Source: Acidobacteriota bacterium
GTDB taxonomy: Bacteria; Acidobacteriota; Terriglobia; Terriglobales; Acidobacteriaceae
Assembly (NCBI GenBank): GCA_013289795.1
Contig: JABCZH010000002.1
Location: forward strand, 1-64,000
Length of the DNA stretch: 64,000 nucleotides
Reading direction: 5' to 3'
The position numbers and the translations under genes are program-made. Numbering within the stretch: position 1 is the stretch's first letter; each line of letters begins with the position of its first letter. Under the pieces are notes generated by a model, which was not told where the DNA came from, did no database searches, and was given only the letters and a program-made list of their open reading frames with translations. Shown here one piece after another: positions 1-64,000 of this stretch.

Positions 1-251
1 GTCGTGGCAGAATCGAAACGACGTATCCCTCCGCCAGAAATCTCCGCAGCGCTACAGGCTTCCGCTACGAAATGAATCTGCTGCTGGCTAGTTTGCGCCG
101 TGTCGAGGTCCGCGTCGAACCCCAAAGTATCACCGACTTCCTCAAGTGGAAGAACCGCATGGCAGAATACAACCGCGGCAGCCTCCCTGAAGGACTCGCC
201 TCAGCAGAAGATGAACTCAACGTATTCCTCGAACCCGACCTGACCGGCTGA
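1..251 (+). CDS. C-terminal fragment of an unrecognised protein, cut by the window edge
   Basis: A reading frame is open from the left edge (codons in phase with base 3) and ends at TGA 249-251, giving about 82 C-terminal residues with no start inside the window. The fragment is polar and charged, has no membrane segment, and ends in an acidic tail (EDELNVFLEPDLTG). I recognise no domain. An open frame of this length can occur by chance in GC-rich DNA and other frames are also open here, so this is only a probable gene end. Confidence 0.35.
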   Translation, partial: RGRIETTYPSARNLRSATGFRYEMNLLLASLRRVEVRVEPQSITDFLKWKNRMAEYNRGSLPEGLASAEDELNVFLEPDLTG

Positions 252-312
252 TCCTGCCGCGTAGTTCCGTTTCGGCGCGCACGACTTCTCAGGGACGTAA
301 CTCGGTGCTGCA

Positions 313-444
313 CTAAACCTGATACCAGACCATCCGGGCGGTCAGAAGCTGGTTGCTGTTGTCCTGCGCGGCGATGCCGACCGGGAACGCCAGCGTAGCG
401 AATAGGGCGACTGCAGCAATGCAGGTCACGATCCTGGATTTCAT
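313..444 (-). pseudogene. Orphan signal-peptide remnant of a HAF-repeat protein
   Basis: The minus strand encodes a 43-residue peptide starting [20 protein letters not shown] and continuing through an AQDN signal-cleavage-like site to an early TAG. Its start resembles the leader of the neighbouring HAF protein at 2077-3426 (MKSRTLTW, then LAAQDKQD) and of the one at 9976 (TAQDNQD). An AGGAAG-type ribosome site precedes the ATG. It lies 29 bp downstream of the 474-2048 gene on the same strand. The repeat body is absent, so I read it as a third HAF gene in this operon reduced to its secretion leader. Whether the short peptide is still made is unknown. Confidence 0.55.
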
Positions 445-473
445 GACATACTTCCTTCTTGTGTTCTTGATTT

Positions 474-2048
474 CTAGTTACTGGACCCGAGTATCGGAAA
501 TCGAAACCGATTGTTGTGTTGCCGCAACGTGGCAGGCGGCACGCGCCTAGACAATTCGCGCGGTGTGGCCGCGACAGAGTTTGCGGCGCTCACGCCCACC
601 AGGCTGTAATCGCAGCCCCCCCCGCCGGGATGGCCTTCGTCACACGGGACCAGCAGGATCGCATGAGTGTCCCCATTTGCGAGAGTTCCGGTAACCGCGA
701 TCTCGCCGCGGTCGTTTATGTAAACTGGCTGCGCCAGCGCAAACTCATTGGTGCTAACCAAGCTGTTTAAATCGACCGCGGGACCACCGTTTTCCCACAG
801 GAAACCGCGCGTGAGATTGCCGCCACAGATCGCTGCGGTTGCGCCCACGACCTGGCCCCGCGCGTTGACCGACAAAGCGCGGCTGCACGGATCAGTCCCG
901 ATGGTCCCGAGATCCGTCATTACACCGTTTCTCCACAGGAATCCGTGGTGCACGCAAGGCAGGCCGTTGCAACCTCCCGGGTTGTACAAGTCCGCATAAC
1001 CGACCACATCGCCAGCATCATCGATCCAAAGTGCCGCCGCATTGTCTCCCCCTAAAGTGCCGAGATCCTTCAACTGCGTCTTGCTTCTCTTGTCCCACAG
1101 GAAGGCGTGAGCCGTAGCGTTTCCGGCCAGATAGGATTGGCCAACCAATTGACCTCGGTTGTTAAAGGCTTGCGGTACAGCACACGTGCCGCCGAAACTT
1201 CCGACGTCGATCATCCCAGTGCCTTTTTCCCAGAAAAAGGGGTCTTGGCTGGGAACGTTAGGTGGGCAGGAAGGCCCGTTGTCGGCGTTTGCTGTAGCAC
1301 TTGTGTAGGAGATGCCAGCGACCTCGCCCTGCTTATTCACGAATGCCGCCCACGCATCCGGCCCGCCCAGCGTGCCCAGGTCTTGCATTCCGTCTTGCTG
1401 ACTCCACAGGAATGCGCGCGATTGGGTTCCCGTCGAGATCCCGAGAATCTGAGAATACAAATAGGAATAGGGATCGGAGGTTCCGTTCGTCGCGAGACCT
1501 ACGGCTAGCCCCGCGTTATTAACAGCTTGGCCAAAACTCTGAAACCCGCCCGAAAGTGTGCCCAGATCGGTGATCTGTGTCTTGTGCCAGAGCACTCCGT
1601 GTACCAATGGGAGATCTGTTAGCGGGTCGGTTTCGCCATTCTCCGAAAAACCGGTGACTAATCCATTCCGGCTGGTCCAGGCCACGAAGCTCCAGAAACC
1701 ACCTGGAAGCGCCCCAAGATTCGTGACCGCTCCATTCTCCAATTGGAAGCCATTTGGATAGAAACAATCATCGAAGTAGCAGAGAGGATCGGCTATAGAA
1801 GTGTCCGCCGTACCGGTAATCGCTCCTGCGTCACTGATCGCTTGCGCTCCAGCCGTGCCGTTGATCTCATCAAAAACGGTGGGTACTCCACTGTTGGGGC
1901 CGCCGAACGTTCCCATGTCGATGAGCTGGTAGTGGTGGTGCGTTTTATTGCTGTGGTCTTGGTTACTCTGCGCGGCGAGTCCGAGTGGGATTGCCAACGC
2001 AACGAAAAATGCGATTGCGGTGCTGGACATCGATGACTTGGATCTCAT
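474..2048 (-). CDS. Secreted HAF-repeat protein (paralogue 1)
   Basis: The 524-residue product starts with an n-region MRSKSS and a hydrophobic stretch ending LGLAAQ, a typical Sec signal peptide. A short His-rich linker (KTHHHYQ) follows, then many degenerate repeats of about 37-45 residues built around LGTLGG, INxxGxVVG and HAFLW. These are the hallmarks of the extracellular HAF repeat family (TIGR02913). The C-terminus carries a paired-cysteine motif, PCDEGHPG followed by CDY, also present in the two paralogues. The start is supported by AAGGAG 7 bp upstream of the ATG. It lies 28 bp behind the HAF gene at 2077-3426 and is probably co-transcribed with it. The molecular role of HAF proteins is not established; a beta-propeller-like secreted or surface protein is a guess. 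Confidence 0.85.
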   Translation of the reverse strand: MRSKSSMSSTAIAFFVALAIPLGLAAQSNQDHSNKTHHHYQLIDMGTFGGPNSGVPTVFDEINGTAGAQAISDAGAITGTADTSIADPLCYFDDCFYPNGFQLENGAVTNLGALPGGFWSFVAWTSRNGLVTGFSENGETDPLTDLPLVHGVLWHKTQITDLGTLSGGFQSFGQAVNNAGLAVGLATNGTSDPYSYLYSQILGISTGTQSRAFLWSQQDGMQDLGTLGGPDAWAAFVNKQGEVAGISYTSATANADNGPSCPPNVPSQDPFFWEKGTGMIDVGSFGGTCAVPQAFNNRGQLVGQSYLAGNATAHAFLWDKRSKTQLKDLGTLGGDNAAALWIDDAGDVVGYADLYNPGGCNGLPCVHHGFLWRNGVMTDLGTIGTDPCSRALSVNARGQVVGATAAICGGNLTRGFLWENGGPAVDLNSLVSTNEFALAQPVYINDRGEIAVTGTLANGDTHAILLVPCDEGHPGGGGCDYSLVGVSAANSVAATPRELSRRVPPATLRQHNNRFRFPILGSSN

Positions 2049-2076
2049 GGAGCGTCTCCTTTTCTTTTTCTAGCGG

Positions 2077-3426
2077 CTAATTTCTTGGGTCAAATGCGGG
2101 ACTAGGGAACCGATACCAATTCATGCGGCGCATGATTGATTGAGGTGTCATCCGCCCGCTTGGGTGGAGAACCTCGGGACTGGTTTGGGAGGCAGCGCTC
2201 AGGTCCACCAGGCCGTAGTCGCAGCTTTCGATACCGGGATGATTCTCGTCGCACGGGGTCAGCAGATAACCCCGAAATTCACCGTTTATCGTGTTGAGTG
2301 CAGGGCCCACGATTTGCCCGCGATCATTGTTTCCGAGCGCCTCCCACAGAAACCACGCGGAGCCAGGAGGAACAAGCGTGTTGAGGTCGGTTATCGCCCC
2401 GTCCTCCCAGACGACGGCGCGAGCGTTCCCGCTGGCGTCGAATGATGCGCCGACTGCTTGGCCGCTGTTGTTAATGGTTTCGGCCCAGCTCACAAAATCT
2501 CCGGGAAGCGTGCCAAGGTCGGTCATCATGCCCTCGCTCCACAGAAAGGCGTGAAATGCCATGTTCCCGGGCAAGCCGGATTGGCCAACCACTTGACCTC
2601 GCTTGTTGATGCCGAATGCAAGATTCCACTCCGTCCCGCCCAGGTCGCCCAAGTCGGTCGCGGTCCAGTTTTGTCCGTCGCGTTGCCAGAGCACAGCATG
2701 AAGGCTAGTAAGTGGAATGTCTAAGTCACAATTACCCGTCGAGCCCACAGCTTGGCCGAGATCGTTAATCGCGTCGGCGAACCCGTCCAGGTCGCCGGAA
2801 ATTGTAGGAAGCTGTTGAATCTGGCCTCTTTCCCATATGACCGGCTCGGATTCAGGCTCGGAGTCTGAGCAGGTTGGGTCTTCGGTCGTGATCTGGGAGA
2901 TCCCAGGCACTTGCCCCCGATTATTCACCTTCCAGGCTATCGCGTTATTGCCGCCGAGGGTAGACAGTTCGTCCATGACCCCGCCCCGCCAAATAAATGG
3001 GCGACAAGTATACGGGTCGCTGACAAACATAAAGAGGCTACAAAACTGCGCTGCGTTCGAGTCCGGGGTAGAGGTATAGGAAGCACCTGCGACCTCGCCC
3101 ATATCGTTGGGCTGTGGTGACGCCTCTGGTGCAACACTGTCGGGCCCGCCAAGTGTGCCGAGATCAATAATGGCCCCGTTCCGCCAGAGCGAAGCGTGTC
3201 GGACCTGGTCGCCCGACAGGGTAGATGAGCCTGCCGCCTCGCCTCGGTTGTTGATGCCAACGACATCGGTGGTCGTCCCGCCCAGCGTGCCGAGTATTTG
3301 GAGAGAGTAGCGAGTTTGCTTGTGATGGTTGTGGTCCTGCTTGTCCTGCGCGGCAAGTCCAGTCGGCAGCGCCAGCGCGGCGAACAACAGCATCGAGGTA
3401 ACCCAAGTCAACGTTCTGGATTTCAT
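2077..3426 (-). CDS. Secreted HAF-repeat protein (paralogue 2), first gene of its operon
   Basis: The product is about 449 residues: signal peptide (MKSRTLTWVTSMLLFAALAL, cleavage near LAAQ), a His-rich linker (DHNHHKQ), tandem HAF repeats (for example HAFLWSEGMMTDLGTLPG) and the C-terminal motif PCDENHPG followed by CDYGLVD. I chose the ATG at 3426 because AGGAGG lies 5-6 bp upstream; a GTG two codons earlier would also be in frame. It is divergent from the winged-helix/kinase gene at 3656. The 230 bp between them holds three 11-bp-spaced direct repeats that could be the regulator's operator. The family assignment is firm but the function is unknown. Confidence 0.87.
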   Translation of the reverse strand: MKSRTLTWVTSMLLFAALALPTGLAAQDKQDHNHHKQTRYSLQILGTLGGTTTDVVGINNRGEAAGSSTLSGDQVRHASLWRNGAIIDLGTLGGPDSVAPEASPQPNDMGEVAGASYTSTPDSNAAQFCSLFMFVSDPYTCRPFIWRGGVMDELSTLGGNNAIAWKVNNRGQVPGISQITTEDPTCSDSEPESEPVIWERGQIQQLPTISGDLDGFADAINDLGQAVGSTGNCDLDIPLTSLHAVLWQRDGQNWTATDLGDLGGTEWNLAFGINKRGQVVGQSGLPGNMAFHAFLWSEGMMTDLGTLPGDFVSWAETINNSGQAVGASFDASGNARAVVWEDGAITDLNTLVPPGSAWFLWEALGNNDRGQIVGPALNTINGEFRGYLLTPCDENHPGIESCDYGLVDLSAASQTSPEVLHPSGRMTPQSIMRRMNWYRFPSPAFDPRN

Positions 3427-3489
3427 GTGCACCTCCTCGGTGCGTACGACACTGTCCGCCTACGCCTGATTTTGTGCAATGCAAAGCAC

Positions 3490-3517
3490 GTCACCGCTGT
3501 ATCACATTTGGATCACA
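3490..3517. promoter_or_regulatory. Putative winged-helix operator A: three direct hexamers at 11 bp period
   Basis: The sequence reads GTCACC (3490-3495), five bases, ATCACA (3501-3506), five bases, ATCACA (3512-3517). The period is exactly 11 bp, as in PhoB/OmpR-type tandem sites. It sits between the divergent HAF gene and the gene encoding a winged-helix/kinase protein. The equivalent gap at 9718-9975 holds the same pattern. A shared CACTTACGC also occurs near both sites (3542-3550 and 9816-9824). The repeats are seen directly; binding by the neighbouring regulator is inferred. Confidence 0.5.
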
Positions 3518-3655
3518 GCCCGTAAGCTCATCAGTGACTTGCACTTACGCGGCGATTTGCGGTGTCGTGCGGCAAGGGATAAGCCGTCCGTCCAGCGCGG
3601 AGGCCGGCTCTGCGGGATGCGGCGGTGTTAGAATCCCAACACTCTGGAGTGCTTT

Positions 3656-6600
3656 ATGCTTGGAATCGACCGCTCCCAAGACCTTGTACGCTTCGAGGGT
3701 TTCGAGCTTGACCTGCGGACAGGCGAACTCGGTAAAGAGGATGGCACGACGGTTCGCCTTTCAGAGCAACCTCTGCGAATTCTGGTTGCGCTGCTAGAAC
3801 GTCCGGGCGAGCTGGTGCTGAGAGAAGACTTGCGTAAGCGGCTGTGGCCGAACGACACCATCGTGGAATTCGAGCACAGCATCAGCGCCGCCATGAACCG
3901 CCTGCGGCAAGCGCTGGGCGACTCGGCCGAGAATCCCCGTTTCGTCGAAACCCTTGCGCGACGCGGCTACCGCTGGAAGACTCCGGTGGAATGGGTGAAG
4001 GTTGCTCTTGATGTCACTCAACCGCTAACTGAATCCGCAGGCCAGAACCTGATCGGCAAGAGGGTGACGCACTATCGAGTGTTAGAAGTAATCGGCGGCG
4101 GCGGCATGGGCGTGGTGTATAAGGCAGAAGATCTCAAGCTGAGCCGCCGGGTCGCGCTGAAGTTCCTGCCCGAAGAGCTAGGCAAAGATGCGAAGGCCCT
4201 GGAAAGGTTCGAGCGCGAAGCGCGAGCCGCTTCCGCACTAGATCATCCCAGCATCTGCACTATCCACGAATTTGGCGACCACGATGGCCAACCCTTTATG
4301 GTGATGCCTCTGCTGGAGGGACAAACCCTGCGGGACCGGATTGAAACCCAAGCAGCCGCATTTGCGACCGAGGAATTATTGAACCTCGCGATTCAGGTTG
4401 CCGATGGGCTGGAAGCAGCCCACGAAAAAGGAATCATCCATCGCGACATAAAGCCGGCGAATATTTTTATTACTAGTCGCGGCCAGGCCAAGATTCTGGA
4501 CTTCGGTTTGGCGAAACTGGCATCGGGTGCTGATCCGGAAGCCCCGCGATTCCAGGAAATGCCGACCGGGCCCGTCACTCACCTCAGCCTCACTCGAACT
4601 GGCGTTGCGCTGGGTACAGCCGCTTACATGTCGCCCGAACAAGTGCGAGGCGAGAAGTTGGACGCGCGCACGGACCTGTTTTCGTTTGGACTTGTGCTCT
4701 ACGAAATGGCGACGGGACAGCAGGCATTCAGCGGCCAGACGGCGCCGGTGCTCCACGATGCAATCCTGAACCGCTTACCCGTCCCAGCAAGGAAGTTGAA
4801 CCCGCGATTGCCATTCGAGCTGGAAGAAATCATCGATAAGGCGCTGCAGAAAGACCGCGAGCAGCGTTTTCAGGCTGCCGCGGAGATGCGGGCTGATTTA
4901 GAGGGATTGAAACGGGGTACGACGCCGAGGCGCTGGGGCATTTCCCGGAAGGCCATGGCTGCGATCGTGCTTGCTCTACTCACGGTGATCGGTGTAACCC
5001 TGTGGCTAACCAATCGTCATTCCCCAGCCCCAAGTCTTCCCGGGTTAAAGCAACGCCAGCTCACCGACAACTCCGATGACAACCCAATCCTAAGCGGCGC
5101 GATTGCACCCGACGGCAGGTATCTGGCTTACGCCGACCTGCAAGGAATGCATGTCAAAGTGATCGAGACGGGCGAGATGCGGACCCTTCCTCAGCCGCCT
5201 GAGATCGAAGGAAAGCACGTAGAGTGGAACCTCGTCCCGACTTGGCTTCGCGATGGTTCGGGGTTCATTGCCAATGCCAATTCGGGGAACCTTTTTCCTG
5301 ACCTGGGCATCTGGATGTTTCCGGCGCCGGGTGGACCGCCCCACAAGCTGCGCGACGATGCCGAGGCCTACTCCGTTTCTCGGGACGGCTCGTTGATTGT
5401 TTTTGAGACGAACCCAAGCGGCGGGTGGAGCTATCGAGAATTGTGGGTGATGAGGAGTGACGGTACACAAGCGCGGAAGGTCTATGAAGGCGACGACAAG
5501 AGCGGCTTTGAGGGGGGGGAATGGTCACCGGATGGCCAACGCTTGTCCTACGAATCTGTACAGCGAGTCGGGGGAGGTCTGGTGACACGCGACCTGGAGG
5601 GCGGACCAGTTCAGATGGTCCTACCTAGCGGCGTGCAGGATCATGTCTGGGCCCCCGACGGGAGGATCATTTATTCATTGGACGAGCCCGGCCTCTGGGC
5701 CAACAGTTGCAACTATTGGGCAGTACCGATTAACACCTCGACCGGCAAGCCCAGCGAAGCCTCCAGGCGTTTGACCAATTGGGCTGGGTTTTGCATGGAC
5801 AGTTCAAGCTCCACAGGGGACGGCAAGCGGCTTGCCTTTCGCAAATGGTCGTGGCAGAGCAGGGTATATGTTGCCGACATCGAGGCGAGAGGGAAGCATA
5901 TGAGTCCGCCGAGGCGCCTAACGTTGAACGAGGGGCGAACTTATCCGGCCGCCTGGACACCCGACAGCAGGTCCGTGATCTTAGAATCCTACCGCGACGG
6001 CCATTGGCGAATTTTGAGGCAATCATTGGAGGACAGTACAGCCCAAACCCTTGTGTCAGGGACGAATGGGGCGGAGGCGGAAAACGAGGATATGGTAGGT
6101 GGCGCGACAATGAGTCCAGATGGCACATGGCTGTTGTACCTGAGACAACAGAGGGCTAAGGAGCATTATTCGGAGGCCGCGGTTGGTGATTGGGCCGCGC
6201 TTGGCAAGGGATCCGCGTCACGTCAACTCATCCGGGTTCCAATCAAGGGCGGACCGTCGGAATTGGTGCTGACAGCGAATATTTTCGGAAAACCGCGTTG
6301 CGCCCGCGCCCCGGCCACATTGTGCATGATTGCTGAGCGGACCTTGGATCTTCGGCAACTCGTCTTTACGGCCATCGACGCGCCGCACGGCCGTGGTAGT
6401 GAACTAGCACGATGGAATACTGATGCGAGCCCTGCTGCCAGTTACGGCTGGGACCTTTCCCCAGATGGCATGCTCATCGCCGTTCTCAAATACCCGGAAG
6501 CACGGATCCACCTCCTTCATTTGAACGGGCAGGCGACGCAGGAAGTCGTCGTGCGGGGTTGGGATAACTTGCGCAGTGTTAATTGGGCCGCAGACGGAAA

Positions 6601-6835
6601 GGGAATGCTTATCACGAGCGCCACTCAGGGAGGTTCGGCTCTGCTTTACGTGGACGTGACGGGCAACGCCCGTGTCCTGTGGGAGCAGAAAGGAAGCTTT
6701 GCCTGGAATGTACCATTTAATGATCTGTTAAACGAGAGATCGGCTCCAACCGCCGTGCCTTCCCCCGACGGCCGTCATCTGGCGATTTATGATTGGAAGC
6801 TGAGCGCCAACATGTGGATGATGGAGAACTTCTGA
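3656..6835 (+). CDS. Membrane regulator: winged helix + Ser/Thr kinase + TM + TolB-like PD40 repeats
   Basis: The 1059-residue protein has four parts. Residues about 10-112 form an OmpR/PhoB-type winged helix (similar to CadC). Residues about 138-420 form a Hanks-type Ser/Thr kinase with a GGGGMG loop, catalytic Lys169 (VALK), HRD 262-264, DFG 282-284 and an SPE motif. A single membrane helix spans about 433-452. The rest is TolB/WD40-like PD40 repeats (motifs such as APDGRYLAY and SPDGQRLSY), presumably outside the membrane. The ATG has GGAG 7 bp upstream. Key kinase residues are intact, so activity is likely. Placing a DNA-binding domain and a kinase on one membrane protein suggests a one-component sensor that both binds DNA and phosphorylates. 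It is divergent from the HAF operon, which is its probable target. The ectodomain closely resembles that of the kinase-less gene at 7468-9717. Confidence 0.9.
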
Positions 6836-7467
6836 CGGTGCAGCTCAGTCTGTGTCCGCCCACATGCAGTGCAGCTTTCCCGTTGCTGGCGCTGTCTCGC
6901 TTGGCTGCCTCCCCTGCTATTTGTGAGATGGCTTGTAGTCTGGCCATGGATAGCTGTCAATCAAAACATAAGGAGGACTCCCGCCACACTGGCCATGCAG
7001 CAGGAGTCCCCTCGAAGGCAAACCGGAAGTAATCCGGCGGGACGAAAGCGGCTTCCGCGTAGTGGCTGAGAAGGTCAGCCGGAATTGAGAATGCAAAATC
7101 GCGAATGTTTTGGCCGTGACGTCAGCTATTTGGCAACTTGAGTGGCCGCTGTTTGAACTGAGAGCCTCAACTATCGGCCGGCTACAGCCGACTTCGCTAC
7201 GCCTACATTGGAAGGCTGGTCTGATGAGGCGGCAGGCATGGGTTGACCCAAAATCCGAGCAGAGATCGCATCTCTGTCCCTGTAGAGCAGGACTACGATC
7301 TGGATGAGCAGGATCGCGGCGAGAGCGAAAAAGCTCCAAAGGTAGGGCTGCGCTACCGCAGTCCAGGTACGCGTCACTGGCTTACACTGGAGTCTTTGGC
7401 TTGGGCTCCCCGGCACGTCCAGTTTGGCTTGAAGATGTAACTTCTAGCTGTGCTGAACCCTATACCT
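6836..7467. other. 632 bp gap between two convergent regulator genes; no firm gene
   Basis: The gap between the convergent kinase and winged-helix genes holds no recognisable RNA gene or clear terminator. Several short frames are open on both strands. Only the minus-strand frame with a membrane helix (7171-7377) looks at all protein-like. The stretch may be the decayed axis of the mirror-symmetric locus. Confidence 0.4.
7171..7377 (-). CDS. Possible small single-pass membrane protein
   Basis: A frame of about 68 codons from a GTG encodes one clear hydrophobic helix (LWSFFALAAILLIQIVVLLY) followed by a charged RDRD segment and a polar tail. An upstream GTG at 7416 would extend it by 13 residues. 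No convincing ribosome-binding site is visible and I recognise no family. It lies just upstream, on the opposite strand, of nothing that helps assign a role. The helix composition is the only support, so this could be chance or a remnant. Confidence 0.22.
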   Translation of the reverse strand: MTRTWTAVAQPYLWSFFALAAILLIQIVVLLYRDRDAISARILGQPMPAASSDQPSNVGVAKSAVAGR

Positions 7468-9717
7468 TCAAAAGTTCTCCACCATCCACATATTCGAACT
7501 CAGCTGCCAGTCATAAATCGCAAGATGCCGGCCGTCCGGCGAGGGCACGGCCCAGGGCGCCCGGGCGAACCACGGCTCTATGCTGCCCTTGCGCTCCCAC
7601 AAGACTTTGGCATTACCTTGCATATCCACCCGCAGGAGCGCCGAACCCTGTGGCGTGGCACCCGAAACAAATAGTGCTTTCCCATCGGCTGCCCAGTCCA
7701 CGCTCTGCAGGCTGTTCCACCCCTTGACGACAATCTCGCGCGGAGCCTGGCCGTCCAACGGAATCACACGAATCTTTCCTCCTGCCGAGGGCCCATTTTG
7801 TGCTCCAAACAACTGGAGGAAAGCTATACGAGTGCCATCTGGAGAAAGGTCCCAAACGTAGTCTCGGCCTGTGGGCTCGATATCAATGTGGGCAATCTCG
7901 CGACCGCGACCCCTCAACGGGTCGAAAGCGGTGAAAGTAATTTGCTTGCCGTCTGCACTTCGCTCTGCGATTGCACACAAACTCGCAGGCGCCTGGGCGC
8001 AGCCCGGCGCAATTCGCGAGTGCGCGCTGTCGTAAAAGCTTGCGGTCAACACCTGCTCGGCGCTGCCGCCGTTGATTGGGATTCTCATCAGTTGATATGG
8101 TGCGGAGGAACCACCGGTGCTGGAGTAGCCCGCCGGGTAGAGAATCCATGCGCCATCGGCACTCACGCGGACTTGTGGATTCAGCAGGTTTACGGTTACG
8201 GTCACGAGTGGCTCGGTCGTCTCTCGACCTAAAGACTGCTTGAGTATCTGCCACTGCCCGTCACGATAGGACTCGAAAACAACCGCATCGCTATCTCGTG
8301 TCCAGCCAGCCGGAAAATTTCGCCCCTCATTCGTGGTTAGCTTGCGGAGTGAGGTAAGCCGAGTCCCGGTGTGATCGAGATCAGCGACAAAGATGTTGGC
8401 TTGCCACAGCCATCTGCGAAACACGAGACGCTTGCTATCCGCGCTTGGACTGGGGTTGGCCATGCAGAAACCAGCCCAGTTGGTAAGGCGGTTCGGTTTT
8501 TCAGCAGGTTTACCGCTTCCAGCGTCGATGAGCATCGCCCACAGGTTACAACTCAGGGCTGCCGGGCCTGGCTCGTCCAGTGACCACACTATGCGTCCAT
8601 CCGGTAGCCAGGACCAGTCCTCGAGCGTGATCGCGTCAGGCAATGCGGTTACCTCAGCGCCGCCCACAAGGTCACGGCTCTCAATGGCCATCTGACCCCT
8701 GTCACGCCCCTCGTGCGCGATAAGGTAGGCTAGGCGTTGACCGTCGGGCGACCATTCAGCACCTAAGAAAAAGCTGCTCTCGTCCACGTCGTAGAGCTTG
8801 TATGCGCCCTCCCCATCTGCCCTCATCACCCACAGCTCGCGATAACCAAACCTGCCCCAATTTGTCGCGAAGGCAACCCGGGAGCCGTCTCGTGAAACCG
8901 ACTCTGCCTCCGAGTTATCTCGCAGTTTTCGCGGTGCTCCACCTACCACGGAGACGATCCAAATGCTCGTGCCCCGGCCAGCGGTATTCGCATTGGCGAT
9001 GAACCTGGTACCGTCGTGAACCCAGGTTGGGACAATCGCCCAGTCCACTCGCGCTCCCTTGACCTCCTCCGGTTGGGGAACGTCCGCTGTCTCCCCAGTT
9101 TCGATGAGCTTGATGTGAATGCCCTTCAGATCAGCATAGGCCAGGTATCTGCCGTCCGGCGAAATCGCCCCGCTCATCACCGGGTTATCAGTGGGATTAG
9201 CCGTGAGCTGGCGCTGCTTCAACTCCGGCAGTCCAGACATGGAGGGGGGGTGGCGCTGTATCCACCACAAGACAGCGACCGCAACCAGCGCAGCCAAAGT
9301 GCCAGCGACTACACGCCACGATAAGGGGAAAACCTGCTTTCCGGCGAGACTCTCCGAGGCGTCAGCGCTTTGGGCACCATTGCGCTCCACTGGCGCGATG
9401 AAGCGATAGCCCTGGCGAGGCAGCGTTTCAATAAAGCGTGGCTGGTCGGCGGAATCGTCCAAAACTTCGCGCAGTCGGTTGACCGCCTTATTCAAACCGC
9501 GGTCGAAATCTACGAAGGTGTCGTCGGACCACAGCCTTTTCCGCAATTCCTCGCGATTCACCAGATCACCCGGGCGTTCCAGCAATGCTGACAGAATTTG
9601 AAAGGGTTGTTCCTGAAGAATCAGCTTGTGGCCGTTAGTCCGCAGCTCTCGCGTGCGTAGATCGAGGTCGTACTCTTTAAAGCGGATGTGCGATTCAGAT
9701 TGGGCGGACATTCCCAT
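7468..9717 (-). CDS. Membrane regulator: winged helix + TM + TolB-like PD40 repeats (no kinase)
   Basis: The product from ATG 9717 is about 749 residues: winged helix about 10-110 (motifs LILQEQPFQIL and VNRLREVL), one membrane helix about 135-153, then PD40 repeats ([32 protein letters not shown]). GGGAGA lies 7 bp upstream of this ATG; the open frame extends 55 codons further but that part looks non-coding. It resembles CadC/ToxR-type one-component membrane regulators. Its ectodomain aligns along its length with that of the 3656-6835 protein (both begin LKQRQLT and share PTW, RDGS and LTNWAGFCM). The kinase is absent, so the two differ by one whole module. It is divergent from the HAF gene at 9976. 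Confidence 0.88.
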   Translation of the reverse strand: MGMSAQSESHIRFKEYDLDLRTRELRTNGHKLILQEQPFQILSALLERPGDLVNREELRKRLWSDDTFVDFDRGLNKAVNRLREVLDDSADQPRFIETLPRQGYRFIAPVERNGAQSADASESLAGKQVFPLSWRVVAGTLAALVAVAVLWWIQRHPPSMSGLPELKQRQLTANPTDNPVMSGAISPDGRYLAYADLKGIHIKLIETGETADVPQPEEVKGARVDWAIVPTWVHDGTRFIANANTAGRGTSIWIVSVVGGAPRKLRDNSEAESVSRDGSRVAFATNWGRFGYRELWVMRADGEGAYKLYDVDESSFFLGAEWSPDGQRLAYLIAHEGRDRGQMAIESRDLVGGAEVTALPDAITLEDWSWLPDGRIVWSLDEPGPAALSCNLWAMLIDAGSGKPAEKPNRLTNWAGFCMANPSPSADSKRLVFRRWLWQANIFVADLDHTGTRLTSLRKLTTNEGRNFPAGWTRDSDAVVFESYRDGQWQILKQSLGRETTEPLVTVTVNLLNPQVRVSADGAWILYPAGYSSTGGSSAPYQLMRIPINGGSAEQVLTASFYDSAHSRIAPGCAQAPASLCAIAERSADGKQITFTAFDPLRGRGREIAHIDIEPTGRDYVWDLSPDGTRIAFLQLFGAQNGPSAGGKIRVIPLDGQAPREIVVKGWNSLQSVDWAADGKALFVSGATPQGSALLRVDMQGNAKVLWERKGSIEPWFARAPWAVPSPDGRHLAIYDWQLSSNMWMVENF

Positions 9718-9827
9718 CGCGGCTTTCTCCCGCGCGACTCGGGGCAGTTTAGCACCGCTCTGGAGGCTCGTGATCCGGTAAATCGCGAGATGTTTCCAAC
9801 CCATTACAAAAAAGCCACTTACGCCAT

Positions 9828-9855
9828 GCCACACACGCGCCACATTCGGGTCACA
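9828..9855. promoter_or_regulatory. Putative winged-helix operator B: three direct hexamers at 11 bp period
   Basis: The sequence reads GCCACA (9828-9833), five bases, GCCACA (9839-9844), five bases, GTCACA (9850-9855), again at exactly 11 bp period. It lies between the divergent winged-helix gene (start 9717) and HAF gene (start 9976). The last two units align with operator A as CACATTyGGrTCACA. Tandem 11 bp repeats suit a PhoB-like winged helix; binding itself is inferred. Confidence 0.5.
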
Positions 9856-9975
9856 TCGGCGGCATTGACGCTCAAGCGGCACCGGGCGAGAGTGACGGCG
9901 CGAGGCGCGATGCTCCCAGTTCCGGCGACTGTGACGTGAGCAAACGCCGAGACAAAACTCTAAGGAGAAGTGTGT

Positions 9976-11511
9976 ATGAAATCTCCAGAATCGGCGTTCG
10001 CCGCAATCGTCTTGTTAGCCGCCCTTGCTCCGCCCCAGCTCACGGCACAGGACAATCAAGATCACCGCCATAAGCATCATCATTACCAAGTGGTCGACTT
10101 AGGCGCCCTTGGGGGCAACAACAGCTTCACTCCGTTTCCAGCTGCCAGAACGTTGAACCAGGTTGGGATCGCTGTTGCTGAGGCCGACACTTCGACTCCC
10201 GATCCCTACGCTCCCAATTGCTTCCAGACACTGTTTGGTGAATGCCTCGTCAATCACACTCTGCGGTGGAAAAACGCGACCACTGACTTAGGCGCACTTG
10301 CAGGCGTCAACAGCAGCTTCCCTGTATGGATCAACGATGGTGGACTGGTCTCCGGCTTTTCGGAGAACGGTCTCATCGATCCCCTGACTGGTTTTCCCGA
10401 GGTCGAGGGTGCCTTGTGGAAGCAGGGCAAGATTATCCCCTTGGGAACTCTGGGGGGAAACGCCAGCTATGGAAACGCCATCAACAACCGTGGCCAAGTC
10501 GCGGGCTTTGCCCTGAATACCATCCTTGATCCCTTCGCGGGCACTCTAGCCCTGGGCCCTTCCTTCCCCGTCGCCACAGAATCGCACGCGTTTTTGTGGG
10601 ACACGAAAAACGGGATGCGGGACTTGGGCACATTGGGCAGCGGCCCCGACAGCGAGGCTTTCTACGTCAACGAAAGCGGACAAGTAGTTGGGATCTCTTA
10701 CATAAACTCGACCGCAAACACAGACAACGGCCCTGTCTGCACACCCAATGTCCCGACCGAGGATCCGTTTCTTTGGGAGAACGGCGTGATGACGGACCTT
10801 GGGTCTCTCGGCGGCAATTGCGGTTTTCCGTTTGCTCTTAACAACCGAGGCGAGGTCGTAGGCAATGCGACGCTGGCCGGAAACGCGAGCAACAACGTTC
10901 CTTTCTTGTGGACGAAAGGAACCGGAATGCAGCGTCTTCCCTCGGTAGGGGGAACCTTTGGAGAAGCCTACTCGATCAACGACGCCGGACAGATCGCCGG
11001 CTGGGCCAGTCCCCCGGGCGATACAGCCGCCCACGCAGTTCTCTGGGAGGAGGGAAAAGCGAAGGACCTCGGAGTCCTTGGCAACGCTAGCTGCAACATC
11101 GGACTGTGGATTAACTCACGGGAGCAGGTTGTGGGTTTTGCAGGGGTGGACAGTTGTAACACGAGCAATGAAAGCGCATTCCTGTCGGAAGACGGTGGCC
11201 CGCTTGTTGATCTTAATACCCTGGTTTCGCCAAACTCCGGCGTGTACCTGGCTGAAGCGAAGACTATTAATGATCGCGGAGAGATTGTTGGTGATGGATT
11301 TCTCCCCAACGGCGACGTGCACGCTATCTTGTTGATCCCATGCGACGAGCAGCATCCCGGCGTCGAAGGCTGCGACTACAGCCTAGTAGATGCGCCCGTC
11401 GCGGTACGTGCTGCAACTCGTAATGCAAACAGCCAAGTGCCACAACAATCAGTTTTGCCCCGGATGAGGCGCTCTCACTTTCCCGGACGCGAGTTGCGCC
11501 CAATGAATTAG
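9976..11511 (+). CDS. Secreted HAF-repeat protein (paralogue 3)
   Basis: The 511-residue product from ATG 9976 has AAGGAG 8 bp upstream. It starts with a signal peptide (MKSPESAFAAIVLLAALAPP, cleavage near LTAQ) and a strongly His-rich linker (DHRHKHHHYQ). HAF repeats follow (HAFLWDTKNGMRDLGTLG, INNRGQVAG, INDAGQIAGW), and the C-terminus ends with PCDEQHPG and CDYSLVD. It is a full paralogue of the two HAF proteins at 474-3426, in mirrored orientation. The VCBS gene starts 25 bp downstream, so the two are probably one transcript. The winged-helix gene upstream is divergent. The biochemical function is unknown. Confidence 0.88.
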   Translation: MKSPESAFAAIVLLAALAPPQLTAQDNQDHRHKHHHYQVVDLGALGGNNSFTPFPAARTLNQVGIAVAEADTSTPDPYAPNCFQTLFGECLVNHTLRWKNATTDLGALAGVNSSFPVWINDGGLVSGFSENGLIDPLTGFPEVEGALWKQGKIIPLGTLGGNASYGNAINNRGQVAGFALNTILDPFAGTLALGPSFPVATESHAFLWDTKNGMRDLGTLGSGPDSEAFYVNESGQVVGISYINSTANTDNGPVCTPNVPTEDPFLWENGVMTDLGSLGGNCGFPFALNNRGEVVGNATLAGNASNNVPFLWTKGTGMQRLPSVGGTFGEAYSINDAGQIAGWASPPGDTAAHAVLWEEGKAKDLGVLGNASCNIGLWINSREQVVGFAGVDSCNTSNESAFLSEDGGPLVDLNTLVSPNSGVYLAEAKTINDRGEIVGDGFLPNGDVHAILLIPCDEQHPGVEGCDYSLVDAPVAVRAATRNANSQVPQQSVLPRMRRSHFPGRELRPMN

Positions 11512-11536
11512 CCAGATTGACGGAGAGGAGCACGAC

Positions 11537-14083
11537 ATGAAACCCAGATCCTCGATGAACAGGACCGTGGTGGTTTTATTCGCTTCAGTCTTCGCCGGCG
11601 CAGTGACTCTGGCCCAGACCAATCCAGTTCCTCTGATCAATCAGCCGCTGGTCCCCGATGCCGTCGCCCCTGGAGCCCAAGGATTCACTCTTACCGTCAA
11701 TGGCACGGGCTTCGTATCGGGTTCAGAGGTAAGTTGGAACGGTAATGCACGGGCGACAGCCTTCGTTAGCAGTTCGCAGTTGACCGCGACCATTCCGGCA
11801 ACTGACCTCGCCAAGGCGAGTACGGCCTCGGTGACTGTGTTCAATCCCAGCCCGGGCGGGGGTACGTCGAATCAGGCCTACTTTGAAGTGATAACACCCC
11901 GGTCTGCCATATCACTGAACCGATCCGATTATGGCGTGGGTGCAGGTCCTCTACCGGTCGCCACCGGTGATTTCAACGGAGATGGGACGCCGGACCTGGC
12001 TGTGGGGAATACCACCAGTAACACGGTGAGCGTGTTACTGGGCAACGGTGATGGGACCTTTCAAGCGCACGTGGACTACAGCGAGGGACTTCAACCCTGG
12101 TACGTGGCGGTTGGAGATTTCAACGGCGACGGCAAGCTCGACTTGGCTGTAGCCAACATTCTCAGCAATACGGTCGGCGTCTTGCTGGGGAACGGCGACG
12201 GTACGTTCAGCCCATCCGTGAGCTCCGAGGTCGGCTCGTTTCCTACCGGGGTGGCGGTCGGCGATTTCAACGGTGATGGCAAGTTGGATCTTGCTATCAC
12301 CAACTCAAGGGACAACTCAGTAAGTGTGCTTTTGGGCAAGGGCGATGGCACCTTCCAGGGGCGCGTAGACTACGCCTGCGGGCCGGATCCCTCTTCGATA
12401 GCAGTAGGCGATTTTAATGAAGATGGCAGGTTGGATCTGGTGACCACCAACGCAACCGGCAACACAGTAAGCGTGCTTTTGGGCAACGGTGATGGCACCT
12501 TCCAGCCACATCAGGACTATGCGACTGGAGATAGTCCAGAATCCGTGGCCGTGGGTGACCTGAACGGCGACGCCAAATTGGATCTGGCAGTGGCAAACAT
12601 CAACAGCGGCACGGTCAGCGTGTTGCTAGGGAACGGCGACGGTACTTTTCAGACCCACATAGATTATTCGACAGGAACGGGGCAGATTTATCCCCGGTCG
12701 GTGGCACTTACAGATCTCAACGGCGACGGTAACCTGGATATGGCCGTGGTCAATCAAGCCAACAACACGGTGAGCGTACTTTTCGGGAACGGCGATGGTA
12801 CGTTTCACGCACACGTCGATTACGGGGTAGGGACCGCACCTGGCTCGGTGGCGGCGGGCGACTTTAATAACGACGGAGAGTCAGACTTAGCTGTTGTTAA
12901 CGTCAGTAACGACACAGTATCCGTTCTGCTCCAAGGTACGACCTTTCAACTCTCGTCCACAAGCTTGAGCTTCGGATCTCAGGTGCTCGGAACCCAGAGT
13001 CCTGTTCAGAAGGTGACACTGACCAATACTGGTTTTCTTCCTTTGATTATTAACAGCATCGCAATCACGGGCCCGGACGGAAAAGATTTTCTGGAACAAA
13101 ATAACTGCGGCTCAAGCCTCGCGGCGGGTGCTAGCTGTACCATCGGCGTGGCATTCGCGCCGACCCAAGTGGGACCTCGAAGCGCTGCGGTCGCAATCAG
13201 CGACAACGGCGAGGGTCCGCAGTCGGTCAGCTTGAGTGGCACGGGAGTGACCTCAGGAGCGAATGCCACATTGTCAACCAACAAGCTGGTTTTCGCTACT
13301 CAGCTAGTGGGCACGACCAGCCCATCGCAGCCCGTCACTCTGACCAACTGGGGCACACAGACGCTCCGCATCACCGGCGGCAGTATCAGCGGTGATTTCG
13401 GACAGATGGACAATTGCAGCGCGAACCTCGCGCCCGGAGCAAGCTGCACCATCAATGTGACCTTCACTCCTAAACAGCGCGGAACTCGAAACGGTACTCT
13501 GTCGATTAAAGACAACGCCCCGAATAGTCCCCAAACCGTGAATTTGACGGGTGTGGGCACGGTGGTGAAGCTGGATCCAGGCAGCCTGGATTTTGCAAGT
13601 GTCATCGTCGGGCAATCCAGTCAGCCACAGGCCACGACGCTGACCAACGTGGGTAATGTGACGCTGACGATCACCGGCATCGAGATCACGGGTTCGGATC
13701 CTAACGACTTTTCGAAGATGGATACCTGCGATGGGAGTGTAGGCGCAGGACAGTCCTGCACCATTTCGGTGACCTTCACACCAACGCAACAGGGCCCTCG
13801 CAGCGCCGATGTCTCGGTAGGCGACGATGGGGGCGGCAGCCCACAGCAGGTGAGTTTGACAGGAACAGGGATAGTTTGTTCACGCGGGCACAATTGCGGG
13901 CTGTGCGAGGTGGACATGAACGGAAACCTGACCGGTTCATGTGTTTCCCACCGTTTTCAGTTTTGCTATATCCAGCCTTCCTCCGATTGTCCCCGGGGAC
14001 AGAGGGCGATAAAAGAGACCCTGGTGTCATGCGGCCCCTTTCTTCCAGACCGAGTCGACGAGGCGAGAGCCTGCTCGTTCTGA
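11537..14083 (+). CDS. Secreted VCBS/FG-GAP-repeat protein with ASH domains and Cys-rich tail
   Basis: The 848-residue product begins with a signal peptide (cleavage near LAQT) and an IPT/TIG-like Ig domain (about 30-118). Seven VCBS/FG-GAP units follow (about 130-465), each with a calcium-binding type DFNGDGxxDLAV motif and an LLGNGDGTF motif. Three ASH/choice-of-anchor D domains come next (about 467-775), each with an ASCTI or QSCTI cysteine strand. A 70-residue tail with eight cysteines ends the protein. GGAG precedes the ATG. It is likely an exported, calcium-stabilised surface or adhesion protein. It is co-oriented 25 bp behind the HAF gene. The cysteine tail, with no membrane or sorting signal, is unusual and may be a disulphide-stabilised module. 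Confidence 0.87.
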
Positions 14084-14199
14084 AAATGTTCGTGTGCCGG
14101 TCTTCGTGCGGCCGGGTGCCAGGCCGTCCACAGTCGTACGCTTGCCACGGTTGCAATCGTCGAGTTGAGGTCGCATGCGCTGGCTGGGAAGGCTTAATT

Positions 14200-14316
14200 T
14201 CGACAGGAACGGGGCAGATTTATGCCCTGTCGGTAGCACTTACAGATTTCAACGGCGACGGCAATCTGGATATGGCCGTCGTCAATCAAAACAACAACAC
14301 CGTGACTGTACTGTCG
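14200..14316 (+). pseudogene. Detached copy of one VCBS repeat unit
   Basis: These roughly 117 bp closely match 12668-12784 in the VCBS gene upstream. They encode the same [16 protein letters not shown] unit but have no start of their own, and the frame ends shortly after at 14343. This looks like a partial duplication of the gene's sixth repeat or the relic of a longer or second VCBS gene. The rest of 14084-14489 holds nothing else recognisable. Confidence 0.6.
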
Positions 14317-14489
14317 GCCCATTTGGATCGATGGTCCCTGTAACAGGTCGGGCCGTTCTCAATGAGTGCTATCGCCTGATTACAACAGCTGTCCAGATTA
14401 AGAGCGAAGAGCTACAATACGGCGCGTCACCTGAAACGAGTAAAGATCATTGTCGTGATCGGTAGCACGATGAAAGGCAGGATCGCTTA

Positions 14490-15173
14490 ATGCTCTTCCG
14501 AATGACGAATATCGTCGTGATCGTGGTTCTGCTTGCCGGTTTCAGCTGGTCACAATCGGAGTCAACGAAACCGACAACGTACACATTGGAAACCGTCAAA
14601 GTGTCGAACGCGATCTACCCCTTACAGGCGCGGCAGCAGAAGATACAGGGGCGAGTAGTGGCAATGATGCTGGTATCGGAAACTGGCGAAGTAGAAAACG
14701 TCCAAGTCTTTAAAGCGGATGCAATACTCTCTCAAGCTGTGGAGGAAACAATTAGGCATTGGGAGTTCAAGCCAGTCACAAAAAATGGTACAGCCGTACC
14801 TGTGATTGCGAAAGTAACTTTCAACTTTGTTCTCGGCAACGAAGACCAGCAGGGCGTCACTCCCGACGTGGCCCCTGCGACTGATTTCCCGCAGCACGTT
14901 AGGGTTTCGGAAACTGTGATGCAGGGACTTGTAGTGAGCAAAGTCAACCCTGAATATCCGGCTGCGGCTAAGGCCAACAATGTTCACGGTGTAGTAACAC
15001 TTGCGATGGTCATTCGTAAGGACGGAACCGTCACGGACGTGCAAGTCGTATCTGGTCCCGCCGAACTTACTGCGGCAGCGGTCGATGCCGCAGGCCAGTG
15101 GCGATACCGGCCCTATCAACTTCTGGGACGCCCCGTTGAGATACAGACCACAGCACAATTCAATTTTCGTTAA
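14490..15173 (+). CDS. Secreted protein with two tandem TonB-C domains
   Basis: The 227-residue product has an N-terminal hydrophobic leader (IVVIVVLLAGFSWSQ) that could be a signal peptide or membrane anchor. Two TonB C-terminal-like domains follow. The first covers about 30-115 (YPLQARQQKIQGRVVAMMLV, VEETIRHWEFKP) and the second about 142-227 (YPAAAKANNVHGVVTLAMVI, VDAAGQWRYRPY). Known TonB proteins usually have one such domain after a proline-rich periplasm-spanning segment, which is missing here. It is therefore more likely a periplasmic TonB-C-like binding protein than an energy transducer. It stands alone, followed by a convergent gene. Confidence 0.75.
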   Translation: MLFRMTNIVVIVVLLAGFSWSQSESTKPTTYTLETVKVSNAIYPLQARQQKIQGRVVAMMLVSETGEVENVQVFKADAILSQAVEETIRHWEFKPVTKNGTAVPVIAKVTFNFVLGNEDQQGVTPDVAPATDFPQHVRVSETVMQGLVVSKVNPEYPAAAKANNVHGVVTLAMVIRKDGTVTDVQVVSGPAELTAAAVDAAGQWRYRPYQLLGRPVEIQTTAQFNFR

Positions 15174-15291
15174 GCACAGTTGGCGTCAAATCTCCACTAC
15201 ACCCCTTGCCGGGGGCTGGCGGGGTCAATGAGTGTAATCGCCTGATAGCGTCAGTTGACAATTCTTGGGTCAAGGCATGGTCGCCACGCTG

Positions 15292-17865
15292 CTATTGCAG
15301 CTTCGCGTACTCTGCCTTGGCTTCCTTCAGGATGGGGATGTCAGGGTCGGCGTCTTTCCAGAGGGTGAGAAACTCTTTGTAGGCTGCGATCGCACGAGTG
15401 CGGGCGGCATCAGCATCCTCCCCCCGCGAGGTTCGAGACTCCAAGGCATTGGCGCGGGCCACACCCAGATGAGCCAACACTCCCGTCCAGCAGTTCCCGA
15501 CGAAGCCGCTGTGGTCGAGAATTTTCTGAAACTCACCGGATGCAGCGTTGCCTTGCCCAGCTGCCAAGTATGCCGCTCCGCGTACATACGTATGATAGAG
15601 GCAGCTAGTGTTGCCGTAGGCAACCAGCCCTAACTCGATTGGTAAGGCAGCTCGCAGAGTATTCAAGGCGGAAGTGGGGTTCTTTCGATACAGCGCCAAT
15701 TGCGCTTGAATCGCTGGCAGCCAAAGCAACTGCATCTGCGTGTCTAGCGGGAAGCGTTTCCCTAAGTCTTGAACCAACAACCCGGCCCGTACGGTATCGC
15801 CCGCCATGGCATAGGCAAGTGCGGCTTCGCTCTCGACGCCTCCACTCGCAGGCACCAACTTCAATGCCTCTGCCGCTGTCTGACGGGCTTCTATGGCATT
15901 GCCGTATGCCGCTTCTTGCAGAGCAGCACTCGTCAGATAGATCGCCCCATTTTCCTTGTTGTCAACTCGTATGGCAGAGTCTACGGCCCGCTTGGTCAAG
16001 TCTCGTGCTTTGCCCCGATGACCAACATACGCCTCTGTGTCAGACGCGAGCGAAAGTCCATAGTTCTCGTAGTCAGGCTTGCCCGCAAACCACTGTAGCT
16101 GTTCCGCCATCGCGTCGGAATCCCTCCCGTGAAAAGCAAGAAGGTAAAGAAGAACGTGCAGTATGTAACCATCCAGTTTTCGCGCCTGCGCCTCGTGGAT
16201 AATCTGCCGCGCCTCATCGAAACGCTGCAAGGAAAGAGAGAATGCGGCGAGGTTTTCGTTAAATACTAAACTGTCCGGGTCAAGGATCCTGCCCTGCCTT
16301 GTGATCTCGACGGCTTTTTCGTACTGCCCCAGTTGGGCCAATGCGGCGCCCAAATCTCCGTAGGCACCAAGTGCGTGCGGATAGATCCCAATCTCTTCCT
16401 GAAATGTCTGGGCTGATTTATCCAGTTCTCCGCTTACATACTCATAGTAGTCGGCGGTCACCATCAGTTTTTCCGGCTCGCTGATATGTTCCCGCAACTG
16501 GAATGCTTTGGTCAGGTACTCGCTGGCCCTTCCTAGCTCGCCGAGGCTAAGGTAGTAGCCACCCACCGCCCTGTAGGCCATGGCAAAATTCGGATCAAGC
16601 TTGATCGCGCGTAGATTGTGAAATAAGGAGTCTGGGCCTTCATCACCAACGCTGACCTCTTTCAGGGCTTCGAGCGAAGACGTGGTGGCCTCCGCCAGTG
16701 GTACATCAAACTTCTGCACCGTCGCCAGCGATTCACCCAACTCAGTACGCAGCTTGGTTGCCGCCCCGCCCAGTACGTCCAGCACCTTCTCCTTAGACGC
16801 CGCGGTCACCTGTTCTTGTGCCAGCGTGTCTCCGCTTTGGCAATTCACCGCCTTTAATCCCAGCACATATTCGCTGCCTAGGCTGCCAATCGATCCCACC
16901 ACATAAGCTTTGCTGCCCGCCCGCTGGCAGAGATCGCGGACTACGTCGGGTGTGAGTTTCGTGTTGGCTGGACGAGTCATCAACTGCAACGTCTTCGCGA
17001 CCTTGGTGTCAGAGAGCACATTCAGGAAAGGCGATTGGCGCAGGGAGACGTTGAGACCCGTTTTCAGCGTGTCGTCGAATATCGCATCGCCCGTGCGGTT
17101 GGCAAAATCCGCGAGAACGATGGTGTCTTTATCGGTGAGGGCGTGTGCCCGGCGAGTGTAGAAGACGCTAGCGACTGCCAACGCAGCCATGATTCCCACG
17201 GCGATCACGCCCAACGAGACCTTCTTACGCTTTTTCCGCGAAACTTCGGCCGCTGCAGCTTTCCGCGCCGCCTGCAGCTTCTGCGGTAGCTCCCGATTCC
17301 CCGCCTCCTCCGTGTACAGGTTATAGAGATGGACGCGGACTCCATGCTTGACCTCGGCTTCTCCCAAGTCATGCAGCATGACCTTCCAGTTACTCATCTG
17401 CCCGAGCACATCCGCGACTGACTTTGAAACCAGGATGTGCCCGGCATCTCCGCAATCCATCACACGTTGCGCGATATTGATGCCGCCGCCCGCGACATTC
17501 CGGTTGGCATTGATGTCCTCGACGCGCTGCACTGGCCCGGTATGAATTCCCATGCGCAGCTTCAACTCTGGCTGCTCCCGCAAAGCATGACTGATCTCCA
17601 GAGCACAGCGAGCCGGAGCTTCGGCATCCCCAAAGAACACCAAGGCCATGCCGTCGCCGGTAGGCAGGCGGAGCAATTGCCGGCGCTTCTGCGCTCGGCC
17701 GAACTCCGCTGCATTGCGAACGATTTGTTGAAGCTGTTCTATCAGGCGGGTCTGCTCGTCCATCGGCAACTGGGAATATGCCACGATGTCCATGAATAGG
17801 ACGTGGGCGATCTCCAGCGTCCGAACTGAAGCTGAAATCGAAGATGAGTCCGAAGGCATCGCCAT
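15292..17865 (-). CDS. Class III cyclase-homology domain + TM + TPR protein
   Basis: Residues about 18-185 of the 857 resemble a class III nucleotide cyclase, with metal-binding Asp26 (FMDIV) and Asp71 (TGDGM), and transition-state Asn130 and Arg134 (GINIAQR). The usual base-selecting Lys and Asp appear replaced by Leu67 and Asn123 by my manual alignment, so the substrate, or activity at all, is uncertain. A membrane helix spans about 216-236. The next part (TIVLADFANRTGD) is a FlgO/TolB-like segment often found in acidobacterial sensor proteins, followed by TPR-like helices (ALAQLGQYEKAVEI and similar) to the C-terminus. Probably a membrane signalling protein. It converges with the TonB-C gene at 14490. 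Confidence 0.78.
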   Translation of the reverse strand: MAMPSDSSSISASVRTLEIAHVLFMDIVAYSQLPMDEQTRLIEQLQQIVRNAAEFGRAQKRRQLLRLPTGDGMALVFFGDAEAPARCALEISHALREQPELKLRMGIHTGPVQRVEDINANRNVAGGGINIAQRVMDCGDAGHILVSKSVADVLGQMSNWKVMLHDLGEAEVKHGVRVHLYNLYTEEAGNRELPQKLQAARKAAAAEVSRKKRKKVSLGVIAVGIMAALAVASVFYTRRAHALTDKDTIVLADFANRTGDAIFDDTLKTGLNVSLRQSPFLNVLSDTKVAKTLQLMTRPANTKLTPDVVRDLCQRAGSKAYVVGSIGSLGSEYVLGLKAVNCQSGDTLAQEQVTAASKEKVLDVLGGAATKLRTELGESLATVQKFDVPLAEATTSSLEALKEVSVGDEGPDSLFHNLRAIKLDPNFAMAYRAVGGYYLSLGELGRASEYLTKAFQLREHISEPEKLMVTADYYEYVSGELDKSAQTFQEEIGIYPHALGAYGDLGAALAQLGQYEKAVEITRQGRILDPDSLVFNENLAAFSLSLQRFDEARQIIHEAQARKLDGYILHVLLYLLAFHGRDSDAMAEQLQWFAGKPDYENYGLSLASDTEAYVGHRGKARDLTKRAVDSAIRVDNKENGAIYLTSAALQEAAYGNAIEARQTAAEALKLVPASGGVESEAALAYAMAGDTVRAGLLVQDLGKRFPLDTQMQLLWLPAIQAQLALYRKNPTSALNTLRAALPIELGLVAYGNTSCLYHTYVRGAAYLAAGQGNAASGEFQKILDHSGFVGNCWTGVLAHLGVARANALESRTSRGEDADAARTRAIAAYKEFLTLWKDADPDIPILKEAKAEYAKLQ

Positions 17866-18072
17866 ACCTTGCTGCCGATAATGCGCGAATCTTACGTCGG
17901 TGAAAAGGGCAAGTCAATGAAAGCCGTGGAGTTGGCGGTGTCCTCAAAGGATTGCTGTTGTAACATCGCCATTACACTCATTGACCCGTCAAGCAGCCTG
18001 CTCGACATCCAATTCCCTGACCCCATCCCTTGCTTGATGGCGAACAGATGGCGAATATGCTAAATTGCATGC

Positions 18073-18350
18073 GTGGCGCTTAAAGCCTGCACCGTCGTTG
18101 TCTGCGATCTGAACCAGACCGCGCACTCTGTTGACGTGACCGCAGAGACTCTGTACGAAGCCATCGCCCAGGCTCTCGCTACCCTTCGTGTGAACCCTGG
18201 GTCGGCGACATCGGAAGTGGACTCACGACCGTCACCGTCAAGGTCCGGCATCCCGAGGTTTCGCATGTTGTGAAGATCCAGGACTTTGAAAACTGGCTGA
18301 ACAGAGGCTGCAAGAGCCCTGCCGAAACAGCGTTGAAGACGCAGCTTGAT
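18073..18350 (+). pseudogene. Frame-disrupted small conserved protein
   Basis: A GTG-started frame (VALKACTVVVCDLNQTAHSV, then DVTAETLYEAIAQAL) breaks near 18188 and continues in the -1 frame as EPWVGDIGSGLTTVTVKV and HPEVSHVVKIQDFENWL. Read together they give one coherent small protein of roughly 90 residues. The type resembles short hypothetical proteins that I recall from acidobacterial genomes, but I cannot name a family. A one-base deletion is the simplest explanation. After NWL the same frame runs directly into an integrase-like C-terminus, which suggests a deletion joined two genes. Programmed -1 frameshifting is possible but I see no slippery heptamer. Confidence 0.5.
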
Positions 18351-18494
18351 GACACGGGGGCTGCACCCACCATGCAACAGCTCTTGATGCGTCATGCCGA
18401 TATTCGGACAACCATGGGCTACGGCAAGCGCCGTCGCGTGACTCTGGAAATGAGACAAGCCACCTCGAAGGTAGCGCGGATGGCCATAAACTGA
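18351..18494 (+). pseudogene. C-terminal scrap of a tyrosine-recombinase integrase beside tRNA-Ser
   Basis: The last 40 or so codons before TGA 18494 read TMQQLLMRHADIRTTMGYGK and end QATSKVARMAIN. This is the typical end of phage-type tyrosine recombinases (LMRHADIRTTMNxYG, then AHSKVVRMAL). The arginine of the RH box and a Tyr-Gly are present but the spacing TTM-G-YG is one residue short, and the catalytic core is absent. It lies 38 bp from the 3' end of tRNA-Ser, the usual att side, so an element probably once integrated there. Confidence 0.65.
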
Positions 18495-18532
18495 TTTCCG
18501 AGTGATTTCATCGCCCGTAAGTGCTTTAAAAC

Positions 18533-18622
18533 TGGCGGAGAGAGTGGGATTCGAACCCACGTTACCCTTTCGAGTAAACACGCTTTCCAAGCGTGCGCCT
18601 TCAGCCACTCGGCCATCTCTCC
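18533..18622 (-). tRNA. tRNA-Ser(GGA)
   Basis: On the minus strand the sequence folds as a class II tRNA. The acceptor stem is GGAGAGA paired with TCTCTCC, followed by discriminator G and an encoded CCA. The D arm starts TGGCCGAGTGG, the anticodon loop is TTGGAAA (anticodon GGA), there is a long variable arm, and the T arm is GTGGG-TTCGAAT-CCCAC. The discriminator G and long variable arm are serine identity elements. An integrase scrap lies next to its 3' end. Confidence 0.95.
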
Positions 18623-18769
18623 CGTGAACCGTTTGTGCAGGAAGTTTGGGAAGCTGATGTCAAGCCTTGCAACCGCGCAAGGCCGCTTCTTGATTCTATG
18701 GGTGGTACTGCTAAATCGGCAAGGCCGCCTGCCCGAGGCTCCAAGCCAAGAGCTGAAGGCCAAAAGCCC

Positions 18770-19249
18770 CTACTTTTTCTCCTCATGCAACTGCTGCGCC
18801 AGATAATTCTCAATCCCCATCTCGTCGATGGCGTGCAGTTGCCCTTCCAGCCAGTCGATGTGCTCCTCTTCATCGGTGAGGATTTCTTCCAGAAGATCGC
18901 GTGATCCGTTGTCCCCTGCCTTCACGCACACTTCAATGCCCTCATTCAGCCGCTTCACCGCGTCGTACTCCACCTGTAGATCGCTCTTGAGCTGCTCCTT
19001 CACGGTCGGCCCAATATTGATCTTGAAATAGTCGCTCATGTTGGGCGTCCCGTCGCGGAAGAGAATGTGCTCGATCAGCTTCTCCGCATGATGCATCTCC
19101 TCGATCGACTCCATGCGCGTGTGCTTGGCCAGCTTTTCGTAGCCCCAGTTCTCGCACATCTCCGCATGCAGAAAATATTGATTGATGGCCGTCAACTCCG
19201 CCTTCAATACCTGGCTGAGTACCGCAATGACCTTGGGATCACCCTTCAT
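18770..19249 (-). CDS. bfr: Bacterioferritin
   Basis: The 159-residue product matches bacterioferritin in length and motifs. The ferroxidase ligands Glu18, Glu51, His54, Glu94, Glu127 and His130 are all in the expected places. Met52, the haem ligand of the family, is also present, so a haem-binding 24-subunit iron store that oxidises Fe2+ in the cytosol is likely. No bacterioferritin-associated ferredoxin is adjacent. A repeat-rich gap separates its start from the response regulator at 19395. Confidence 0.95.
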   Translation of the reverse strand: MKGDPKVIAVLSQVLKAELTAINQYFLHAEMCENWGYEKLAKHTRMESIEEMHHAEKLIEHILFRDGTPNMSDYFKINIGPTVKEQLKSDLQVEYDAVKRLNEGIEVCVKAGDNGSRDLLEEILTDEEEHIDWLEGQLHAIDEMGIENYLAQQLHEEKK

Positions 19250-19261
19250 GATTAGCCTCGC

Positions 19262-19368
19262 AAGATAGCATTCAGCACTCAGCCGTCAGCCCTCAGCCCT
19301 TTTCAATGACTACATGGAATCGCGCAAGGGCCGAATGCTGAGTGCTGACGGCTGAATGCTGGCAGCAG
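19262..19368. repeat. CTGAGTGCTGA-type intergenic repeat block
   Basis: The gap between bfr and the response regulator is made of short variants of GCTGAGTGCTGA and its complement, partly as inverted copies (AGCACTCAGCCGTCAG and later GCTGAGTGCTGACGGCTGA). Similar blocks occur at about 20772-20803, 21207-21243, 26033-26064, 27563-27590, 33000-33078 and 49255-49358. The inverted arrangement could form a stem in RNA. Confidence 0.75.
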
Positions 19369-19394
19369 AAACTATAGCACTGCTCGGGAGTGTC

Positions 19395-20198
19395 TTACGA
19401 GACTTCCGGAGTTTCCGTGGCAGGAATATCGCTTTCAACAGCTTCGCCGTTGCTGGGAGCAGCAGGCGCCGTCACAGCCGGCTTCATCATTCCCTCCACC
19501 GTCCGATTATTCAGACAGTAGAGCGCCAGTTCCAGCCGATCGGCCACGCCCAGCTTGTCATAAACTTTGCGCAGATAGTTTTTGACCACCTGCTCGGTGG
19601 TGCCCACCCGCACCGCAATTTCTTTGTTCTTCATTCCCTGCGTCACGCAGGAAACAATCAGTGACTCTTTGGGCGTCAGTTGTACCTTGGTCTTGGGTGA
19701 TCCCGCTCGCGTGCCCTGGGTGCGATAAGCCTCCAGCACCCACTGAATCCCGCGGCTGTCGAGCCAGGCTTCGCCCTTCGAAACCTTGCGCAGGCAATCC
19801 ACCATCAACTCCGGCTCGACTTCCCGCGAAACAATCCCGCAAGCCCCGCGCCGCAACAGCTCCAGCGTCAGTTCCTCATTCGGTTCCGGCGTCACCACCA
19901 CCAGCCGCAATCCCGGATTCTGCCGCAGGAGATCTGTAACTGCTTCCGGAGGGTTCGGCGCCAGCGCCGCTTCAAACAGCATCAAATCAGCCGAAAACTT
20001 CTTGGCCGCGGAGAAAGTCTGCGACAGCGTCTCCGCCTGTCCCACCACCCGAACGTCGTCTTCCACCGCAAAAATCTTGCGCAGCCCGGCGCGGAAGATC
20101 GCCTGCGTGTCCGCAACGATCACACGGATAAACTGGCCGCCATCACCTTCCTGCGGCTGCCCTCCGTTTTCCTGCACCTGTACTGGACTGCTCGCCAT
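19395..20198 (-). CDS. NarL/FixJ-type response regulator with Glu in place of the phospho-acceptor Asp
   Basis: The 267-residue protein has a receiver-like domain (about 24-140) and a LuxR-type helix-turn-helix (about 170-235; LTPKESLIVSCVTQGMKNKE and LRKVYDKLGVADRLELALY). Asp30 of the acidic pocket is present (VIVAD). The segment DLMLFEAAL puts Glu76 where NarL-type receivers have Asp in DLxLLD. The conserved Lys near 120 also appears to be Arg (GIVSREV). The regulator may therefore be permanently active or controlled without phosphorylation. It is 16 bp downstream of the PilZ gene and probably co-transcribed with it. A disordered Pro/Ala-rich tail ends it. The substitution is read from my manual alignment. 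Confidence 0.8.
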   Translation of the reverse strand: MASSPVQVQENGGQPQEGDGGQFIRVIVADTQAIFRAGLRKIFAVEDDVRVVGQAETLSQTFSAAKKFSADLMLFEAALAPNPPEAVTDLLRQNPGLRLVVVTPEPNEELTLELLRRGACGIVSREVEPELMVDCLRKVSKGEAWLDSRGIQWVLEAYRTQGTRAGSPKTKVQLTPKESLIVSCVTQGMKNKEIAVRVGTTEQVVKNYLRKVYDKLGVADRLELALYCLNNRTVEGMMKPAVTAPAAPSNGEAVESDIPATETPEVS

Positions 20199-20214
20199 TC
20201 AACTCCCTCGCCGC

Positions 20215-20646
20215 TCAGTGGCGGTCGAAACGATATTCATCGATCACCACGCCCACGCCGTGCCGTCCCGATTCTTCGAAGTTCCGCACCACGCGGCCTT
20301 TGCAATCCAGCCGCACATCGACTTCCGCGCCCACGATTTCCGCCGGCAACGAGATGGTGAAGTCCACCGTCGATCCCACCGGCATATCCGAGTCCACCAC
20401 CTGAAACAAGACTCCGTTGGCTGAGATGTTCTGGGTTTCTGCCTGGCGCGCTTCGCCTGATTTCGATTTCACCGAAATCGGCAGCTTGATGGGAAAACGC
20501 GGCGCGCTTTGCATCTCTGAAAAGCGTCCACGGCCGCTCTTCATTTCCGGCGTCACCGCAGCCGCAGCCTCACGCTCCGGAACTTTTTCTTTCCCGGCGA
20601 CCGCGTCCGCACTCTCGTTCTCGGGCACTGGACCTGTGTTGGACAT
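20215..20646 (-). CDS. PilZ-domain protein
   Basis: From ATG 20646 the product is about 143 residues; a TTG eight codons earlier would extend it. After a charged, low-complexity N-terminus (about 1-45), a PilZ-like beta barrel runs to the end. It shows an N-I-S-A-N-G motif in the place of the c-di-GMP binding (D/N)xSxxG. The upstream RxxxR is degenerate (RFPIK), so c-di-GMP binding is uncertain. It precedes the atypical response regulator by 16 bp, suggesting the two proteins act together. Confidence 0.72.
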   Translation of the reverse strand: MSNTGPVPENESADAVAGKEKVPEREAAAAVTPEMKSGRGRFSEMQSAPRFPIKLPISVKSKSGEARQAETQNISANGVLFQVVDSDMPVGSTVDFTISLPAEIVGAEVDVRLDCKGRVVRNFEESGRHGVGVVIDEYRFDRH

Positions 20647-20821
20647 CACGCCCGAGATTACACCCCACAATCAGCCCACGAAAGTTACCGAAGTCATGGA
20701 ACTATCAGGCTTAAAGTATTGAGGGTCATGCACTTGCGGGTAACTCCAACCAGCGTTCACATGTCACTGACAGTCAGCATTCAGCAATCAGCATTCAGCC
20801 ACAACTTAAGGAGCAACGACC

Positions 20822-21190
20822 ATGAAAGATTTCAGAGACTTGCAGGTCTGGGAGAAAGCGCACGTTTTGACACTGAAATCGTACAAGTTTACGGGCACAT
20901 TCCCGAAGCACGAACTCTATGGATCGCCAAGCCAGATTCGCAGATGCTCAGCCTCGATAGCTGCCAACATCGCAGAAGGCTGCGGCAAACGGGGGAACGG
21001 CGAGTTTCAACGTTTCCTAAACATCGCAACCGGCTCAGCAAGCGAACTCGAATATCACTTCCTGCTAGCTCGTGATCTGGGGTACCTCAGCGAACCCGAC
21101 TACCGGGTGCTCAGTGGCGGCTTGATAGAGGTGAAGCGCATGTTGGCGTCACTTGTCCGGAAGGTAGCAGAAGACCGTCTCGCCGGTTAA
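20822..21190 (+). CDS. Four-helix bundle protein (S23/IVP family)
   Basis: The 122-residue product begins MKDFRDLQVWEKAHVLTL, the signature start of the four-helix bundle proteins first seen in 23S rRNA intervening sequences (TIGR02436). It continues with SIAANIAEGCGKRGNGEFQR and a C-terminal helix typical of the family. AAGGAG lies about 7 bp upstream of the ATG. There is no rRNA gene nearby, so it is a free-standing member whose function is not known. CTGAGTGCTGA-type repeats flank it on both sides. Confidence 0.88.
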   Translation: MKDFRDLQVWEKAHVLTLKSYKFTGTFPKHELYGSPSQIRRCSASIAANIAEGCGKRGNGEFQRFLNIATGSASELEYHFLLARDLGYLSEPDYRVLSGGLIEVKRMLASLVRKVAEDRLAG

Positions 21191-21308
21191 CCATGAGTGG
21201 TTGGTGTGCCGAGTGCTGAATGCTGAGTGCTGAGTGCTGAATGCCGACCCCAATTGACTCCCCACCCCTTCCCGCCTAACATAATCGCGCACAGAGCAAG
21301 CGCTTAAA

Positions 21309-24140
21309 ATGATCGGCCAAACCATCTCGCATTACCGCATTATCGAGAAACTCGGCGGCGGTGGCATGGGTGTCGTGTACAAAGCCGAGGACACCCGCCT
21401 GCACCGTTTCGTCGCCCTCAAATTCCTGCCCGAAGACGTGGCCAAAGACCCTCAGGCCCTCGCCCGCTTCCAGCGCGAAGCCCAGGCCGCATCCGCTCTC
21501 AATCACCCCAACATCTGCACCATCCACGACATTGGCGAGTACGAGGGACACCCTTTCATCGCCATGGAGTTCCTGGACGGCTTGACCCTGAAGCATCGCA
21601 TCGCCGGCCGTCCCCTCGAAACCGAAGTTCTGCTTTCTCTCGCAATCGAAATCGCCGACGCGCTCGACGCCGCCCACGCCGAGCACATTGTTCATCGCGA
21701 CATCAAGCCCGCCAATATCTTCGTCACCAAACGCGGACACGCCAAGATTCTCGACTTCGGCCTCGCCAAGCTAACCCCGGAGACCGGAAAAGCAGCGGAC
21801 GGAGCGGAAATGACTGCGGGTGTCAGTCTTGAGTATCTGACCAGTCCGGGCATGGCCATCGGTACCGTGGCCTACATGTCCCCCGAACAGGCCAAGGGCA
21901 AGGAACTCGACGTCCGCACCGACCTGTTTTCCTTCGGCGCGGTGCTCTACGAAATGACCACCGGCACGGTGCCATTCCGTGGCGACACCTCGGCTGTGAT
22001 ATTCGATGCCATCCTGAATCGTGCACCAGTAGAGCCGCTGCGCCTCAATCCCGACGTACCCGCGCGCCTCGAAGAGATCATCAACAAAGCTCTGGAGAAA
22101 GACCGCGAGCTGCGCTACCAGCACGCGTCCGATATCCGCAGCGACTTGAAGCGGCTCCAGCGCGACAGCGCATCCGGCCATCGGCCCGTTCAATCCCAGA
22201 ACACGCCAGTGAGTCCGGCCCAGCAGAGCGCGACAACCTGGCAAACACCAGCGGGCGGAGCCAGCCCGGCCGCAGCTCTGCCTTCGTCTCCCCAGGTCAC
22301 CAGTGGTTCCAGCGTGAGCGCAGTAGCGCGGGACCACAAGTTCGGGATTGCCACCGTCGCGGTGGCCGGCATAATCCTGCTGATTGCCGGTGGCTTTGGC
22401 ATCTACTCGCTGCTGACTCGTACTGGCCCAACTCCGTTCCAGAATTTCACCATCACTCAGGTCACCAACACCGGCAAAGCGGGAAAAGCTGCCGTCTCGC
22501 CGGATGGCAAATATATCTTGAACATCCAGAACGATAACGGCTTGCAGAGTCTGTGGCTGCGCAATGTACCAACCGGCAGCGACACCCAGATTCTTGCTCC
22601 CGCAGCCGCCATCTACGACTCCCTGATTTTCGCGCCCGACGGCAACTACGTTTACTTCCGCCAGGCTGGCATCGGCACGCAAAGCGAGTGGGAGCTTTAT
22701 CGCGCTCCGGTGTTGGGCGGCACGCCCCAGAAGGTAGTTCACGACGTCGATACCGGCGTCACTTTCTCGCCCGACGGCCATCGCATGGCATACGCCCGCG
22801 GCAACGATCCCGATGTGGGCAAGTACCGCCTGTTGGCGGCCAATCTTGACGGCAGTGAAGAAACCGTCCTGCGAATCATGGATGCGAAGCCGGAAACTAC
22901 TCCTCGCTTTGTGACCTGGTCACCGGACGGGAAAAGAATCGCCTACAGCGTCTTCCTTCTGGCCGATGCGCTCGGCGGCATCAAGACGCTCGAAATGGCT
23001 GACCACCAGACCCGGACTTTGTCTTCGTTCACAAACCAGCTGGTCCATGAACTTTTTTGGCTGCCGGGTGGTAAATGGCTGCTTACCGTCTACCAGGAAA
23101 AAGGAGCGAATTACAGCCGCTCGCAAGTCGGATTGGTCCCCGCCGCCGGCGGACCGATGCAGCCCATCACTCGCGACACCAATGCATATTGGAGCTTGAC
23201 GCTTTCGGCAGACGGTAAGTCGGCTGCCACCGTCCAGGTAAAAATATCACGCAGTCTGGATGTGCTTCCCGGCGCGGGGAGTCCGGCGAATCTTTCTGTT
23301 GAACCCTTGTCGCAAGCTGGCGAGGTGCAGGCCGTTGCCTGGGCCGCCGACGGGAAGCTCCTGGTTTCCGACGGCCAGAGCGTGCGGCGCATGAGCGCGG
23401 ATGGTGGACAGCAAACCACCCTGATCAGTGATCCCAATGGCTGGATCCTGGACGTAGCGCCATGCGGAGATCGCTACGACGTTCTCTCCTGGGGTTTCCA
23501 TGGTGGTACCAACGCCGTGCGCATCTGGCGGGTTAATGCCGATGGCTCCGACCCCAAGCAACTCACCAAAGGAGCTTTTGACCTCAATCCAGCCTGTTCG
23601 CCGGATGGGAAATGGGTCTATTACAATGCCTCGGGAGGCACGCACCCGTTAAAGAGAGTGCTGCTGGAGGGTGGAGAACCCGAAACTCCCCCCTCGAGTG
23701 ATGTGCCGAATATCTACGGGATTGGGGCCGGCGTGGCGGTTTCGCCAGATGGAAAGCTGTTGGCGCTCGGGGCCGACGTAACCGCGCCCAACCATCCCGA
23801 GATAGCCCTCAGCAAGCTGGCGCTCGTGAACCTTGATTCCAATTCTCCGTCTGCCCCGCGCCTGCTTGATATCGACTCGCGGATGTCCGGCGGGGCCGGC
23901 AGCAATACTTTCACCAACACCCTGAGTTTCACCCCGGATGGAAGATCCGTAGCCTACATTGTTCGCGATAAGGGCGTGGACAACGTTTGGACACAACCGC
24001 TCGACGGCTCGCCAGGGCGCCAGATCACGAACTTCACCTCTGAAAATATCGAGCAATTTCGATGGTCGCCCGACGGCAAAACTCTCGCCGTCGCCCGCAA
24101 TCACAACATTTCCGACGTAGTTCTGCTAACGGAAAAGTAG
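21309..24140 (+). CDS. Receptor Ser/Thr kinase with TolB-like PD40 ectodomain
   Basis: The 943-residue protein has a Hanks-type kinase at about 9-285 with glycine loop GGGGMG, Lys38, HRD 129-131, DFG 149-151 and SPE 191-193, all intact. A Pro/Ser-rich linker follows, then one membrane helix about 345-369 and PD40/TolB-like repeats to the end ([38 protein letters not shown]). It is a single-pass receptor kinase with the beta-propeller outside. Unlike the 3656-6835 protein it has no winged helix. It stands alone between a four-helix-bundle gene and a repeat-filled gap, so its substrate cannot be deduced. Confidence 0.92.
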
Positions 24141-24310
24141 TCCCAACCCGAGAGAACATCCAGCCGATGTCATCATGACGCAGCGGACCTCCGCGAACAG
24201 CGAAGGATTCCAACGAAGAGCCCGCCCTGAGCGAAGCCGAAAGACCTATGTATTTCTTGCGTAAGCGACAACTACATCTCCGGCCAGAGCAGCGAATAAA
24301 AGCCCCGCCA

Positions 24311-24402
24311 GACTCGAGTCGCAGAGCGGCGTAAGAATAAAGCCCACGGCGCAAGCCGTGGGTGCAAAGGAATAAGTGATCGAGCCCCAGAAGGGCGAAA
24401 GA
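24311..24402. repeat. REP-like element in the 24141-24514 gap
   Basis: The gap after the kinase contains a palindrome CCCACGGC-GCAA-GCCGTGGG followed about 25 bp later by GAGCCCCAGAAGGGCGAAAGAG. It matches the repeats flanking the REP-associated transposase at 27758-28204. The upstream part (about 24175-24240) resembles another dispersed repeat (GAGCCCGCCCTGAGCGAAG). No gene is seen in the gap. Confidence 0.7.
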
Positions 24403-24514
24403 GCCTTTGCTGTTCGGATCCAAATCCGTCCGCATGTGCCGCTCGTGCTCTTTCCAGAAATCTGATACGACCCAACCTGACCAAATGCCAAGTGCTAACC
24501 GCCAGGTGCTGCCT

Positions 24515-25921
24515 CTAGAATTTCGTCACTTCCGTAAAATTAAACTCTCCAACTTTCATTGCTGGCACAACCATATCAAACGATTCCTCCCCGCTCGCCC
24601 GCACCGGAGTCCCCATAGCCTCCACATTCGACAGCAAATGAATCAAGCTTTCATTGAAACGAAAATTCAGCACACCGCCCTGGATCTTTCCGTCCTCAAC
24701 CAGGAATGTCCCGTCCCGAGTCATCCCCGTCAAAATCTTTTCATACGGATCTACTTCCCGTATGTACCACAGCCGCGTCACCAGCACTCCCCGTTCTGTC
24801 GAAGCCACCATCTGATCCAACGTCTGCGGCTTCGCCGGCGCCACAAAAACAATATTCATGGGCGCTTCGCCCATTTCATTGGGCAGCGAAAATCCGTGTC
24901 CCGTAGCCGCAATCGGCCCGACTTTATCTTCATATTCCGACCGTTTCATCCGCTCCGCCGTCGCCCGCGCATACACCAACCGTTTCACCACGCCTTTTTC
25001 CACCAACTGCACTTTCTGCCGCCGCACTCCCTCGCCATCAAACCCCGCCCCCGACTGCAAGGGATGCGCCACATCATCCCAAATATCCACATTCTCCCCA
25101 AACACTTTCGTCCCGACACGGTTATTAAGAAACGACCGCTGATCCAGAATCGCCAGCCCGCCAAAGTCATAGAACATGAAGCCGACCATGTCCAACACCG
25201 CCGCCGGCTCCAGAATCACCGTGTACTTCCCTGCTGGAATCTCCCGCGGCCCAGCCGATCGCCGCGCCTTCTCAGCAGCAATCTCAGCCAATGCCACAGC
25301 ATTCAACTGCCCAACATCCGGCGAATTCGCTTTCTGCCAGCCCGACGAATCTCCTGCCAGCATCGTGATCGAAATCTCCGACGACGTCTGCGCATGCCAC
25401 TCCGCCAGCCCCCGCGAATTAAATATCCCTTCCACCGCCTCCGAACTCGACACAATCCCCGCCGTCGTCAGCGAGTTCCGCTTCGCAACGGCGACAATCT
25501 TCTCAACCGTGGCCGCTCTGTCCTCCGCAGCAATCGCCGCCGTCGCAGGAAAGTACCGTGTGGGCAAAACTTTTGTGGGGCGGACACTCTTGTCCGCCGC
25601 TCTTGACTTTCCTTCACCCGCAAACATCGGCAACAAATCGTCATCCGGATGCTGCACCCTAGCCAGCTTCTCTGAAGCCTCCACCACCCGCCTCAAACTC
25701 TCATCATCCAACTTGTTGGTAGTAGCCCGCGCCGTGCGTTTCCCAAACGCTGTCCTCACCGAGACCACAACATTCTCCTCCGCCATATTCTGATGAATAA
25801 TATTGTTAGCAAACCGCGTAAGCGCATTCGCAGTCGAAAAGAAAGACACCTCAACCTCATCCGCCGAAGCGAACTTCCGAACCCGAGCAAAAATCTCCCC
25901 AGCCTGGTCCTGATTCAGCAT
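24515..25921 (-). CDS. TldE/PmbA-type metalloprotease-family protein
   Basis: The 468-residue product follows the TldD/PmbA fold: an N-terminal domain (about 1-200), a middle domain around ILEPAAVLDMVGFMFYDFGG, and a C-terminal domain with MTRDGTFLVEDGKIQGGVLN and FRFNESLIHLLSNVEAMG. The zinc motif HExxxH of TldD is absent, as in the TldE/PmbA partner subunit. Known TldD-TldE complexes degrade unfolded peptides such as the antitoxin CcdA and mature some peptide antibiotics. It lies 142 bp downstream of tldD. About residues 103-117 correspond to an inserted palindromic repeat (25579-25598), which seems to have lengthened a surface loop. Confidence 0.88.
   Translation of the reverse strand: MLNQDQAGEIFARVRKFASADEVEVSFFSTANALTRFANNIIHQNMAEENVVVSVRTAFGKRTARATTNKLDDESLRRVVEASEKLARVQHPDDDLLPMFAGEGKSRAADKSVRPTKVLPTRYFPATAAIAAEDRAATVEKIVAVAKRNSLTTAGIVSSSEAVEGIFNSRGLAEWHAQTSSEISITMLAGDSSGWQKANSPDVGQLNAVALAEIAAEKARRSAGPREIPAGKYTVILEPAAVLDMVGFMFYDFGGLAILDQRSFLNNRVGTKVFGENVDIWDDVAHPLQSGAGFDGEGVRRQKVQLVEKGVVKRLVYARATAERMKRSEYEDKVGPIAATGHGFSLPNEMGEAPMNIVFVAPAKPQTLDQMVASTERGVLVTRLWYIREVDPYEKILTGMTRDGTFLVEDGKIQGGVLNFRFNESLIHLLSNVEAMGTPVRASGEESFDMVVPAMKVGEFNFTEVTKF
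25579..25598. repeat. Palindromic repeat inside the tldE coding region
   Basis: GGCGGAC (25579-25585), a six-base loop ACTCTT, and GTCCGCC (25592-25598) form a perfect stem. Related GGCGGACA and GCCCGCCCC strings occur in intergenic DNA near 37930 and 42825. In the protein it encodes part of SRAADKSVRPTKVLP, out of character with its surroundings, and it keeps the frame. Confidence 0.6.
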
Positions 25922-26063
25922 CGGTCCCTAATTCCTCTGTGATCCCCTGTGCCCTCTGTGGTGAAGGGTTTACTTTGTGAACCTTCGTGTCCTTTGCGGT
26001 TAAAGCTTTCGTAGAGCCGGGCAATCCCGCGCTGGCTGAATGCTGAGTGCTGACGGCTGAATG

Positions 26064-27533
26064 CTATTCACTCCCCCGATAAGCACTTCCCACCTTCACC
26101 CCCCGAAACCGCGCCGGACTCGCCCCATGCCCCGTACCCATCACCTGCTGCGGCTGCCCCTTCCCACAATGCGGAATCCCCCAAACCACCCACTCCTCCC
26201 GCGAACAAATCGCATCCATAGCATTCCAGAACTCCGTTGTGATGCCCGAGTAAGACGGATTCTTCAACATCCGCACTCGCTTCCCCCGCTTGATCTCCCA
26301 TCCCATCTCGCACCCAAACTGAAAGTTGTAGCGCTTGTCGTCAATCGACCACGACCGGTTCGTCTCCATATAAATCCCGTCATCAGTGTCGCCAATCAAT
26401 TGCTCGAACGACAGCGGCTTCTCTCCCGGCAGGATGCTCACATTCGTCATCCGGATAATCGGCAACCGGTTCCATCCCTCCGCCCGCAGCGTCCCACCCG
26501 ACCTCGCCAGCCCAATCGTCGGAGCCGTCTCCCGCGAACTCAAATATCCCGTAAACAATCCATTCGTAATGATCGGCGTCGACTGCGCCGGCACGCCTTC
26601 CTCATCAAACGCGAATGTCCCGAGGCCGGGCCCGTGCTCCTGCCGCGCATCCGCCACCACATTTACCAACTCGCTGCCATAGCGCAGCGTCCGCAACTTG
26701 TCCAAAGTTAAAAACGAAGTCCCCGCAAAATTCGCTTCCATCCCCAGCACCCGGTCCAGCTCTATCGGATGCCCCACCGACTCATGAATCTGCAACCCCA
26801 GTTGCGACCCATCCAGCACCACATCAAACTTTCCCTCCGGACACTGCTCCGCCCCCAGCAACGCCACCGCCTCCTCGCCCACCCGGCGCGCGTTCTCCAG
26901 CAACTTCAATTCCCCAACCAACTCATACCCTTTGTTCTGCCACTGCCCGCCATACGACGTCGGATACGACCGCTTCTGTATCTCATTCCCCGCAAACGCA
27001 TGCGCCGCATATCCCACGCCCGTCGTGTACTTCGTCTGATGAATGTCCGCTCCCTCCGAGGACGCAAACCACTGCTCCTCGCGCCGGAAATTCATGTTCG
27101 TCTCCGCCAGTGTCACTCCCGCGACCGCACGCAACTCCGCATCAATCTTGAGCAGCAACTCAAGATTCTCCTCCACCGAAGTTGTAAACGGATCAACCTT
27201 GAAAGGTGTCGTCCACTCCGCCGTAACCGCCTTCTCCGCCGCCAACCGCACGTCGAGCAACTTCACCCGCGCCGATGCTTTCGCAATCTCCACCGCCCAT
27301 GCCGCCGTAGCTTCCACCCCCGCCTTACTAAGATCATCCGAAGCCGCGAATCCCCAGGCTCCATCCGCAATCACCCGCACGCTCACGCCAAACGACTCCG
27401 AGTCCGAAGCCCCGCCAACTTTCCCGTTCTTAGTGGACAGCGCGCGGCTGCGATCATCCGCCACACGCACATCAGCGTAAGAAGCGCCACGCATGATGGC
27501 GACGTTGAGAGCCCAGGCAGCAATATCTTTCAT
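26064..27533 (-). CDS. tldD: TldD-type metalloprotease
   Basis: The product from ATG 27533 (MKDIAAWALNVAIMRGASYA) is about 489 residues; the open frame extends 13 codons further upstream but the protein start there is unlike the family. The zinc motif is clear: LQIHESVGHPIELDRVLG, with HExxxH and a downstream glutamate. The C-terminal part (MTNVSILPGEKPLSFEQLIG and the GCEMGWEIKRGKR region) fits TldD. With the TldE/PmbA gene 142 bp downstream it should form the TldD-TldE protease, the catalytic subunit being this one. Confidence 0.92.
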   Translation of the reverse strand: MKDIAAWALNVAIMRGASYADVRVADDRSRALSTKNGKVGGASDSESFGVSVRVIADGAWGFAASDDLSKAGVEATAAWAVEIAKASARVKLLDVRLAAEKAVTAEWTTPFKVDPFTTSVEENLELLLKIDAELRAVAGVTLAETNMNFRREEQWFASSEGADIHQTKYTTGVGYAAHAFAGNEIQKRSYPTSYGGQWQNKGYELVGELKLLENARRVGEEAVALLGAEQCPEGKFDVVLDGSQLGLQIHESVGHPIELDRVLGMEANFAGTSFLTLDKLRTLRYGSELVNVVADARQEHGPGLGTFAFDEEGVPAQSTPIITNGLFTGYLSSRETAPTIGLARSGGTLRAEGWNRLPIIRMTNVSILPGEKPLSFEQLIGDTDDGIYMETNRSWSIDDKRYNFQFGCEMGWEIKRGKRVRMLKNPSYSGITTEFWNAMDAICSREEWVVWGIPHCGKGQPQQVMGTGHGASPARFRGVKVGSAYRGSE

Positions 27534-27665
27534 TGATTTCAATCTATCACGGGGAGAGCGAGCATTCAGCACTCAGCCCTCAGCCCCTGGATGACGAACG
27601 GGTCACAGGAAGACGTAATGTGACGAATGTCACAGACATAAATCGCTTCAACCATCAATATTGGT

Positions 27666-27755
27666 GAAGCCGCGAAGCGGCGGAAGAATGCAGCCCACGG
27701 CGTAAGCCGTGGGTAAACAAACCACAATAGGAGAAGCCCCGGCAGGGGCGAAAGA
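27666..27755. repeat. REP-like arm, left of the REP-associated transposase
   Basis: The element contains GCCGCGAAGCGGC, then GCAGCCCACGGCGTAAGCCG and a TGGG closing the palindrome, then GCCCCGGCAGGGGCGAAAG. The same modules occur inverted at 28206-28297, so the two arms face each other across the transposase gene. A third diverged copy lies at 24311-24402. Confidence 0.8.
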
Positions 27756-27757
27756 CA

Positions 27758-28204
27758 CTGTCTCATACATCCGGCAATATCCTGCTGCATCTGATTTTCA
27801 GCACCCAAGGGCGTCGTCCCCTGATCAAGCCCCGCTTCCGCAATGATCTGTTTGCCTACCTCGGCGGAATTATCCGCGAACTACGCGGCACCGCGCTGAT
27901 CATCAACGGGACCGCTGACCACATTCATTTGCTCCTTCGCATCCGCCCCGCGCAATCCGCTGCGGAGATCGTTCGCGTTATCAAAGCGAACTCCTCAGGT
28001 TGGGTCCACAAGAAATGGGGCGCGGATTTTGCCTGGCAAACTGGCTATGCAGTCTTCAGCGTTAGCGAATCGAGCGTCAGCGCCGTTACGAAATACATCG
28101 CCGGCCAGGAAGAACATCACAAGAAGCACTCTTTTCAGGAAAAGCTCCTGGCCTTTCTCAAGAAGAACCACGCGGCCTACGACGAGAAATACCTGTGGGA
28201 TTGA
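27758..28204 (+). CDS. REP-associated tyrosine transposase (Y1/IS200-like)
   Basis: The 148-codon frame shows a typical TnpA-REP: an N-terminal strand (LLHLIFSTQGRRPLI), the HUH motif His55-x-His57 (ADHIHLLLRI), and catalytic Tyr113 in TKYIAGQEEHH. The most natural start, matching MSHT of the family, is a CTG at 27758, so the start codon may be mutated or unusual; a weak internal ATG would lose the first strand. The core residues are intact. These enzymes nick single-stranded REP hairpins and are believed to spread them. Both sides carry REP-like arms in opposite orientation, and similar elements occur elsewhere in the window. Confidence 0.82.
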   Translation: MSHTSGNILLHLIFSTQGRRPLIKPRFRNDLFAYLGGIIRELRGTALIINGTADHIHLLLRIRPAQSAAEIVRVIKANSSGWVHKKWGADFAWQTGYAVFSVSESSVSAVTKYIAGQEEHHKKHSFQEKLLAFLKKNHAAYDEKYLWD

Positions 28205-28205
28205 T

Positions 28206-28297
28206 TTCTTTCGCCCCTCCGGGGCTGACTCGATCCTACGCGACAAACCCACGGCTTACGCCGGGGGCTGCATTCTTGCGCCGCTTCGCGGCTGATC
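28206..28297. repeat. REP-like arm, right of the REP-associated transposase
   Basis: This is the inverted counterpart of 27666-27755: TTCGCCCCTCCGGGGC, then CCCACGGCTTACGCCGGGGG, then GCGCCGCTTCGCGGC. The stems differ at a few positions. Its right part overlaps the last codons of the PD-(D/E)XK gene on the minus strand. Confidence 0.8.
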
Positions 28298-28756
28298 GCC
28301 AGCCGCTTGAAACTCCTCGGCACAAGCCTGAATCCGATCCACCTTCCCCTCCCGCAACAAATGCCAAGCCTCCTTAAACTCTCCATACTTCGACCTCTTC
28401 AGACGCGGATAAAGCGCAATACTCCCCTGCCCCCGAATCTTCTCCGCCGGAATGATGTACCACAAGTCTTCCGGAATCACATAAGCCGCCAGAAAATCAA
28501 ACGGATCACCCTCATACGGCCCCCGGCACCCACGCACCGTGCATGAATAACCTCCGCGATCCACGAACATCGTCGACTTCACCTGCACCCGCCAAAACTG
28601 TCCTCCATATTCCACCGCAAAGTCATAACGCGCCATCTCTCCCCAAGGCTTCGTGACCTGCAACCCATGCTCCGCCGCCATCGCCATGAAGCGCAGCTCC
28701 GCCCACTCTCCCCGCCGCTTGTGATGCTTGATCTTTTCTCCAGTAGTTTTTCTCAC
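28256..28756 (-). CDS. PD-(D/E)XK endonuclease-family protein
   Basis: The product is about 166 residues from a GTG at 28756, preceded by AGAGGA; a TTG seven codons upstream is the alternative. Glu20 (GEWAELRF), Asp45 (ARYDFAVE) and Gln58-x-Lys60 (WRVQVKS) form a PD-(D/E)XK nuclease core. It resembles the small group I intron-type or archaeal Holliday-like nucleases (PF11645 type). The last residues (SGARMQPPA) are encoded by the REP-like arm, so the original C-terminus was replaced or extended by that repeat. It is divergent from the methyltransferase gene and may belong to the same defence island. Confidence 0.75.
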   Translation of the reverse strand: MRKTTGEKIKHHKRRGEWAELRFMAMAAEHGLQVTKPWGEMARYDFAVEYGGQFWRVQVKSTMFVDRGGYSCTVRGCRGPYEGDPFDFLAAYVIPEDLWYIIPAEKIRGQGSIALYPRLKRSKYGEFKEAWHLLREGKVDRIQACAEEFQAAGDQPRSGARMQPPA

Positions 28757-29043
28757 CGAGTCCTCTTCTCCCGACAAACAGCAACGCGGCCTTCGCAGGC
28801 CGCGCAGTCTTCGAGCAATCTATTTCAGATTCGCACACCTCACCCAACGAAGTGAACCCCTCCGAGCGATTTATTTTGGTTCCGTTCCCAGTTCGGGAAT
28901 GCCAGATGCGACAGGCGGGCTAGTGGAAAACCGGACACTCAGGATCACGGCCCTCCTCTTCTAAAATTGCGGGTTCAAAAGCGAACGTGTTACCCTTTCG
29001 ACAATCAGTCGCGGACATTTTCCAGCCAAGCGAGGATCTTCGC

Positions 29044-29071
29044 TTTACTTTCGCCAAGAGGGCGCTATATT
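29044..29071 (+). promoter_or_regulatory. Sigma70-like promoter for the methyltransferase operon
   Basis: TTTACT (29044-29049), a 16 bp spacer and TATATT (29066-29071) lie 54 bp upstream of the methyltransferase ATG. Nothing else was seen in the 28757-29125 gap apart from a CCAGATGCGACAGG-like stretch. This is a prediction from match and position only. Confidence 0.4.
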
Positions 29072-29125
29072 GTTTATCAACGCCAGGGCGCGACAAGCGC
29101 ACCATGCATTCTGATCTAGGAAGTC

Positions 29126-30388
29126 ATGCGCAAATCTGATTTGGTAGCAGCTGATCTGTTTTCTGGGGCGGGCGGGCTGTCATTCGGATTTCAGCAAGCC
29201 GGATTTGATGTTGCCTTCGCGAACGATATAAACCCGGAGTATGCGTACACCTACCACGAAAACCATCCCAATACGAAGTTCTTTCGAGAGTCTGTTGAGG
29301 ATCTAAGTGCCGCTGATGTGTTTAGAGCCACGGGTCTCCGGAAAGGCGAGATTGACGTTTTGATCGGCGGTCCACCTTGCCAAGGATTCTCAATCAATGC
29401 ACCGAAACGGTCGCAGGAGGATGCCCGGAATCACCTGTTTCAGCATTATGGCCGGTTGGTCCTTGAAGGTTTGCGTCCGAAGGTAGTGTTGATGGAGAAC
29501 GTGCCGGGCATGCTGTCCTTGGAGGACGGCGAGTTCATTCGGGCGATCTACGAGTTGTTCCAAGGAGCGGGATACAAGATGCGGCACATGGTTCTCTGTG
29601 CCGCTCATTACGGCATACCCCAAGAGCGTTGGAGGCTAATCTTCATCGGAACTCTGCTGAAGGATATAGAGATAACGTTCCCTAAACCGACCCACCACGC
29701 CCCGGTTCGCGCTAATTTCACCGGGGGGCGCGACCTGACATGGTTGAGATTCATTAAAAATGGCGATGACCGTCCGAGATTGGAAGGACAGCTGTCGTTT
29801 CCGTACCACAAGACCCTTCGGTATCCACTCCACCCCTTCGTCCCCGTAAAGGATGCAATCGGCGACCTACCTCGCCTCGCGATACGGGAGGGTGGCGAAG
29901 AGACGGATTACACCTCGCGCCCAGAGACTCCCTATCAAAAGACCATGCGTCGGAATTCAGCTAAACTCTTCAATCACTTTGCTGGGATCCTCTCTAGACA
30001 GAATTTAGACCGTCTAAGGCACATCCCTCCGGGTGGAAGCTGGCGCGACATCCCGTTCGACTTGCTCCCTAAGGGGATGAAGCGAGCGAGGCGGAGCGAT
30101 CATACGCGTCGCTACGGGAGAATTGATCCGGAAGGACTGAGCGGGACCATCTTGACTAAATGCGATCCACATTGGGGATCATTCTTTCACTGGTCCCAAA
30201 ATCGTGCCCTGACCGTTCGTGAAGCTGCTCGAATCCAATCGTTCCCGGACACCTACCGCTTCTACGGCAGTCGAGTATCCCAATATGAACAGGTAGGGAA
30301 TGCTGTCCCTCCCCTGCTTGCGAAGGTGCTCGCAGACCACATCAGAGGGACGATTCTGGCACGCCCGGCCAAAGCTGCTTCGTTCTGA
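29126..30388 (+). CDS. DNA (cytosine-5) methyltransferase
   Basis: The 420-residue enzyme has the C5-methyltransferase motifs in order: I (DLFSGAGGLSFGFQQAGF), IV with catalytic Cys85 (GGPPCQGFS), VI (ENV 124-126), VIII (QERWRLIFIG), IX (ILTKCDPHWG region) and X (YEQVGNAVPPLLAKVL). It methylates C5 of cytosine in a specific sequence; the target-recognition region (about 210-330) does not let me name the site. It heads a tight operon with a NotI-like endonuclease 24 bp downstream and then Vsr. The set reads as a complete type II restriction-modification system. Confidence 0.95.
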   Translation: MRKSDLVAADLFSGAGGLSFGFQQAGFDVAFANDINPEYAYTYHENHPNTKFFRESVEDLSAADVFRATGLRKGEIDVLIGGPPCQGFSINAPKRSQEDARNHLFQHYGRLVLEGLRPKVVLMENVPGMLSLEDGEFIRAIYELFQGAGYKMRHMVLCAAHYGIPQERWRLIFIGTLLKDIEITFPKPTHHAPVRANFTGGRDLTWLRFIKNGDDRPRLEGQLSFPYHKTLRYPLHPFVPVKDAIGDLPRLAIREGGEETDYTSRPETPYQKTMRRNSAKLFNHFAGILSRQNLDRLRHIPPGGSWRDIPFDLLPKGMKRARRSDHTRRYGRIDPEGLSGTILTKCDPHWGSFFHWSQNRALTVREAARIQSFPDTYRFYGSRVSQYEQVGNAVPPLLAKVLADHIRGTILARPAKAASF

Positions 30389-30412
30389 GTTCGAACTGAG
30401 TACAATGCCCCA

Positions 30413-31360
30413 ATGGGGCTTCTCATAACCGAGACATTCGGATATGCCACGTCCGACACTTCTGAAATCGCACTCACACAACGCGAGAGTGAAGTCTGCC
30501 CGTTCCTCAACAAGACCTGCTGGAAAAGATTCCGCAACGGAGGACGTGTAAACGGAACCTGTGTCGTCAAGCCACCCACGAGCGAAGAGGTCATAGTTTG
30601 CCCGGATCGGTTGTACGCTGAGAATTTCGGTATTCTGCGGGACGTTGTGGTCGAGGCATTTGGTCCATCAATGAAATTGATTGGCCCTACTGAGATAAAC
30701 GATACGCAGGGAGCGAAGAATCGGATTGTTGTGTTTGGAAAGCGTTGGGGTAAGGAACTTCGAGTCCCGAAGTCGGGCCAAAACGCGAACGGCTACGCGG
30801 CCGACTGGATTCTCGCTCGGCTTTCGGAGTCCGGTGAAGTCGAGGAATTCGTTCCAGTCGAAGTGCAGACGATGGACACAACTGGTAGCTACCAGGGCGA
30901 ATGGTACAAGATGAATAACTTGAGGCTTCCCACCGGATCTGAACCAACCGATCCGAGCATTAATTGGGAAAACGTAAACAAGCGGATCATCCCTCAGCTA
31001 CTGACGAAGGGCAACGTTTTCGGGCGTGAGTCCATGTGCCGAAAAGGGTTGTTCTTCGTTTGCCCAGCTCCCGTGTACAAGAAACTGATCGAGAGGCTTG
31101 GAGCAAAACTGTCCCCTTGGCGGATGCGCAGCGGCGCGCTTACCTTTCGGTGGTACGACTTGGTTCCAACTTCGGCTCCGGGCAAAATTCGCTCATTGCG
31201 GTGTCAGGGACAGTTCACTACGACCGTCGAGAATCTCAAGGAAGCGTTCAATTCCACGTTGAACCTACCCTCCATGGGAGTTATGTCGACAACGATCCAG
31301 AAGGCAGTGGATAAGGCGAGAAACCCGAAAAAGAAAAAGGGCAGCGGCCGCGTTGGATAG
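30413..31360 (+). CDS. NotI-like type II restriction endonuclease
   Basis: The 315-residue product matches the NotI endonuclease family layout. An N-terminal cysteine set (Cys29, Cys36, Cys50, Cys63) would form the Fe-Cys4 site of NotI, including the VCP-D-R motif. A PD-(D/E)XK-like core follows: Asp131 (YAADWIL) with Glu150-x-Gln152 (VEVQTMD). It lies between a C5 methyltransferase and Vsr, as expected for an R-M system. A GCGGCCGC (NotI-type) site spans 31344-31351 at the end of this gene, but the same octamer occurs elsewhere in the window, so it says nothing about specificity. The family call rests on motifs and context, without a search. Confidence 0.8.
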   Translation: MGLLITETFGYATSDTSEIALTQRESEVCPFLNKTCWKRFRNGGRVNGTCVVKPPTSEEVIVCPDRLYAENFGILRDVVVEAFGPSMKLIGPTEINDTQGAKNRIVVFGKRWGKELRVPKSGQNANGYAADWILARLSESGEVEEFVPVEVQTMDTTGSYQGEWYKMNNLRLPTGSEPTDPSINWENVNKRIIPQLLTKGNVFGRESMCRKGLFFVCPAPVYKKLIERLGAKLSPWRMRSGALTFRWYDLVPTSAPGKIRSLRCQGQFTTTVENLKEAFNSTLNLPSMGVMSTTIQKAVDKARNPKKKKGSGRVG

Positions 31361-31775
31361 AATTTCGCCACAACAACGAAGCCGAAACATGCAGCGCATA
31401 CGCTGCAGAGACACCTCGCCCGAAATCACTGTGCGGCGACTCGTGTGTCAACTGGGATTCGGCTCAAGATACAGACTGTATAAGCACAGACTACCAGGCC
31501 GCCCGGACTTGGTCTTCCCGAAGTTGAGGAAGATCATTTTCGTGCATGGTTGTTTCTGGCACTCCCACCGCGGCTGCGATCTTGCCCATGTCCCGCAGTC
31601 GAGGAAGGAATACTGGAACTCAAAGCTGAGGCGAAATAAGCAGCGAGACAGAGCAAACATCAAAAAGCTTAAAGAAGACGGCTGGAAGATCCTGATTCTT
31701 TGGGAGTGTCAACTGTCACATCAATCATCGGCAGCAAAGCAGGTCGCAGAGTTCCTACGGGCGACGTTAAGTTGA
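31353..31775 (+). CDS. vsr: Very-short-patch mismatch repair endonuclease (Vsr)
   Basis: The 140-residue product starts at a TTG that overlaps the endonuclease gene by 8 bp; this start gives the family's MxxxSPQQRSRNMQRIR beginning. Catalytic and wedge residues are visible: Asp52 (GRPDLVF), His65 and His72, and the Phe68-Trp69 pair (HGCFWHSH). Vsr nicks next to T in T:G mismatches formed by deamination of 5-methylcytosine. That matches the C5 methyltransferase in the same operon and supports m5C as the modification. Confidence 0.93.
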   Translation: MDRISPQQRSRNMQRIRCRDTSPEITVRRLVCQLGFGSRYRLYKHRLPGRPDLVFPKLRKIIFVHGCFWHSHRGCDLAHVPQSRKEYWNSKLRRNKQRDRANIKKLKEDGWKILILWECQLSHQSSAAKQVAEFLRATLS

Positions 31776-31807
31776 CAGCACTCCCCCCGCACCCTACGCT
31801 GTATCTC

Positions 31808-32032
31808 ATGGAAGTACACCTGAGTCCCGACCTACAAGCGAAGCTCGCGCAACTCGCATCGCAACAAGGCCGTGACAGCGAAGTGTTGGTGGTCGAGGCC
31901 GTGCAGCGCATGGTGAACTACGATGAGTGGCTCATCCGTGAAGTCGAAAAAGGCATCGCCGCGGCCGATCGCGGCGAGTTCGTCGATTAGGACGAAGTCA
32001 AAAGGCGCATTGAGCGCCGGTATCCTGGCTAA
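31808..32032 (+). pseudogene. RHH-type antitoxin with an in-frame stop
   Basis: The frame encodes MEVHLSPDLQAKLAQLASQQ and continues through RDSEVLVVEAVQRM, a ribbon-helix-helix antitoxin pattern, to GEFVD and a TAG at 31988-31990. Without that stop the same frame would add DEVKRRIERRYPG and end at TAA 32030-32032, directly before the next ATG. The TAG therefore looks like a nonsense mutation in the antitoxin of a ParDE/RelBE-like pair. Confidence 0.6.
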
Positions 32033-32221
32033 ATGCGTATCCGTTGGACCGAGCCCGCGGCCCGCGACCTCACCCAAATCGCCGACTATCTCGAAAAGCA
32101 CGGCAGCAGCGCCATCGCCCGCCGTGTTGCACTGTCCATTAACGAGCGTGCTCCAAGATGTCTTAGCCTGTCGCGTAACACTTTTCATCCACCTCGCCGT
32201 CCTGCCACATTCGTCGCGTAG
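32033..32221 (+). pseudogene. Truncated ParE/RelE-type toxin
   Basis: The first residues, MRIRWTEPAARDLTQIADYL, are the typical start of ParE/RelE toxins, and match continues to about ARRVALSI. The following residues lose all similarity and the family's C-terminal strand with its basic and VLHGAR-type residues is missing. Because the adjacent antitoxin is also broken, the pair appears dead. Confidence 0.6.
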
Positions 32222-32239
32222 CTTAGCATATGTCCATCT

Positions 32240-32268
32240 TTGACAATCATTGCCAATCATGATATTCC
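32240..32268 (+). promoter_or_regulatory. Promoter, possibly autoregulated, for the parD/parE pair
   Basis: TTGACA (32240-32245), 17 bp and TATTCC (32263-32268) precede the ParD ATG at 32279 by only 10 bp. Two CAATCAT direct repeats lie inside the spacer (32244-32250 and 32254-32260). The predicted transcript would begin a few bases before the ATG, almost leaderless, and no ribosome-binding site is seen. Confidence 0.45.
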
Positions 32269-32278
32269 ATATCTAGCT

Positions 32279-32557
32279 ATGACCATGAACATCAACCTAA
32301 CCCCGCAATTGGAAGACTTGGTCCGGCAGAAAGTCGCCTCCGGCCGATACAATTCCGCCAGCGAAGTGGTTCGCGAAGCCCTGCGCTTGCTGGAAGAACA
32401 GGACAGCGTGCGCGCGGCAAAGCTGGAAACCCTGCGACGCGACATCCGTGAAGGCCTTGATAGTGGCCCGGCCGTACCGTGGGATATGGCTGCAGTGAAA
32501 CGCGAAGGACGAAAACGCCTGGCCGCGCGTCAGACTTCCCAAACACGCCAGAAGTAA
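32279..32557 (+). CDS. parD: ParD-type antitoxin
   Basis: The 92-residue product starts MTMNINLTPQLEDLVRQKVA and continues with SGRYNSASEVVREALRLLEE, the ParD ribbon-helix-helix signature; the C-terminus is the basic, disordered toxin-binding tail. An internal ATG at 32285 would remove two residues. It binds and neutralises the ParE toxin encoded 5 bp downstream and probably represses its own promoter. Confidence 0.92.
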   Translation: MTMNINLTPQLEDLVRQKVASGRYNSASEVVREALRLLEEQDSVRAAKLETLRRDIREGLDSGPAVPWDMAAVKREGRKRLAARQTSQTRQK

Positions 32558-32562
32558 AGGGA

Positions 32563-32862
32563 ATGCCCGCCATTTTCATACGCCCGCGAGCCCTGACCGA
32601 TCTCGCGGAAATATGGAGCTACATTGCCGCCGACAACGTCTCCGCAGCAGACACGCTCACCGATCTCATCGGCGACAAAGTTCAAGCGTTGTCCCGCCAA
32701 CCGGGTATGGGCCGGGCGCGACCTGAGCTGGCCAACGAACTGCGCAGTCTGCCGGCTGGCCGCTACGTGATTTTCTATCTTCCTCTTTCAAACGGGGTCG
32801 ACATCGTCCGCGTACTTCACGGCGCACGCGACATCGAAACAATCTTCCAAGACGAGGAGTAA
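32563..32862 (+). CDS. parE: ParE-type toxin
   Basis: The 99-residue product, from an ATG preceded by AAAGGGA, has the ParE/RelE fold: MPAIFIRPRALTDLAEIWSY, then GMGRARPELANELRSLPAGR, YVIFYLP and VDIVRVLHGARD. ParE toxins poison DNA gyrase, while RelE toxins cut mRNA; the sequence fits the ParE branch. It is intact, in contrast to the degenerate pair immediately upstream. Confidence 0.92.
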   Translation: MPAIFIRPRALTDLAEIWSYIAADNVSAADTLTDLIGDKVQALSRQPGMGRARPELANELRSLPAGRYVIFYLPLSNGVDIVRVLHGARDIETIFQDEE

Positions 32863-32877
32863 CCGGTATGAAGACGC

Positions 32878-33076
32878 CAAGTCTTTCTCTGTGTCTCTGT
32901 GGTGCAGGCTCTTGCCTAAGATTTCTCGGCGTACTCGGCGGTGAATCCTCCCAAAGCAAACGGGGCAGCTAAAGCCGCCCCGTCCTGACCAAATGCCAAG
33001 TGCTAAATGCCAAGTGCTAAATGCCAAGTGCTAAATGCCAAGTGCCGTGGCTGAGTGCTGAGTGCTGAGTGCTGAC
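32878..33076. repeat. Repeat-filled gap between parE and ahcY
   Basis: The gap holds an ACAGAGG-type repeat (CTGTGTCTCTGTGGTG), a CGGGGC...GCCCCG stem (32961-32982), and tandem CCAAGTGCTAAATG and GCTGAGTGCTGA units. The stem may act as a terminator for parE; there is no T-tract. Confidence 0.65.
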
Positions 33077-33078
33077 TG

Positions 33079-34356
33079 CTAAGTCCCCTCACTCCACCCC
33101 GCCAGATACTCCTCCTGCTCCGGCGATAGCTTGTCGATCTTGATCCCCATCGACTCCAGCTTCAACTTAGCCACGCGCTTATCCAGGTCATCTGGAACTT
33201 TGTAGACTCTCTTCTCGAGTGTCTTCGCGTTCTTGACCATGTAGTCGACCGACAGCGCCTGGTCAGCGAAGCTCATGTCCATCACCGACGGCGGATGTCC
33301 CTCGGCCGCTGCCAGGTTAATCAGCCGGCCTTCGCCCAGCAGATTGATCTTGCGCCCGTCTTTCAGCGAATACTCTTCGACCGAAGTTCGCGTGGTGCGC
33401 TTCGAAGACGACATTTTCTCCAGCGCCGGAATGTCGATCTCGCAATTGAAGTGCCCCGAATTGGAGATAATAGCGCCGTCTTTCATCGCCTCGATATGGT
33501 CTTTGTTGATGACGTTCTTGTTGCCAGTCACGGTACAGAACACGTCGCCGACTTTCGCCGCGTCGTGCATCGACATGACGCGGAACCCATCCATGACCGC
33601 TTCCAGAGCTTTCGTCGGATCGATTTCCGTAATGATGACCTCAGCTCCGTTGCCGCGCGCGCGGCTCGCGAGGCCTCGCCCGCACCAGCCGTAGCCAGCA
33701 ATGACGAATTTCGATCCTGCCAGCAGGAAGTTGGTAGCGCGAATGATGCCGTCAATGGTCGACTGCCCGGTACCGTAGCGATTGTCGAACAAGTGCTTGG
33801 TGTCGGCGTCGTTCACCGCGACGATCGGGAACTTCAGCACGCCTTCCTTGGCCATGGCGCGAAGACGAATCACACCAGTGGTGGTTTCCTCGGTGCCGCC
33901 GATGACGCCGCTGAGCGCGTCTTGTCTCTTAGTGTGCAGAATGGTGACCAGGTCCGCGCCGTCGTCCATGGTGATGTGCGGCTTGTGGTCGATCGCGGCC
34001 AGAATGTGGCTGTAGTACGTGTCGTTGTCTTCACCCTTGATGGCGAAAACCGAAATGCCGTGGTCGCGCACCAAACTGGCGGCGACGTCGTCCTGCGTAG
34101 AAAGCGGATTGCTGGCGCAGAGCACCACGTCCGCTCCGCCGTCGCGCAGAGTAATGGCCAGATTGGCGGTTTCGGCAGTCACATGCAGACACGCAGAAAT
34201 GCGAATGCCGCGCAGCGGCTGGTTCTTGATGAATTCCTTGCGGATAATCTGCAAAACCTTCATCGACTGGTTGGCCCAGTCAATGCGCTTCTTGCCCATA
34301 TCCGCGAACTCGATGCTCTTAACATCGTTACGAACTTGCGTCGGTATAGTTGCCAT
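33079..34356 (-). CDS. ahcY: Adenosylhomocysteinase
   Basis: The 425-residue product matches SAH hydrolase throughout: HVTAETANL, the substrate region [22 protein letters not shown]-x-D and the NAD domain ([14 protein letters not shown]). The C-terminus SVDYMVKN and the KVPDDLD motif fit. It reversibly splits S-adenosylhomocysteine into adenosine and homocysteine in the cytosol, using bound NAD. Its gene lies 123 bp downstream of metK, on the same strand, so both steps of the methyl cycle are together. A palindromic dispersed repeat sits in that gap; no SAH riboswitch is visible. Confidence 0.97.
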
Positions 34357-34426
34357 GCGTCTCCTGTGGCGCTGAACTGAAGGAATTCCTTTGTGTACCT
34401 TAGTGTCCTTTGTGGTTAAAGAGGTC

Positions 34427-34469
34427 TGGGTGCCCCACTCCTTGCGCGTTCTTTGCGCAAGGGGTGGGA
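34427..34469. repeat. Palindromic repeat between metK and ahcY
   Basis: CCCCACTCCTTGCGC, a short loop TTCTTT, and GCGCAAGGGGTGGG form a long stem. The same element (CCCACCCTTTCGC loop GCGAAAGGATGGGG) recurs at 40641-40680 and 44155-44192. The 34385-34420 part is an ACAAAGGACACTAAGG-type repeat. In mRNA it could modulate ahcY relative to metK. Confidence 0.7.
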
Positions 34470-34479
34470 GGGATCACCA

Positions 34480-35661
34480 CTACTTCTTCCCTGCGTGCAC
34501 CGGCTCCCGCAAACCCGCATCACTGGCCAGCTTCGCCGCTTTGTCCGTCGCTTCCCAAGTAAAATCAGGATCAGTACGTCCAAAGTGACCATACGCCGCC
34601 GTCTTGCAATAGATCGGCCGCCGCAAATTGAGCGATTCGATGATCCCCTTCGGCGTCAGCTTGAAATGCGAACGCACCAACTGCTGGATGGTGGCATTGT
34701 CCACCTTGCCAGTGCCGAACGTATCGACCAGCACGCTAACCGGATCAGCCACGCCAATGGCATAAGCGAGTTGCAACTCGCAGCGATCAGCAAGTCCGGC
34801 CGCAACAATGTTCTTCGCGATGTGCCGCGCCATGTAAGCCGCCGAGCGGTCCACCTTGGTCGGATCTTTTCCGCTGAAAGCACCGCCGCCGTGCCGCCCC
34901 ATCCCACCGTAGGTATCGACGATGATCTTGCGCCCGGTAAGCCCGGTATCGCCCATGGGCCCGCCAATCACGAAACGTCCCGTGGGATTGATGTGGTACT
35001 TGGTGTCTTCATCCAGCAGGTGCGCCGGGATGGTGGCCTGAATCACGTGCTTCAGAATGTCGCTGCGCAGTTCCTCGTTGCCAACGTTCTCGGAGTGCTG
35101 GGTCGAGATCACAACTGCATCGACTCGCACCGGCTTGCGATGCTCGTCATATTCCACGGTAACCTGCGACTTACCATCCGGCCGCAGATAAGCCAGCTTC
35201 CCATGCTTGCGAACCTCCGACAACCGCATGGTCAACTTATGCGCCAAAGAAATCGGCATAGGCATAAGCTCCGCAGTCTCATTACAAGCATACCCAAACA
35301 TCATTCCCTGGTCGCCGGCGCCGCCGGTGTCTACGCCCATGGCTATGTCGCCGGATTGTTTGTTGATGCTGGAGATTACGGCGCAGGTGTTGGAGTCGAA
35401 TCCGAAGAGGGCGTTGTTGTAGCCGATGGAGGCGATGGTTCCGCGGACGAGAGTCTGGAAATCTACATACGCTTTGGTGGTGATTTCGCCGGCGATGACG
35501 ACCAGGCCGGTGGCGGTCAGAGTTTCGCAGGCTACGCGGCTGCTGGGGTCGTCGGTCAGGCAAGCGTCTAGAATGGCGTCGGAAATCTGGTCGGCGATTT
35601 TATCGGGGTGGCCTTCGGTCACTGACTCGGAGGTAAATAAAGATCGGTTTTTGTGCGACAA
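34480..35661 (-). CDS. metK: S-adenosylmethionine synthase
   Basis: The 393-residue product has MetK landmarks: [20 protein letters not shown], then the phosphate loop [16 protein letters not shown], and [14 protein letters not shown] with FVIGGP and DTYGG. A TTG start at 35661 has AAGGAG 8 bp upstream. It makes SAM from methionine and ATP. metK and ahcY form one unit. No SAM riboswitch is evident in the 35662-35875 leader. Confidence 0.97.
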
Positions 35662-35842
35662 ACAGTTTTCTCCTTATGGACGTATGGCAGGAAAATATGC
35701 AGTGCTCTGCGGTCTTTAAAAAGCTATCAGAGACGGGGGTTGGGGCGCAATTGTTTTGGGCTGGAAGGCGGGTGGAGTCAGTGAATGGGAGTGCCTAAGT
35801 GGTAGATGGGAAAAGGGGAAGGGTGAATGGGGAGGGGATGAT

Positions 35843-35875
35843 CCCAGTTTCTAGTTTCTGGTTTCTAGTTTCCAG
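35843..35875. repeat. TTTCTAGTTTC-type repeat
   Basis: The stretch is a run of TTTCTAGTTTCTGGTTTC and close variants, found again at about 40113-40146 and, in another form (CAGTTCTCAGATCCCAG), at 48338-48366. It lies just 3' of the RodZ-like gene. Confidence 0.65.
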
Positions 35876-36745
35876 TTAAGGCTGTGGGGCGGCGGGTGGT
35901 GCGGAGATCGGGCGCAGACCGGTGGCGTCGAAGGTCAAGGTTTTGACTTCGCCAGCGGCGCCTTGAGCGGGCAATGCCTTTCCGTTGAATTCGAGGTCGA
36001 GAGCGCCGACGTCGCCGGCTTTCACAACGATCTCTTTTGCGGCGTGGATGGTTTTTTCGGTGGGAGCGGTGAAGCTGCCTTGGAGGATTTCGCGTCCATC
36101 GGCAGTGACGAAGAGCCAGGAGTCGGAGTGTAGGGTGATGTGCAGCGACAGCGGTTTCGGGACTCCGGGCGGCGGTGAAGGTGGACTCGTCTTTATGACT
36201 GGGGCGGCGGAGACTGGCGGGGTTGAGACTGGTGTCGCCGCAACTGGACTGGCTGCAACCGGATTGGGCGACGCGGCGGGGGATTGGGAGAGCGTGGTAG
36301 ATGGAGGTATAGGAAGAGTTTTTCTGGCCCTTTTTCGAATTTCGTTGGAGTAGAAACCCCAGAGGGCGAAGCCCAGGGCTATCAACAGCAGCAAGATGGC
36401 GAATGTTCCCCAGGGGAGGGTGGACTCGCGGCTCTCGGCTTCGGCGTGGAGTTCGAAGGAGGATTCGGCGACGGCGTCGGATCTTTTGTCTTTGTCTTTT
36501 TCTGGGGGAAGGTTGCCGGAAGCGATGAGGTAGTCGGCGATGGCCTGGTCTTCGTCCATGCCGAGGCAGCGGGCGTAGGCGCGAATGAAGCCTTTATTGA
36601 AGATGCCGCCGGGGAGTTGGTCGAAGTGATCTTGTTCGAGAGCGACCAGCATGCGAGTGCCGATCTTGGTGGTGCTGGAGATTTCCTCCAGCGTGATGCC
36701 ACGCTTTTCGCGGACCTCTTTCAGTCGGACGCCGAATGAAGCCAC
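35876..36745 (-). CDS. RodZ-like protein: HTH + TM + DUF4115-type domain
   Basis: The 289-residue product starts at GTG 36745 with AAGGAG 9 bp upstream. An XRE-type HTH (about 3-70; RLKEVREKRGITLEEISSTT) is followed by a charged linker, one membrane helix (about 110-131), a Pro/Ala/Ser-rich segment, and a C-terminal beta domain (LHITLHSDSWLFVTADGREI). RodZ of rod-shaped bacteria links MreB to the cell wall machinery. No mreB is present here, so a role in morphology is only inferred from the architecture. Confidence 0.82.
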   Translation of the reverse strand: MASFGVRLKEVREKRGITLEEISSTTKIGTRMLVALEQDHFDQLPGGIFNKGFIRAYARCLGMDEDQAIADYLIASGNLPPEKDKDKRSDAVAESSFELHAEAESRESTLPWGTFAILLLLIALGFALWGFYSNEIRKRARKTLPIPPSTTLSQSPAASPNPVAASPVAATPVSTPPVSAAPVIKTSPPSPPPGVPKPLSLHITLHSDSWLFVTADGREILQGSFTAPTEKTIHAAKEIVVKAGDVGALDLEFNGKALPAQGAAGEVKTLTFDATGLRPISAPPAAPQP

Positions 36746-37297
36746 TCGACGGATCTCCTTCGGTCTTTAATATACGTTAAGTGGGGGTCACAGAGAATCA
36801 CTCACCACGGAGGCAGAGGAAGCTTAGCCGCAGATTGCGCAGAACACGCCGATCACCTGGCAAACCGTTCACCACAGAGGCACAGAGACACAGGGAAAAG
36901 CTTGGCAAGTCTTAGCCGCAGATTACGCAGAACACGCTCCGGTACATGCACCGGAATCCGGTACGGCGCGGTTTAGTCGTGCTGCCGGAGGAATGGAAGT
37001 GGGCAGCTGTCGCCACTACGCGTTGCGTGAAAGCGGCCGGTGGAGATCGAATCGCAATGGACGGCTAGCGATCGTGAACTGCAGGATGGAGAGACAGAGC
37101 GGATATTCCTCCGCCCAGGTTAGCGCCCCGAAAACCGTGAGCGTTGGGGCTTGGGGACTTGGCGCCGGGGGCGCGAACCTGGGGCACCGATGGGGAATAT
37201 CTGGGGCACTTGTCCGGTGTGAATCTCCGAGCAATGAGTCGGGGGCCCCACTCATTCGCGCTTTTGGCAAATCCGGGGACAGAGGGAACGCTCCCAG
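36746..37297. repeat. 552 bp repeat-rich gap without a gene
   Basis: The first half contains ACAGAGG-type repeats and two near-identical TTAGCCGCAGATT(G/A)CGCAG stretches (about 36828 and 36910). The second half is GC-rich with several short open frames that show no protein signature. Nothing else supports a gene. Confidence 0.5.
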
Positions 37298-37648
37298 TCA
37301 CTGGTTTGCATCGCAACCGAGGGAGAAACGCAGGGCGGCACACACCTCATTCATTCGTGCGGGACTAAGCTGGGCCACACGTTTCCCCAAGCGCTGTTGT
37401 GACACCGTAACTGCATTGTGGAGGTTCACCGCGCAGGTGGACTTCATGCCGTCCTCCTCATTCAGAACGACCTCCGATGGTACGCCGCGAATGGTGGAAG
37501 TGACAGGCGCAACCGTGACCGACGATAAATAGGAGATGGCGCTGTTGCGGGTGAGCACGAGGGCGGGCCGTTTCTTGTCGGGCGCGGCAAACTGGTAGAG
37601 CCGAACCTCTCCTCGGGCTATTCTTCCTCGATTTATTCTTGCGGCCAC
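37298..37648 (-). CDS. MazF/PemK-type toxin
   Basis: From a GTG at 37648 the product is about 116 residues and overlaps the antitoxin end by 16 bp; a TTG slightly upstream is possible. It has RGEVRLYQF, then KKRPALVLTRNSAI, VTVAPVTSTIRGVPSEV and a CAVNLHNAVTV segment, the typical SH3-like MazF/PemK pattern. Such toxins cut mRNA at specific short sequences. The C-terminus RMNEVCAALRFSLGC fits. The upstream gene encodes its ribbon-helix-helix partner. Confidence 0.85.
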   Translation of the reverse strand: MAARINRGRIARGEVRLYQFAAPDKKRPALVLTRNSAISYLSSVTVAPVTSTIRGVPSEVVLNEEDGMKSTCAVNLHNAVTVSQQRLGKRVAQLSPARMNEVCAALRFSLGCDANQ

Positions 37649-37866
37649 GCGGCCTCCGATTCCCAACCCCGCACTTCGGCGTCGGCTTGCGATTGTCGCG
37701 AGTAGCCCTGGCGGTCACGCTCTTCACTGGCTCGCAGTTCCAAGCGGAGGAGATGTTCCCTCAGAGCGTCGCGCACCAAAGCGGAACGGTTTCGCCGGGT
37801 GCGCTTCGCGGCTTGGTCGGCGGCGTGTAACAGCTTCTTGTCGAGCACGATTTGAACGACTTGCAT
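37633..37866 (-). CDS. RHH-type antitoxin of the MazF-like toxin
   Basis: The 77-residue product begins MQVVQIVLDKKLLHAADQAA and continues with RTRRNRSALVRDALREHLLR, a CopG/MetJ-type ribbon-helix-helix pattern. I chose ATG 37866 and not an in-frame ATG at 37896, because a good promoter and palindrome (37868-37913) lie over the longer version's first codons. The tail is acidic and would bind the toxin. Confidence 0.82.
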   Translation of the reverse strand: MQVVQIVLDKKLLHAADQAAKRTRRNRSALVRDALREHLLRLELRASEERDRQGYSRQSQADAEVRGWESEAAWPQE

Positions 37867-37867
37867 A

Positions 37868-37913
37868 TGTGGAATCCATTCCACAGTATACTCCACATCG
37901 AAGACGTTTTCAA
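37868..37913 (-). promoter_or_regulatory. Promoter with palindromic operator for the MazEF-like module
   Basis: Reading the minus strand: TTGAAA (37913-37908), 17 bp, TATACT (37890-37885). Overlapping the -10 end is the 18 bp palindrome TGTGGAATGGATTCCACA (37885-37868), perfect in both arms with a 2 bp centre. The antitoxin ATG follows immediately, so the transcript leader is at most about 10 nt. The arrangement suits autorepression by the RHH antitoxin. Confidence 0.65.
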
Positions 37914-38184
37914 CATCGACGGCAACGGGGGCGGACAGAGTGCCCGCCCCATGCGGTTCGTGGTGCTCCCAAGTACATAGGTCCTTCGCTTCGGTCAGGA
38001 TGACACCGGGTTGGGGGTTACGCTGCCTCGGGACGGCAATCGTGGTAACCTATGGCGGAAGGCGCGCCAGAGGGCACTTTTGGCCCGTATCTGGGCGGGT
38101 TCGGGTTACCAAGGTTCCTTCCCCGGAATGGTGTACGGCGAATATAATTTTGGGATTCCGACTGCCACGCGAGGTCGCGCTTTA

Positions 38185-39237
38185 ATGACCGAGGCCGCTG
38201 AGCCTAACCCCAACCGGCTGACCCAGGAATTGGCCATTTTTCACGACGTGGCCAAGGCCCTGACGTCGTCGCTGGACCTCGATTCCATCCTGCAAACCAT
38301 TATGGAGAAGATGGCGGAATACTTCCGTCCGGATAACTGGTCGCTGCTGATGGTGGATGAGGAGCGCGACGACCTGTATTTTGCGATTGCGGTGGGGAAG
38401 GCTTCGGAGGCGCTGAAGAATGTCCGGATGAAGGTGGGCGAGGGCATTGCAGGCCACGTGGCCAAGCATGGGGAACGGCTGATTGTGCCGGATGTTTATA
38501 CCGACCCGCGATTCACCAAACGGATTGACGAGATGACGCGGTGGGAGACGCGGTCGATTATATGCATTCCGCTGCGGTCACGGACGCGGGTGCTGGGCGT
38601 GATTCAGCTGGTGAATGTGGACATGAAGCACTTCGGCGATGCGGAGATTTATTTCCTGCAATCGGTGTGCGACTATGCGGCGATCGCGATTGAGAATGCG
38701 CGGGCGGTTGCAAAAATTCAGGAACTGACAATCACTGACGACTGCACGGGGTTGTTCAATGCGCGGCATCTTTATAAGACTTTGGAAACTGAGGTCTACC
38801 GGTCGGCGCGTTTCGGATATGAGTTTACGGTGGTGTTTATTGATCTGGACCACTTCAAGCAGGTGAATGACACACACGGACACTTGATTGGCAGCAAGCT
38901 GCTGGCGGAGATTGGGTACCTGGTGAAGGCGCAGTTGCGGTTGATTGATTATGCGTTCCGCTATGGCGGCGATGAGTTTGTGGTGCTGCTGCCGCAGACG
39001 GGGAAAGATCAGGCGCTGGTGGTGGCTAAACGTTTGCGCGACAGCCTGCGGACGAGCATGTTCTGCCGCGAAGAAGGACTGAATCTGAATGTGAGGGCGT
39101 CGATGGGGGTGGCGACTTATCCGCATGACGCGAAGACGCCGCACGACATTATCCGGCAGGCGGACGAGATGATGTATCTGGTGAAGAACACCAGCCGGGA
39201 CAATATTGGGATTGCGCAGCGGGGAGTGATGAAGTAG
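38185..39237 (+). CDS. GAF-GGDEF diguanylate cyclase
   Basis: The product is about 350 residues from ATG 38185, after a repeat-derived stretch; a longer in-frame start is less likely. A GAF domain covers about 25-170 (SLLMVDEERDDLYFA, IAGHVAKHGERLIVPDV). The GGDEF domain (about 185-345) has the metal-binding FIDLDHFK, the intact catalytic GGDEF (YGGDEFVV), and an RxxD inhibitory I-site five residues earlier (RLID). It should make cyclic di-GMP and be inhibited by product. The GAF ligand is unknown. It sits 152 bp upstream of a CpsB-type phosphatase gene. Confidence 0.92.
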   Translation: MTEAAEPNPNRLTQELAIFHDVAKALTSSLDLDSILQTIMEKMAEYFRPDNWSLLMVDEERDDLYFAIAVGKASEALKNVRMKVGEGIAGHVAKHGERLIVPDVYTDPRFTKRIDEMTRWETRSIICIPLRSRTRVLGVIQLVNVDMKHFGDAEIYFLQSVCDYAAIAIENARAVAKIQELTITDDCTGLFNARHLYKTLETEVYRSARFGYEFTVVFIDLDHFKQVNDTHGHLIGSKLLAEIGYLVKAQLRLIDYAFRYGGDEFVVLLPQTGKDQALVVAKRLRDSLRTSMFCREEGLNLNVRASMGVATYPHDAKTPHDIIRQADEMMYLVKNTSRDNIGIAQRGVMK

Positions 39238-39389
39238 CTTTCAGCTTTCAGCTTTCAGCTTTCAGCATTTGGCATTTGGTTGGGCTACGTTGATTGGCTT
39301 CCCTTTTGCAATGGGTGCTCCTCTGAGTTAATTCTTGGTCTTTCTTTTGGAATCTGCTTAAATCGGGCTTCGAGCTTTGAACCGCAGCC

Positions 39390-40121
39390 ATGATCGATAT
39401 CCACTGTCATATTTTGCCCGACGTGGACGATGGGCCGAAATCCTGGGAAGTGTCTGAGGAGATGTGCCGGATGGCGGTGGCCGACGGCACTGAACATGTG
39501 GTGGCCACGCCACATGCCAACCGGCGGTTTCACTACGACCGCGAACATTTGGAGCGGGCGCTCGAGCAATTGCGGCAGCGGGTGGGGAAGAGGCCGCGTC
39601 TCAGCCTGGGATGCGACTTTCGGTTGTCGGCGGAAAACATAAAGGACGCGGTGGCGTTTCCCGATCGTTATGTGATCGAGGGGGGGCGGTATCTGCTGGC
39701 GGAACCGAATCACACTGATGTTCCTGCGCATATTGATGACGGGCTGCGCGAATTACTCGCTGCGGGGATCATTCCGGTGATTACTCATCCTGAGCGCAAT
39801 ACGGTGCTGCAAGGGACGCCGCAGCGGATTCTGGAGTGGGTGAAGCTGGGTTGCGTGATTCAGGTGACGGCATCGGCGTTGACGGGGGGTTGGGGAGAAA
39901 CGGCATGGCATACGGCGCAATGGCTGCTGAAGCAGGAGGCAGTGCACGTATTGGCCAGTGATGCGCATGACACAACGCGGCGGCCGCCAGGGCTTTCGCT
40001 GGCGCGGGATGTGGTGGCGGAATCGCAGGGAGAGAAGGTGGCACGGGCGCTGGTGGAGGACAATCCGCGGGCGATTGTGAGTGGGAAGGTGTTGGCTTAT
40101 TGGCCGAAAATTAGTTTCTAG
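39390..40121 (+). CDS. CpsB/YwqE-type tyrosine-protein phosphatase (PHP fold)
   Basis: The 243-residue protein has the PHP-fold metal motifs: MIDIHCHILPDVDDGP at the start, VVATPHAN, a HPER near 135, and SDAHD near 190. The pattern is that of the Mn-dependent CpsB/YwqE tyrosine phosphatases, which dephosphorylate the tyrosine kinases controlling capsule and exopolysaccharide export. No such kinase or glycosyltransferase cluster is seen in the window, so the substrate is unknown. Confidence 0.88.
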   Translation: MIDIHCHILPDVDDGPKSWEVSEEMCRMAVADGTEHVVATPHANRRFHYDREHLERALEQLRQRVGKRPRLSLGCDFRLSAENIKDAVAFPDRYVIEGGRYLLAEPNHTDVPAHIDDGLRELLAAGIIPVITHPERNTVLQGTPQRILEWVKLGCVIQVTASALTGGWGETAWHTAQWLLKQEAVHVLASDAHDTTRRPPGLSLARDVVAESQGEKVARALVEDNPRAIVSGKVLAYWPKISF

Positions 40122-40151
40122 TTTCTGGTTTCTAGTTTCCAGTTCTTGGTT

Positions 40152-40631
40152 TTACCTTTGGGGTTGGCTAGCGCTCGTGGCGGGCGGGGTGGTTGCTGCA
40201 CCGGCGGCGTGCGGCGGTGGGGGCTCGGTCATCGCGCTTTCGGGATTCAGTAGATGGTCGTGGTCGGGGCCGAGGCCGAGGTTGATGAGGGCGCGGGAGT
40301 CGGGAGTGGTTTTCGATTGCCAGCCATGGTCGGCTTGATATTTTTGCATGGCTTTTTGGGAGGTGTCGTCCCAGACGCCGGAGGCTTTACCGTCCAGGTA
40401 ATGCTCGCGAATGAGGGCGGTTTGGATGGCGCGGGCGCGCTCGGGATCGATTTTCTGCTGGCCACGGCGGGAGCTGACTTTCTTGTGGGATTTCTTCTTT
40501 TTCTTGTGGGAAGTGGTGGTTGGGGAGGATGTCGTCTGAGCGGGTAGGGGCGCGGCGACTGCACATAGGCAGCCGAACAGCAACACGCAGGTCATGCCCT
40601 TACGAAGTGACTGCAAGATTCCTCTGTTCAT
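40152..40631 (-). CDS. Secreted peptidoglycan-binding domain protein
   Basis: From ATG 40631 the product is about 159 residues. It has a leader (MTCVLLFGCLCAVAAPLPA), then a Thr/Ser- and Lys-rich linker (SHKKKKKSHKK), and a PG-binding-1-like domain about 60-130 (ARAIQTALIREHYLDGKASG, MQKYQADHGW). The C-terminal tail is Pro/Ala-rich. The family binds peptidoglycan; no enzymatic domain is present. The upstream region is a dispersed palindromic repeat. Confidence 0.75.
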   Translation of the reverse strand: MNRGILQSLRKGMTCVLLFGCLCAVAAPLPAQTTSSPTTTSHKKKKKSHKKVSSRRGQQKIDPERARAIQTALIREHYLDGKASGVWDDTSQKAMQKYQADHGWQSKTTPDSRALINLGLGPDHDHLLNPESAMTEPPPPHAAGAATTPPATSASQPQR

Positions 40632-40640
40632 TTGTGGAAT

Positions 40641-40680
40641 CCCACCCTTTCGCAAAAAGCGCGAAAGGATGGGGCACCCG
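40641..40680. repeat. Palindromic repeat, second copy
   Basis: CCCACCCTTTCGC, a loop AAAAAGC, then GCGAAAGGATGGGG, the same element as at 34427-34469 and 44155-44192. It precedes the peptidoglycan-binding gene, on the strand opposite to it. Confidence 0.75.
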
Positions 40681-40720
40681 TCAGTCTGATAGCCTCACGC
40701 AGAATACGGAAGCGAGCCAA

Positions 40721-40859
40721 ACGCGCGATTATTGTGTCGCAAAAAACGCGACACATCGCGCGCCCCGCCCGGATCCCGTTCGACTCCCCTTCGCTAATGC
40801 TCGGAGTTCGCTCAGGGCAGGCTCTTCGCTTCGCAAAGAACGCGCGCTCAGGATGACAA
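40721..40859. repeat. Long dispersed repeat, copy 1
   Basis: About 140 bp: GCGCGATTATTGTGTCGCAA near the left end, a GC-rich middle, and GGCTCTTCGCTTCGCAAAGA then CTCAGGATGACA at the right. It matches 44812-44949 along its length. Partial relatives of the right end occur near 24220, 37980 and 63425. Confidence 0.8.
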
Positions 40860-40918
40860 CCTCTGAGTATGATGCCGCGAATGGGCTGCTCAGTGCCAGT
40901 GTCTATGACTTGCGCTAA

Positions 40919-42493
40919 TTACGGAAGTGTACCGGCCAGGAAGATAGTACCGTCCTGACGGCCAGAGCCGCGTTGGCGAACCAGGAAAACGACATCCTGT
41001 CCGCTCTTCAGAGTGGCGGCGACGTGGTTGAAATCGTCCTCGGAGTTGACGGCGTGTTTGTTGATTTCGAGGATGACGTCGCCACGGGCAAGGCCGGCAT
41101 CGTCGGCGAAAGCGCCGGGTTTGACGTCCTGGACAATGACGCCCTTGCCGGCTGGAATGTCGAGCCGGTCGGCCATTTCATTGGTGACGGCGCGCACTGT
41201 CAGCCCAAGTTTGCTTTCTTTGGGAGCGGCAGGTTCTCCGGTTTCGTCTTCTTCTCCCAAGCGAGATGAGAACAATTTGGCGCGATCAGACACCGTCACG
41301 GAAGCGTCCTGCTTCTTGCCATTGCGCACGAAACCCAGAGTGACCTTGGTACCGGGCTTGCGGCTGGCAATGTCGGCCACCAGTTCGTCGCCATTCTTGA
41401 CCGCCTTGGCATCGACCGAGATGATGGTATCGCCCACCTGGAGTCCGGCTTGATCAGCCGGAGTGCCGGCGATGACGCTGGAGATGGTTACGCCACTTTG
41501 AACGCCATAGACACGAGAGATCGCGGGATTCTCCTGCGCGGCGAACTGAATGCCGATGGAACCCCGGGCAACGCGGTGATCAGGGCCGATGAGTTGGTTA
41601 TAGACATTGACAACGGTGTTTGAGGGCAGCGCGAATCCGACGCCAGCGTAGGCATTGGTATCGGTGAGAATGGCGGTGTTGATGCCGATGACTTCTCCGG
41701 CCATATTGACCAGCGGACCGCCGGAGTTGCCGGGATTGATGGCAGCGTCGGTCTGAATGAAGGTCTGGAACTGACGGTTGGGGACGATGTTGCGGCCCTT
41801 GGCGGAAACGATGCCGGCGGTGACGGTCTCTGACAATCCAAAGGGGCTGCCAACGGCCAGTACCCAATCTCCTACCTGCATGCTCTCAGAATTACCGAGT
41901 TTAGCGACGGGCAAAACCTTGTCGGTGTCAATTTTGATAACGGCCAAATCGGTTTCCTGGTCGGCACCGATCAACTTGGCATCATGCAACACGCCGGGGG
42001 GATCGGCGTCGATGCGGACGCGGATGCGGTCGGCTTTCTCGACCACGTGGCGATTGGTGACGATGTAGCCCTTGGCATCGACGATCACACCCGATCCCAG
42101 AGAACGCTCGCGAATGGGGCCCTGACTTCCACCCTGGCCACCGAAGAAGCGGTCGAAGAAATCATCGAACGGATTCTCGTCGCCGCCTCCACCCTCGCCC
42201 TGGTCAGGACTGCCGCGGCGACGGCGGGGCTGGGCCTTGATGGTGGATTCAGTGTTGATGTTGACGACGGTGGGTTCGAGCTGCTTGGCAATCTGCGAGA
42301 ACTGATTCGAGAGTTGCTGGGGCGAGGGAATGGTCAGTGGTGCGGCGGAATCGGAACTCTTTTTGCTCTCCTGGCCGCGGACGCCCTTGGAAATGACGGT
42401 ACCAATCAAAATGCCCAGGGTTAGCGTGGCCAAAATGGTGAGAGTGTAGGCTGGCTTCCAACGTGTTCCGAAGCCGCTCGCGTGCGGATCCAT
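40919..42493 (-). CDS. HtrA/DegP-type periplasmic serine protease (Do family)
   Basis: The 524-residue protein has one N-terminal membrane helix (about 15-35), then a Ser/Gly-rich segment and a trypsin-like domain with the triad His149 (VTNRHVV), Asp182 (DQETDLAV) and Ser257 (INPGNSGGP). Two PDZ domains follow (about 300-400 and 435-520). It should degrade or refold damaged proteins in the envelope, anchored at the inner membrane. It has no adjacent partner; its upstream gap carries no clear sigma-E box that I can see. Confidence 0.93.
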   Translation of the reverse strand: MDPHASGFGTRWKPAYTLTILATLTLGILIGTVISKGVRGQESKKSSDSAAPLTIPSPQQLSNQFSQIAKQLEPTVVNINTESTIKAQPRRRRGSPDQGEGGGGDENPFDDFFDRFFGGQGGSQGPIRERSLGSGVIVDAKGYIVTNRHVVEKADRIRVRIDADPPGVLHDAKLIGADQETDLAVIKIDTDKVLPVAKLGNSESMQVGDWVLAVGSPFGLSETVTAGIVSAKGRNIVPNRQFQTFIQTDAAINPGNSGGPLVNMAGEVIGINTAILTDTNAYAGVGFALPSNTVVNVYNQLIGPDHRVARGSIGIQFAAQENPAISRVYGVQSGVTISSVIAGTPADQAGLQVGDTIISVDAKAVKNGDELVADIASRKPGTKVTLGFVRNGKKQDASVTVSDRAKLFSSRLGEEDETGEPAAPKESKLGLTVRAVTNEMADRLDIPAGKGVIVQDVKPGAFADDAGLARGDVILEINKHAVNSEDDFNHVAATLKSGQDVVFLVRQRGSGRQDGTIFLAGTLP

Positions 42494-42928
42494 ACGATCA
42501 CTTCCTCCAGAGATGCTAGGACATTATACCGTTTTGCCGAGGTGGGGCGACCCTGCGAGGTTTGACAGTGAGAGGCGGAAATAGGAAAGAGTCCTGTCAG
42601 CGAAACTAAGGTGGATGCCCCGCGCCCTAGCGGCTCAGCTCCACTCCGACCGAGGCCAACGGCGCCGATCGAGCCGGCTTACCGCTCTTGGGTTGGCAAC
42701 ACTCTGCCTGTGAGTGTCACCGATCATTTTGAACGAGAAGAGGGGGGCCGAGGCCTTCTCATCCGGTCTCGTGCTGGGTTGCCTTCCGGCTGTCCCCAAG
42801 GGATTTGTTGAGATGGACGCCTTTGGCGGACAAGCGCGCCCGCCCCACATGGGCGCATCCCGGCCAGGTTGTAGTTTCTGCCGGGCCATGATAGACTAAG
42901 GTCAATGAACTAAGTTTATCGTAATGCT
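42494..42928. other. 435 bp gap without a gene
   Basis: Short open frames exist on both strands, but none resembles a protein. A GGCGGACAAGCGCGCCCGCC-type repeat lies near 42825. The right end is the promoter region of the Phd/VapC operon. Confidence 0.4.
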
Positions 42929-43186
42929 ATGAAAACAGTTAATATTCACGAGGCTAAGACTCAGCTCTCGAAGCTCATAGAAGAGGCATCGAAGGGCGAG
43001 ACGTTCATCATTGCGAAGGCTGGTAAACCTGTCGTAAAGGTCACTGCTCTCGGCGCTCCAATTGGCGCTCAAGTACGGCGCCTCGGGTTCATGGCGGGGC
43101 AGATCTCGGTGCCGGATGACTTTGATCAAATGGGCAAGGAGGAGATCGAGCGAATCTTTGGTGGTGGCGGGGGCGGTGGGGCATGA
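42929..43186 (+). CDS. Phd/YefM-type antitoxin
   Basis: The 85-residue product begins MKTVNIHEAKTQLSKLIEEA and has the GETFIIAKAGKPVVKVTAL strand typical of Phd/YefM antitoxins. The C-terminal tail ends in a run of glycines (GGGGGGG). Its stop overlaps the toxin start by 4 bp (ATGA), so translation is coupled. It should bind the operator and the PIN toxin. Confidence 0.92.
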   Translation: MKTVNIHEAKTQLSKLIEEASKGETFIIAKAGKPVVKVTALGAPIGAQVRRLGFMAGQISVPDDFDQMGKEEIERIFGGGGGGGA

Positions 43187-43569
43187 AACTTCTGCTGGAC
43201 ACGCATCTTCTCCTGTGGGCCGCGGGTGAACCCCAACGGCTGTCAAAACAGGCTCGAACCCTGATCGACAATCCTGACAATGAGCTTCTCTTCAGTGCGG
43301 CGAGCCTATGGGAGGTGGCAATTAAACGCGGGTTGGGCCGGGCAGATTTTAAAGTGGATGCGCGGCTGCTGCGCCGCGGTCTATTGGACAACGGGTACGG
43401 CGAGTTGCCGATCATCAGCGATCATGTAGTGGCCACCGAGAGTTTGCCACCGATTCATAAAGATCCTTTCGACAGAATCCTGGTGGCACAGGCGACTGTC
43501 GAGGGTATTACGCTGCTGACCATCGATGCTTTGGTGTCGCAGTACCCGGGGCCGATCCGGCCAGTGTAG
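43183..43569 (+). CDS. VapC-type PIN-domain toxin
   Basis: The 128-residue product is a PIN nuclease with acidic residues Asp6 (LLLDTHLLLW), Glu44 (SLWEVAIK), Asp97 (DPFDRIL) and Asp115 (LLTIDAL). These bind the metal that cleaves RNA, usually tRNA or rRNA in VapC toxins. It follows the Phd-like antitoxin with a 4 bp overlap. The Phd plus PIN combination is common. Confidence 0.93.
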   Translation: MKLLLDTHLLLWAAGEPQRLSKQARTLIDNPDNELLFSAASLWEVAIKRGLGRADFKVDARLLRRGLLDNGYGELPIISDHVVATESLPPIHKDPFDRILVAQATVEGITLLTIDALVSQYPGPIRPV

Positions 43570-43647
43570 GGGCCTGGCGGCAGAAATGCTGCCGAGCTTC
43601 GTTCAGCGCAGGCTAATGGCGTCCGTCCCCACGTGGACAGGGGGAAA

Positions 43648-44097
43648 TCACTGAGCGTCTTGAGGGAAGGATTTGAAGGTCACCTCGCGGGACCTGGAGG
43701 TGACTTTCTTGTCGGCGTCGGTGCGGAAGTCGGTGAGTATGCCCTTGATCAGATGATAGGCCTCGTCGGCGGGAGCTTTGCCTGGTCCGCGATCGACGGT
43801 GCCGGTGAAATCGAACCAGACGCCGTGCACGGTTTCGGTGGTGAAAGTGAGTTTGTTGCCGTCGAGTTCGCCTTGCTTGAAGAACTGGTCGAGGAAGGCG
43901 CCGCGGTCGCTGTCGGTGTCTCCATAGCGGGAGACAAAGCCCGTGACTCTGCCGGCGTCTTCGACAGTGACTTGGACGAACTCGCCGTCTTTTAGGAAGG
44001 TGTACATGCCGGAATAATTTTCGGGGGTGGGAGCGGGAGTGGGGGTCTGAGCGACCAGTGATGCCATAAGTAGAACTAACGAGAAAGCCAGTTTCAT
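43648..44097 (-). CDS. Secreted hypothetical protein
   Basis: The 149-residue product has a signal peptide (MKLAFSLVLLMASLVA), a TPTPAPTP linker, and a beta-rich domain (YSGMYTFLKDGEFVQVTVED, GVWFDFTGTVDRG). I recognise no family. It is separated from its neighbours by a convergent toxin gene and an IS scar. Confidence 0.7.
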   Translation of the reverse strand: MKLAFSLVLLMASLVAQTPTPAPTPENYSGMYTFLKDGEFVQVTVEDAGRVTGFVSRYGDTDSDRGAFLDQFFKQGELDGNKLTFTTETVHGVWFDFTGTVDRGPGKAPADEAYHLIKGILTDFRTDADKKVTSRSREVTFKSFPQDAQ

Positions 44098-44154
44098 ATC
44101 GGTATTAGAGCATGGTTATAGGGAAGAGAGCCAAAGGCGCGGGAGTTGTGGAAT

Positions 44155-44192
44155 CCCACCCTTTTGCAAAAAGCGCGAAAGGATGGGGCACT
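44155..44192. repeat. Palindromic repeat, third copy
   Basis: CCCACCCTTTTGC, AAAAAGC, GCGAAAGGATGGGG: the same element as at 34427-34469 and 40641-40680. It ends about 30 bp before the transposase remnant begins. Confidence 0.75.
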
Positions 44193-44222
44193 CGCGCAAG
44201 GTCCTCCCATGGATAGGCTGAT

Positions 44223-44528
44223 TGCCATCGAACTTTTGAATACGCTCGTGCCGATGTTCACGTTAACACTGCGGAAAGCAGTCATGCGCTCATCCGTCGC
44301 GGTTTGATCGGCATTTATCACAACGTCAGCCGCGAATACCTGCACAGGTACCTCTGGCAATTCGATTTTCTTTTGAACAATCGCCAGATGAATAACGGCG
44401 AGAGAACGATTGCAGCGATTCAATCCGCAGAAGGAAAGAGGCTGAGGTACAAAGACCCACTTGTGGAGCAGGCGTATATTAGGACTCGTGAGGCAGAAAA
44501 AGGTGGTGAGCAACTCGAACCATTCTAA
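44223..44528 (+). pseudogene. C-terminal remnant of an IS1595-type transposase
   Basis: The frame reads HRTFEYARADVHVNTAESSH, then LIRRGLIGIYHNVSREYLHR and YLWQFDFLLNNRQM, to GKRLRYKDPLV. This is the C-terminal part of an ISXO2/IS1595 DDE transposase; the glutamate in HVNTAES would be the last catalytic acid. The N-terminal zinc and first DDE strands are missing, so it cannot be active. It is followed by two short ORFs, which may be cargo of the same element. Confidence 0.75.
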
Positions 44529-44655
44529 GAAAAAAGCTACTCCCGGCCCGAAAGCGGACAGGTTGAAACTCAAGGGGAACTGGAAAGACCTTGTACAGAA
44601 GTCCCTGTCCAAGAAGAAACCAGCGGAGGGTTGGCCGAAAATAGGAAACGGTTAA
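44503..44655 (+). CDS. Small basic protein linked to the IS1595 remnant
   Basis: A 50-codon frame starting at GTG (with a second GTG next to it) encodes SKKKATPGPKADRLKLKGNW and continues as KDLVQKSLSKKKPAEGWPK. It is strongly basic and has no membrane segment. I have a recollection of short ORFs of this look following IS1595 transposases in soil bacteria, but cannot name a family. It overlaps the end of the transposase remnant by 26 bp. Its function is unknown. Confidence 0.5.
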   Translation: MVSNSNHSKKKATPGPKADRLKLKGNWKDLVQKSLSKKKPAEGWPKIGNG

Positions 44656-44657
44656 CA

Positions 44658-44771
44658 ATGTGGCATGGATGGAAGCGAATATTGCTCAACATTCTGATCT
44701 TGTCAGTCACCATTGTCGGCGGCTGCTTCGTTCTCGGAATGTTGTTCTTATACGTTTTCGTTCCTAGGTGA
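44658..44771 (+). CDS. 37-residue single-pass membrane peptide
   Basis: The ATG at 44658 lies 2 bp after the upstream ORF's stop and the frame ends at TGA 44771. The peptide MWHGWKRILLNILILSVTIV continues as GGCFVLGMLFLYVFVPR: a basic aromatic N-terminus, one long hydrophobic helix with a cysteine, and a basic tail. It has no ribosome-binding site of its own, which suggests coupled translation. Toxin-like or accessory function is possible but unsupported. Confidence 0.45.
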   Translation: MWHGWKRILLNILILSVTIVGGCFVLGMLFLYVFVPR

Positions 44772-44811
44772 ACCCAGTCAGTATCAGCCTTGCGTAAAAG
44801 ACATACTTCCG

Positions 44812-44949
44812 ACGCGCGATTATTGTGTCGCAAGAAACGCGACACGTCGCGCGGCCCGCCCAGATCCCCATTCGACTCTGCCTCGTGTTCACTCGGCGTC
44901 GCTCAGGGCAGGCTTTCGCTTCGCAAAGAACGCTCACTCAGGATGACAA
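44812..44949. repeat. Long dispersed repeat, copy 2
   Basis: It matches 40721-40859 along its length, with scattered substitutions. Both end with GGATGACA next to the start of other sequence. It lies just upstream of the TonB gene and might extend that frame's apparent start artificially. Confidence 0.8.
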
Positions 44950-45011
44950 TCCCAATTTGGGAAGGGCGATGGGCCGCGACTGGCGGCTATAATGAGAGGG
45001 CGACGCAGCGC

Positions 45012-46751
45012 ATGAGACAGCGCTTCAAATTGATTGATAGGGAGCTGCAACGCAGGCCGGTGCCGGTCGCGGTGCCTAGTTTTCTGGTCAGAGTTGATCC
45101 GTGGCATCGGACTTTCTTTCGCAATCTGCGGGATCTGGTGCGGCGGCGGAAGGAATCGCCGCTGCGAGTGGTGTCGCGACCGGGGAAATTTTGGGATGAT
45201 GTGTTTGTGGCATCTCCGCTACCCTGGCGCCGATTTGCCGAATCAGCGGTCGGACATGCAGGGGTGATTGCGATGGTGTTGGGTGCGTCGATGCTGTGGC
45301 CGCAGGGAACGCGGGTGGTGGCGCCGGGGGTGTTTCACAGCTCGGATGTGGTTTATTACTCGGCGCCGGAGTACTTGCAGCAGTTGAATACGGGCGGGGC
45401 GAAGGCGCGGCTGCCGCAGAAGGCTGATCCGGCTTATGCTCCGCAGCCGATCATTTCGGTGCCGCCGGAGCCGGACAATCGCCGGCAGACCATTGTTACT
45501 CCACCAAAGATCAAGTTGGATCACGATGTGCCATTGCCCAATGTAGTGGCGTGGGGGCCGGCGCAACCCGCGGTCCCGCTGGCGGCTACGAGTAAGGCGA
45601 CCGATCTGCGAATGCCGGAGATGACGACGGCGGTGGTGGCTCCGCCGCCCGAGGTCAAGAACAGACTGAATGCGGCGCCGACGCTGACGGAAACGGTGGT
45701 GGCTCCCGCGGCGGATGTGAACATCGCGCACTCGAACCGCAATGTCCACATGCCGGAACCCGCGGTGGTGGAACCGCCTCCGAGCGTGGAGACGGCGTCG
45801 ATACGGAAAGTTGGGGACATCAATATTGGCCATACACAGGTGGTGGCACCCGCGCCGCAGTTGCCGATGGGCGAGCGGCGGGCGGCGGCGACTCTAGCGC
45901 AAGGGCCGTTGGGCGGGGCAAGCCCGGCAGTGGTTCCACCACCGCCGTCGGTGCAGGGACGCGGAGTTTCAGGGGCGGGCGGGAGGATGATTGCGCTGAA
46001 TGTGAATCCGGCGGCACCGGCGGCATCAGTTGAAGTGCCGGCGGGAAATCGGCGGGGAACGTTTGCGGCAACGCCAGAGGGCAAGGCGGGTGCGACGGGG
46101 ACTCCGGAGGTTTTGGGCGGAGGCACGGCGGCGAACGAATCGATACGCGGCGCGGCCAGTAGCGTGAATGGAGTTCCGCCGGGGCTGTTTGTGGGGGCGG
46201 GGCCAAAACCGGACGGTAGTGTGACGGTGGCAGGTGCTGGGAGGCCTGGATTTGGCGCGGACCCGGCGAGTGCGGGGCCCTCGCGGAGTTCAACTTCGCG
46301 GAAGACGGCTTCCGAGATGTCTCCGGAGAGACAGACGGAGGAAGAGCGCAAAGTGTTTGCGGGGCGAAAATCCTATGCCATGACACTGAACATGCCGAAC
46401 CTGAATTCGGCGGGCGGGAGCTGGGTGATGCACTTCGTCGAGCAAAAAGAAGATGAGAAAAAAGGCGAGTTGGTGGCGCCGGTGGCGACGCGGACGGCGG
46501 ACCCGGAATATCCGCTGGAAATGATGCGGCAGAACGTACGTGGAACGGTGACGCTCTCGGCGGTGATCAATGCAGACGGCAGCGTGGGCGAAGTGCGAGT
46601 GTTGAACAGCATTGACGACCGGCTGGATGACTATGCTTCGAGTGCGCTCGCGCGATGGCGGTTTCTGCCAGCGTTGAAGAATGGGAATCCGGTGGCGCTG
46701 CAAGCGGTGGTGATGATTCCGTTCCGGCCGCGGGAGAAGGCGGGGTTTTAG
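45012..46751 (+). CDS. TonB-family energy transducer with a long Pro/Ala-rich linker
   Basis: From ATG 45012 the product is about 579 residues; the frame upstream is open but runs through a dispersed repeat. There is one membrane helix around 77-95 (GHAGVIAMVLGASMLWP) after a basic N-terminus of about 75 residues. A 350-residue Pro/Ala/Val-rich linker follows, with PPPEV and PPPSV motifs. A TonB C-terminal domain covers about 490-575 (YPLEMMRQNVRGTVTLSAVI, ALARWRFLPA). It likely drives outer-membrane receptors with ExbB/ExbD, none of which lies in the window. The linker is unusually long for TonB. Confidence 0.85.
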   Translation: MRQRFKLIDRELQRRPVPVAVPSFLVRVDPWHRTFFRNLRDLVRRRKESPLRVVSRPGKFWDDVFVASPLPWRRFAESAVGHAGVIAMVLGASMLWPQGTRVVAPGVFHSSDVVYYSAPEYLQQLNTGGAKARLPQKADPAYAPQPIISVPPEPDNRRQTIVTPPKIKLDHDVPLPNVVAWGPAQPAVPLAATSKATDLRMPEMTTAVVAPPPEVKNRLNAAPTLTETVVAPAADVNIAHSNRNVHMPEPAVVEPPPSVETASIRKVGDINIGHTQVVAPAPQLPMGERRAAATLAQGPLGGASPAVVPPPPSVQGRGVSGAGGRMIALNVNPAAPAASVEVPAGNRRGTFAATPEGKAGATGTPEVLGGGTAANESIRGAASSVNGVPPGLFVGAGPKPDGSVTVAGAGRPGFGADPASAGPSRSSTSRKTASEMSPERQTEEERKVFAGRKSYAMTLNMPNLNSAGGSWVMHFVEQKEDEKKGELVAPVATRTADPEYPLEMMRQNVRGTVTLSAVINADGSVGEVRVLNSIDDRLDDYASSALARWRFLPALKNGNPVALQAVVMIPFRPREKAGF

Positions 46752-46866
46752 GGGCCCAGACCTCGCTCGGGACGAGATTTCCTTTAGGAATTCATGTTCT
46801 CTTAAGGTTGCGGGAGCTAAGTTAAGTTCAAAGGGGTGGGTTCTGGCAGTTCTCAGAGAATGTATC

Positions 46867-46960
46867 CCCTCGTTCTTGTACGAGGGCTGCCTGTTCCTCC
46901 GTGCCTGCCCCGCATAATCCATCATTAATTCTGCATTGTGCCCACGTTTCTTGCGTGGGC
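46867..46960. terminator. Two hairpins between convergent genes
   Basis: CCCTCGT (46867-46873), loop TCTTGT, ACGAGGG (46880-46886), and GCCCACG (46940-46946), loop TTTCTTG, CGTGGGC (46954-46960). Neither has a clear T-tract. They lie between the convergent TonB and M20 genes, so a bidirectional stop is plausible. Confidence 0.4.
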
Positions 46961-46963
46961 GAT

Positions 46964-48220
46964 TTACTGCTTGATTCCGGCCAGGGCGAGGAGGGTGAGC
47001 AGAATGCGCTTGAGGCTTAGCTCACGGCCGTTGCAATCGAACCACTCCTGCAAAGTGTGAGCGCCGCCGCCGGCGCCGCCACCGCCGATGGCGATGGCTT
47101 CGCGGGCGAGCGAGAGCGGGATGTTGGCGTCGGTGGATGCACGCTGGATTTGGGCGGCGTTGCCGAGATGGGAGTCCACGGCGCGAATTATTTTGAGCAT
47201 ACGGGCGTCGGGAGCGAGCTCACCGGCGGGACGATTGCCGATGGCGACAATCTCATAGCTGAGAGCAGTGGAGCGTTTGGGGGAAGGATTGCGGCGTTCG
47301 CCGGCCGCGGTTTCTTCTTCGCTGGCTTTCTCGAGTTCGCTGCGTAGAGAGGCTTCCAGGCGTTCCATTTCCGTCATCGAGGTGGAGCGAATGTCCACGC
47401 GCATGCTGGCAGATTCGGGAATGGAGTTCACGGAAGTGCCACCGCGGATTACGCCGATGTTGAAAGTCGTCTTGGGAGACGTCGGAACCGGAGTCTGGGC
47501 GAAAGCGCGAATGGCGCGGGCGAGCACCAGAATGGGGTTAGGAGCGCCGAAGTCGCTCCAGGAGTGGCCGCCCGGGCCGCGGACGATGACTTCAAAGCGG
47601 CGGCTGCCGAGGGCTTCGGCGACGATGGTGTCGGCGCCGGCGCCGTCGAGGACGAGGCTGTAGCGGATGGAATCCTTCCAGCGGGGATGGGCGAAAATGT
47701 GGCGCATGCCGCGGAGATCGCCTTCGCCTTCTTCGCCGACGTTGCCAATGAAAACGATGGGAGTCTGCGGCGGTATTTTGGCGGCCTGCAAGGCGGCCGC
47801 GACTGCCAGCAGGGCGACGACTCCGGCGCCGTTGTCGGAAACGCCGGGACCGTAGAGGCGAGTTCCCTGCTGGCGGACGTTGAGCGGAGTTCCGGCGGGA
47901 AAAACGGTATCAATATGCGCGCTCAGGGAAACGAACTCCGGACCGGAGCCGCGGATACCGAAGACATTTCCTACTTCGTCGATGTGGATGTCGGTCAGGC
48001 CGATCTCGCGGAAGCGCTTCTTCAGCCACTCAGCGCGGGCCGCTTCGCCGAACGGCGGGGCGGGAATTCTGGCCATTTCGAGCTGCCAGTAGGCGAACTG
48101 GGTTTCCTGCCCACGGAACCAGGCGGAGGCGGCGCGCAGCTCGGGAAGAGCCGCCAAGCGGGCGATCTCCTGGTGAGGGGTGGGAACGGCTTCCGGTAGG
48201 GCTTCGCGTGGGGAGGCCAT
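46964..48220 (-). CDS. M20-family metallopeptidase
   Basis: The 418-residue protein fits the M20/M25 peptidase family (tripeptide aminopeptidase-like): SLSAHIDTVFPAG with the first metal His and Asp, GPGVSDNGAGV with a bridging Asp, NVGEEGEGDLRG with the catalytic and metal glutamates, a dimerisation lid with GGTSVNSIPESAS, and a late glycine-rich AHTLQEW histidine. It should remove N-terminal residues from short peptides in the cytosol. The two peptide transporters in this half of the window make peptide use a reasonable theme. Confidence 0.87.
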   Translation of the reverse strand: MASPREALPEAVPTPHQEIARLAALPELRAASAWFRGQETQFAYWQLEMARIPAPPFGEAARAEWLKKRFREIGLTDIHIDEVGNVFGIRGSGPEFVSLSAHIDTVFPAGTPLNVRQQGTRLYGPGVSDNGAGVVALLAVAAALQAAKIPPQTPIVFIGNVGEEGEGDLRGMRHIFAHPRWKDSIRYSLVLDGAGADTIVAEALGSRRFEVIVRGPGGHSWSDFGAPNPILVLARAIRAFAQTPVPTSPKTTFNIGVIRGGTSVNSIPESASMRVDIRSTSMTEMERLEASLRSELEKASEEETAAGERRNPSPKRSTALSYEIVAIGNRPAGELAPDARMLKIIRAVDSHLGNAAQIQRASTDANIPLSLAREAIAIGGGGAGGGAHTLQEWFDCNGRELSLKRILLTLLALAGIKQ

Positions 48221-48427
48221 GGAACTTGTGGGTCATCTTACAACGGGTATGCCAATTTTGGCGTGAAAAGGGATGTGGCTTCGGCAACCGCGGGCGGGGG
48301 GTGGATAATCTAACAAAACTGCAGTTTTAAAGCCAGTTCTCAGATCCCAGTTCCCAGTTCTCAGATGGCGCCATGGGCAACCGCCACGGCTCGTATAAGA
48401 TAGGGCTTAGAAGGTAGAGCAATCATC

Positions 48428-49252
48428 ATGAAGAGTTTGGCGGCGGTGTTCGTCATTTGCGGTTTGATGGTGGCGGCGGCTTGGGCGGATGAGGGAGCGC
48501 TGGAGAACACGCAGCCGAAGAACGTCACGGTGGACGAGATCATTCAGCACTTTGCGGCCAAGGAAAAAGAGTTCAAGACGGCGCGAGACCAGTACACCTA
48601 TCGCCAGTCGGTGAAGTTGCAAGTGCTGGATGGGAGCACGGTCAATGGCGAATACCAGCAGGTTTTTGATGTGGTGTTCGACAACCAGGGTAGGCGGGTA
48701 GAAAACGTGGTATTCGCGCCCCAGTCCACGCTCGACCAGACGGGCTTGGAGATGGACTCAGGCGACTTCGAAGACATACGGCAGCGGCTGCCGTTCGTGC
48801 TCACGAGTGACGAACTTCCTGAATACAACGTTCTCTACGTGGGACAGCAGCAGGAAGATGAATTGCATTGCTACGTGTTTGACATTGCGCCCAAGCAGAT
48901 CGTCGGCAAGAAGCGTTATTTTCAGGGACGGATCTGGGTGGACGATCACGATTTTCAGATCGTCAAGACTTACGGAAAGACGGTTCCGGACATTAATGCC
49001 GGCAACAAGAAGAAGGCCAAGGACGAGCACCTTTATCCTAAGTTCACCACCTGGCGAGAACAGATCGATGGGGCGTACTGGTTCCCCACGTACACGCGAG
49101 CTGAAGATACCCTGCACTTCACCGTGGGCGATGTTCACATCCGGGAGATCGTGAAATACGAGAACTATAAGCGGTTCGGATCGAAGTCGAAAATCACCTT
49201 CGATGGGAAGGAAGTTCCGAAGGCGGATGAGAAAGAGCAGCCGCAGAAGTAA
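48428..49252 (+). CDS. Secreted hypothetical protein, LolA-like character
   Basis: The 274-residue product has a signal peptide (MKSLAAVFVICGLMVAAAWA) and a long beta-rich domain (YTYRQSVKLQVLDGS, LPEYNVLYVGQQQEDELHCY, GRIWVDDHDFQIVKTYGKT). The strand pattern and the IVKTYGK segment remind me of LolA/outer-membrane lipoprotein-sorting proteins, but I cannot assign it. It ends with a Lys/Glu-rich tail. Conserved acidobacterial secreted protein of unknown function is the safest label. Confidence 0.72.
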   Translation: MKSLAAVFVICGLMVAAAWADEGALENTQPKNVTVDEIIQHFAAKEKEFKTARDQYTYRQSVKLQVLDGSTVNGEYQQVFDVVFDNQGRRVENVVFAPQSTLDQTGLEMDSGDFEDIRQRLPFVLTSDELPEYNVLYVGQQQEDELHCYVFDIAPKQIVGKKRYFQGRIWVDDHDFQIVKTYGKTVPDINAGNKKKAKDEHLYPKFTTWREQIDGAYWFPTYTRAEDTLHFTVGDVHIREIVKYENYKRFGSKSKITFDGKEVPKADEKEQPQK

Positions 49253-49358
49253 GCCATCAGCTCTCAGCACTCAGCATTCAGCCCTGCGTGGGCCGTGGTG
49301 ACCCCTGTAACTTCCGGTGGATGTTGTGGCTGAATGCTGATTGCTGAATGCTGACCGC
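49253..49358. repeat. CTGAGTGCTGA-type repeat block
   Basis: The gap between the two convergent genes carries AGCACTCAGCATTCAGCC and, inverted, GGCTGAATGCTGATTGCTGA. Similar to 19262-19368. A stem between the two halves could terminate both transcripts. Confidence 0.65.
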
Positions 49359-49967
49359 TCAGTAGAAAAGATATTTTCGCCATTTGTCGTCGGAGCGGCC
49401 CATCAAGCGCATGATGTGGCGGCTGGTGTGGAGGTTGAAGGCGCGAGGCTCGCGCATCAGCTTCATGCGGGCTTCGGCAGGAAGGTGATTTCCCTTCTGG
49501 CGGTTGCAGAGATGGCAGCAGGCAACCAGGTTTTCCCAAGTGGAAGCGCCGCCGCGGGAGCGGGGCACAACGTGATCGAGCGTCAACTCTCCTGAAGGCA
49601 AAACTTCTCCACAGTACTGGCAGGTATTACGGTCGCGCAGCAGGATGTTCTTGCGCGAGAGGGCGCGAGTCTGATGCGGGATGCGCCGATACTCAAGCAG
49701 CCGGATCACTGAAGGCAGGCGCATGGCGAGGCGGGCGGCGTGGAGGAAATGGCCGTTCTCTTCTTCGGTCATGGCGACGCCCTTGAGCACGAGAACGATG
49801 GCTCGGCGGGCGGCGCACACGTTGATAGGCTCGTAAGAGGCGTTGAGCACCAGTACGGGGGCGTGGAGGACGTGGACCTCGCCATCGGGACGAGCTATGG
49901 CCATGCTTGGAGGCAGAGTGTGAGTCCGCGTCATGCCCAGCGCCGAATTGTGCCACTTTCCTGACAT
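49359..49967 (-). CDS. HNH endonuclease
   Basis: The product from ATG 49967 is about 202 residues. It has a leader segment and a [20 protein letters not shown] region common in bacterial HNH proteins, then a zinc-like HNH domain: [20 protein letters not shown] and, after [21 protein letters not shown]. Cys pairs and the DH and N residues are all present. Such proteins are single-gene nucleases of unclear role. The gene begins 8 bp after the comF stop, so the two are probably one operon. Confidence 0.87.
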
Positions 49968-49975
49968 GATGCTTT

Positions 49976-51037
49976 CTAGCTGGCAGCGGCCATGGTCATG
50001 GCGGCGGGCCGAGCCTCTAGTCTTGCCGATTGCGTTTCGAGCTTCAGCGTGCGTGCAACGGTTGCAACGTAAACTTTGGCGGCGCCGGCACGGCGCAATA
50101 CCAGGGCGCACTCGGACGCGGTGGTACCGGTGGTGAACACGTCATCGACCAGCAGAACTTCGCGGCCACGAATGACCTCGGGCGCAGTCACAGCAAAGGC
50201 TCCCCGCAGGTTCTCGCGGCGCTGGTGGCGCGACAGGCCGATTTGCGATTGGGTCTCGCGTGTGCGATGGAGGACCGGACTGAGTTCAAAGCGCTGTGAG
50301 GGATCGAGTTTCACGACGGTGCGAGCAATCAGTTCCGCCTGATTGAAACCGCGCTGACGCCTCTTGAGCGGGAACAAAGGCACGGGAACGATGAGGACAG
50401 GTTGGTCAGCAAAGAGCGGCCGGAGCGGAACAATGGCATCGGTGAGCATGCGTCCGAGAACGTTGGCAGCGGGACGAACACCGTCATACTTGAGGAGATG
50501 AATGAGTTCGCGCAGACCGCCCTCATAGCTGCCATAGGCGGCGGCCTTTACATACGGAGGCTCAAAGCGGCGACAGAGGGTGCAGCGAACCTCGCCGTCA
50601 GTGAAGAGTCCATAAGGACCGGGGAGACGCTCGCCGCAAATGGAGCAAAGGCCGTCGGCCATGGGGCGGATGGACGAAAGACAGTCATCACAGACGGGCA
50701 GACGTGAGATGTTTAGTAATGGGGAAGAGCAGAGACGACAATCGGAAGGGAAAAGTGTGGCGAACAGGGCTACGGCGACGCCATGAACTCCGGAGGCCAG
50801 AGAGGAAACCAACGAACCCTGCAGCGTTCGAAGAGGAGATCGAGTTGAGCCCTTGCTACTGCTGAAGACAAGCCTCCCTCGCCCAAGCGCCACAGCAGGG
50901 CTCCAGCCGGGCGAATCTCCTACAGTATATCGGCGGCACCGGGGTGGGAGCAACGCGGGGGAAGTCACGAAGGTCATAGGTGAGAGAACAGAGGGCAGGA
51001 TGCCCTCGGGACAACGGTGAGACGCCGACGCCATCAC
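49976..51037 (-). CDS. ComF-type phosphoribosyltransferase
   Basis: The ComF core (about residues 96-340) has two zinc-like Cys pairs (CRLC, then CDDC; later CSIC and CTLC) and the PRPP loop [13 protein letters not shown], with [20 protein letters not shown]. In natural transformation ComF acts in DNA uptake, but free-standing ComF is widespread. The start is uncertain: the first 75 residues are not typical, and the upstream GTG/ATG overlaps a palindrome (51036-51047). A TTG near 50812 gives a more standard length. It is the first gene before the HNH nuclease. Confidence 0.8.
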
Positions 51038-51063
51038 AAGTACTTGTCATGATCCGTACTTGT
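51036..51063. promoter_or_regulatory. Possible operator between divergent comF and OPT genes
   Basis: ACAAGTACTTGT (51036-51047) is a perfect 12 bp palindrome, and GTACTTGT is repeated at 51056-51063, 16 bp further on. The site is placed in the divergent promoter region. No regulator gene is adjacent. Confidence 0.4.
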
Positions 51064-51139
51064 AATGTGGGCGGTGCGCGTGCTAACTTTCGCCGTCCTG
51101 TTTTTGTGGTTATTCTGACGGTTTACGAGGATTTTGCCC

Positions 51140-53185
51140 ATGAGCCCCACCGGTACTGAAGCTCCAAAGAAGTTTCGACCCTACGTTCCTGAAAACATGG
51201 AGATGAAGGAATTCACCTTCCGGGCGGTGTTGATCGGCCTGGTGATGACCGGAATTCTGGGGGCGGCGAATGCGTATCTGGGATTGAAAGCTGGGATGAC
51301 GATTGCGGCGACATATCCGGCGGCGGTGATTGGCATGTCGCTGCTACGGCTGATGAAGGGGACTCTGCTGGAAGAGAACATGGCCCGGACGGTGGGGGCG
51401 ATCGGTGAATCGGTGGCGGCGGGTGCGGTGTTCACGATTCCGGCCTTTGTGCTGGCGGGATTGTGGCCGAGCCTGGGCATGGAACATTACTGGGCATCAG
51501 TGGCACTGATGGTGATTGGCGGATTGTTGGGGATTTTGTTTGTCACGCTGCTGCGGCGGGTGATGGTGGAAGATCCTGAACTCCCCTTCCCTGAATCGGT
51601 GGCGGCGTCGGAAATCCATAAGGCGGGACAACAAGGATCGAAAGCGGCAAAGATTCTGTTTGCCAACATGGGCTTTGGCGGAGTGATGTACTTCCTCTCG
51701 CAAGTCAATCTTTTCTGGTACACGAAAAACATTCTGGTCAATATTCCGAAGATGGCAACTGGTTTACGGCTGGGTCGCGGCAACGCGGCGCCCATGCTGG
51801 CCACGGGAGGCATGTCACAGTTCACGTCGCCGGCAGTGAGTCCGGCTTATTTGGGTGTGGGCTACATCATTGGACCGCGGCTGGCGTCACTGAATTTCGC
51901 CGGCGGCGTGGTGGCGTGGGGATTGCTGGTTCCACTTCTAATTTATTTCCTCGGACCGAATTTGCCGGCGATGCCGGAAGGCGCGAGCCCGGCGGCTTAT
52001 TGGGGAGGAATCGCGTTCAGCGTGTGGTATTCGATTGTGCGGCCGATCGCGGTGGGCGGGATGCTGGTGGGCGCGGGGTTCACGCTGTTCCGCATGCGCA
52101 AGCAGCTCATGGCTGGCATGAAGCGGGCGGTTTCTGATTTGAAGAAGTCGGCGGAGGCGCATCAGGCCACGAGCCGCATTGATCGCGACCTGAATGCGAA
52201 AGTGGTATTTGCGGGCGTAGGGCTGGTATTCATTGCGATGATCGGGCTGTACTACTACTTCATTGCGGGGGCGCATAACCTCTCGGGCAGCAAGGTAATC
52301 GCAGGCGCGGTTGTGGCCGCGGCAGTGATGATCGTATTGGGATTCTTCTTTGCCGCGGTGTCGGGCAATCTGGTGGGCATGATTGGGTCGTCGAATAATC
52401 CGGTCTCCGGATTGACGCTGTGCACGCTGGTGGTGGCGGCGCTGCTGATGGTGGCGCTGGGAGTTTCAGGGGTGGGAGGAGTGGCTGCGGTGTTGGGAGT
52501 CGCGGCCGTGGTATGCGTTTCGTCGGCGGTGGCGGGCGAGATGCTGCAAGACTTGAAGGCTGGCCACATTCTGGGCGGCACACCGTCGAAGATGCAGATG
52601 GGCGATATTCTGGGCACGATTGTGGCGTCGCTGGTCTTATTCTTTCCGTTGATGATTTTGGATAAGGCATATCACTTCGGGAGCGCTGCGCTGCCGGCGC
52701 CGCAAGCCGGACTTATGGCGATGCTGTCGCAGGGAATCGTCGGCGGAAACATGGCTTGGCCGCTGGTGATTGTGGGGATCCTGATGGGATTCGCGATGAT
52801 CCTGGTGGAAGTGAAGAGTCCCATGCTGTTTTCGGTGGGGATGTATTTGCCGCTGGAGACCACGTCGGCGATTTTTGTGGGCGGAGTGATTCGCTGGTTC
52901 ACGGACAAATTGCGTGATCGGCGGGGATACAACGATGCGCAGAAGGCGCGGGTGGATAACGCAGGAGTGCTGACGGCCTCGGGATTGATTGCGGGGGAGG
53001 CGCTGTGCGGGTTAGTGATCGCCGGGGTGGTGGGAAGCAATCATCAACTTTGGCATATCGACATCGGGGACTTCGCATTCTCCGGGTTGATTGGGTTGGC
53101 GGTGCTGATCTTCGTGATGATGAGAGTGCCATTGGCGAATGCGGGGAGTCCGGATGAGCCAGCGCCGCCGACGGCGATTATGTAA
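51140..53185 (+). CDS. OPT-family oligopeptide transporter
   Basis: The product from ATG 51140 is about 681 residues, with roughly 14-16 hydrophobic helices. Family landmarks are EFTFRAVLIGLVMTGILGAA with NAYLGLKAGM near the start, SLLRLMKGTLLEENMARTVG, and the ELPFPESVAASE motif. Known OPT proteins import tri- to hexapeptides or metal chelates with protons. GAGGA precedes the ATG. The gene is divergent from comF, with a palindrome between them. Confidence 0.9.
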   Translation: MSPTGTEAPKKFRPYVPENMEMKEFTFRAVLIGLVMTGILGAANAYLGLKAGMTIAATYPAAVIGMSLLRLMKGTLLEENMARTVGAIGESVAAGAVFTIPAFVLAGLWPSLGMEHYWASVALMVIGGLLGILFVTLLRRVMVEDPELPFPESVAASEIHKAGQQGSKAAKILFANMGFGGVMYFLSQVNLFWYTKNILVNIPKMATGLRLGRGNAAPMLATGGMSQFTSPAVSPAYLGVGYIIGPRLASLNFAGGVVAWGLLVPLLIYFLGPNLPAMPEGASPAAYWGGIAFSVWYSIVRPIAVGGMLVGAGFTLFRMRKQLMAGMKRAVSDLKKSAEAHQATSRIDRDLNAKVVFAGVGLVFIAMIGLYYYFIAGAHNLSGSKVIAGAVVAAAVMIVLGFFFAAVSGNLVGMIGSSNNPVSGLTLCTLVVAALLMVALGVSGVGGVAAVLGVAAVVCVSSAVAGEMLQDLKAGHILGGTPSKMQMGDILGTIVASLVLFFPLMILDKAYHFGSAALPAPQAGLMAMLSQGIVGGNMAWPLVIVGILMGFAMILVEVKSPMLFSVGMYLPLETTSAIFVGGVIRWFTDKLRDRRGYNDAQKARVDNAGVLTASGLIAGEALCGLVIAGVVGSNHQLWHIDIGDFAFSGLIGLAVLIFVMMRVPLANAGSPDEPAPPTAIM

Positions 53186-53195
53186 TCGAAGACGG

Positions 53196-53330
53196 TCAAC
53201 CACGAAGGACACGAAGGTTCGCAAAGGAAAGCCCATTTGAGTTGCTTTCTTTTGTGCCACTTCGTGTCTTTTGTGGTTTGGGCCTTTATTCTTAACCACA
53301 GAGGGCACAGAGGTTCACGGAGGAATAGCT
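53196..53330. repeat. ACGAAGGACACGAAGG-type inverted repeat and ACAGAGG repeat
   Basis: AACCACGAAGGACACGAAGG near 53199 and its complement CTTCGTGTCTTTTGTGGTT near 53261 face each other, and an AACCACAGAGGGCACAGAGG copy follows at about 53296. The final GGAGGA provides the ribosome-binding site of the next gene. The inverted pair may end the OPT transcript. Confidence 0.7.
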
Positions 53331-53334
53331 GGCG

Positions 53335-54039
53335 GTGCCGATTTCGAACAACATTGCGGACGTGCGGCGGCGGATGGCCGTGGCTGCGCGGCGTGCCGGG
53401 AGGGATCCGGCTGAGATTTCATTGATGGCGGTGAGCAAGACGCAACCGGCGGAACGTATTCGCGAGGCGTATGCCGCGGGGTTGCGGCTGTTTGGGGAGA
53501 ATCGGGTGCAGGAGTTTGCGGGGAAAGCTGGGGCGCTGGGGGATTTGGCCGATGCGGAATGGCGCATGATCGGGCATTTGCAGTCGAACAAGGCAGCGAA
53601 GGCAGTAGAACTGTTTGGGGGGGTGGATTCGGTGGATTCTCTGCGGCTGGCAGAGAGGCTGAATGCGGCGGCGGCGGATCTTGGGAAGAAGATCGCGGTG
53701 CTGATTGAGATCAATGTTGGAGGGGAGACTGCGAAGAGCGGAGTGGCCGCGGAATCTGAGGAGTTGCAGGAATTGCTGCAAGGGGTGGCGGGCTTGGAGC
53801 ATCTTGAGTTTCGCGGATTGATGACCGTGCCGCCGTTTACCGAGGATCCGCAGCAGGCGCGGCCGTACTTCAGGAAGCTGAGGGAATTGCGCGATCAGAT
53901 TGCTGGGCGAGGTTTGCCGCGGATAGGAATGCAGGTGCTTTCGATGGGGATGTCGCATGATTTCGAAGTGGCGATTGAAGAGGGATCGACTTGTGTGCGA
54001 GTGGGGACAGGGATTTTTGGAGAGAGGGCGAAAGCTTAA
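53335..54039 (+). CDS. PLP homeostasis protein (YggS/PLPHP family)
   Basis: The 234-residue protein has the PLP lysine Lys35 in MAVSKTQPAE and the barrel motifs LFGENRVQEF, WRMIGHLQSNK, LIEINVGGE, FRGLMTVPP and LSMGMSHDFEVA. It starts at GTG 53335 with GGAGGA upstream. YggS proteins bind PLP and tune the B6 and amino acid pools; they are not known catalysts. A DUF167 gene (YggU) follows, the usual neighbour of yggS in many genomes. Confidence 0.95.
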   Translation: MPISNNIADVRRRMAVAARRAGRDPAEISLMAVSKTQPAERIREAYAAGLRLFGENRVQEFAGKAGALGDLADAEWRMIGHLQSNKAAKAVELFGGVDSVDSLRLAERLNAAAADLGKKIAVLIEINVGGETAKSGVAAESEELQELLQGVAGLEHLEFRGLMTVPPFTEDPQQARPYFRKLRELRDQIAGRGLPRIGMQVLSMGMSHDFEVAIEEGSTCVRVGTGIFGERAKA

Positions 54040-54103
54040 CCACAGAGGGCACAGAGGATCACGGGGGAACATCCAAGGTCCCGGATTGTTCAGTTTTTTG
54101 GGC

Positions 54104-54391
54104 ATGATTCCTATGAATGAAAGCGCTGCCGGCGTCAGTTTTGTAGTTAGAGTGCAGCCGCGGGGGAAGAAGAACGCGATCGTTGGCGAACTGGGCGATG
54201 CTTTGAAGATTGCGTTGACCGCGCCACCGGTGGAAGGCCGGGCTAATGAAGCCTGCATTGAATTCCTGGCAAATCTTTTGGAGGTTGCGCGATCGTCCGT
54301 TAGTATTGCGTCCGGCGAGAGCAGCCGGCGGAAGGTGATTCGAGTGGCGGGGTTGTCGGCAAGAGAGGTACGGAAACGGCTTGGGCGATAG
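54104..54391 (+). CDS. DUF167 (YggU-like) protein
   Basis: The product is about 95 residues from ATG 54104 (or 92 from 54113). It has the DUF167 core VSFVVRVQPRGKKNAIVGEL, then ALKIALTAPPVEGRANEACI, and the end VARSSVSIASGESSRRK. Function is unknown. A GCAGCCGCGGGGGAAGAAG stretch lies within. It follows the PLPHP gene, separated by a short ACAGAGG repeat. Confidence 0.9.
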   Translation: MIPMNESAAGVSFVVRVQPRGKKNAIVGELGDALKIALTAPPVEGRANEACIEFLANLLEVARSSVSIASGESSRRKVIRVAGLSAREVRKRLGR

Positions 54392-54419
54392 AACTTCCGC
54401 GCGTTCTTGAGAATATTCA

Positions 54420-55811
54420 ATGAGCTTATCTTTTTCCGAGCGATTCAACGAGATTCGCACCGGATTTGAGCGGCCGTTCTGGATCGCGAACATCAGCGAG
54501 ATCTTCGAACGGCTCTCTTACTACGGGGCTTTTGCTTCGCTGGCGCTTTATCTGCAGGAGAAGCTGAATTTTTCCACCGAGCAGACGGGGACGCTGACTG
54601 GCATATTCGGCGGGATGGTGTGGTTCCTCGCCATTTTTGGTGGGGCTATCGCTGACCGGTTGGGTTTCCGTCGCGCGCTGGCAACCGCCTATTTGATTCT
54701 GGCAGTGGCCTATTTTCTGATTGGGTCGATCGGGGCTTCGTGGCTGGCTCCGGTGCGGAATGCTGTGCCCCTGAGTTTGTTTGTCGGATTTATTCTCATT
54801 CTTCCGGCGCTGGGCATTTCGATGGTCAAGCCGTGTGTGGTGGGAACCACGGCGCGGGCTTCCAAAGCGAACGTCCGCACAATCGGCTACTCGATTTATT
54901 ACACGATGGTCAACCTTGGGGGCGCGGCCGGGCCGCTGGTGGCATCGTGGGCCCACCGCCATCTGGGCGTGGAGAAAGTGTACAAAGTCTCGGCGCTTAG
55001 CGTGTTCGCGATGTTCTTTGTAGTCTTGTTTTTCTTCCGGGAGCCGCGCAAGGCTGGAGATGCGCCTCCACCTTCGATTGCCACAGTGGCGCGGAATTTC
55101 TGTGTGGTGGTGGGCAACTACCGGTTGGTATTGCCGGTACTGTTGATCGCGCTGCTGCTGCGGATTGGGTTGTGGGTGTATCCCGGTTTCGGAGTGCCGT
55201 GGTGGATTTGGGCAGGGCTTCTGCTGCTGGTGCTTGCGGGCATCAGCAAGTTCATGTGGTTTCTCGTGTTGTTCACGGGATACTGGGTTGTCTTCTGGCA
55301 GGAGTTCATCAGTCTGCCGGGATACATTCACCGGTACGTCAGTTCCCAAGCCGACGTGGAGAAAATTCTGGCGACCGACGCGATCACGGTGATCTGCCTG
55401 ACCCTGGCCGTGAGTCTCTTGACGCGCAAGATACCGGCGTTTCAGGCAGTGATTTTAGGGACGGTAATCACGTCGCTTTCGTGGTTGATTCTGGCCTTGC
55501 GGCCTACGGAGTGGGGCGCGGTGCTCTCGCTGTTTGTGCTAGCGCTGGGCGAGATTACGCAGCAACCTCCGTACTACGACTATATTTCGCGGCTGGCTCC
55601 GCCGGGGCAGCAGGGGACGTACATGGGATTTGCATTTTTTCCAATTGGGATTGGATCGCTGATCGGGGGATGGTTTGGCGGAACGCTGATGCATCACTTT
55701 GGCGAGGTCACACATCAGCCGGAGCGCATGTGGTGGGTGGTGACGGCGGTGGGACTGGCGACCGCAGCGGCGCTGTGGATATATGACAGGGTGGTGAAGG
55801 CGGCTCAATAG
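54420..55811 (+). CDS. POT-family peptide transporter (MFS)
   Basis: The 463-residue membrane protein carries the POT signature EIFERLSYYGAFASLALYL in the first helix, an MFS DRLGFRR loop, and about 12 helices. POT proteins import di- and tripeptides with protons. ATG 54420 lies 28 bp after the DUF167 stop. It may share a transcript with the AlkD-like gene 8 bp downstream. Confidence 0.88.
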   Translation: MSLSFSERFNEIRTGFERPFWIANISEIFERLSYYGAFASLALYLQEKLNFSTEQTGTLTGIFGGMVWFLAIFGGAIADRLGFRRALATAYLILAVAYFLIGSIGASWLAPVRNAVPLSLFVGFILILPALGISMVKPCVVGTTARASKANVRTIGYSIYYTMVNLGGAAGPLVASWAHRHLGVEKVYKVSALSVFAMFFVVLFFFREPRKAGDAPPPSIATVARNFCVVVGNYRLVLPVLLIALLLRIGLWVYPGFGVPWWIWAGLLLLVLAGISKFMWFLVLFTGYWVVFWQEFISLPGYIHRYVSSQADVEKILATDAITVICLTLAVSLLTRKIPAFQAVILGTVITSLSWLILALRPTEWGAVLSLFVLALGEITQQPPYYDYISRLAPPGQQGTYMGFAFFPIGIGSLIGGWFGGTLMHHFGEVTHQPERMWWVVTAVGLATAAALWIYDRVVKAAQ

Positions 55812-55819
55812 GGGTTTCA

Positions 55820-56545
55820 ATGGGGACACGCGAGGCCAATCCTGCCAACTTTGCCGCAGGCATTCGCCGGGTGCTGAAGGATGGCGGAACGGACGAGCAT
55901 GCCGCGGGCGTGCAGTGGTTCTTCAAGGAAGAGATCAAGTCACACGGATGGTACACGGCGGATTTGCGCCGGGCTGCGGGGAAATGCCGACGGGGGATTG
56001 TCAAAGAGCGTGGACTTCCCTTCTTGCTACGAGTGGCCGATCAGCTTTTTTCTGGAAGGAATCTTGAAGAGAAAATATTCGGCGTGTTCTTGTTGGAACA
56101 TTTGACGGATGAGGTTGGGGACGGCGAGTTCAGGTTGTTTGAATCCTGGCTGCCGCGGATCAGCAGTTGGGCGGATCATGACGCGCTGGTGCATTCGCTG
56201 ATCTCGCCGATGGTCGTGGCCAAGCCGGGCCGAACGAAGAATGTTTTTCGTTGGGCGAAGTCACGTAACCGATGGCTGCGGCGAGCAGCTTGCGTGGCGT
56301 TGATACGAGGGGCGCGTCAGAAGATGTTTTTCTCGCAGATCAAGCGACTGACTGCGATGCTGCTGGCGGATCAAGATGACATGGTTCAGAAAGGTCTGGG
56401 ATGGCTGTTGCGGGAGACGGCAAAGTTTGATGCCAAGCGGACGGCGCCTTATCTGATGAGTATTCGTGAGCGAGCGCCGCGGTTGGTGTTGCGGACGGCT
56501 TGTGAGACGCTGCCGGCGGGGGCGCGGAGGCGAATCCTGGCCTGA
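55820..56545 (+). CDS. AlkD-like DNA alkylation repair protein
   Basis: The 241-residue protein is predicted all-helical, with HEAT-like repeats. It has the AlkD-family patterns VQWFFKEEIKSHGWYTADLR and WADHDALVHSLISPMV with the conserved acidic residue, and KSRNRWLRRAACVALI. Family members excise or bind alkylated bases. No partner glycosylase is nearby. The gene starts 8 bp after the POT gene stop. Confidence 0.82.
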   Translation: MGTREANPANFAAGIRRVLKDGGTDEHAAGVQWFFKEEIKSHGWYTADLRRAAGKCRRGIVKERGLPFLLRVADQLFSGRNLEEKIFGVFLLEHLTDEVGDGEFRLFESWLPRISSWADHDALVHSLISPMVVAKPGRTKNVFRWAKSRNRWLRRAACVALIRGARQKMFFSQIKRLTAMLLADQDDMVQKGLGWLLRETAKFDAKRTAPYLMSIRERAPRLVLRTACETLPAGARRRILA

Positions 56546-56638
56546 CGACGAGAATGCCTATCCCGATTTGGCACAGCGGACGATCAGACTGTGACCGACG
56601 ACCTTGTGTTGGACCTCGCCCGAACCGACAATTCCCTT

Positions 56639-56710
56639 GGGCCCGTGGTGTAACGGTAACATGGCACTCTGCCAGAGTCGCAGATGCGGGTTCGAATCCC
56701 GTCGGGTCCA
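56639..56710 (+). tRNA. tRNA-Gly(GCC)-like gene with a weak anticodon stem
   Basis: The 72 nt segment has an acceptor stem GGGCCCG with CGGGTCC, T8, a D arm GTGT-ACAT, a T arm GCGGG-TTCGAAT-CCCGT and discriminator A; CCA is not encoded. The anticodon loop CTGCCAG would give GCC, but the stem GCACT/AGTCG pairs at only three of five positions. Bacterial tRNA-Gly normally has U73, so this may be a degenerate or unusual tRNA. I have more confidence in a tRNA-like fold than in its identity. Confidence 0.65.
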
Positions 56711-57013
56711 TTCTTCCTCTGCGCGTAGGCGCGGATGGAGAAATTTATTTTGGGGAGGACAACGCAGAGATACCTCCCCAAGTAACTTGACACGAGATTT
56801 GAATATTCGGATACTGAGTGCTGGCAGAGTGCTGAAATACACTACGGTATGAGAATTGGCTCCGGCGACGGGGCCATTTCTATTTTTGACAGGGCCGTGC
56901 CCTTCTTTGCCGAGCTTCGCTCGGCGGATGTCTGAGGCCGGCTGTCCCCGCGTGGTTTAGGGTTCCTCCGATTCGCTCAAATGGCTGGTCTTGTTTAGAA
57001 TAGTGGTTTGCCC

Positions 57014-58180
57014 ATGAATCTGGCCGCCATCCAGTCTGCGCTGTGCGAACGCAATATTGACGCATGGCTTTTCTACGATCACCATCATCGCGATCCCATT
57101 GCTTACCGGGTGCTGGGTTTGCCTGCGAATCTGATGGTCACGCGTCGGTGGTACTACGTGATCCCTGCGAAGGGCGAGCCAGTCAAGCTGGTGCATAAGA
57201 TTGAATCCGGACATCTCGACACCTTGCCTGGGAAGAAATTGCAGTATGCGGCCTGGCAGGAACTGTTTGAGCAGATCAAGGGAATGCTGGCGGCGTATCG
57301 CGATGTGGCCATGCAGTATTCGCCCAACAATGTCGTCTTCTACGTTTCACTGGTGGACGCTGGAACTGTCGAAATGGTTCGGGGCCTGGGCAAGAACGTG
57401 GTCAGCTCGGGCGATCTGGTGGCGCAGTTTGAGGCGACGTGGACGGACGAGCAGATCAAGAGTCATTATGCGGCGCGAGATGCGGTGGATGCCATCACGG
57501 CCGAGGCATTCAAGGAGATCGGACGGCGGGTGCGGAATGGCGGCGCCAATGAGTATCAGATTCAGCAGTGGTTCATGGAAGCGTTCGGCCGGGAGAACCT
57601 GGTGACGGATGATCCCCCGATTGTGGGGGTAAACGCGAACAGCGGGAACCCGCACTATGAGCCCCATGCCAAGGGTTCGGCGGCGATTCGCGAAGGGGAT
57701 TTCGTTCTGCTCGACGTCTGGGCGAAGAAAAATACGCCGGGAGCCGTTTACTACGACATCACGTGGACGGGGTTCGTGGGTAAAGCGCCGTCCGACCGCA
57801 TGCGGGAAGTCTTCACGGTGGTGAGTGCCGCGCGGGACGCGGGCGTGAAAACCGTGCAGGATGCGATTGCCTCGGGCCGCGCGATTGCGGGGTGGGAAGT
57901 GGATCGGGCGACGCGGGAGCACATTCGGAAAGCTGGGTTCGGGGATTATTTCATCCATCGCACGGGACATTCGATTGGGACGGATGTGCACGCCAATGGC
58001 GCGAATATGGATGATCTGGAAACCCACGACGAGCGGCGCATCCTACCCAATTCATGCTTTTCGATTGAACCCGGCGTCTATCTGCCAGAGTTTGGCGTGC
58101 GCAGCGAAGTGAATGTTCTGGTGCGACCCAAAGCGGCGGAAGTGACGGGTAAAATCCAACGTGAGATTGTGCTGATCTGA
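57014..58180 (+). CDS. M24-family metallopeptidase (Xaa-Pro aminopeptidase-like)
   Basis: The product from ATG 57014 is about 388 residues. After an N-terminal creatinase-like domain (about 1-150), the pita-bread domain carries the metal ligands: an Asp in LLDVWAKK, the DITWTG Asp, GHSIG His, SIEPGVY Glu and SEVNV Glu. It should remove an N-terminal residue preceding proline from peptides in the cytosol. The 56711-57013 gap upstream holds no other feature. A small membrane-protein gene starts directly after the stop. Confidence 0.9.
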   Translation: MNLAAIQSALCERNIDAWLFYDHHHRDPIAYRVLGLPANLMVTRRWYYVIPAKGEPVKLVHKIESGHLDTLPGKKLQYAAWQELFEQIKGMLAAYRDVAMQYSPNNVVFYVSLVDAGTVEMVRGLGKNVVSSGDLVAQFEATWTDEQIKSHYAARDAVDAITAEAFKEIGRRVRNGGANEYQIQQWFMEAFGRENLVTDDPPIVGVNANSGNPHYEPHAKGSAAIREGDFVLLDVWAKKNTPGAVYYDITWTGFVGKAPSDRMREVFTVVSAARDAGVKTVQDAIASGRAIAGWEVDRATREHIRKAGFGDYFIHRTGHSIGTDVHANGANMDDLETHDERRILPNSCFSIEPGVYLPEFGVRSEVNVLVRPKAAEVTGKIQREIVLI

Positions 58181-58615
58181 ATGGCAAATTCCTCAAGCGG
58201 CAAGAAATCTTCAGAAGCAATCGACAGTAAGGCAGCGGCACCGCCGCTGACTACCATGGCAGTGCTGGCTCCGGCGGTGGGATGGCTGATCCCTGGAGCT
58301 GGACATTTGATACAGCGGCGCTGGCTTCGGGGCGGGCTGCTGCTGGGGTCGATTGCGACCATGTTTGTGCTCGGCCTGCTGATGCAAGGGCACGTTTATC
58401 AGCCTAATGGCGGGGACATCCTCGACATGCTCGGATTTGTGGGCGACGTCGGCGCCGGGGGTTTGTACATTCTGACCCAGGTTATGAACTGGGGACAGGG
58501 CGCCATCTCGCACGCCACGGCGGATTACGGGACCAAGTATCTGATTGTGGCTGGGCTGCTGAATTTCATTAGCGCGGCGGACGCTTATCACATTGCGGTG
58601 GGGAAAAAACCATGA
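58181..58615 (+). CDS. Small conserved membrane protein
   Basis: The 144-residue product has a polar N-terminus and three or four hydrophobic helices (MAVLAPAVGWLIPGAGHLIQ, RGGLLLGSIATMFVLGLLMQ, YLIVAGLLNFISAADAYHIA). It starts one base after the M24 stop and overlaps the next gene by 4 bp, so all three are translationally linked. I recall a DUF with this look in acidobacteria (possibly DUF6677) but cannot confirm it. Function unknown. Confidence 0.75.
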   Translation: MANSSSGKKSSEAIDSKAAAPPLTTMAVLAPAVGWLIPGAGHLIQRRWLRGGLLLGSIATMFVLGLLMQGHVYQPNGGDILDMLGFVGDVGAGGLYILTQVMNWGQGAISHATADYGTKYLIVAGLLNFISAADAYHIAVGKKP

Positions 58616-58794
58616 CCCTCGCCCTCTCACACTTCAGCGCCGCGGTGCTGTTTGCCGTATTCGCCTCGATCGTGTTTGGCATCACCCAGCGCAGCACTTC
58701 GCGGGAGCAGATTCGCTACGGGTTGTATTGCTTTGCCATGTTTGTGGGCGGAGTATTCGTGGCGGGTTGGGTGATGTGGTTCTTGAGGAGATAG
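58612..58794 (+). CDS. 60-residue membrane protein
   Basis: The ATG overlaps the preceding stop (ATGA). The peptide has two hydrophobic helices (SAAVLFAVFASIVFGIT and CFAMFVGGVFVAGWVMWFL) around a short polar loop with RSTSREQ. The tight coupling to the upstream membrane protein suggests a small complex. No known family recognised. Confidence 0.7.
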   Translation: MTLALSHFSAAVLFAVFASIVFGITQRSTSREQIRYGLYCFAMFVGGVFVAGWVMWFLRR

Positions 58795-58904
58795 CTTTTA
58801 GAGTCCAAAGTGTAACCACAGAGGACGCAGAGATTCACAGAGGAAATCCCGCCTCAGGCTATTGGTTTTTTGCTTTTGGCCAAATGCTAAGAGCTAAGAG
58901 CTTC

Positions 58905-59879
58905 TTACCCCTCCCAGACGAAAGCGTCGAACACTCGCTTAGTGTCAAAACCCAGGCGGAGATAGAGATCGACGGCGCGGGCGTTGGCTTCGGTGACGGT
59001 CAGCGACAACAGCGAGAACTTTCTCTGACGAAGGTTGTTGGTGCTGCACTCCAGTAGAGCCTCTCCAATCCCTTTCGAACGGCATTCCGGCAAGACACAA
59101 ACCTGGGTCACGTGGCCTACATCCTGACGGACGCGCGAACACAGGATCAATCCCAACAGAGTTCGCGTCTTGGGGTGCAGAGCCACGAATGAAGACTCGG
59201 GATCAAAAGCGCCGCAACCGGGAAAGCGAACAATATTGTTCAGGAAACGGAGAGAACCGCTGAGGGTGCGGTATTGGTCGTTGATCTCGGAGTCGACGTG
59301 GCCGCGATAGGCGGAAGTAATAACGGCGGCGGCGGGCTGGTAGTCCTGCTCGGACCAGCGGCGAATTTCAATGTCGGTACGCGATGGCGTCGCCGGTTTG
59401 GCTGAGTTCTCCAGCGGCAGCACCATGAAGAGGCGCGCGTGGCGATGGAAACCCTGGTCAACGAAGGGCTGGGCGACGACTCCGGTCTCATGGGCGAGGA
59501 GCTGGGCCTCCACGCGGTTGATGCCGGGCGATTGTTGCAAGGTCTCGATCACATGCACCAGCAGCCGGGTTTCGACGGCATGGGGATCGGGCAAACGGCC
59601 GCCGTTGGCCACAAACAAATCACCGATCACACCTTTGCTGCCCTCATAGACGAAGAAGGCATAACCGAAAATGAGGCCACGATCCACGGCGGCGTAGCCG
59701 GGCAGAATCTTGGCGTCCACGTAGCGGAGAATCATGGCGGCGGAACCGGAATAGTCCCAGGAGAGCGAGCGTTCCCACAACTGGGTCTCGTCGTCGAGCA
59801 GAGGACGTAAGTCAACCGCGGAGAAATGCCTGAGATCGAGAATCTCCACCCGGGCTCCTGAAGGGCTGCGGACCAGCAA
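58905..59879 (-). CDS. GNAT-family N-acetyltransferase (two GNAT-like halves)
   Basis: The 324-residue protein appears to have an N-terminal GNAT-like half (about 10-165, VIGDLFVANGGRL) and a canonical C-terminal GNAT half (about 175-320) with the acetyl-CoA loop QVCVLPECRSKGIGEALLEC, then LTVTEANARAVDLYLRLGF. It should acetylate an unknown amine substrate with acetyl-CoA. It lies 93 bp downstream of the GT39 gene on the same strand. The tandem-GNAT reading of the N-terminal half is tentative. Confidence 0.83.
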   Translation of the reverse strand: MLVRSPSGARVEILDLRHFSAVDLRPLLDDETQLWERSLSWDYSGSAAMILRYVDAKILPGYAAVDRGLIFGYAFFVYEGSKGVIGDLFVANGGRLPDPHAVETRLLVHVIETLQQSPGINRVEAQLLAHETGVVAQPFVDQGFHRHARLFMVLPLENSAKPATPSRTDIEIRRWSEQDYQPAAAVITSAYRGHVDSEINDQYRTLSGSLRFLNNIVRFPGCGAFDPESSFVALHPKTRTLLGLILCSRVRQDVGHVTQVCVLPECRSKGIGEALLECSTNNLRQRKFSLLSLTVTEANARAVDLYLRLGFDTKRVFDAFVWEG

Positions 59880-59972
59880 TAGTTCTGATCGCGAACCGAG
59901 TTTAGATGTTTGGCAGGGCGAGAGGCAAACGAAAGGAACAAAGTGAATACACAGAGCGAAAATGAGTGCTGG

Positions 59973-61613
59973 TCAGGGCGCTGCGGTTTGGGCGGAAATC
60001 CAGTAGTAGTCGAGGCGTTGGAGCCCAAGACTGCCTAAATACAGAACGCGGCGCCCGGCGAGTTGTTTGATTAGATCTTCGTGCGATGCGGCGGGAATAA
60101 CGACGATGTGCTCTGCGGGCGGAACCTGTCCGGCTTCGTAGCGATTGATTGGCTGATTGCGGTAAAAGGCCAGGCCGAATTCGGTTTCACGGCGCACGTG
60201 GAAGACAGCCAGGGGTAATGGCTTGGATGCGAGCTTGCCCAGTTCGATCGCCAGGGGACGAGCGGAAAGAGTGCTGTCGAGTGCGGGCGCGTAGAGACGT
60301 AAGACGGCTGCGACCGCCAGCACCACGGGGATGAGAGTGACGAAGCGCAGCATGCGAAGCCCGGTCGGCAGGCGCAGGGTGAGGGCGATGCCGAGCGCCA
60401 GTGCGGCGGCGAAAATCAGGGCGATTAACGCCGGGGTGGTCCAAGTGATGTGATTTAAGAGCAGGATTTCTCCCAGGAGGAACGCGGGGACGACGACGCT
60501 CGCGGCGACGAGAGCGTGCAGAATGATCGCGACGGAACCCGGCTGGCGGTCAGCGGCTACGTGGCGGCGCACGTACTCTGCCAGCAGCAGAGTGCCGGCG
60601 GGCAGAGCGGGAAGGACATAGCCGGGAAGCTTCGATTGGGAGATGGAGAAAAAGACAATTGGGACGAGAAGCCAGATCAACAGGAAGATGTTCAGCGCGT
60701 CCGCCTGGGCATTCTCTGACTTCAACATGGTCTTGCGTTCAGACCACCAGGAGCGACGGGTTTCAGCGATGGCGGCGACGGCGTAGACCGTCCAGGGAAG
60801 CAGCGCGAGCAGAACCACGGGAAAGTAATACCAGAAGGGCTGGCGGTGATGGTAGAGGTTGCTGCTGAAGCGCTCGAGGTTATGTTGCAGGATGAAAGCA
60901 TGAAAGAAGTCAGGGTTGCGGAGCTGTACGGCGATGTACCAGGGCAGCGCGATCAGGCAGAAGATCAGGATCCCGGGAACTGAAAAGGTGCGGCGAAGTA
61001 TTCCGTAGTCGCGCCTGGCGATGGCGAAGATGCCGATGACTACGGCACCCAGGAAAGGCGCTACGGGGCCTTTGGCGAGCATGCCCAAGGCCAGGAAGGC
61101 ATACGCAAGCCACAAGTAACGTTGTCCTCTGCCTTCGTGCCACGAGTACCAGGCCAGCAAAGCAACCGTGAATGAGGCAGCGAGAGCCATGTCCATGGAA
61201 GCGGCGCGGGCGAAGCCGATGATTCCGGCGGCGGAGGTGGTCATGAGTGCGGCATCGAGTTGGGCGCCGGGACGAAATCGCCGGAAGAAAAGATAGATGG
61301 CGATCACCATCAGGGTGGCGTCGACGGGCGAGGGCAAACGCGCGGCCCAGTCACTCACTCCGAACAGGCGGTAGGCGAGCATGGCTTGCCAGTAATACAA
61401 CGGAGGCTTTTCCAGCCAGGGCTGGCCGCCGAGGGTGGGAGTGATCCAGTCGCGGCGGGCGAGCATTTCGCGCGCGACCTGAGCGTAACGGGGTTCGTCG
61501 GCGCCGAGGAGGCCGAAATAGGCGAGTCCGTAGAAAAACAGGAATCCGCAGAAGCCGGCTAGAAGAAACCACTCCGTGCGAGCGCGCTGGTTCACGCAGA
61601 AAACCTCGGCCAC
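59973..61613 (-). CDS. GT39-family glycosyltransferase (ArnT/PMT-like)
   Basis: The 546-residue membrane protein has about 10-12 hydrophobic helices and the GT39 signature GADEPRYAQVAREMLARRDW with acidic catalytic residues, followed by GQPWLEKPPLYYW. Such enzymes move sugars from polyprenyl phosphate donors to lipid A, lipids or proteins on the outer side of the inner membrane. No polymyxin-resistance operon accompanies it, so the acceptor is unknown. Confidence 0.88.
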   Translation of the reverse strand: MAEVFCVNQRARTEWFLLAGFCGFLFFYGLAYFGLLGADEPRYAQVAREMLARRDWITPTLGGQPWLEKPPLYYWQAMLAYRLFGVSDWAARLPSPVDATLMVIAIYLFFRRFRPGAQLDAALMTTSAAGIIGFARAASMDMALAASFTVALLAWYSWHEGRGQRYLWLAYAFLALGMLAKGPVAPFLGAVVIGIFAIARRDYGILRRTFSVPGILIFCLIALPWYIAVQLRNPDFFHAFILQHNLERFSSNLYHHRQPFWYYFPVVLLALLPWTVYAVAAIAETRRSWWSERKTMLKSENAQADALNIFLLIWLLVPIVFFSISQSKLPGYVLPALPAGTLLLAEYVRRHVAADRQPGSVAIILHALVAASVVVPAFLLGEILLLNHITWTTPALIALIFAAALALGIALTLRLPTGLRMLRFVTLIPVVLAVAAVLRLYAPALDSTLSARPLAIELGKLASKPLPLAVFHVRRETEFGLAFYRNQPINRYEAGQVPPAEHIVVIPAASHEDLIKQLAGRRVLYLGSLGLQRLDYYWISAQTAAP

Positions 61614-61654
61614 GGATTTTCACGGATGCACACGGATAAACCTCTTTTTTCTTT

Positions 61655-61903
61655 TCAGGTTCGATTTGCCGGTTTCAGCAGCGCGTGGGCGCTGACCAGC
61701 GCCCAAGTGACTTCGAGCACCACAAATCCGACTTGAAAGGGATGAAAGGCGATGTAGGCAAGGATGGCGGAGCCGATGGTGTTCAGAATGTTGTAAGCGG
61801 CTTTGCGCGAATCCATCGATCCCCGTTGGTGGCCGACGTAAGCCACCAGAATGAGCAGCGCTCCGGCAAAGGAAGCGGCTTGCCGCGCCAGTGAAATGTC
61901 CAT
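61655..61903 (-). CDS. Small membrane protein (CBU_0592-like)
   Basis: The 82-residue product has three likely helices (ASFAGALLILVAYVGHQRG, YNILNTIGSAILAYIAF, QVGFVVLEVTWALVSAHALL). It resembles the CBU_0592-like domain family of bacterial membrane proteins of unknown function. It starts 6 bp after the NrnA stop, so it is likely the last gene of the DUF503-rbfA-nrnA unit. Confidence 0.72.
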   Translation of the reverse strand: MDISLARQAASFAGALLILVAYVGHQRGSMDSRKAAYNILNTIGSAILAYIAFHPFQVGFVVLEVTWALVSAHALLKPANRT

Positions 61904-61909
61904 GGCCCA

Positions 61910-62857
61910 CTATTGTACGGAAGGATCGGCGCGCAGTTGCGCGACGATGCGATCCACGGCAGCCGAAAGCGGCCCGTCGAGCGAGCAACCGCTGGCACAT
62001 TTGTGGCCGCCGCCACCGAATGCCTGCGCCACTGCGGCCACGTTGAGCTGGCCCTTGCTTCGCAGGCTGGCACGGAAGCGGCCATCGGGCAACTCGCGAA
62101 AAAACGCCGCGACCTCGACATCGTGGATGGAGAGTGCGTAGTTGACCAGGCCTTCGCAATCTTCTTCACGGGCGCCGACGGCATCCATCTGTTGCTGGGT
62201 GACGGAGATCCAAGCGAGAGGGCCATCGCGGTGGAGGTTCGACAGGGCCGAGCCGAGCAAACGCATTTTCGCGGTGGAATGGGCGAAATAAACATTGCGC
62301 GCGCAGTGCGCGGGATCGGCCCCGGCCAGCACCAACTCCCGGGCCAGGGCAAAGGTGCGCTCGCTGGTGCCCTCGAACATGAACGAACCGGTGTCCGTTA
62401 GCACGGCGGTGTAGAGGCAGGTGGCAATTTCGGGAGAAATCTTCACCCCAGCCTCACGGGCCAGCAGGTAAACCATTTCGGCGGTGGCGACGGCCTGGGG
62501 ATCGATCCAATTCACATGGGCGAAGGGACGGCCGCTGAGGTGATGGTCGATGCTGATTAAGAAATGATTCTCCAGGCCAGCCAGCCGGGTGCGCTGGATG
62601 CTGTCACATTCCAGAATGATGGCGGCTTCATAGCTGCCATTGACGCGGTCAGCGTGGACTACGGCGTCGGCGAAGGGCAGGGGTTGATAGATGCGAGGAA
62701 CACCGTCGCGCAGGACAACCTCGGCGTGTTTGCCCATGAGGCGCAGAATCTGTGCGCAGGCGAGAGCGGAGCCCACGGCGTCGCCGTCGGGACGGGCGTG
62801 CGACGTCAGCAGGAAGCGACTGCGTAGATCGATATGTTTGAGTACTTCGTCCAACAT
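61910..62857 (-). CDS. nrnA: DHH/DHHA1 nanoRNase/pAp phosphatase (NrnA-like)
   Basis: The 315-residue protein has the DHH metal motifs TSHARPDGDAVGSALA, IILECDSI and ISIDHHLSG, and the C-terminal DHHA1 loop GGGGHKCASG. NrnA degrades very short RNAs (2-5 nt) and dephosphorylates pAp. It is 5 bp downstream of rbfA, an order common in many bacteria. Confidence 0.95.
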   Translation of the reverse strand: MLDEVLKHIDLRSRFLLTSHARPDGDAVGSALACAQILRLMGKHAEVVLRDGVPRIYQPLPFADAVVHADRVNGSYEAAIILECDSIQRTRLAGLENHFLISIDHHLSGRPFAHVNWIDPQAVATAEMVYLLAREAGVKISPEIATCLYTAVLTDTGSFMFEGTSERTFALARELVLAGADPAHCARNVYFAHSTAKMRLLGSALSNLHRDGPLAWISVTQQQMDAVGAREEDCEGLVNYALSIHDVEVAAFFRELPDGRFRASLRSKGQLNVAAVAQAFGGGGHKCASGCSLDGPLSAAVDRIVAQLRADPSVQ

Positions 62858-62862
62858 TTGGG

Positions 62863-63228
62863 CTAACTTTTCTTTCTCTTTTTATTGCGGTTCAGCAATT
62901 CATCGATTCTGGCGCCAAATTGATGCGAGCGGTCGAGTTGAAAATGCAGCTCGGGAGGACGGCGCAGGTGCAAGTTCTCCGCCACCTCGCGGCGGATGAA
63001 TCCGACGGCCGCAGTCAAGCCTTGCAGCGAGCGTTCGGCTTCTTCGTCGTCCCCGTCGAGCGTAACGAAAACTCGCGCCGATCGTGAATCCTGGGCCAGC
63101 ACCACGCTGGTGACGCTGACCAGACCGATGCGGGGGTCGCCAAGCTCGCCTTCGACGATGGTTTCGATCTCCTCGCGCAAGGCTTCTCCGAGCCGTTCCC
63201 GATGATATTTGCGCGCGCGCTGCTCCAC
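62863..63228 (-). CDS. rbfA: Ribosome-binding factor A
   Basis: The 121-residue product, starting at GTG 63228, matches RbfA: YHRERLGEALREEIETIVEG, the KH-like core ARVFVTLDGDDEEAERSL, and LHLRRPPELHFQLDRSHQFG. It assists 30S maturation and 16S 5'-end processing. The next gene downstream is nrnA. Upstream is DUF503, separated by 256 bp of repeat DNA. Confidence 0.95.
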   Translation of the reverse strand: MEQRARKYHRERLGEALREEIETIVEGELGDPRIGLVSVTSVVLAQDSRSARVFVTLDGDDEEAERSLQGLTAAVGFIRREVAENLHLRRPPELHFQLDRSHQFGARIDELLNRNKKRKKS

Positions 63229-63484
63229 GGTTTTCCCTCGGAGTAAAACGGATGAGAATATCAGAAAATGGGGGTTGCGTGTGGGCCGGGAGGGCGTTGG
63301 GAGGTACGAAGGTTATGGCGGGGCGGACCTCAACGGCCACAACCGCCACTCGGAATAAGCCTGTATCGGAGCGGTAAACCGCTGCGCCACCCAAAATCGG
63401 TGGTGCACGCAGAAAATGCATAGGTCCTTCGTTGGGACTCGCCCGCTTCGCGAGCGACTCCGCGTCCTCAGGATGACAAAGGTG
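63229..63484. repeat. Repeat-rich gap between DUF503 and rbfA
   Basis: It contains GCGGT-AAA-CCGC and CCACC-CAAAATC-GGTGG stems and a block CTTCGTTGGGACTCGCCC ending in GAGCGACTCCGCGTCCTCAG, then GATGACA, related to the right end of the repeats at 40721 and 44812. The repeat interrupts what is normally a tight rbfA neighbourhood. Confidence 0.55.
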
Positions 63485-63772
63485 TTACAGGTATTCGACG
63501 AAGGAGTCGGCGACCTCGGCTCCGGCGTTGTTGGTGATCCGGTTGGCCTGGCGTTCGACGTTTTTCATCAAGCCGTCGAGATAGTCGCGTGAGTCGGATA
63601 TGGCGACTACGCCGACGGTGGCGCGGTTCCACAGGCCGCTGGCATCCAGTTCGGCGACGGAGACGTTGAAACTGGCGCGCAGGCGGTCTTTCAGACTGCG
63701 CAGGACACGGCGTTTGTCCTTGAGAGACTGGGCGGCCTCGATGTGGAGCTCGAGGGTGAGTAGGGCGATCAT
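63485..63772 (-). CDS. DUF503 (YlxP-like) protein
   Basis: The 95-residue product starts MIALLTLELHIEAAQSLKDK and continues with RRVLRSLKDRLRASFNVSVAEL, the characteristic YlxP/DUF503 pattern. It is normally found between infB and rbfA. Here infB is absent from the window, and an antitoxin gene diverges directly upstream. Function unknown. Confidence 0.92.
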   Translation of the reverse strand: MIALLTLELHIEAAQSLKDKRRVLRSLKDRLRASFNVSVAELDASGLWNRATVGVVAISDSRDYLDGLMKNVERQANRITNNAGAEVADSFVEYL

Positions 63773-63791
63773 TGGATTGTCCGATCAAAAG

Positions 63792-63827
63792 TACCATATC
63801 AGATGCTGGTATTTGATATGGTATAAT
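63792..63827 (+). promoter_or_regulatory. Extended -10 promoter with inverted-repeat operator for the edge antitoxin
   Basis: TATAAT (63822-63827) follows TG-G (extended -10). A 10 bp inverted repeat, TACCATATCA (63792-63801) and TGATATGGTA (63814-63823), overlaps it and would place a repressor across the -10. No good -35 is visible. The ATG of the antitoxin is at 63838. Confidence 0.6.
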
Positions 63828-63837
63828 TTTAGTGGTT

Positions 63838-64000
63838 ATGGAAACGATTCGAAAGATCACGGTGGAGATCCCTGAGGAGCTTCTCGACAAAGCTCGAAAA
63901 GCCAGCGGCGCGGGCATTACCCAAACCGTCCGCACCGGGTTGCAGCTGGTTGCCGCATCTCACGCGTATGCCCGGCTGCGCCAGCTTCGGGGCAAAGTAC
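63838..64000 (+). CDS. VapB-type antitoxin, cut by the window edge
   Basis: The first 54 residues, METIRKITVEIPEELLDKAR and KASGAGITQTVRTGLQLVAA, show a ribbon-helix-helix fold typical of VapB antitoxins. The frame is still open at the edge. A VapC PIN toxin presumably follows outside the window. The operator in front suggests autoregulation. Confidence 0.82.
   Translation, partial: METIRKITVEIPEELLDKARKASGAGITQTVRTGLQLVAASHAYARLRQLRGKV

Follow-up and report, generated by a model that had tools for sequence, protein, structure and literature searches.

Candidate triple 11-bp operators between membrane-anchored wHTH regulators and divergent HAF-repeat genes in an acidobacterial family

Known operators and the two sites of the window

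The pho boxes of PhoB recur with an 11-bp period, take up one wHTH per repeat and have a GTCA-like core, and in the PhoB operator a box replaces the -35 hexamer. The CRP/FNR site is an inverted repeat, TGTGA-N6-TCACA. In the window, the whole 64-kb stretch of DNA analysed here, two sites (A and B) each lie between a regulator gene and a divergent gene for a HAF-repeat protein. They resemble a PhoB-type operator in their 11-bp direct repeats, but differ from it in having three boxes, in keeping their -35-like elements (TTGACG and TTGCAC) 10 bp after the last core rather than losing them to a box, and in that Pfam finds no receiver domain in the window regulators. PMC10294691 describes direct repeats and a strict box-to-core-promoter spacing for PhoB, and the window sites share both traits with its pho boxes.

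The regulators themselves are closest to the ToxR/CadC-like transmembrane regulators (TTRs). Both window regulators have an OmpR-type N-terminal wHTH and one hydrophobic helix per chain, and ToxR and CadC are solved relatives of these wHTHs. Unlike TTRs, they carry a beta-propeller sensor and, in one case, also a Ser/Thr kinase between wHTH and helix. CadC has two AT-rich sites arranged head to head (PMC5430869), whereas the candidate operator here is a tandem triple with an 11-bp step. Acidobacteriae are named among the groups with above-average numbers of TTRs in PMC10269533. As to the genes opposite the regulators, HAF1, HAF2 and HAF3 are ordinary members of the HAF-repeat family (TIGR02913), and the divergent regulator and the candidate operator are what this locus adds. 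The literature searched, which lay largely outside subscription journals, contained no description of this operator for such membrane regulators in the text available.

Site B (9828-9855, plus strand; GCCACACACGCGCCACATTCGGGTCACA) reads GCCACA-N5-GCCACA-N5-GTCACA and lies in the divergent region of HAF3 and regulator 2. Its boxes start at 9828 (GCCACA), 9839 (GCCACA) and 9850 (GTCACA), in steps of exactly 11 bp, so the triple repeat that had been predicted at this place is present. The pattern GYCACA-N5-GYCACA-N5-GYCACA has one match in the window with up to 2 mismatches, against 0.02 expected from shuffling, and a single mismatch-free match in the 4.67-Mb genome. Site A (3490-3517, minus strand) also has three 11-bp boxes, reading TGTGAT-N5-TGTGAT-N5-GGTGAC toward HAF2; its plus-strand letters (GTCACC at 3490, ATCACA at 3501 and ATCACA at 3512) fit the pattern more loosely than site B. 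Scored for three YCACA boxes, the two sites head the 64 kb (15/15 and 14/15), followed by two stretches at 13/15. Three perfect matches to RYCAC repeated three times at 11 bp occur in the 4.67-Mb genome, namely site A, site B and one within a mechanical ORF. Among 23 wHTH matches in this genome, only the two window genes have a YCACA triple above 12/15; none was found upstream of the other 21 wHTH domains examined.

A regulon search of the genome with at most 1 mismatch gave 16 matches, compared with 9 for the reversed pattern, and no clear target besides sites A and B. At two further loci of the genome (L149 and L146, around 1501-1527), GTCAC/GTCAT triples with an 11-bp step differ from the pattern by one mismatch. 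The first stands about 130 bp ahead of a frame with a signal-peptide-like start and the second between frames of at least 120 aa; both are possibly PhoB-type sites. A search for CRP/FNR sites returned 15 window matches within 2 mismatches to the inverted repeat, none of them at site A or B. The sole mismatch-free match is a perfect CRP/FNR-like palindrome, TGTGACGAATGTCACA, at 27619-27634.

Genes, promoters and flanking letters

Regulator 2 (7468-9717, minus strand; start ATG 9717 or 9711) comprises a wHTH (Trans_reg_C), one hydrophobic helix and a TolB/PD40-like beta-propeller. Opposite it stands HAF3 (9976-11511, plus strand; start ATG 9976), a HAF-repeat protein gene and the likely target of site B. 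The 258 bp from ATG 9717 to ATG 9976 contain site B. The mechanical ORF list begins regulator 2 at GTG 9882, which would place site B inside the gene. We take the site to be intergenic because the wHTH domain starts at residue 85 of that ORF and because, read from ATG 9717, the protein and regulator 1 align starting at residue 6 in each. An FG-GAP/choice-of-anchor D gene (11537-14083, plus strand) follows 25 bp behind HAF3 and is probably on one transcript with it.

In the other half of the region, regulator 1 (3656-6835, plus strand) comprises a wHTH, a Ser/Thr kinase, a hydrophobic helix and a beta-propeller paralogous to that of regulator 2. HAF2 (2077-3426, minus strand) is the likely target of site A, and HAF1 (474-2048) lies behind it on the same strand. 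The regulator 1 kinase is thus placed between the DNA-binding domain and a probable extracytoplasmic sensor, and relatives with this build occur in several genomes.

Profile searches support these assignments. Both regulators pass the PF00486 (Trans_reg_C) cut-off of 26.2, with 58.2 bits for regulator 2 and 50.9 bits for regulator 1, and all three HAF proteins pass the TIGR02913 cut-off of 22.65 (HAF3 98.8, HAF2 113.6 and HAF1 115.7 bits). Hydropathy over 19 residues peaks at 2.08 (residue 136) in regulator 2 and at 2.47 (residue 433) in regulator 1; by Pfam and hydropathy, each therefore joins a wHTH and a predicted TM helix in one chain that lacks a receiver domain. Compared with solved structures, the wHTH gave 42 matches, the best being the DNA-binding domain of the cholera toxin transcriptional activator (ToxR), with OmpR, RstA, CadC and PhoB lower among them. 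Given this ranking, the regulator is probably a one-component activator anchored in the membrane.

The two regulators are 51% identical in the propeller and 56% in the wHTH, and HAF3 and HAF1 are 48-49% identical. From these identities the two halves of the region look like a duplication, and sites A and B therefore need not be independent inventions. This makes it doubtful that they are two independently positioned copies, as the original prediction had held.

The promoters presumed for the HAF genes follow the boxes at equal distances. At site B, the last core begins 15 bp before the first T of a -35-like TTGACG (9865-9870, plus strand), and a -10-like GAGAGT (9888-9893, plus strand) follows the TTGACG after 17 bp. 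At site A, a -35-like TTGCAC (3474-3479, minus strand) stands 10 bp after the last core and is followed, again after 17 bp, by a -10-like GACAGT (3451-3456, minus strand). Both sites also have a CTTACG 10 bp ahead of their first core. The stretch CTTACGCCAT (9818-9827, plus strand) directly precedes the first box of site B, with the same spacing as its site A counterpart, CTTACGGGCT (3517-3526, minus strand). The shared sequence CACTTACGC occurs twice in the window, at 3542 and 9816 (0.29 expected; two copies reached in 3 of 100 shuffles). The first copy lies 24 bp past the site A boxes, the second 3 bp ahead of the site B boxes. The equivalent placement that had been claimed for the repeats together with this sequence thus holds for the boxes, which are equally far from the -35-like TTG of the HAF promoter, and not for CACTTACGC. 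Across loci of the family, a TTAnC-like element lies 44 bp before the -35 (T at -44 in 55/75 loci, C at -40 in 51/75), displaced by 2 bp in the window sites. Between site A and regulator 1, an inverted repeat GTAAG...CTTAC surrounds TCAGTGA (3521-3547) and is kept in the orthologous locus L074.

A recurrent layout in the family

Homologues of HAF3 (E <= 1e-70) were found in 14 of the 398 genomes in the family, the own genome included, with 22 matches. A wHTH gene faces away on the other side in 11 of the 20 non-window HAF loci, which together with the two of the window makes 13 HAF/wHTH pairs; in L073 another gene stands between regulator and HAF. Longer stretches uphold the arrangement in several genomes, including for kinase-bearing relatives of regulator 1. 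A profile search of the genome contigs with the HAF alignment gave 2 loci.

An 11-bp triple scoring at least 11 next to a TTGN -35-like element is present in 11 of the 13 pairs, and in 9 of 11 when the window's two are left aside. Among the 13, the same search in 200 shuffles of the regions averaged 0.15 and never exceeded 2, and wrong periods yielded none (9, 10 and 12) or one (13). The phases were picked after inspection of the sequences, and the shuffle control made the same choice. The best triple lies at -15/-16 from the TTG in L020, L021, L066, L073, L074 and L075, and at another phase, -4 to -6, in L061, L065, L068, L070 (boxes at -26, -15 and -4) and L078. The layout is absent from L067 and L076. 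Earlier, the repeats had been predicted to be functional and to reflect a common kind of DNA recognition, with their loss from relatives that preserve the gene pair as the point to check; the excess over shuffles and the retention in all pairs except these two support this well. L066 has a perfect CTAAC triple (15/15), although the wHTH frame opposite its HAF gene is split over two frames. L076 has an A/T-rich 11-bp triple (15/15) about 91 bp before the TTG, near where a wHTH gene of another class begins.

The periodicity can also be seen when the letters themselves are ignored. Self-similarity over three consecutive steps, scanned at periods 7-17, singled out period 11 in the 13 HAF/wHTH regions, the window's two included (combined z 8.3, next 1.4; z > 2 in 7/13). 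It was again the top period in 49 other wHTH upstream regions, with z 5.5 against 3.0 for period 15 and 12/49 regions above the same mark. The period-11 signal was weak (2.3 vs 2.2 at period 15) at the remaining 21 wHTH matches in this genome; by manual sorting, 13 of them are response regulators or a fragment.

A tied three-box model was trained on 68 upstream regions of wHTH genes, those of the window being held out, and recovered RTGACNT at 11-bp steps. Applied to the 64-kb window, it ranked site A first (17.2 bits) and site B second (16.3), the next stretch reaching 13.5. When the closest orthologue, L074, was removed as well, an 8-wide box model of 67 regions placed site A at rank 1 and site B at rank 3; its log-likelihood was 98.8 at period 11, whereas seven other periods gave 52.7-72.3 and three shuffled sets 31.9-37.6. 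With a GTGAC-type box model, just 6 of 60 fresh regions scored at least 12 (other periods, at most 1/60), 4 of these 6 with TTG at +10; by per-locus shuffles, 12 of the 60 reached p <= 0.05 where 3 were expected. The exact YCACA triple was rejected as a family-wide signature: 21 of 200 genomes had a match, and of 26 loci only L040 and those of the window had a wHTH in the flanks. The fixed pattern fails because box letters vary between regulators.

What recurs in a set of 130 upstream regions is a module of three 11-bp boxes, 10 bp, a -35-like TTG, 17 bp and a weak -10 of the divergent gene, with cores at -37/-26/-15 relative to the -35. Of the 22 non-window loci whose box score is at least 12, all of which were also used in fitting the box model, 11 have TTG[ACG] at exactly +10 from the last core on the side of the divergent gene; any other offset is seen in at most 3/22, and at most 2/22 have it toward the regulator.

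A promoter-first search was aimed against this circularity. Promoters were predicted with a -35/-10 matrix alone (built from 11 of 12 aligned non-window loci, L139 with TTGT as its -35 being omitted), and the upstream repeat was then tested without the box model. A promoter score of at least 8 was reached in 77 of the 130 regions. In the 67 such loci outside the matrix and the window, core self-similarity was 6.84/15 at phase -15 and period 11, with 6.58 and 6.79 at the neighbouring phases and maxima of 3.8-4.4 at periods 9, 10, 12 and 13. Of 60 regions added afterwards, 45 scored at least 7, and their mean self-similarity was 6.56 (maxima at other periods 3.6-4.4).

A clear triple (at least 7) precedes 47 of the 77 predicted promoters, window and matrix loci included, vs 4.7% at wrong periods; the module is thus not universal. 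Once the window and matrix loci are set aside, the triple is found in 13/24 loci of a set made non-redundant at less than 70% wHTH identity (3.1% at other periods) and in 21/42 at less than 80% (4.4%). As a control, 63 of 490 window tiles were promoter-like and 5 of these had a triple, sites A and B among them. In the own genome, promoter score and triple are both high in only three of 10 such wHTH genes, the two of the window and L017. The last has the full layout in other letters (TCCGG/TTCAG/TCCGG, then TTGACC, 17 bp and CACAGT). The compared loci represent a single family, and many of them are related. Because the same layout, in other letters, recurs beside many related regulators, we conclude that the repeats are a real, readable control element.

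Divergent genes of such regulators may often code for exported proteins. For 23 regulators we looked at the longest ATG frame facing away, and judged by eye that it has a signal-peptide-like start in at least nine (L083, L088, L092, L101, L102, L104, L106, L112 and L135). The frames in L085, L123 and L139 look spurious, and L018 and L022 have no ATG frame facing away.

Which regulator reads which boxes

Among 47 loci, the boxes are of the types GTGAC or GTCAC, TTGAA (with the recognition helix DHSLGTAINKIRE), TCAAG (with the helix DNSLNTSINKLRE) and TCCGG (with helices of the GLNTxVKKLR type). The more alike two recognition helices are, the more alike their boxes tend to be (rho 0.25, p 0.001), a trend not seen for the rest of the domain (0.08, p 0.149); among pairs less than 60% identical in the rest of the domain, this specificity is gone (helix 0.27 vs rest 0.30). 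These values fit a scheme in which each regulator would read the boxes beside its own gene.

Read toward the target, the cores are GTGAT, GTGAT and GTGAC (GTGAY) at site A and GCCAC, GCCAC and GTCAC (GYCAC) at site B. GTGAC-like cores occur in the nearest relatives of regulator 1 (L074, L083 and L084, with 89%, 74% and 70% wHTH identity), less clearly in L073 (67%); in L074 the three boxes of site A are conserved and the spacers differ. GTCAC-like cores occur in the near relatives of regulator 2, L070 (72%), L112 (71%) and L101 (69%). There are exceptions. L075 (69%) and L088 (67%) are regulator-1-like and have GTCAC cores, L085 (69% to regulator 1) has no clear triple, and L109 (71% to regulator 2) has TTTAC/TCTCC/TCCAC. 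Since GTSAC is nearly palindromic, a flipped box and a changed central base look the same.

The original prediction envisaged that the halves might be cross-wired, each regulator reading both sites so that the two form one circuit. The regulators are paralogous, and the GT(S)AC-type core, the phase and the promoter geometry are alike at sites A and B. The outer GT..AC, common to both, leaves room for cross-binding; as GT(S)AC is the commonest core among the 47 loci, its sharing is weak support. Against this stands the central base of the core (GTGAY in site A, GYCAC in site B), which for the most part matches that of the nearest relatives of the adjacent regulator, the exceptions above notwithstanding. 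We therefore consider a single cross-wired circuit unlikely, and the evidence leans toward two sites of a shared type that would be read separately.

We are fairly confident that site B acts as operator for a promoter that depends on an activator, that the adjacent ToxR/CadC-like regulator binds there and activates HAF3, and that site A serves HAF2-HAF1 likewise; most likely, the three repeats form a docking strip from which a membrane-anchored regulator switches on the adjacent gene for an exported protein. Regulator 2 would have its PhoB/OmpR-type wHTH in the cytoplasm, a single TM helix and a probably extracytoplasmic beta-propeller. Its wHTHs would occupy the three 11-bp boxes, one per box, on one face of the DNA. 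As the boxes lie just upstream of the TTGA of the -35, the bound regulator could help RNA polymerase to start HAF3 from a poor -10, and the FG-GAP gene behind HAF3 would probably be switched on with it. Site A and the kinase-bearing paralogous regulator would exert equivalent control over HAF2-HAF1, and the same module, its box letters varying with the regulator, would be common to many such regulators of the family. Binding by the adjacent regulator, activation over repression and a signal sensed by the propeller are our interpretation of the sequence; for the probable activating role, it is the geometry, with its weak -10, that speaks.

Regulators of this kind are often autoregulated, and the boxes could instead serve mainly for negative autoregulation of the regulator gene, with HAF3 not activated. 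Site B does sit upstream of the regulator gene, 110 bp from its start, in an intergenic region that the two genes share. What is conserved, however, is the distance from the boxes to the divergent gene's -35-like element, and no equally clear element or conserved promoter was found on the regulator side in the 25 of 57 regions long enough to look, which makes autoregulation as the main role improbable. Still less probable is that the triple belongs to an unrelated global regulator such as CRP/FNR or PhoB. The letters would allow it, as GTCA resembles the core of a pho box and GTGA/TCAC resembles CRP half-sites, but the CRP-like inverted repeats found with up to 2 mismatches all lie away from the sites, the YCACA triple is missing upstream of the 21 other wHTH domains examined in the genome, and across loci the box letters change with the regulator at an unchanged phase. 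Short boxes in a GC-rich region might be thought to repeat by chance, or to belong to an RNA structure or a leader; the held-out ranking and the fixed phase speak so clearly against such readings that we give them almost no weight. Four stretches fold no better than shuffles (z -1.40 to -0.03), and Rfam at the gathering threshold gave no match in 1-18000.

Activation of the divergent gene from the three boxes remains the reading we prefer, and it has consequences beyond the window. We see an even chance that, throughout the acidobacterial family, membrane-anchored wHTH regulators have their specificity written beside their own gene, as three 11-bp operator boxes that keep a fixed phase ahead of the -35 of a divergent gene, which often codes for an exported protein, and whose letters track the recognition helix. 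If so, the many regulator/operator pairs would let the recognition code of OmpR-type winged helices be tabulated from natural examples, together with the targets of kinase- and propeller-fused sensors. If the module is right, the operator, promoter and target of many membrane one-component regulators would be readable from sequence, and the link from helix to DNA letter could be checked on natural pairs. The HAF-repeat proteins, for their part, gain a predicted control circuit.
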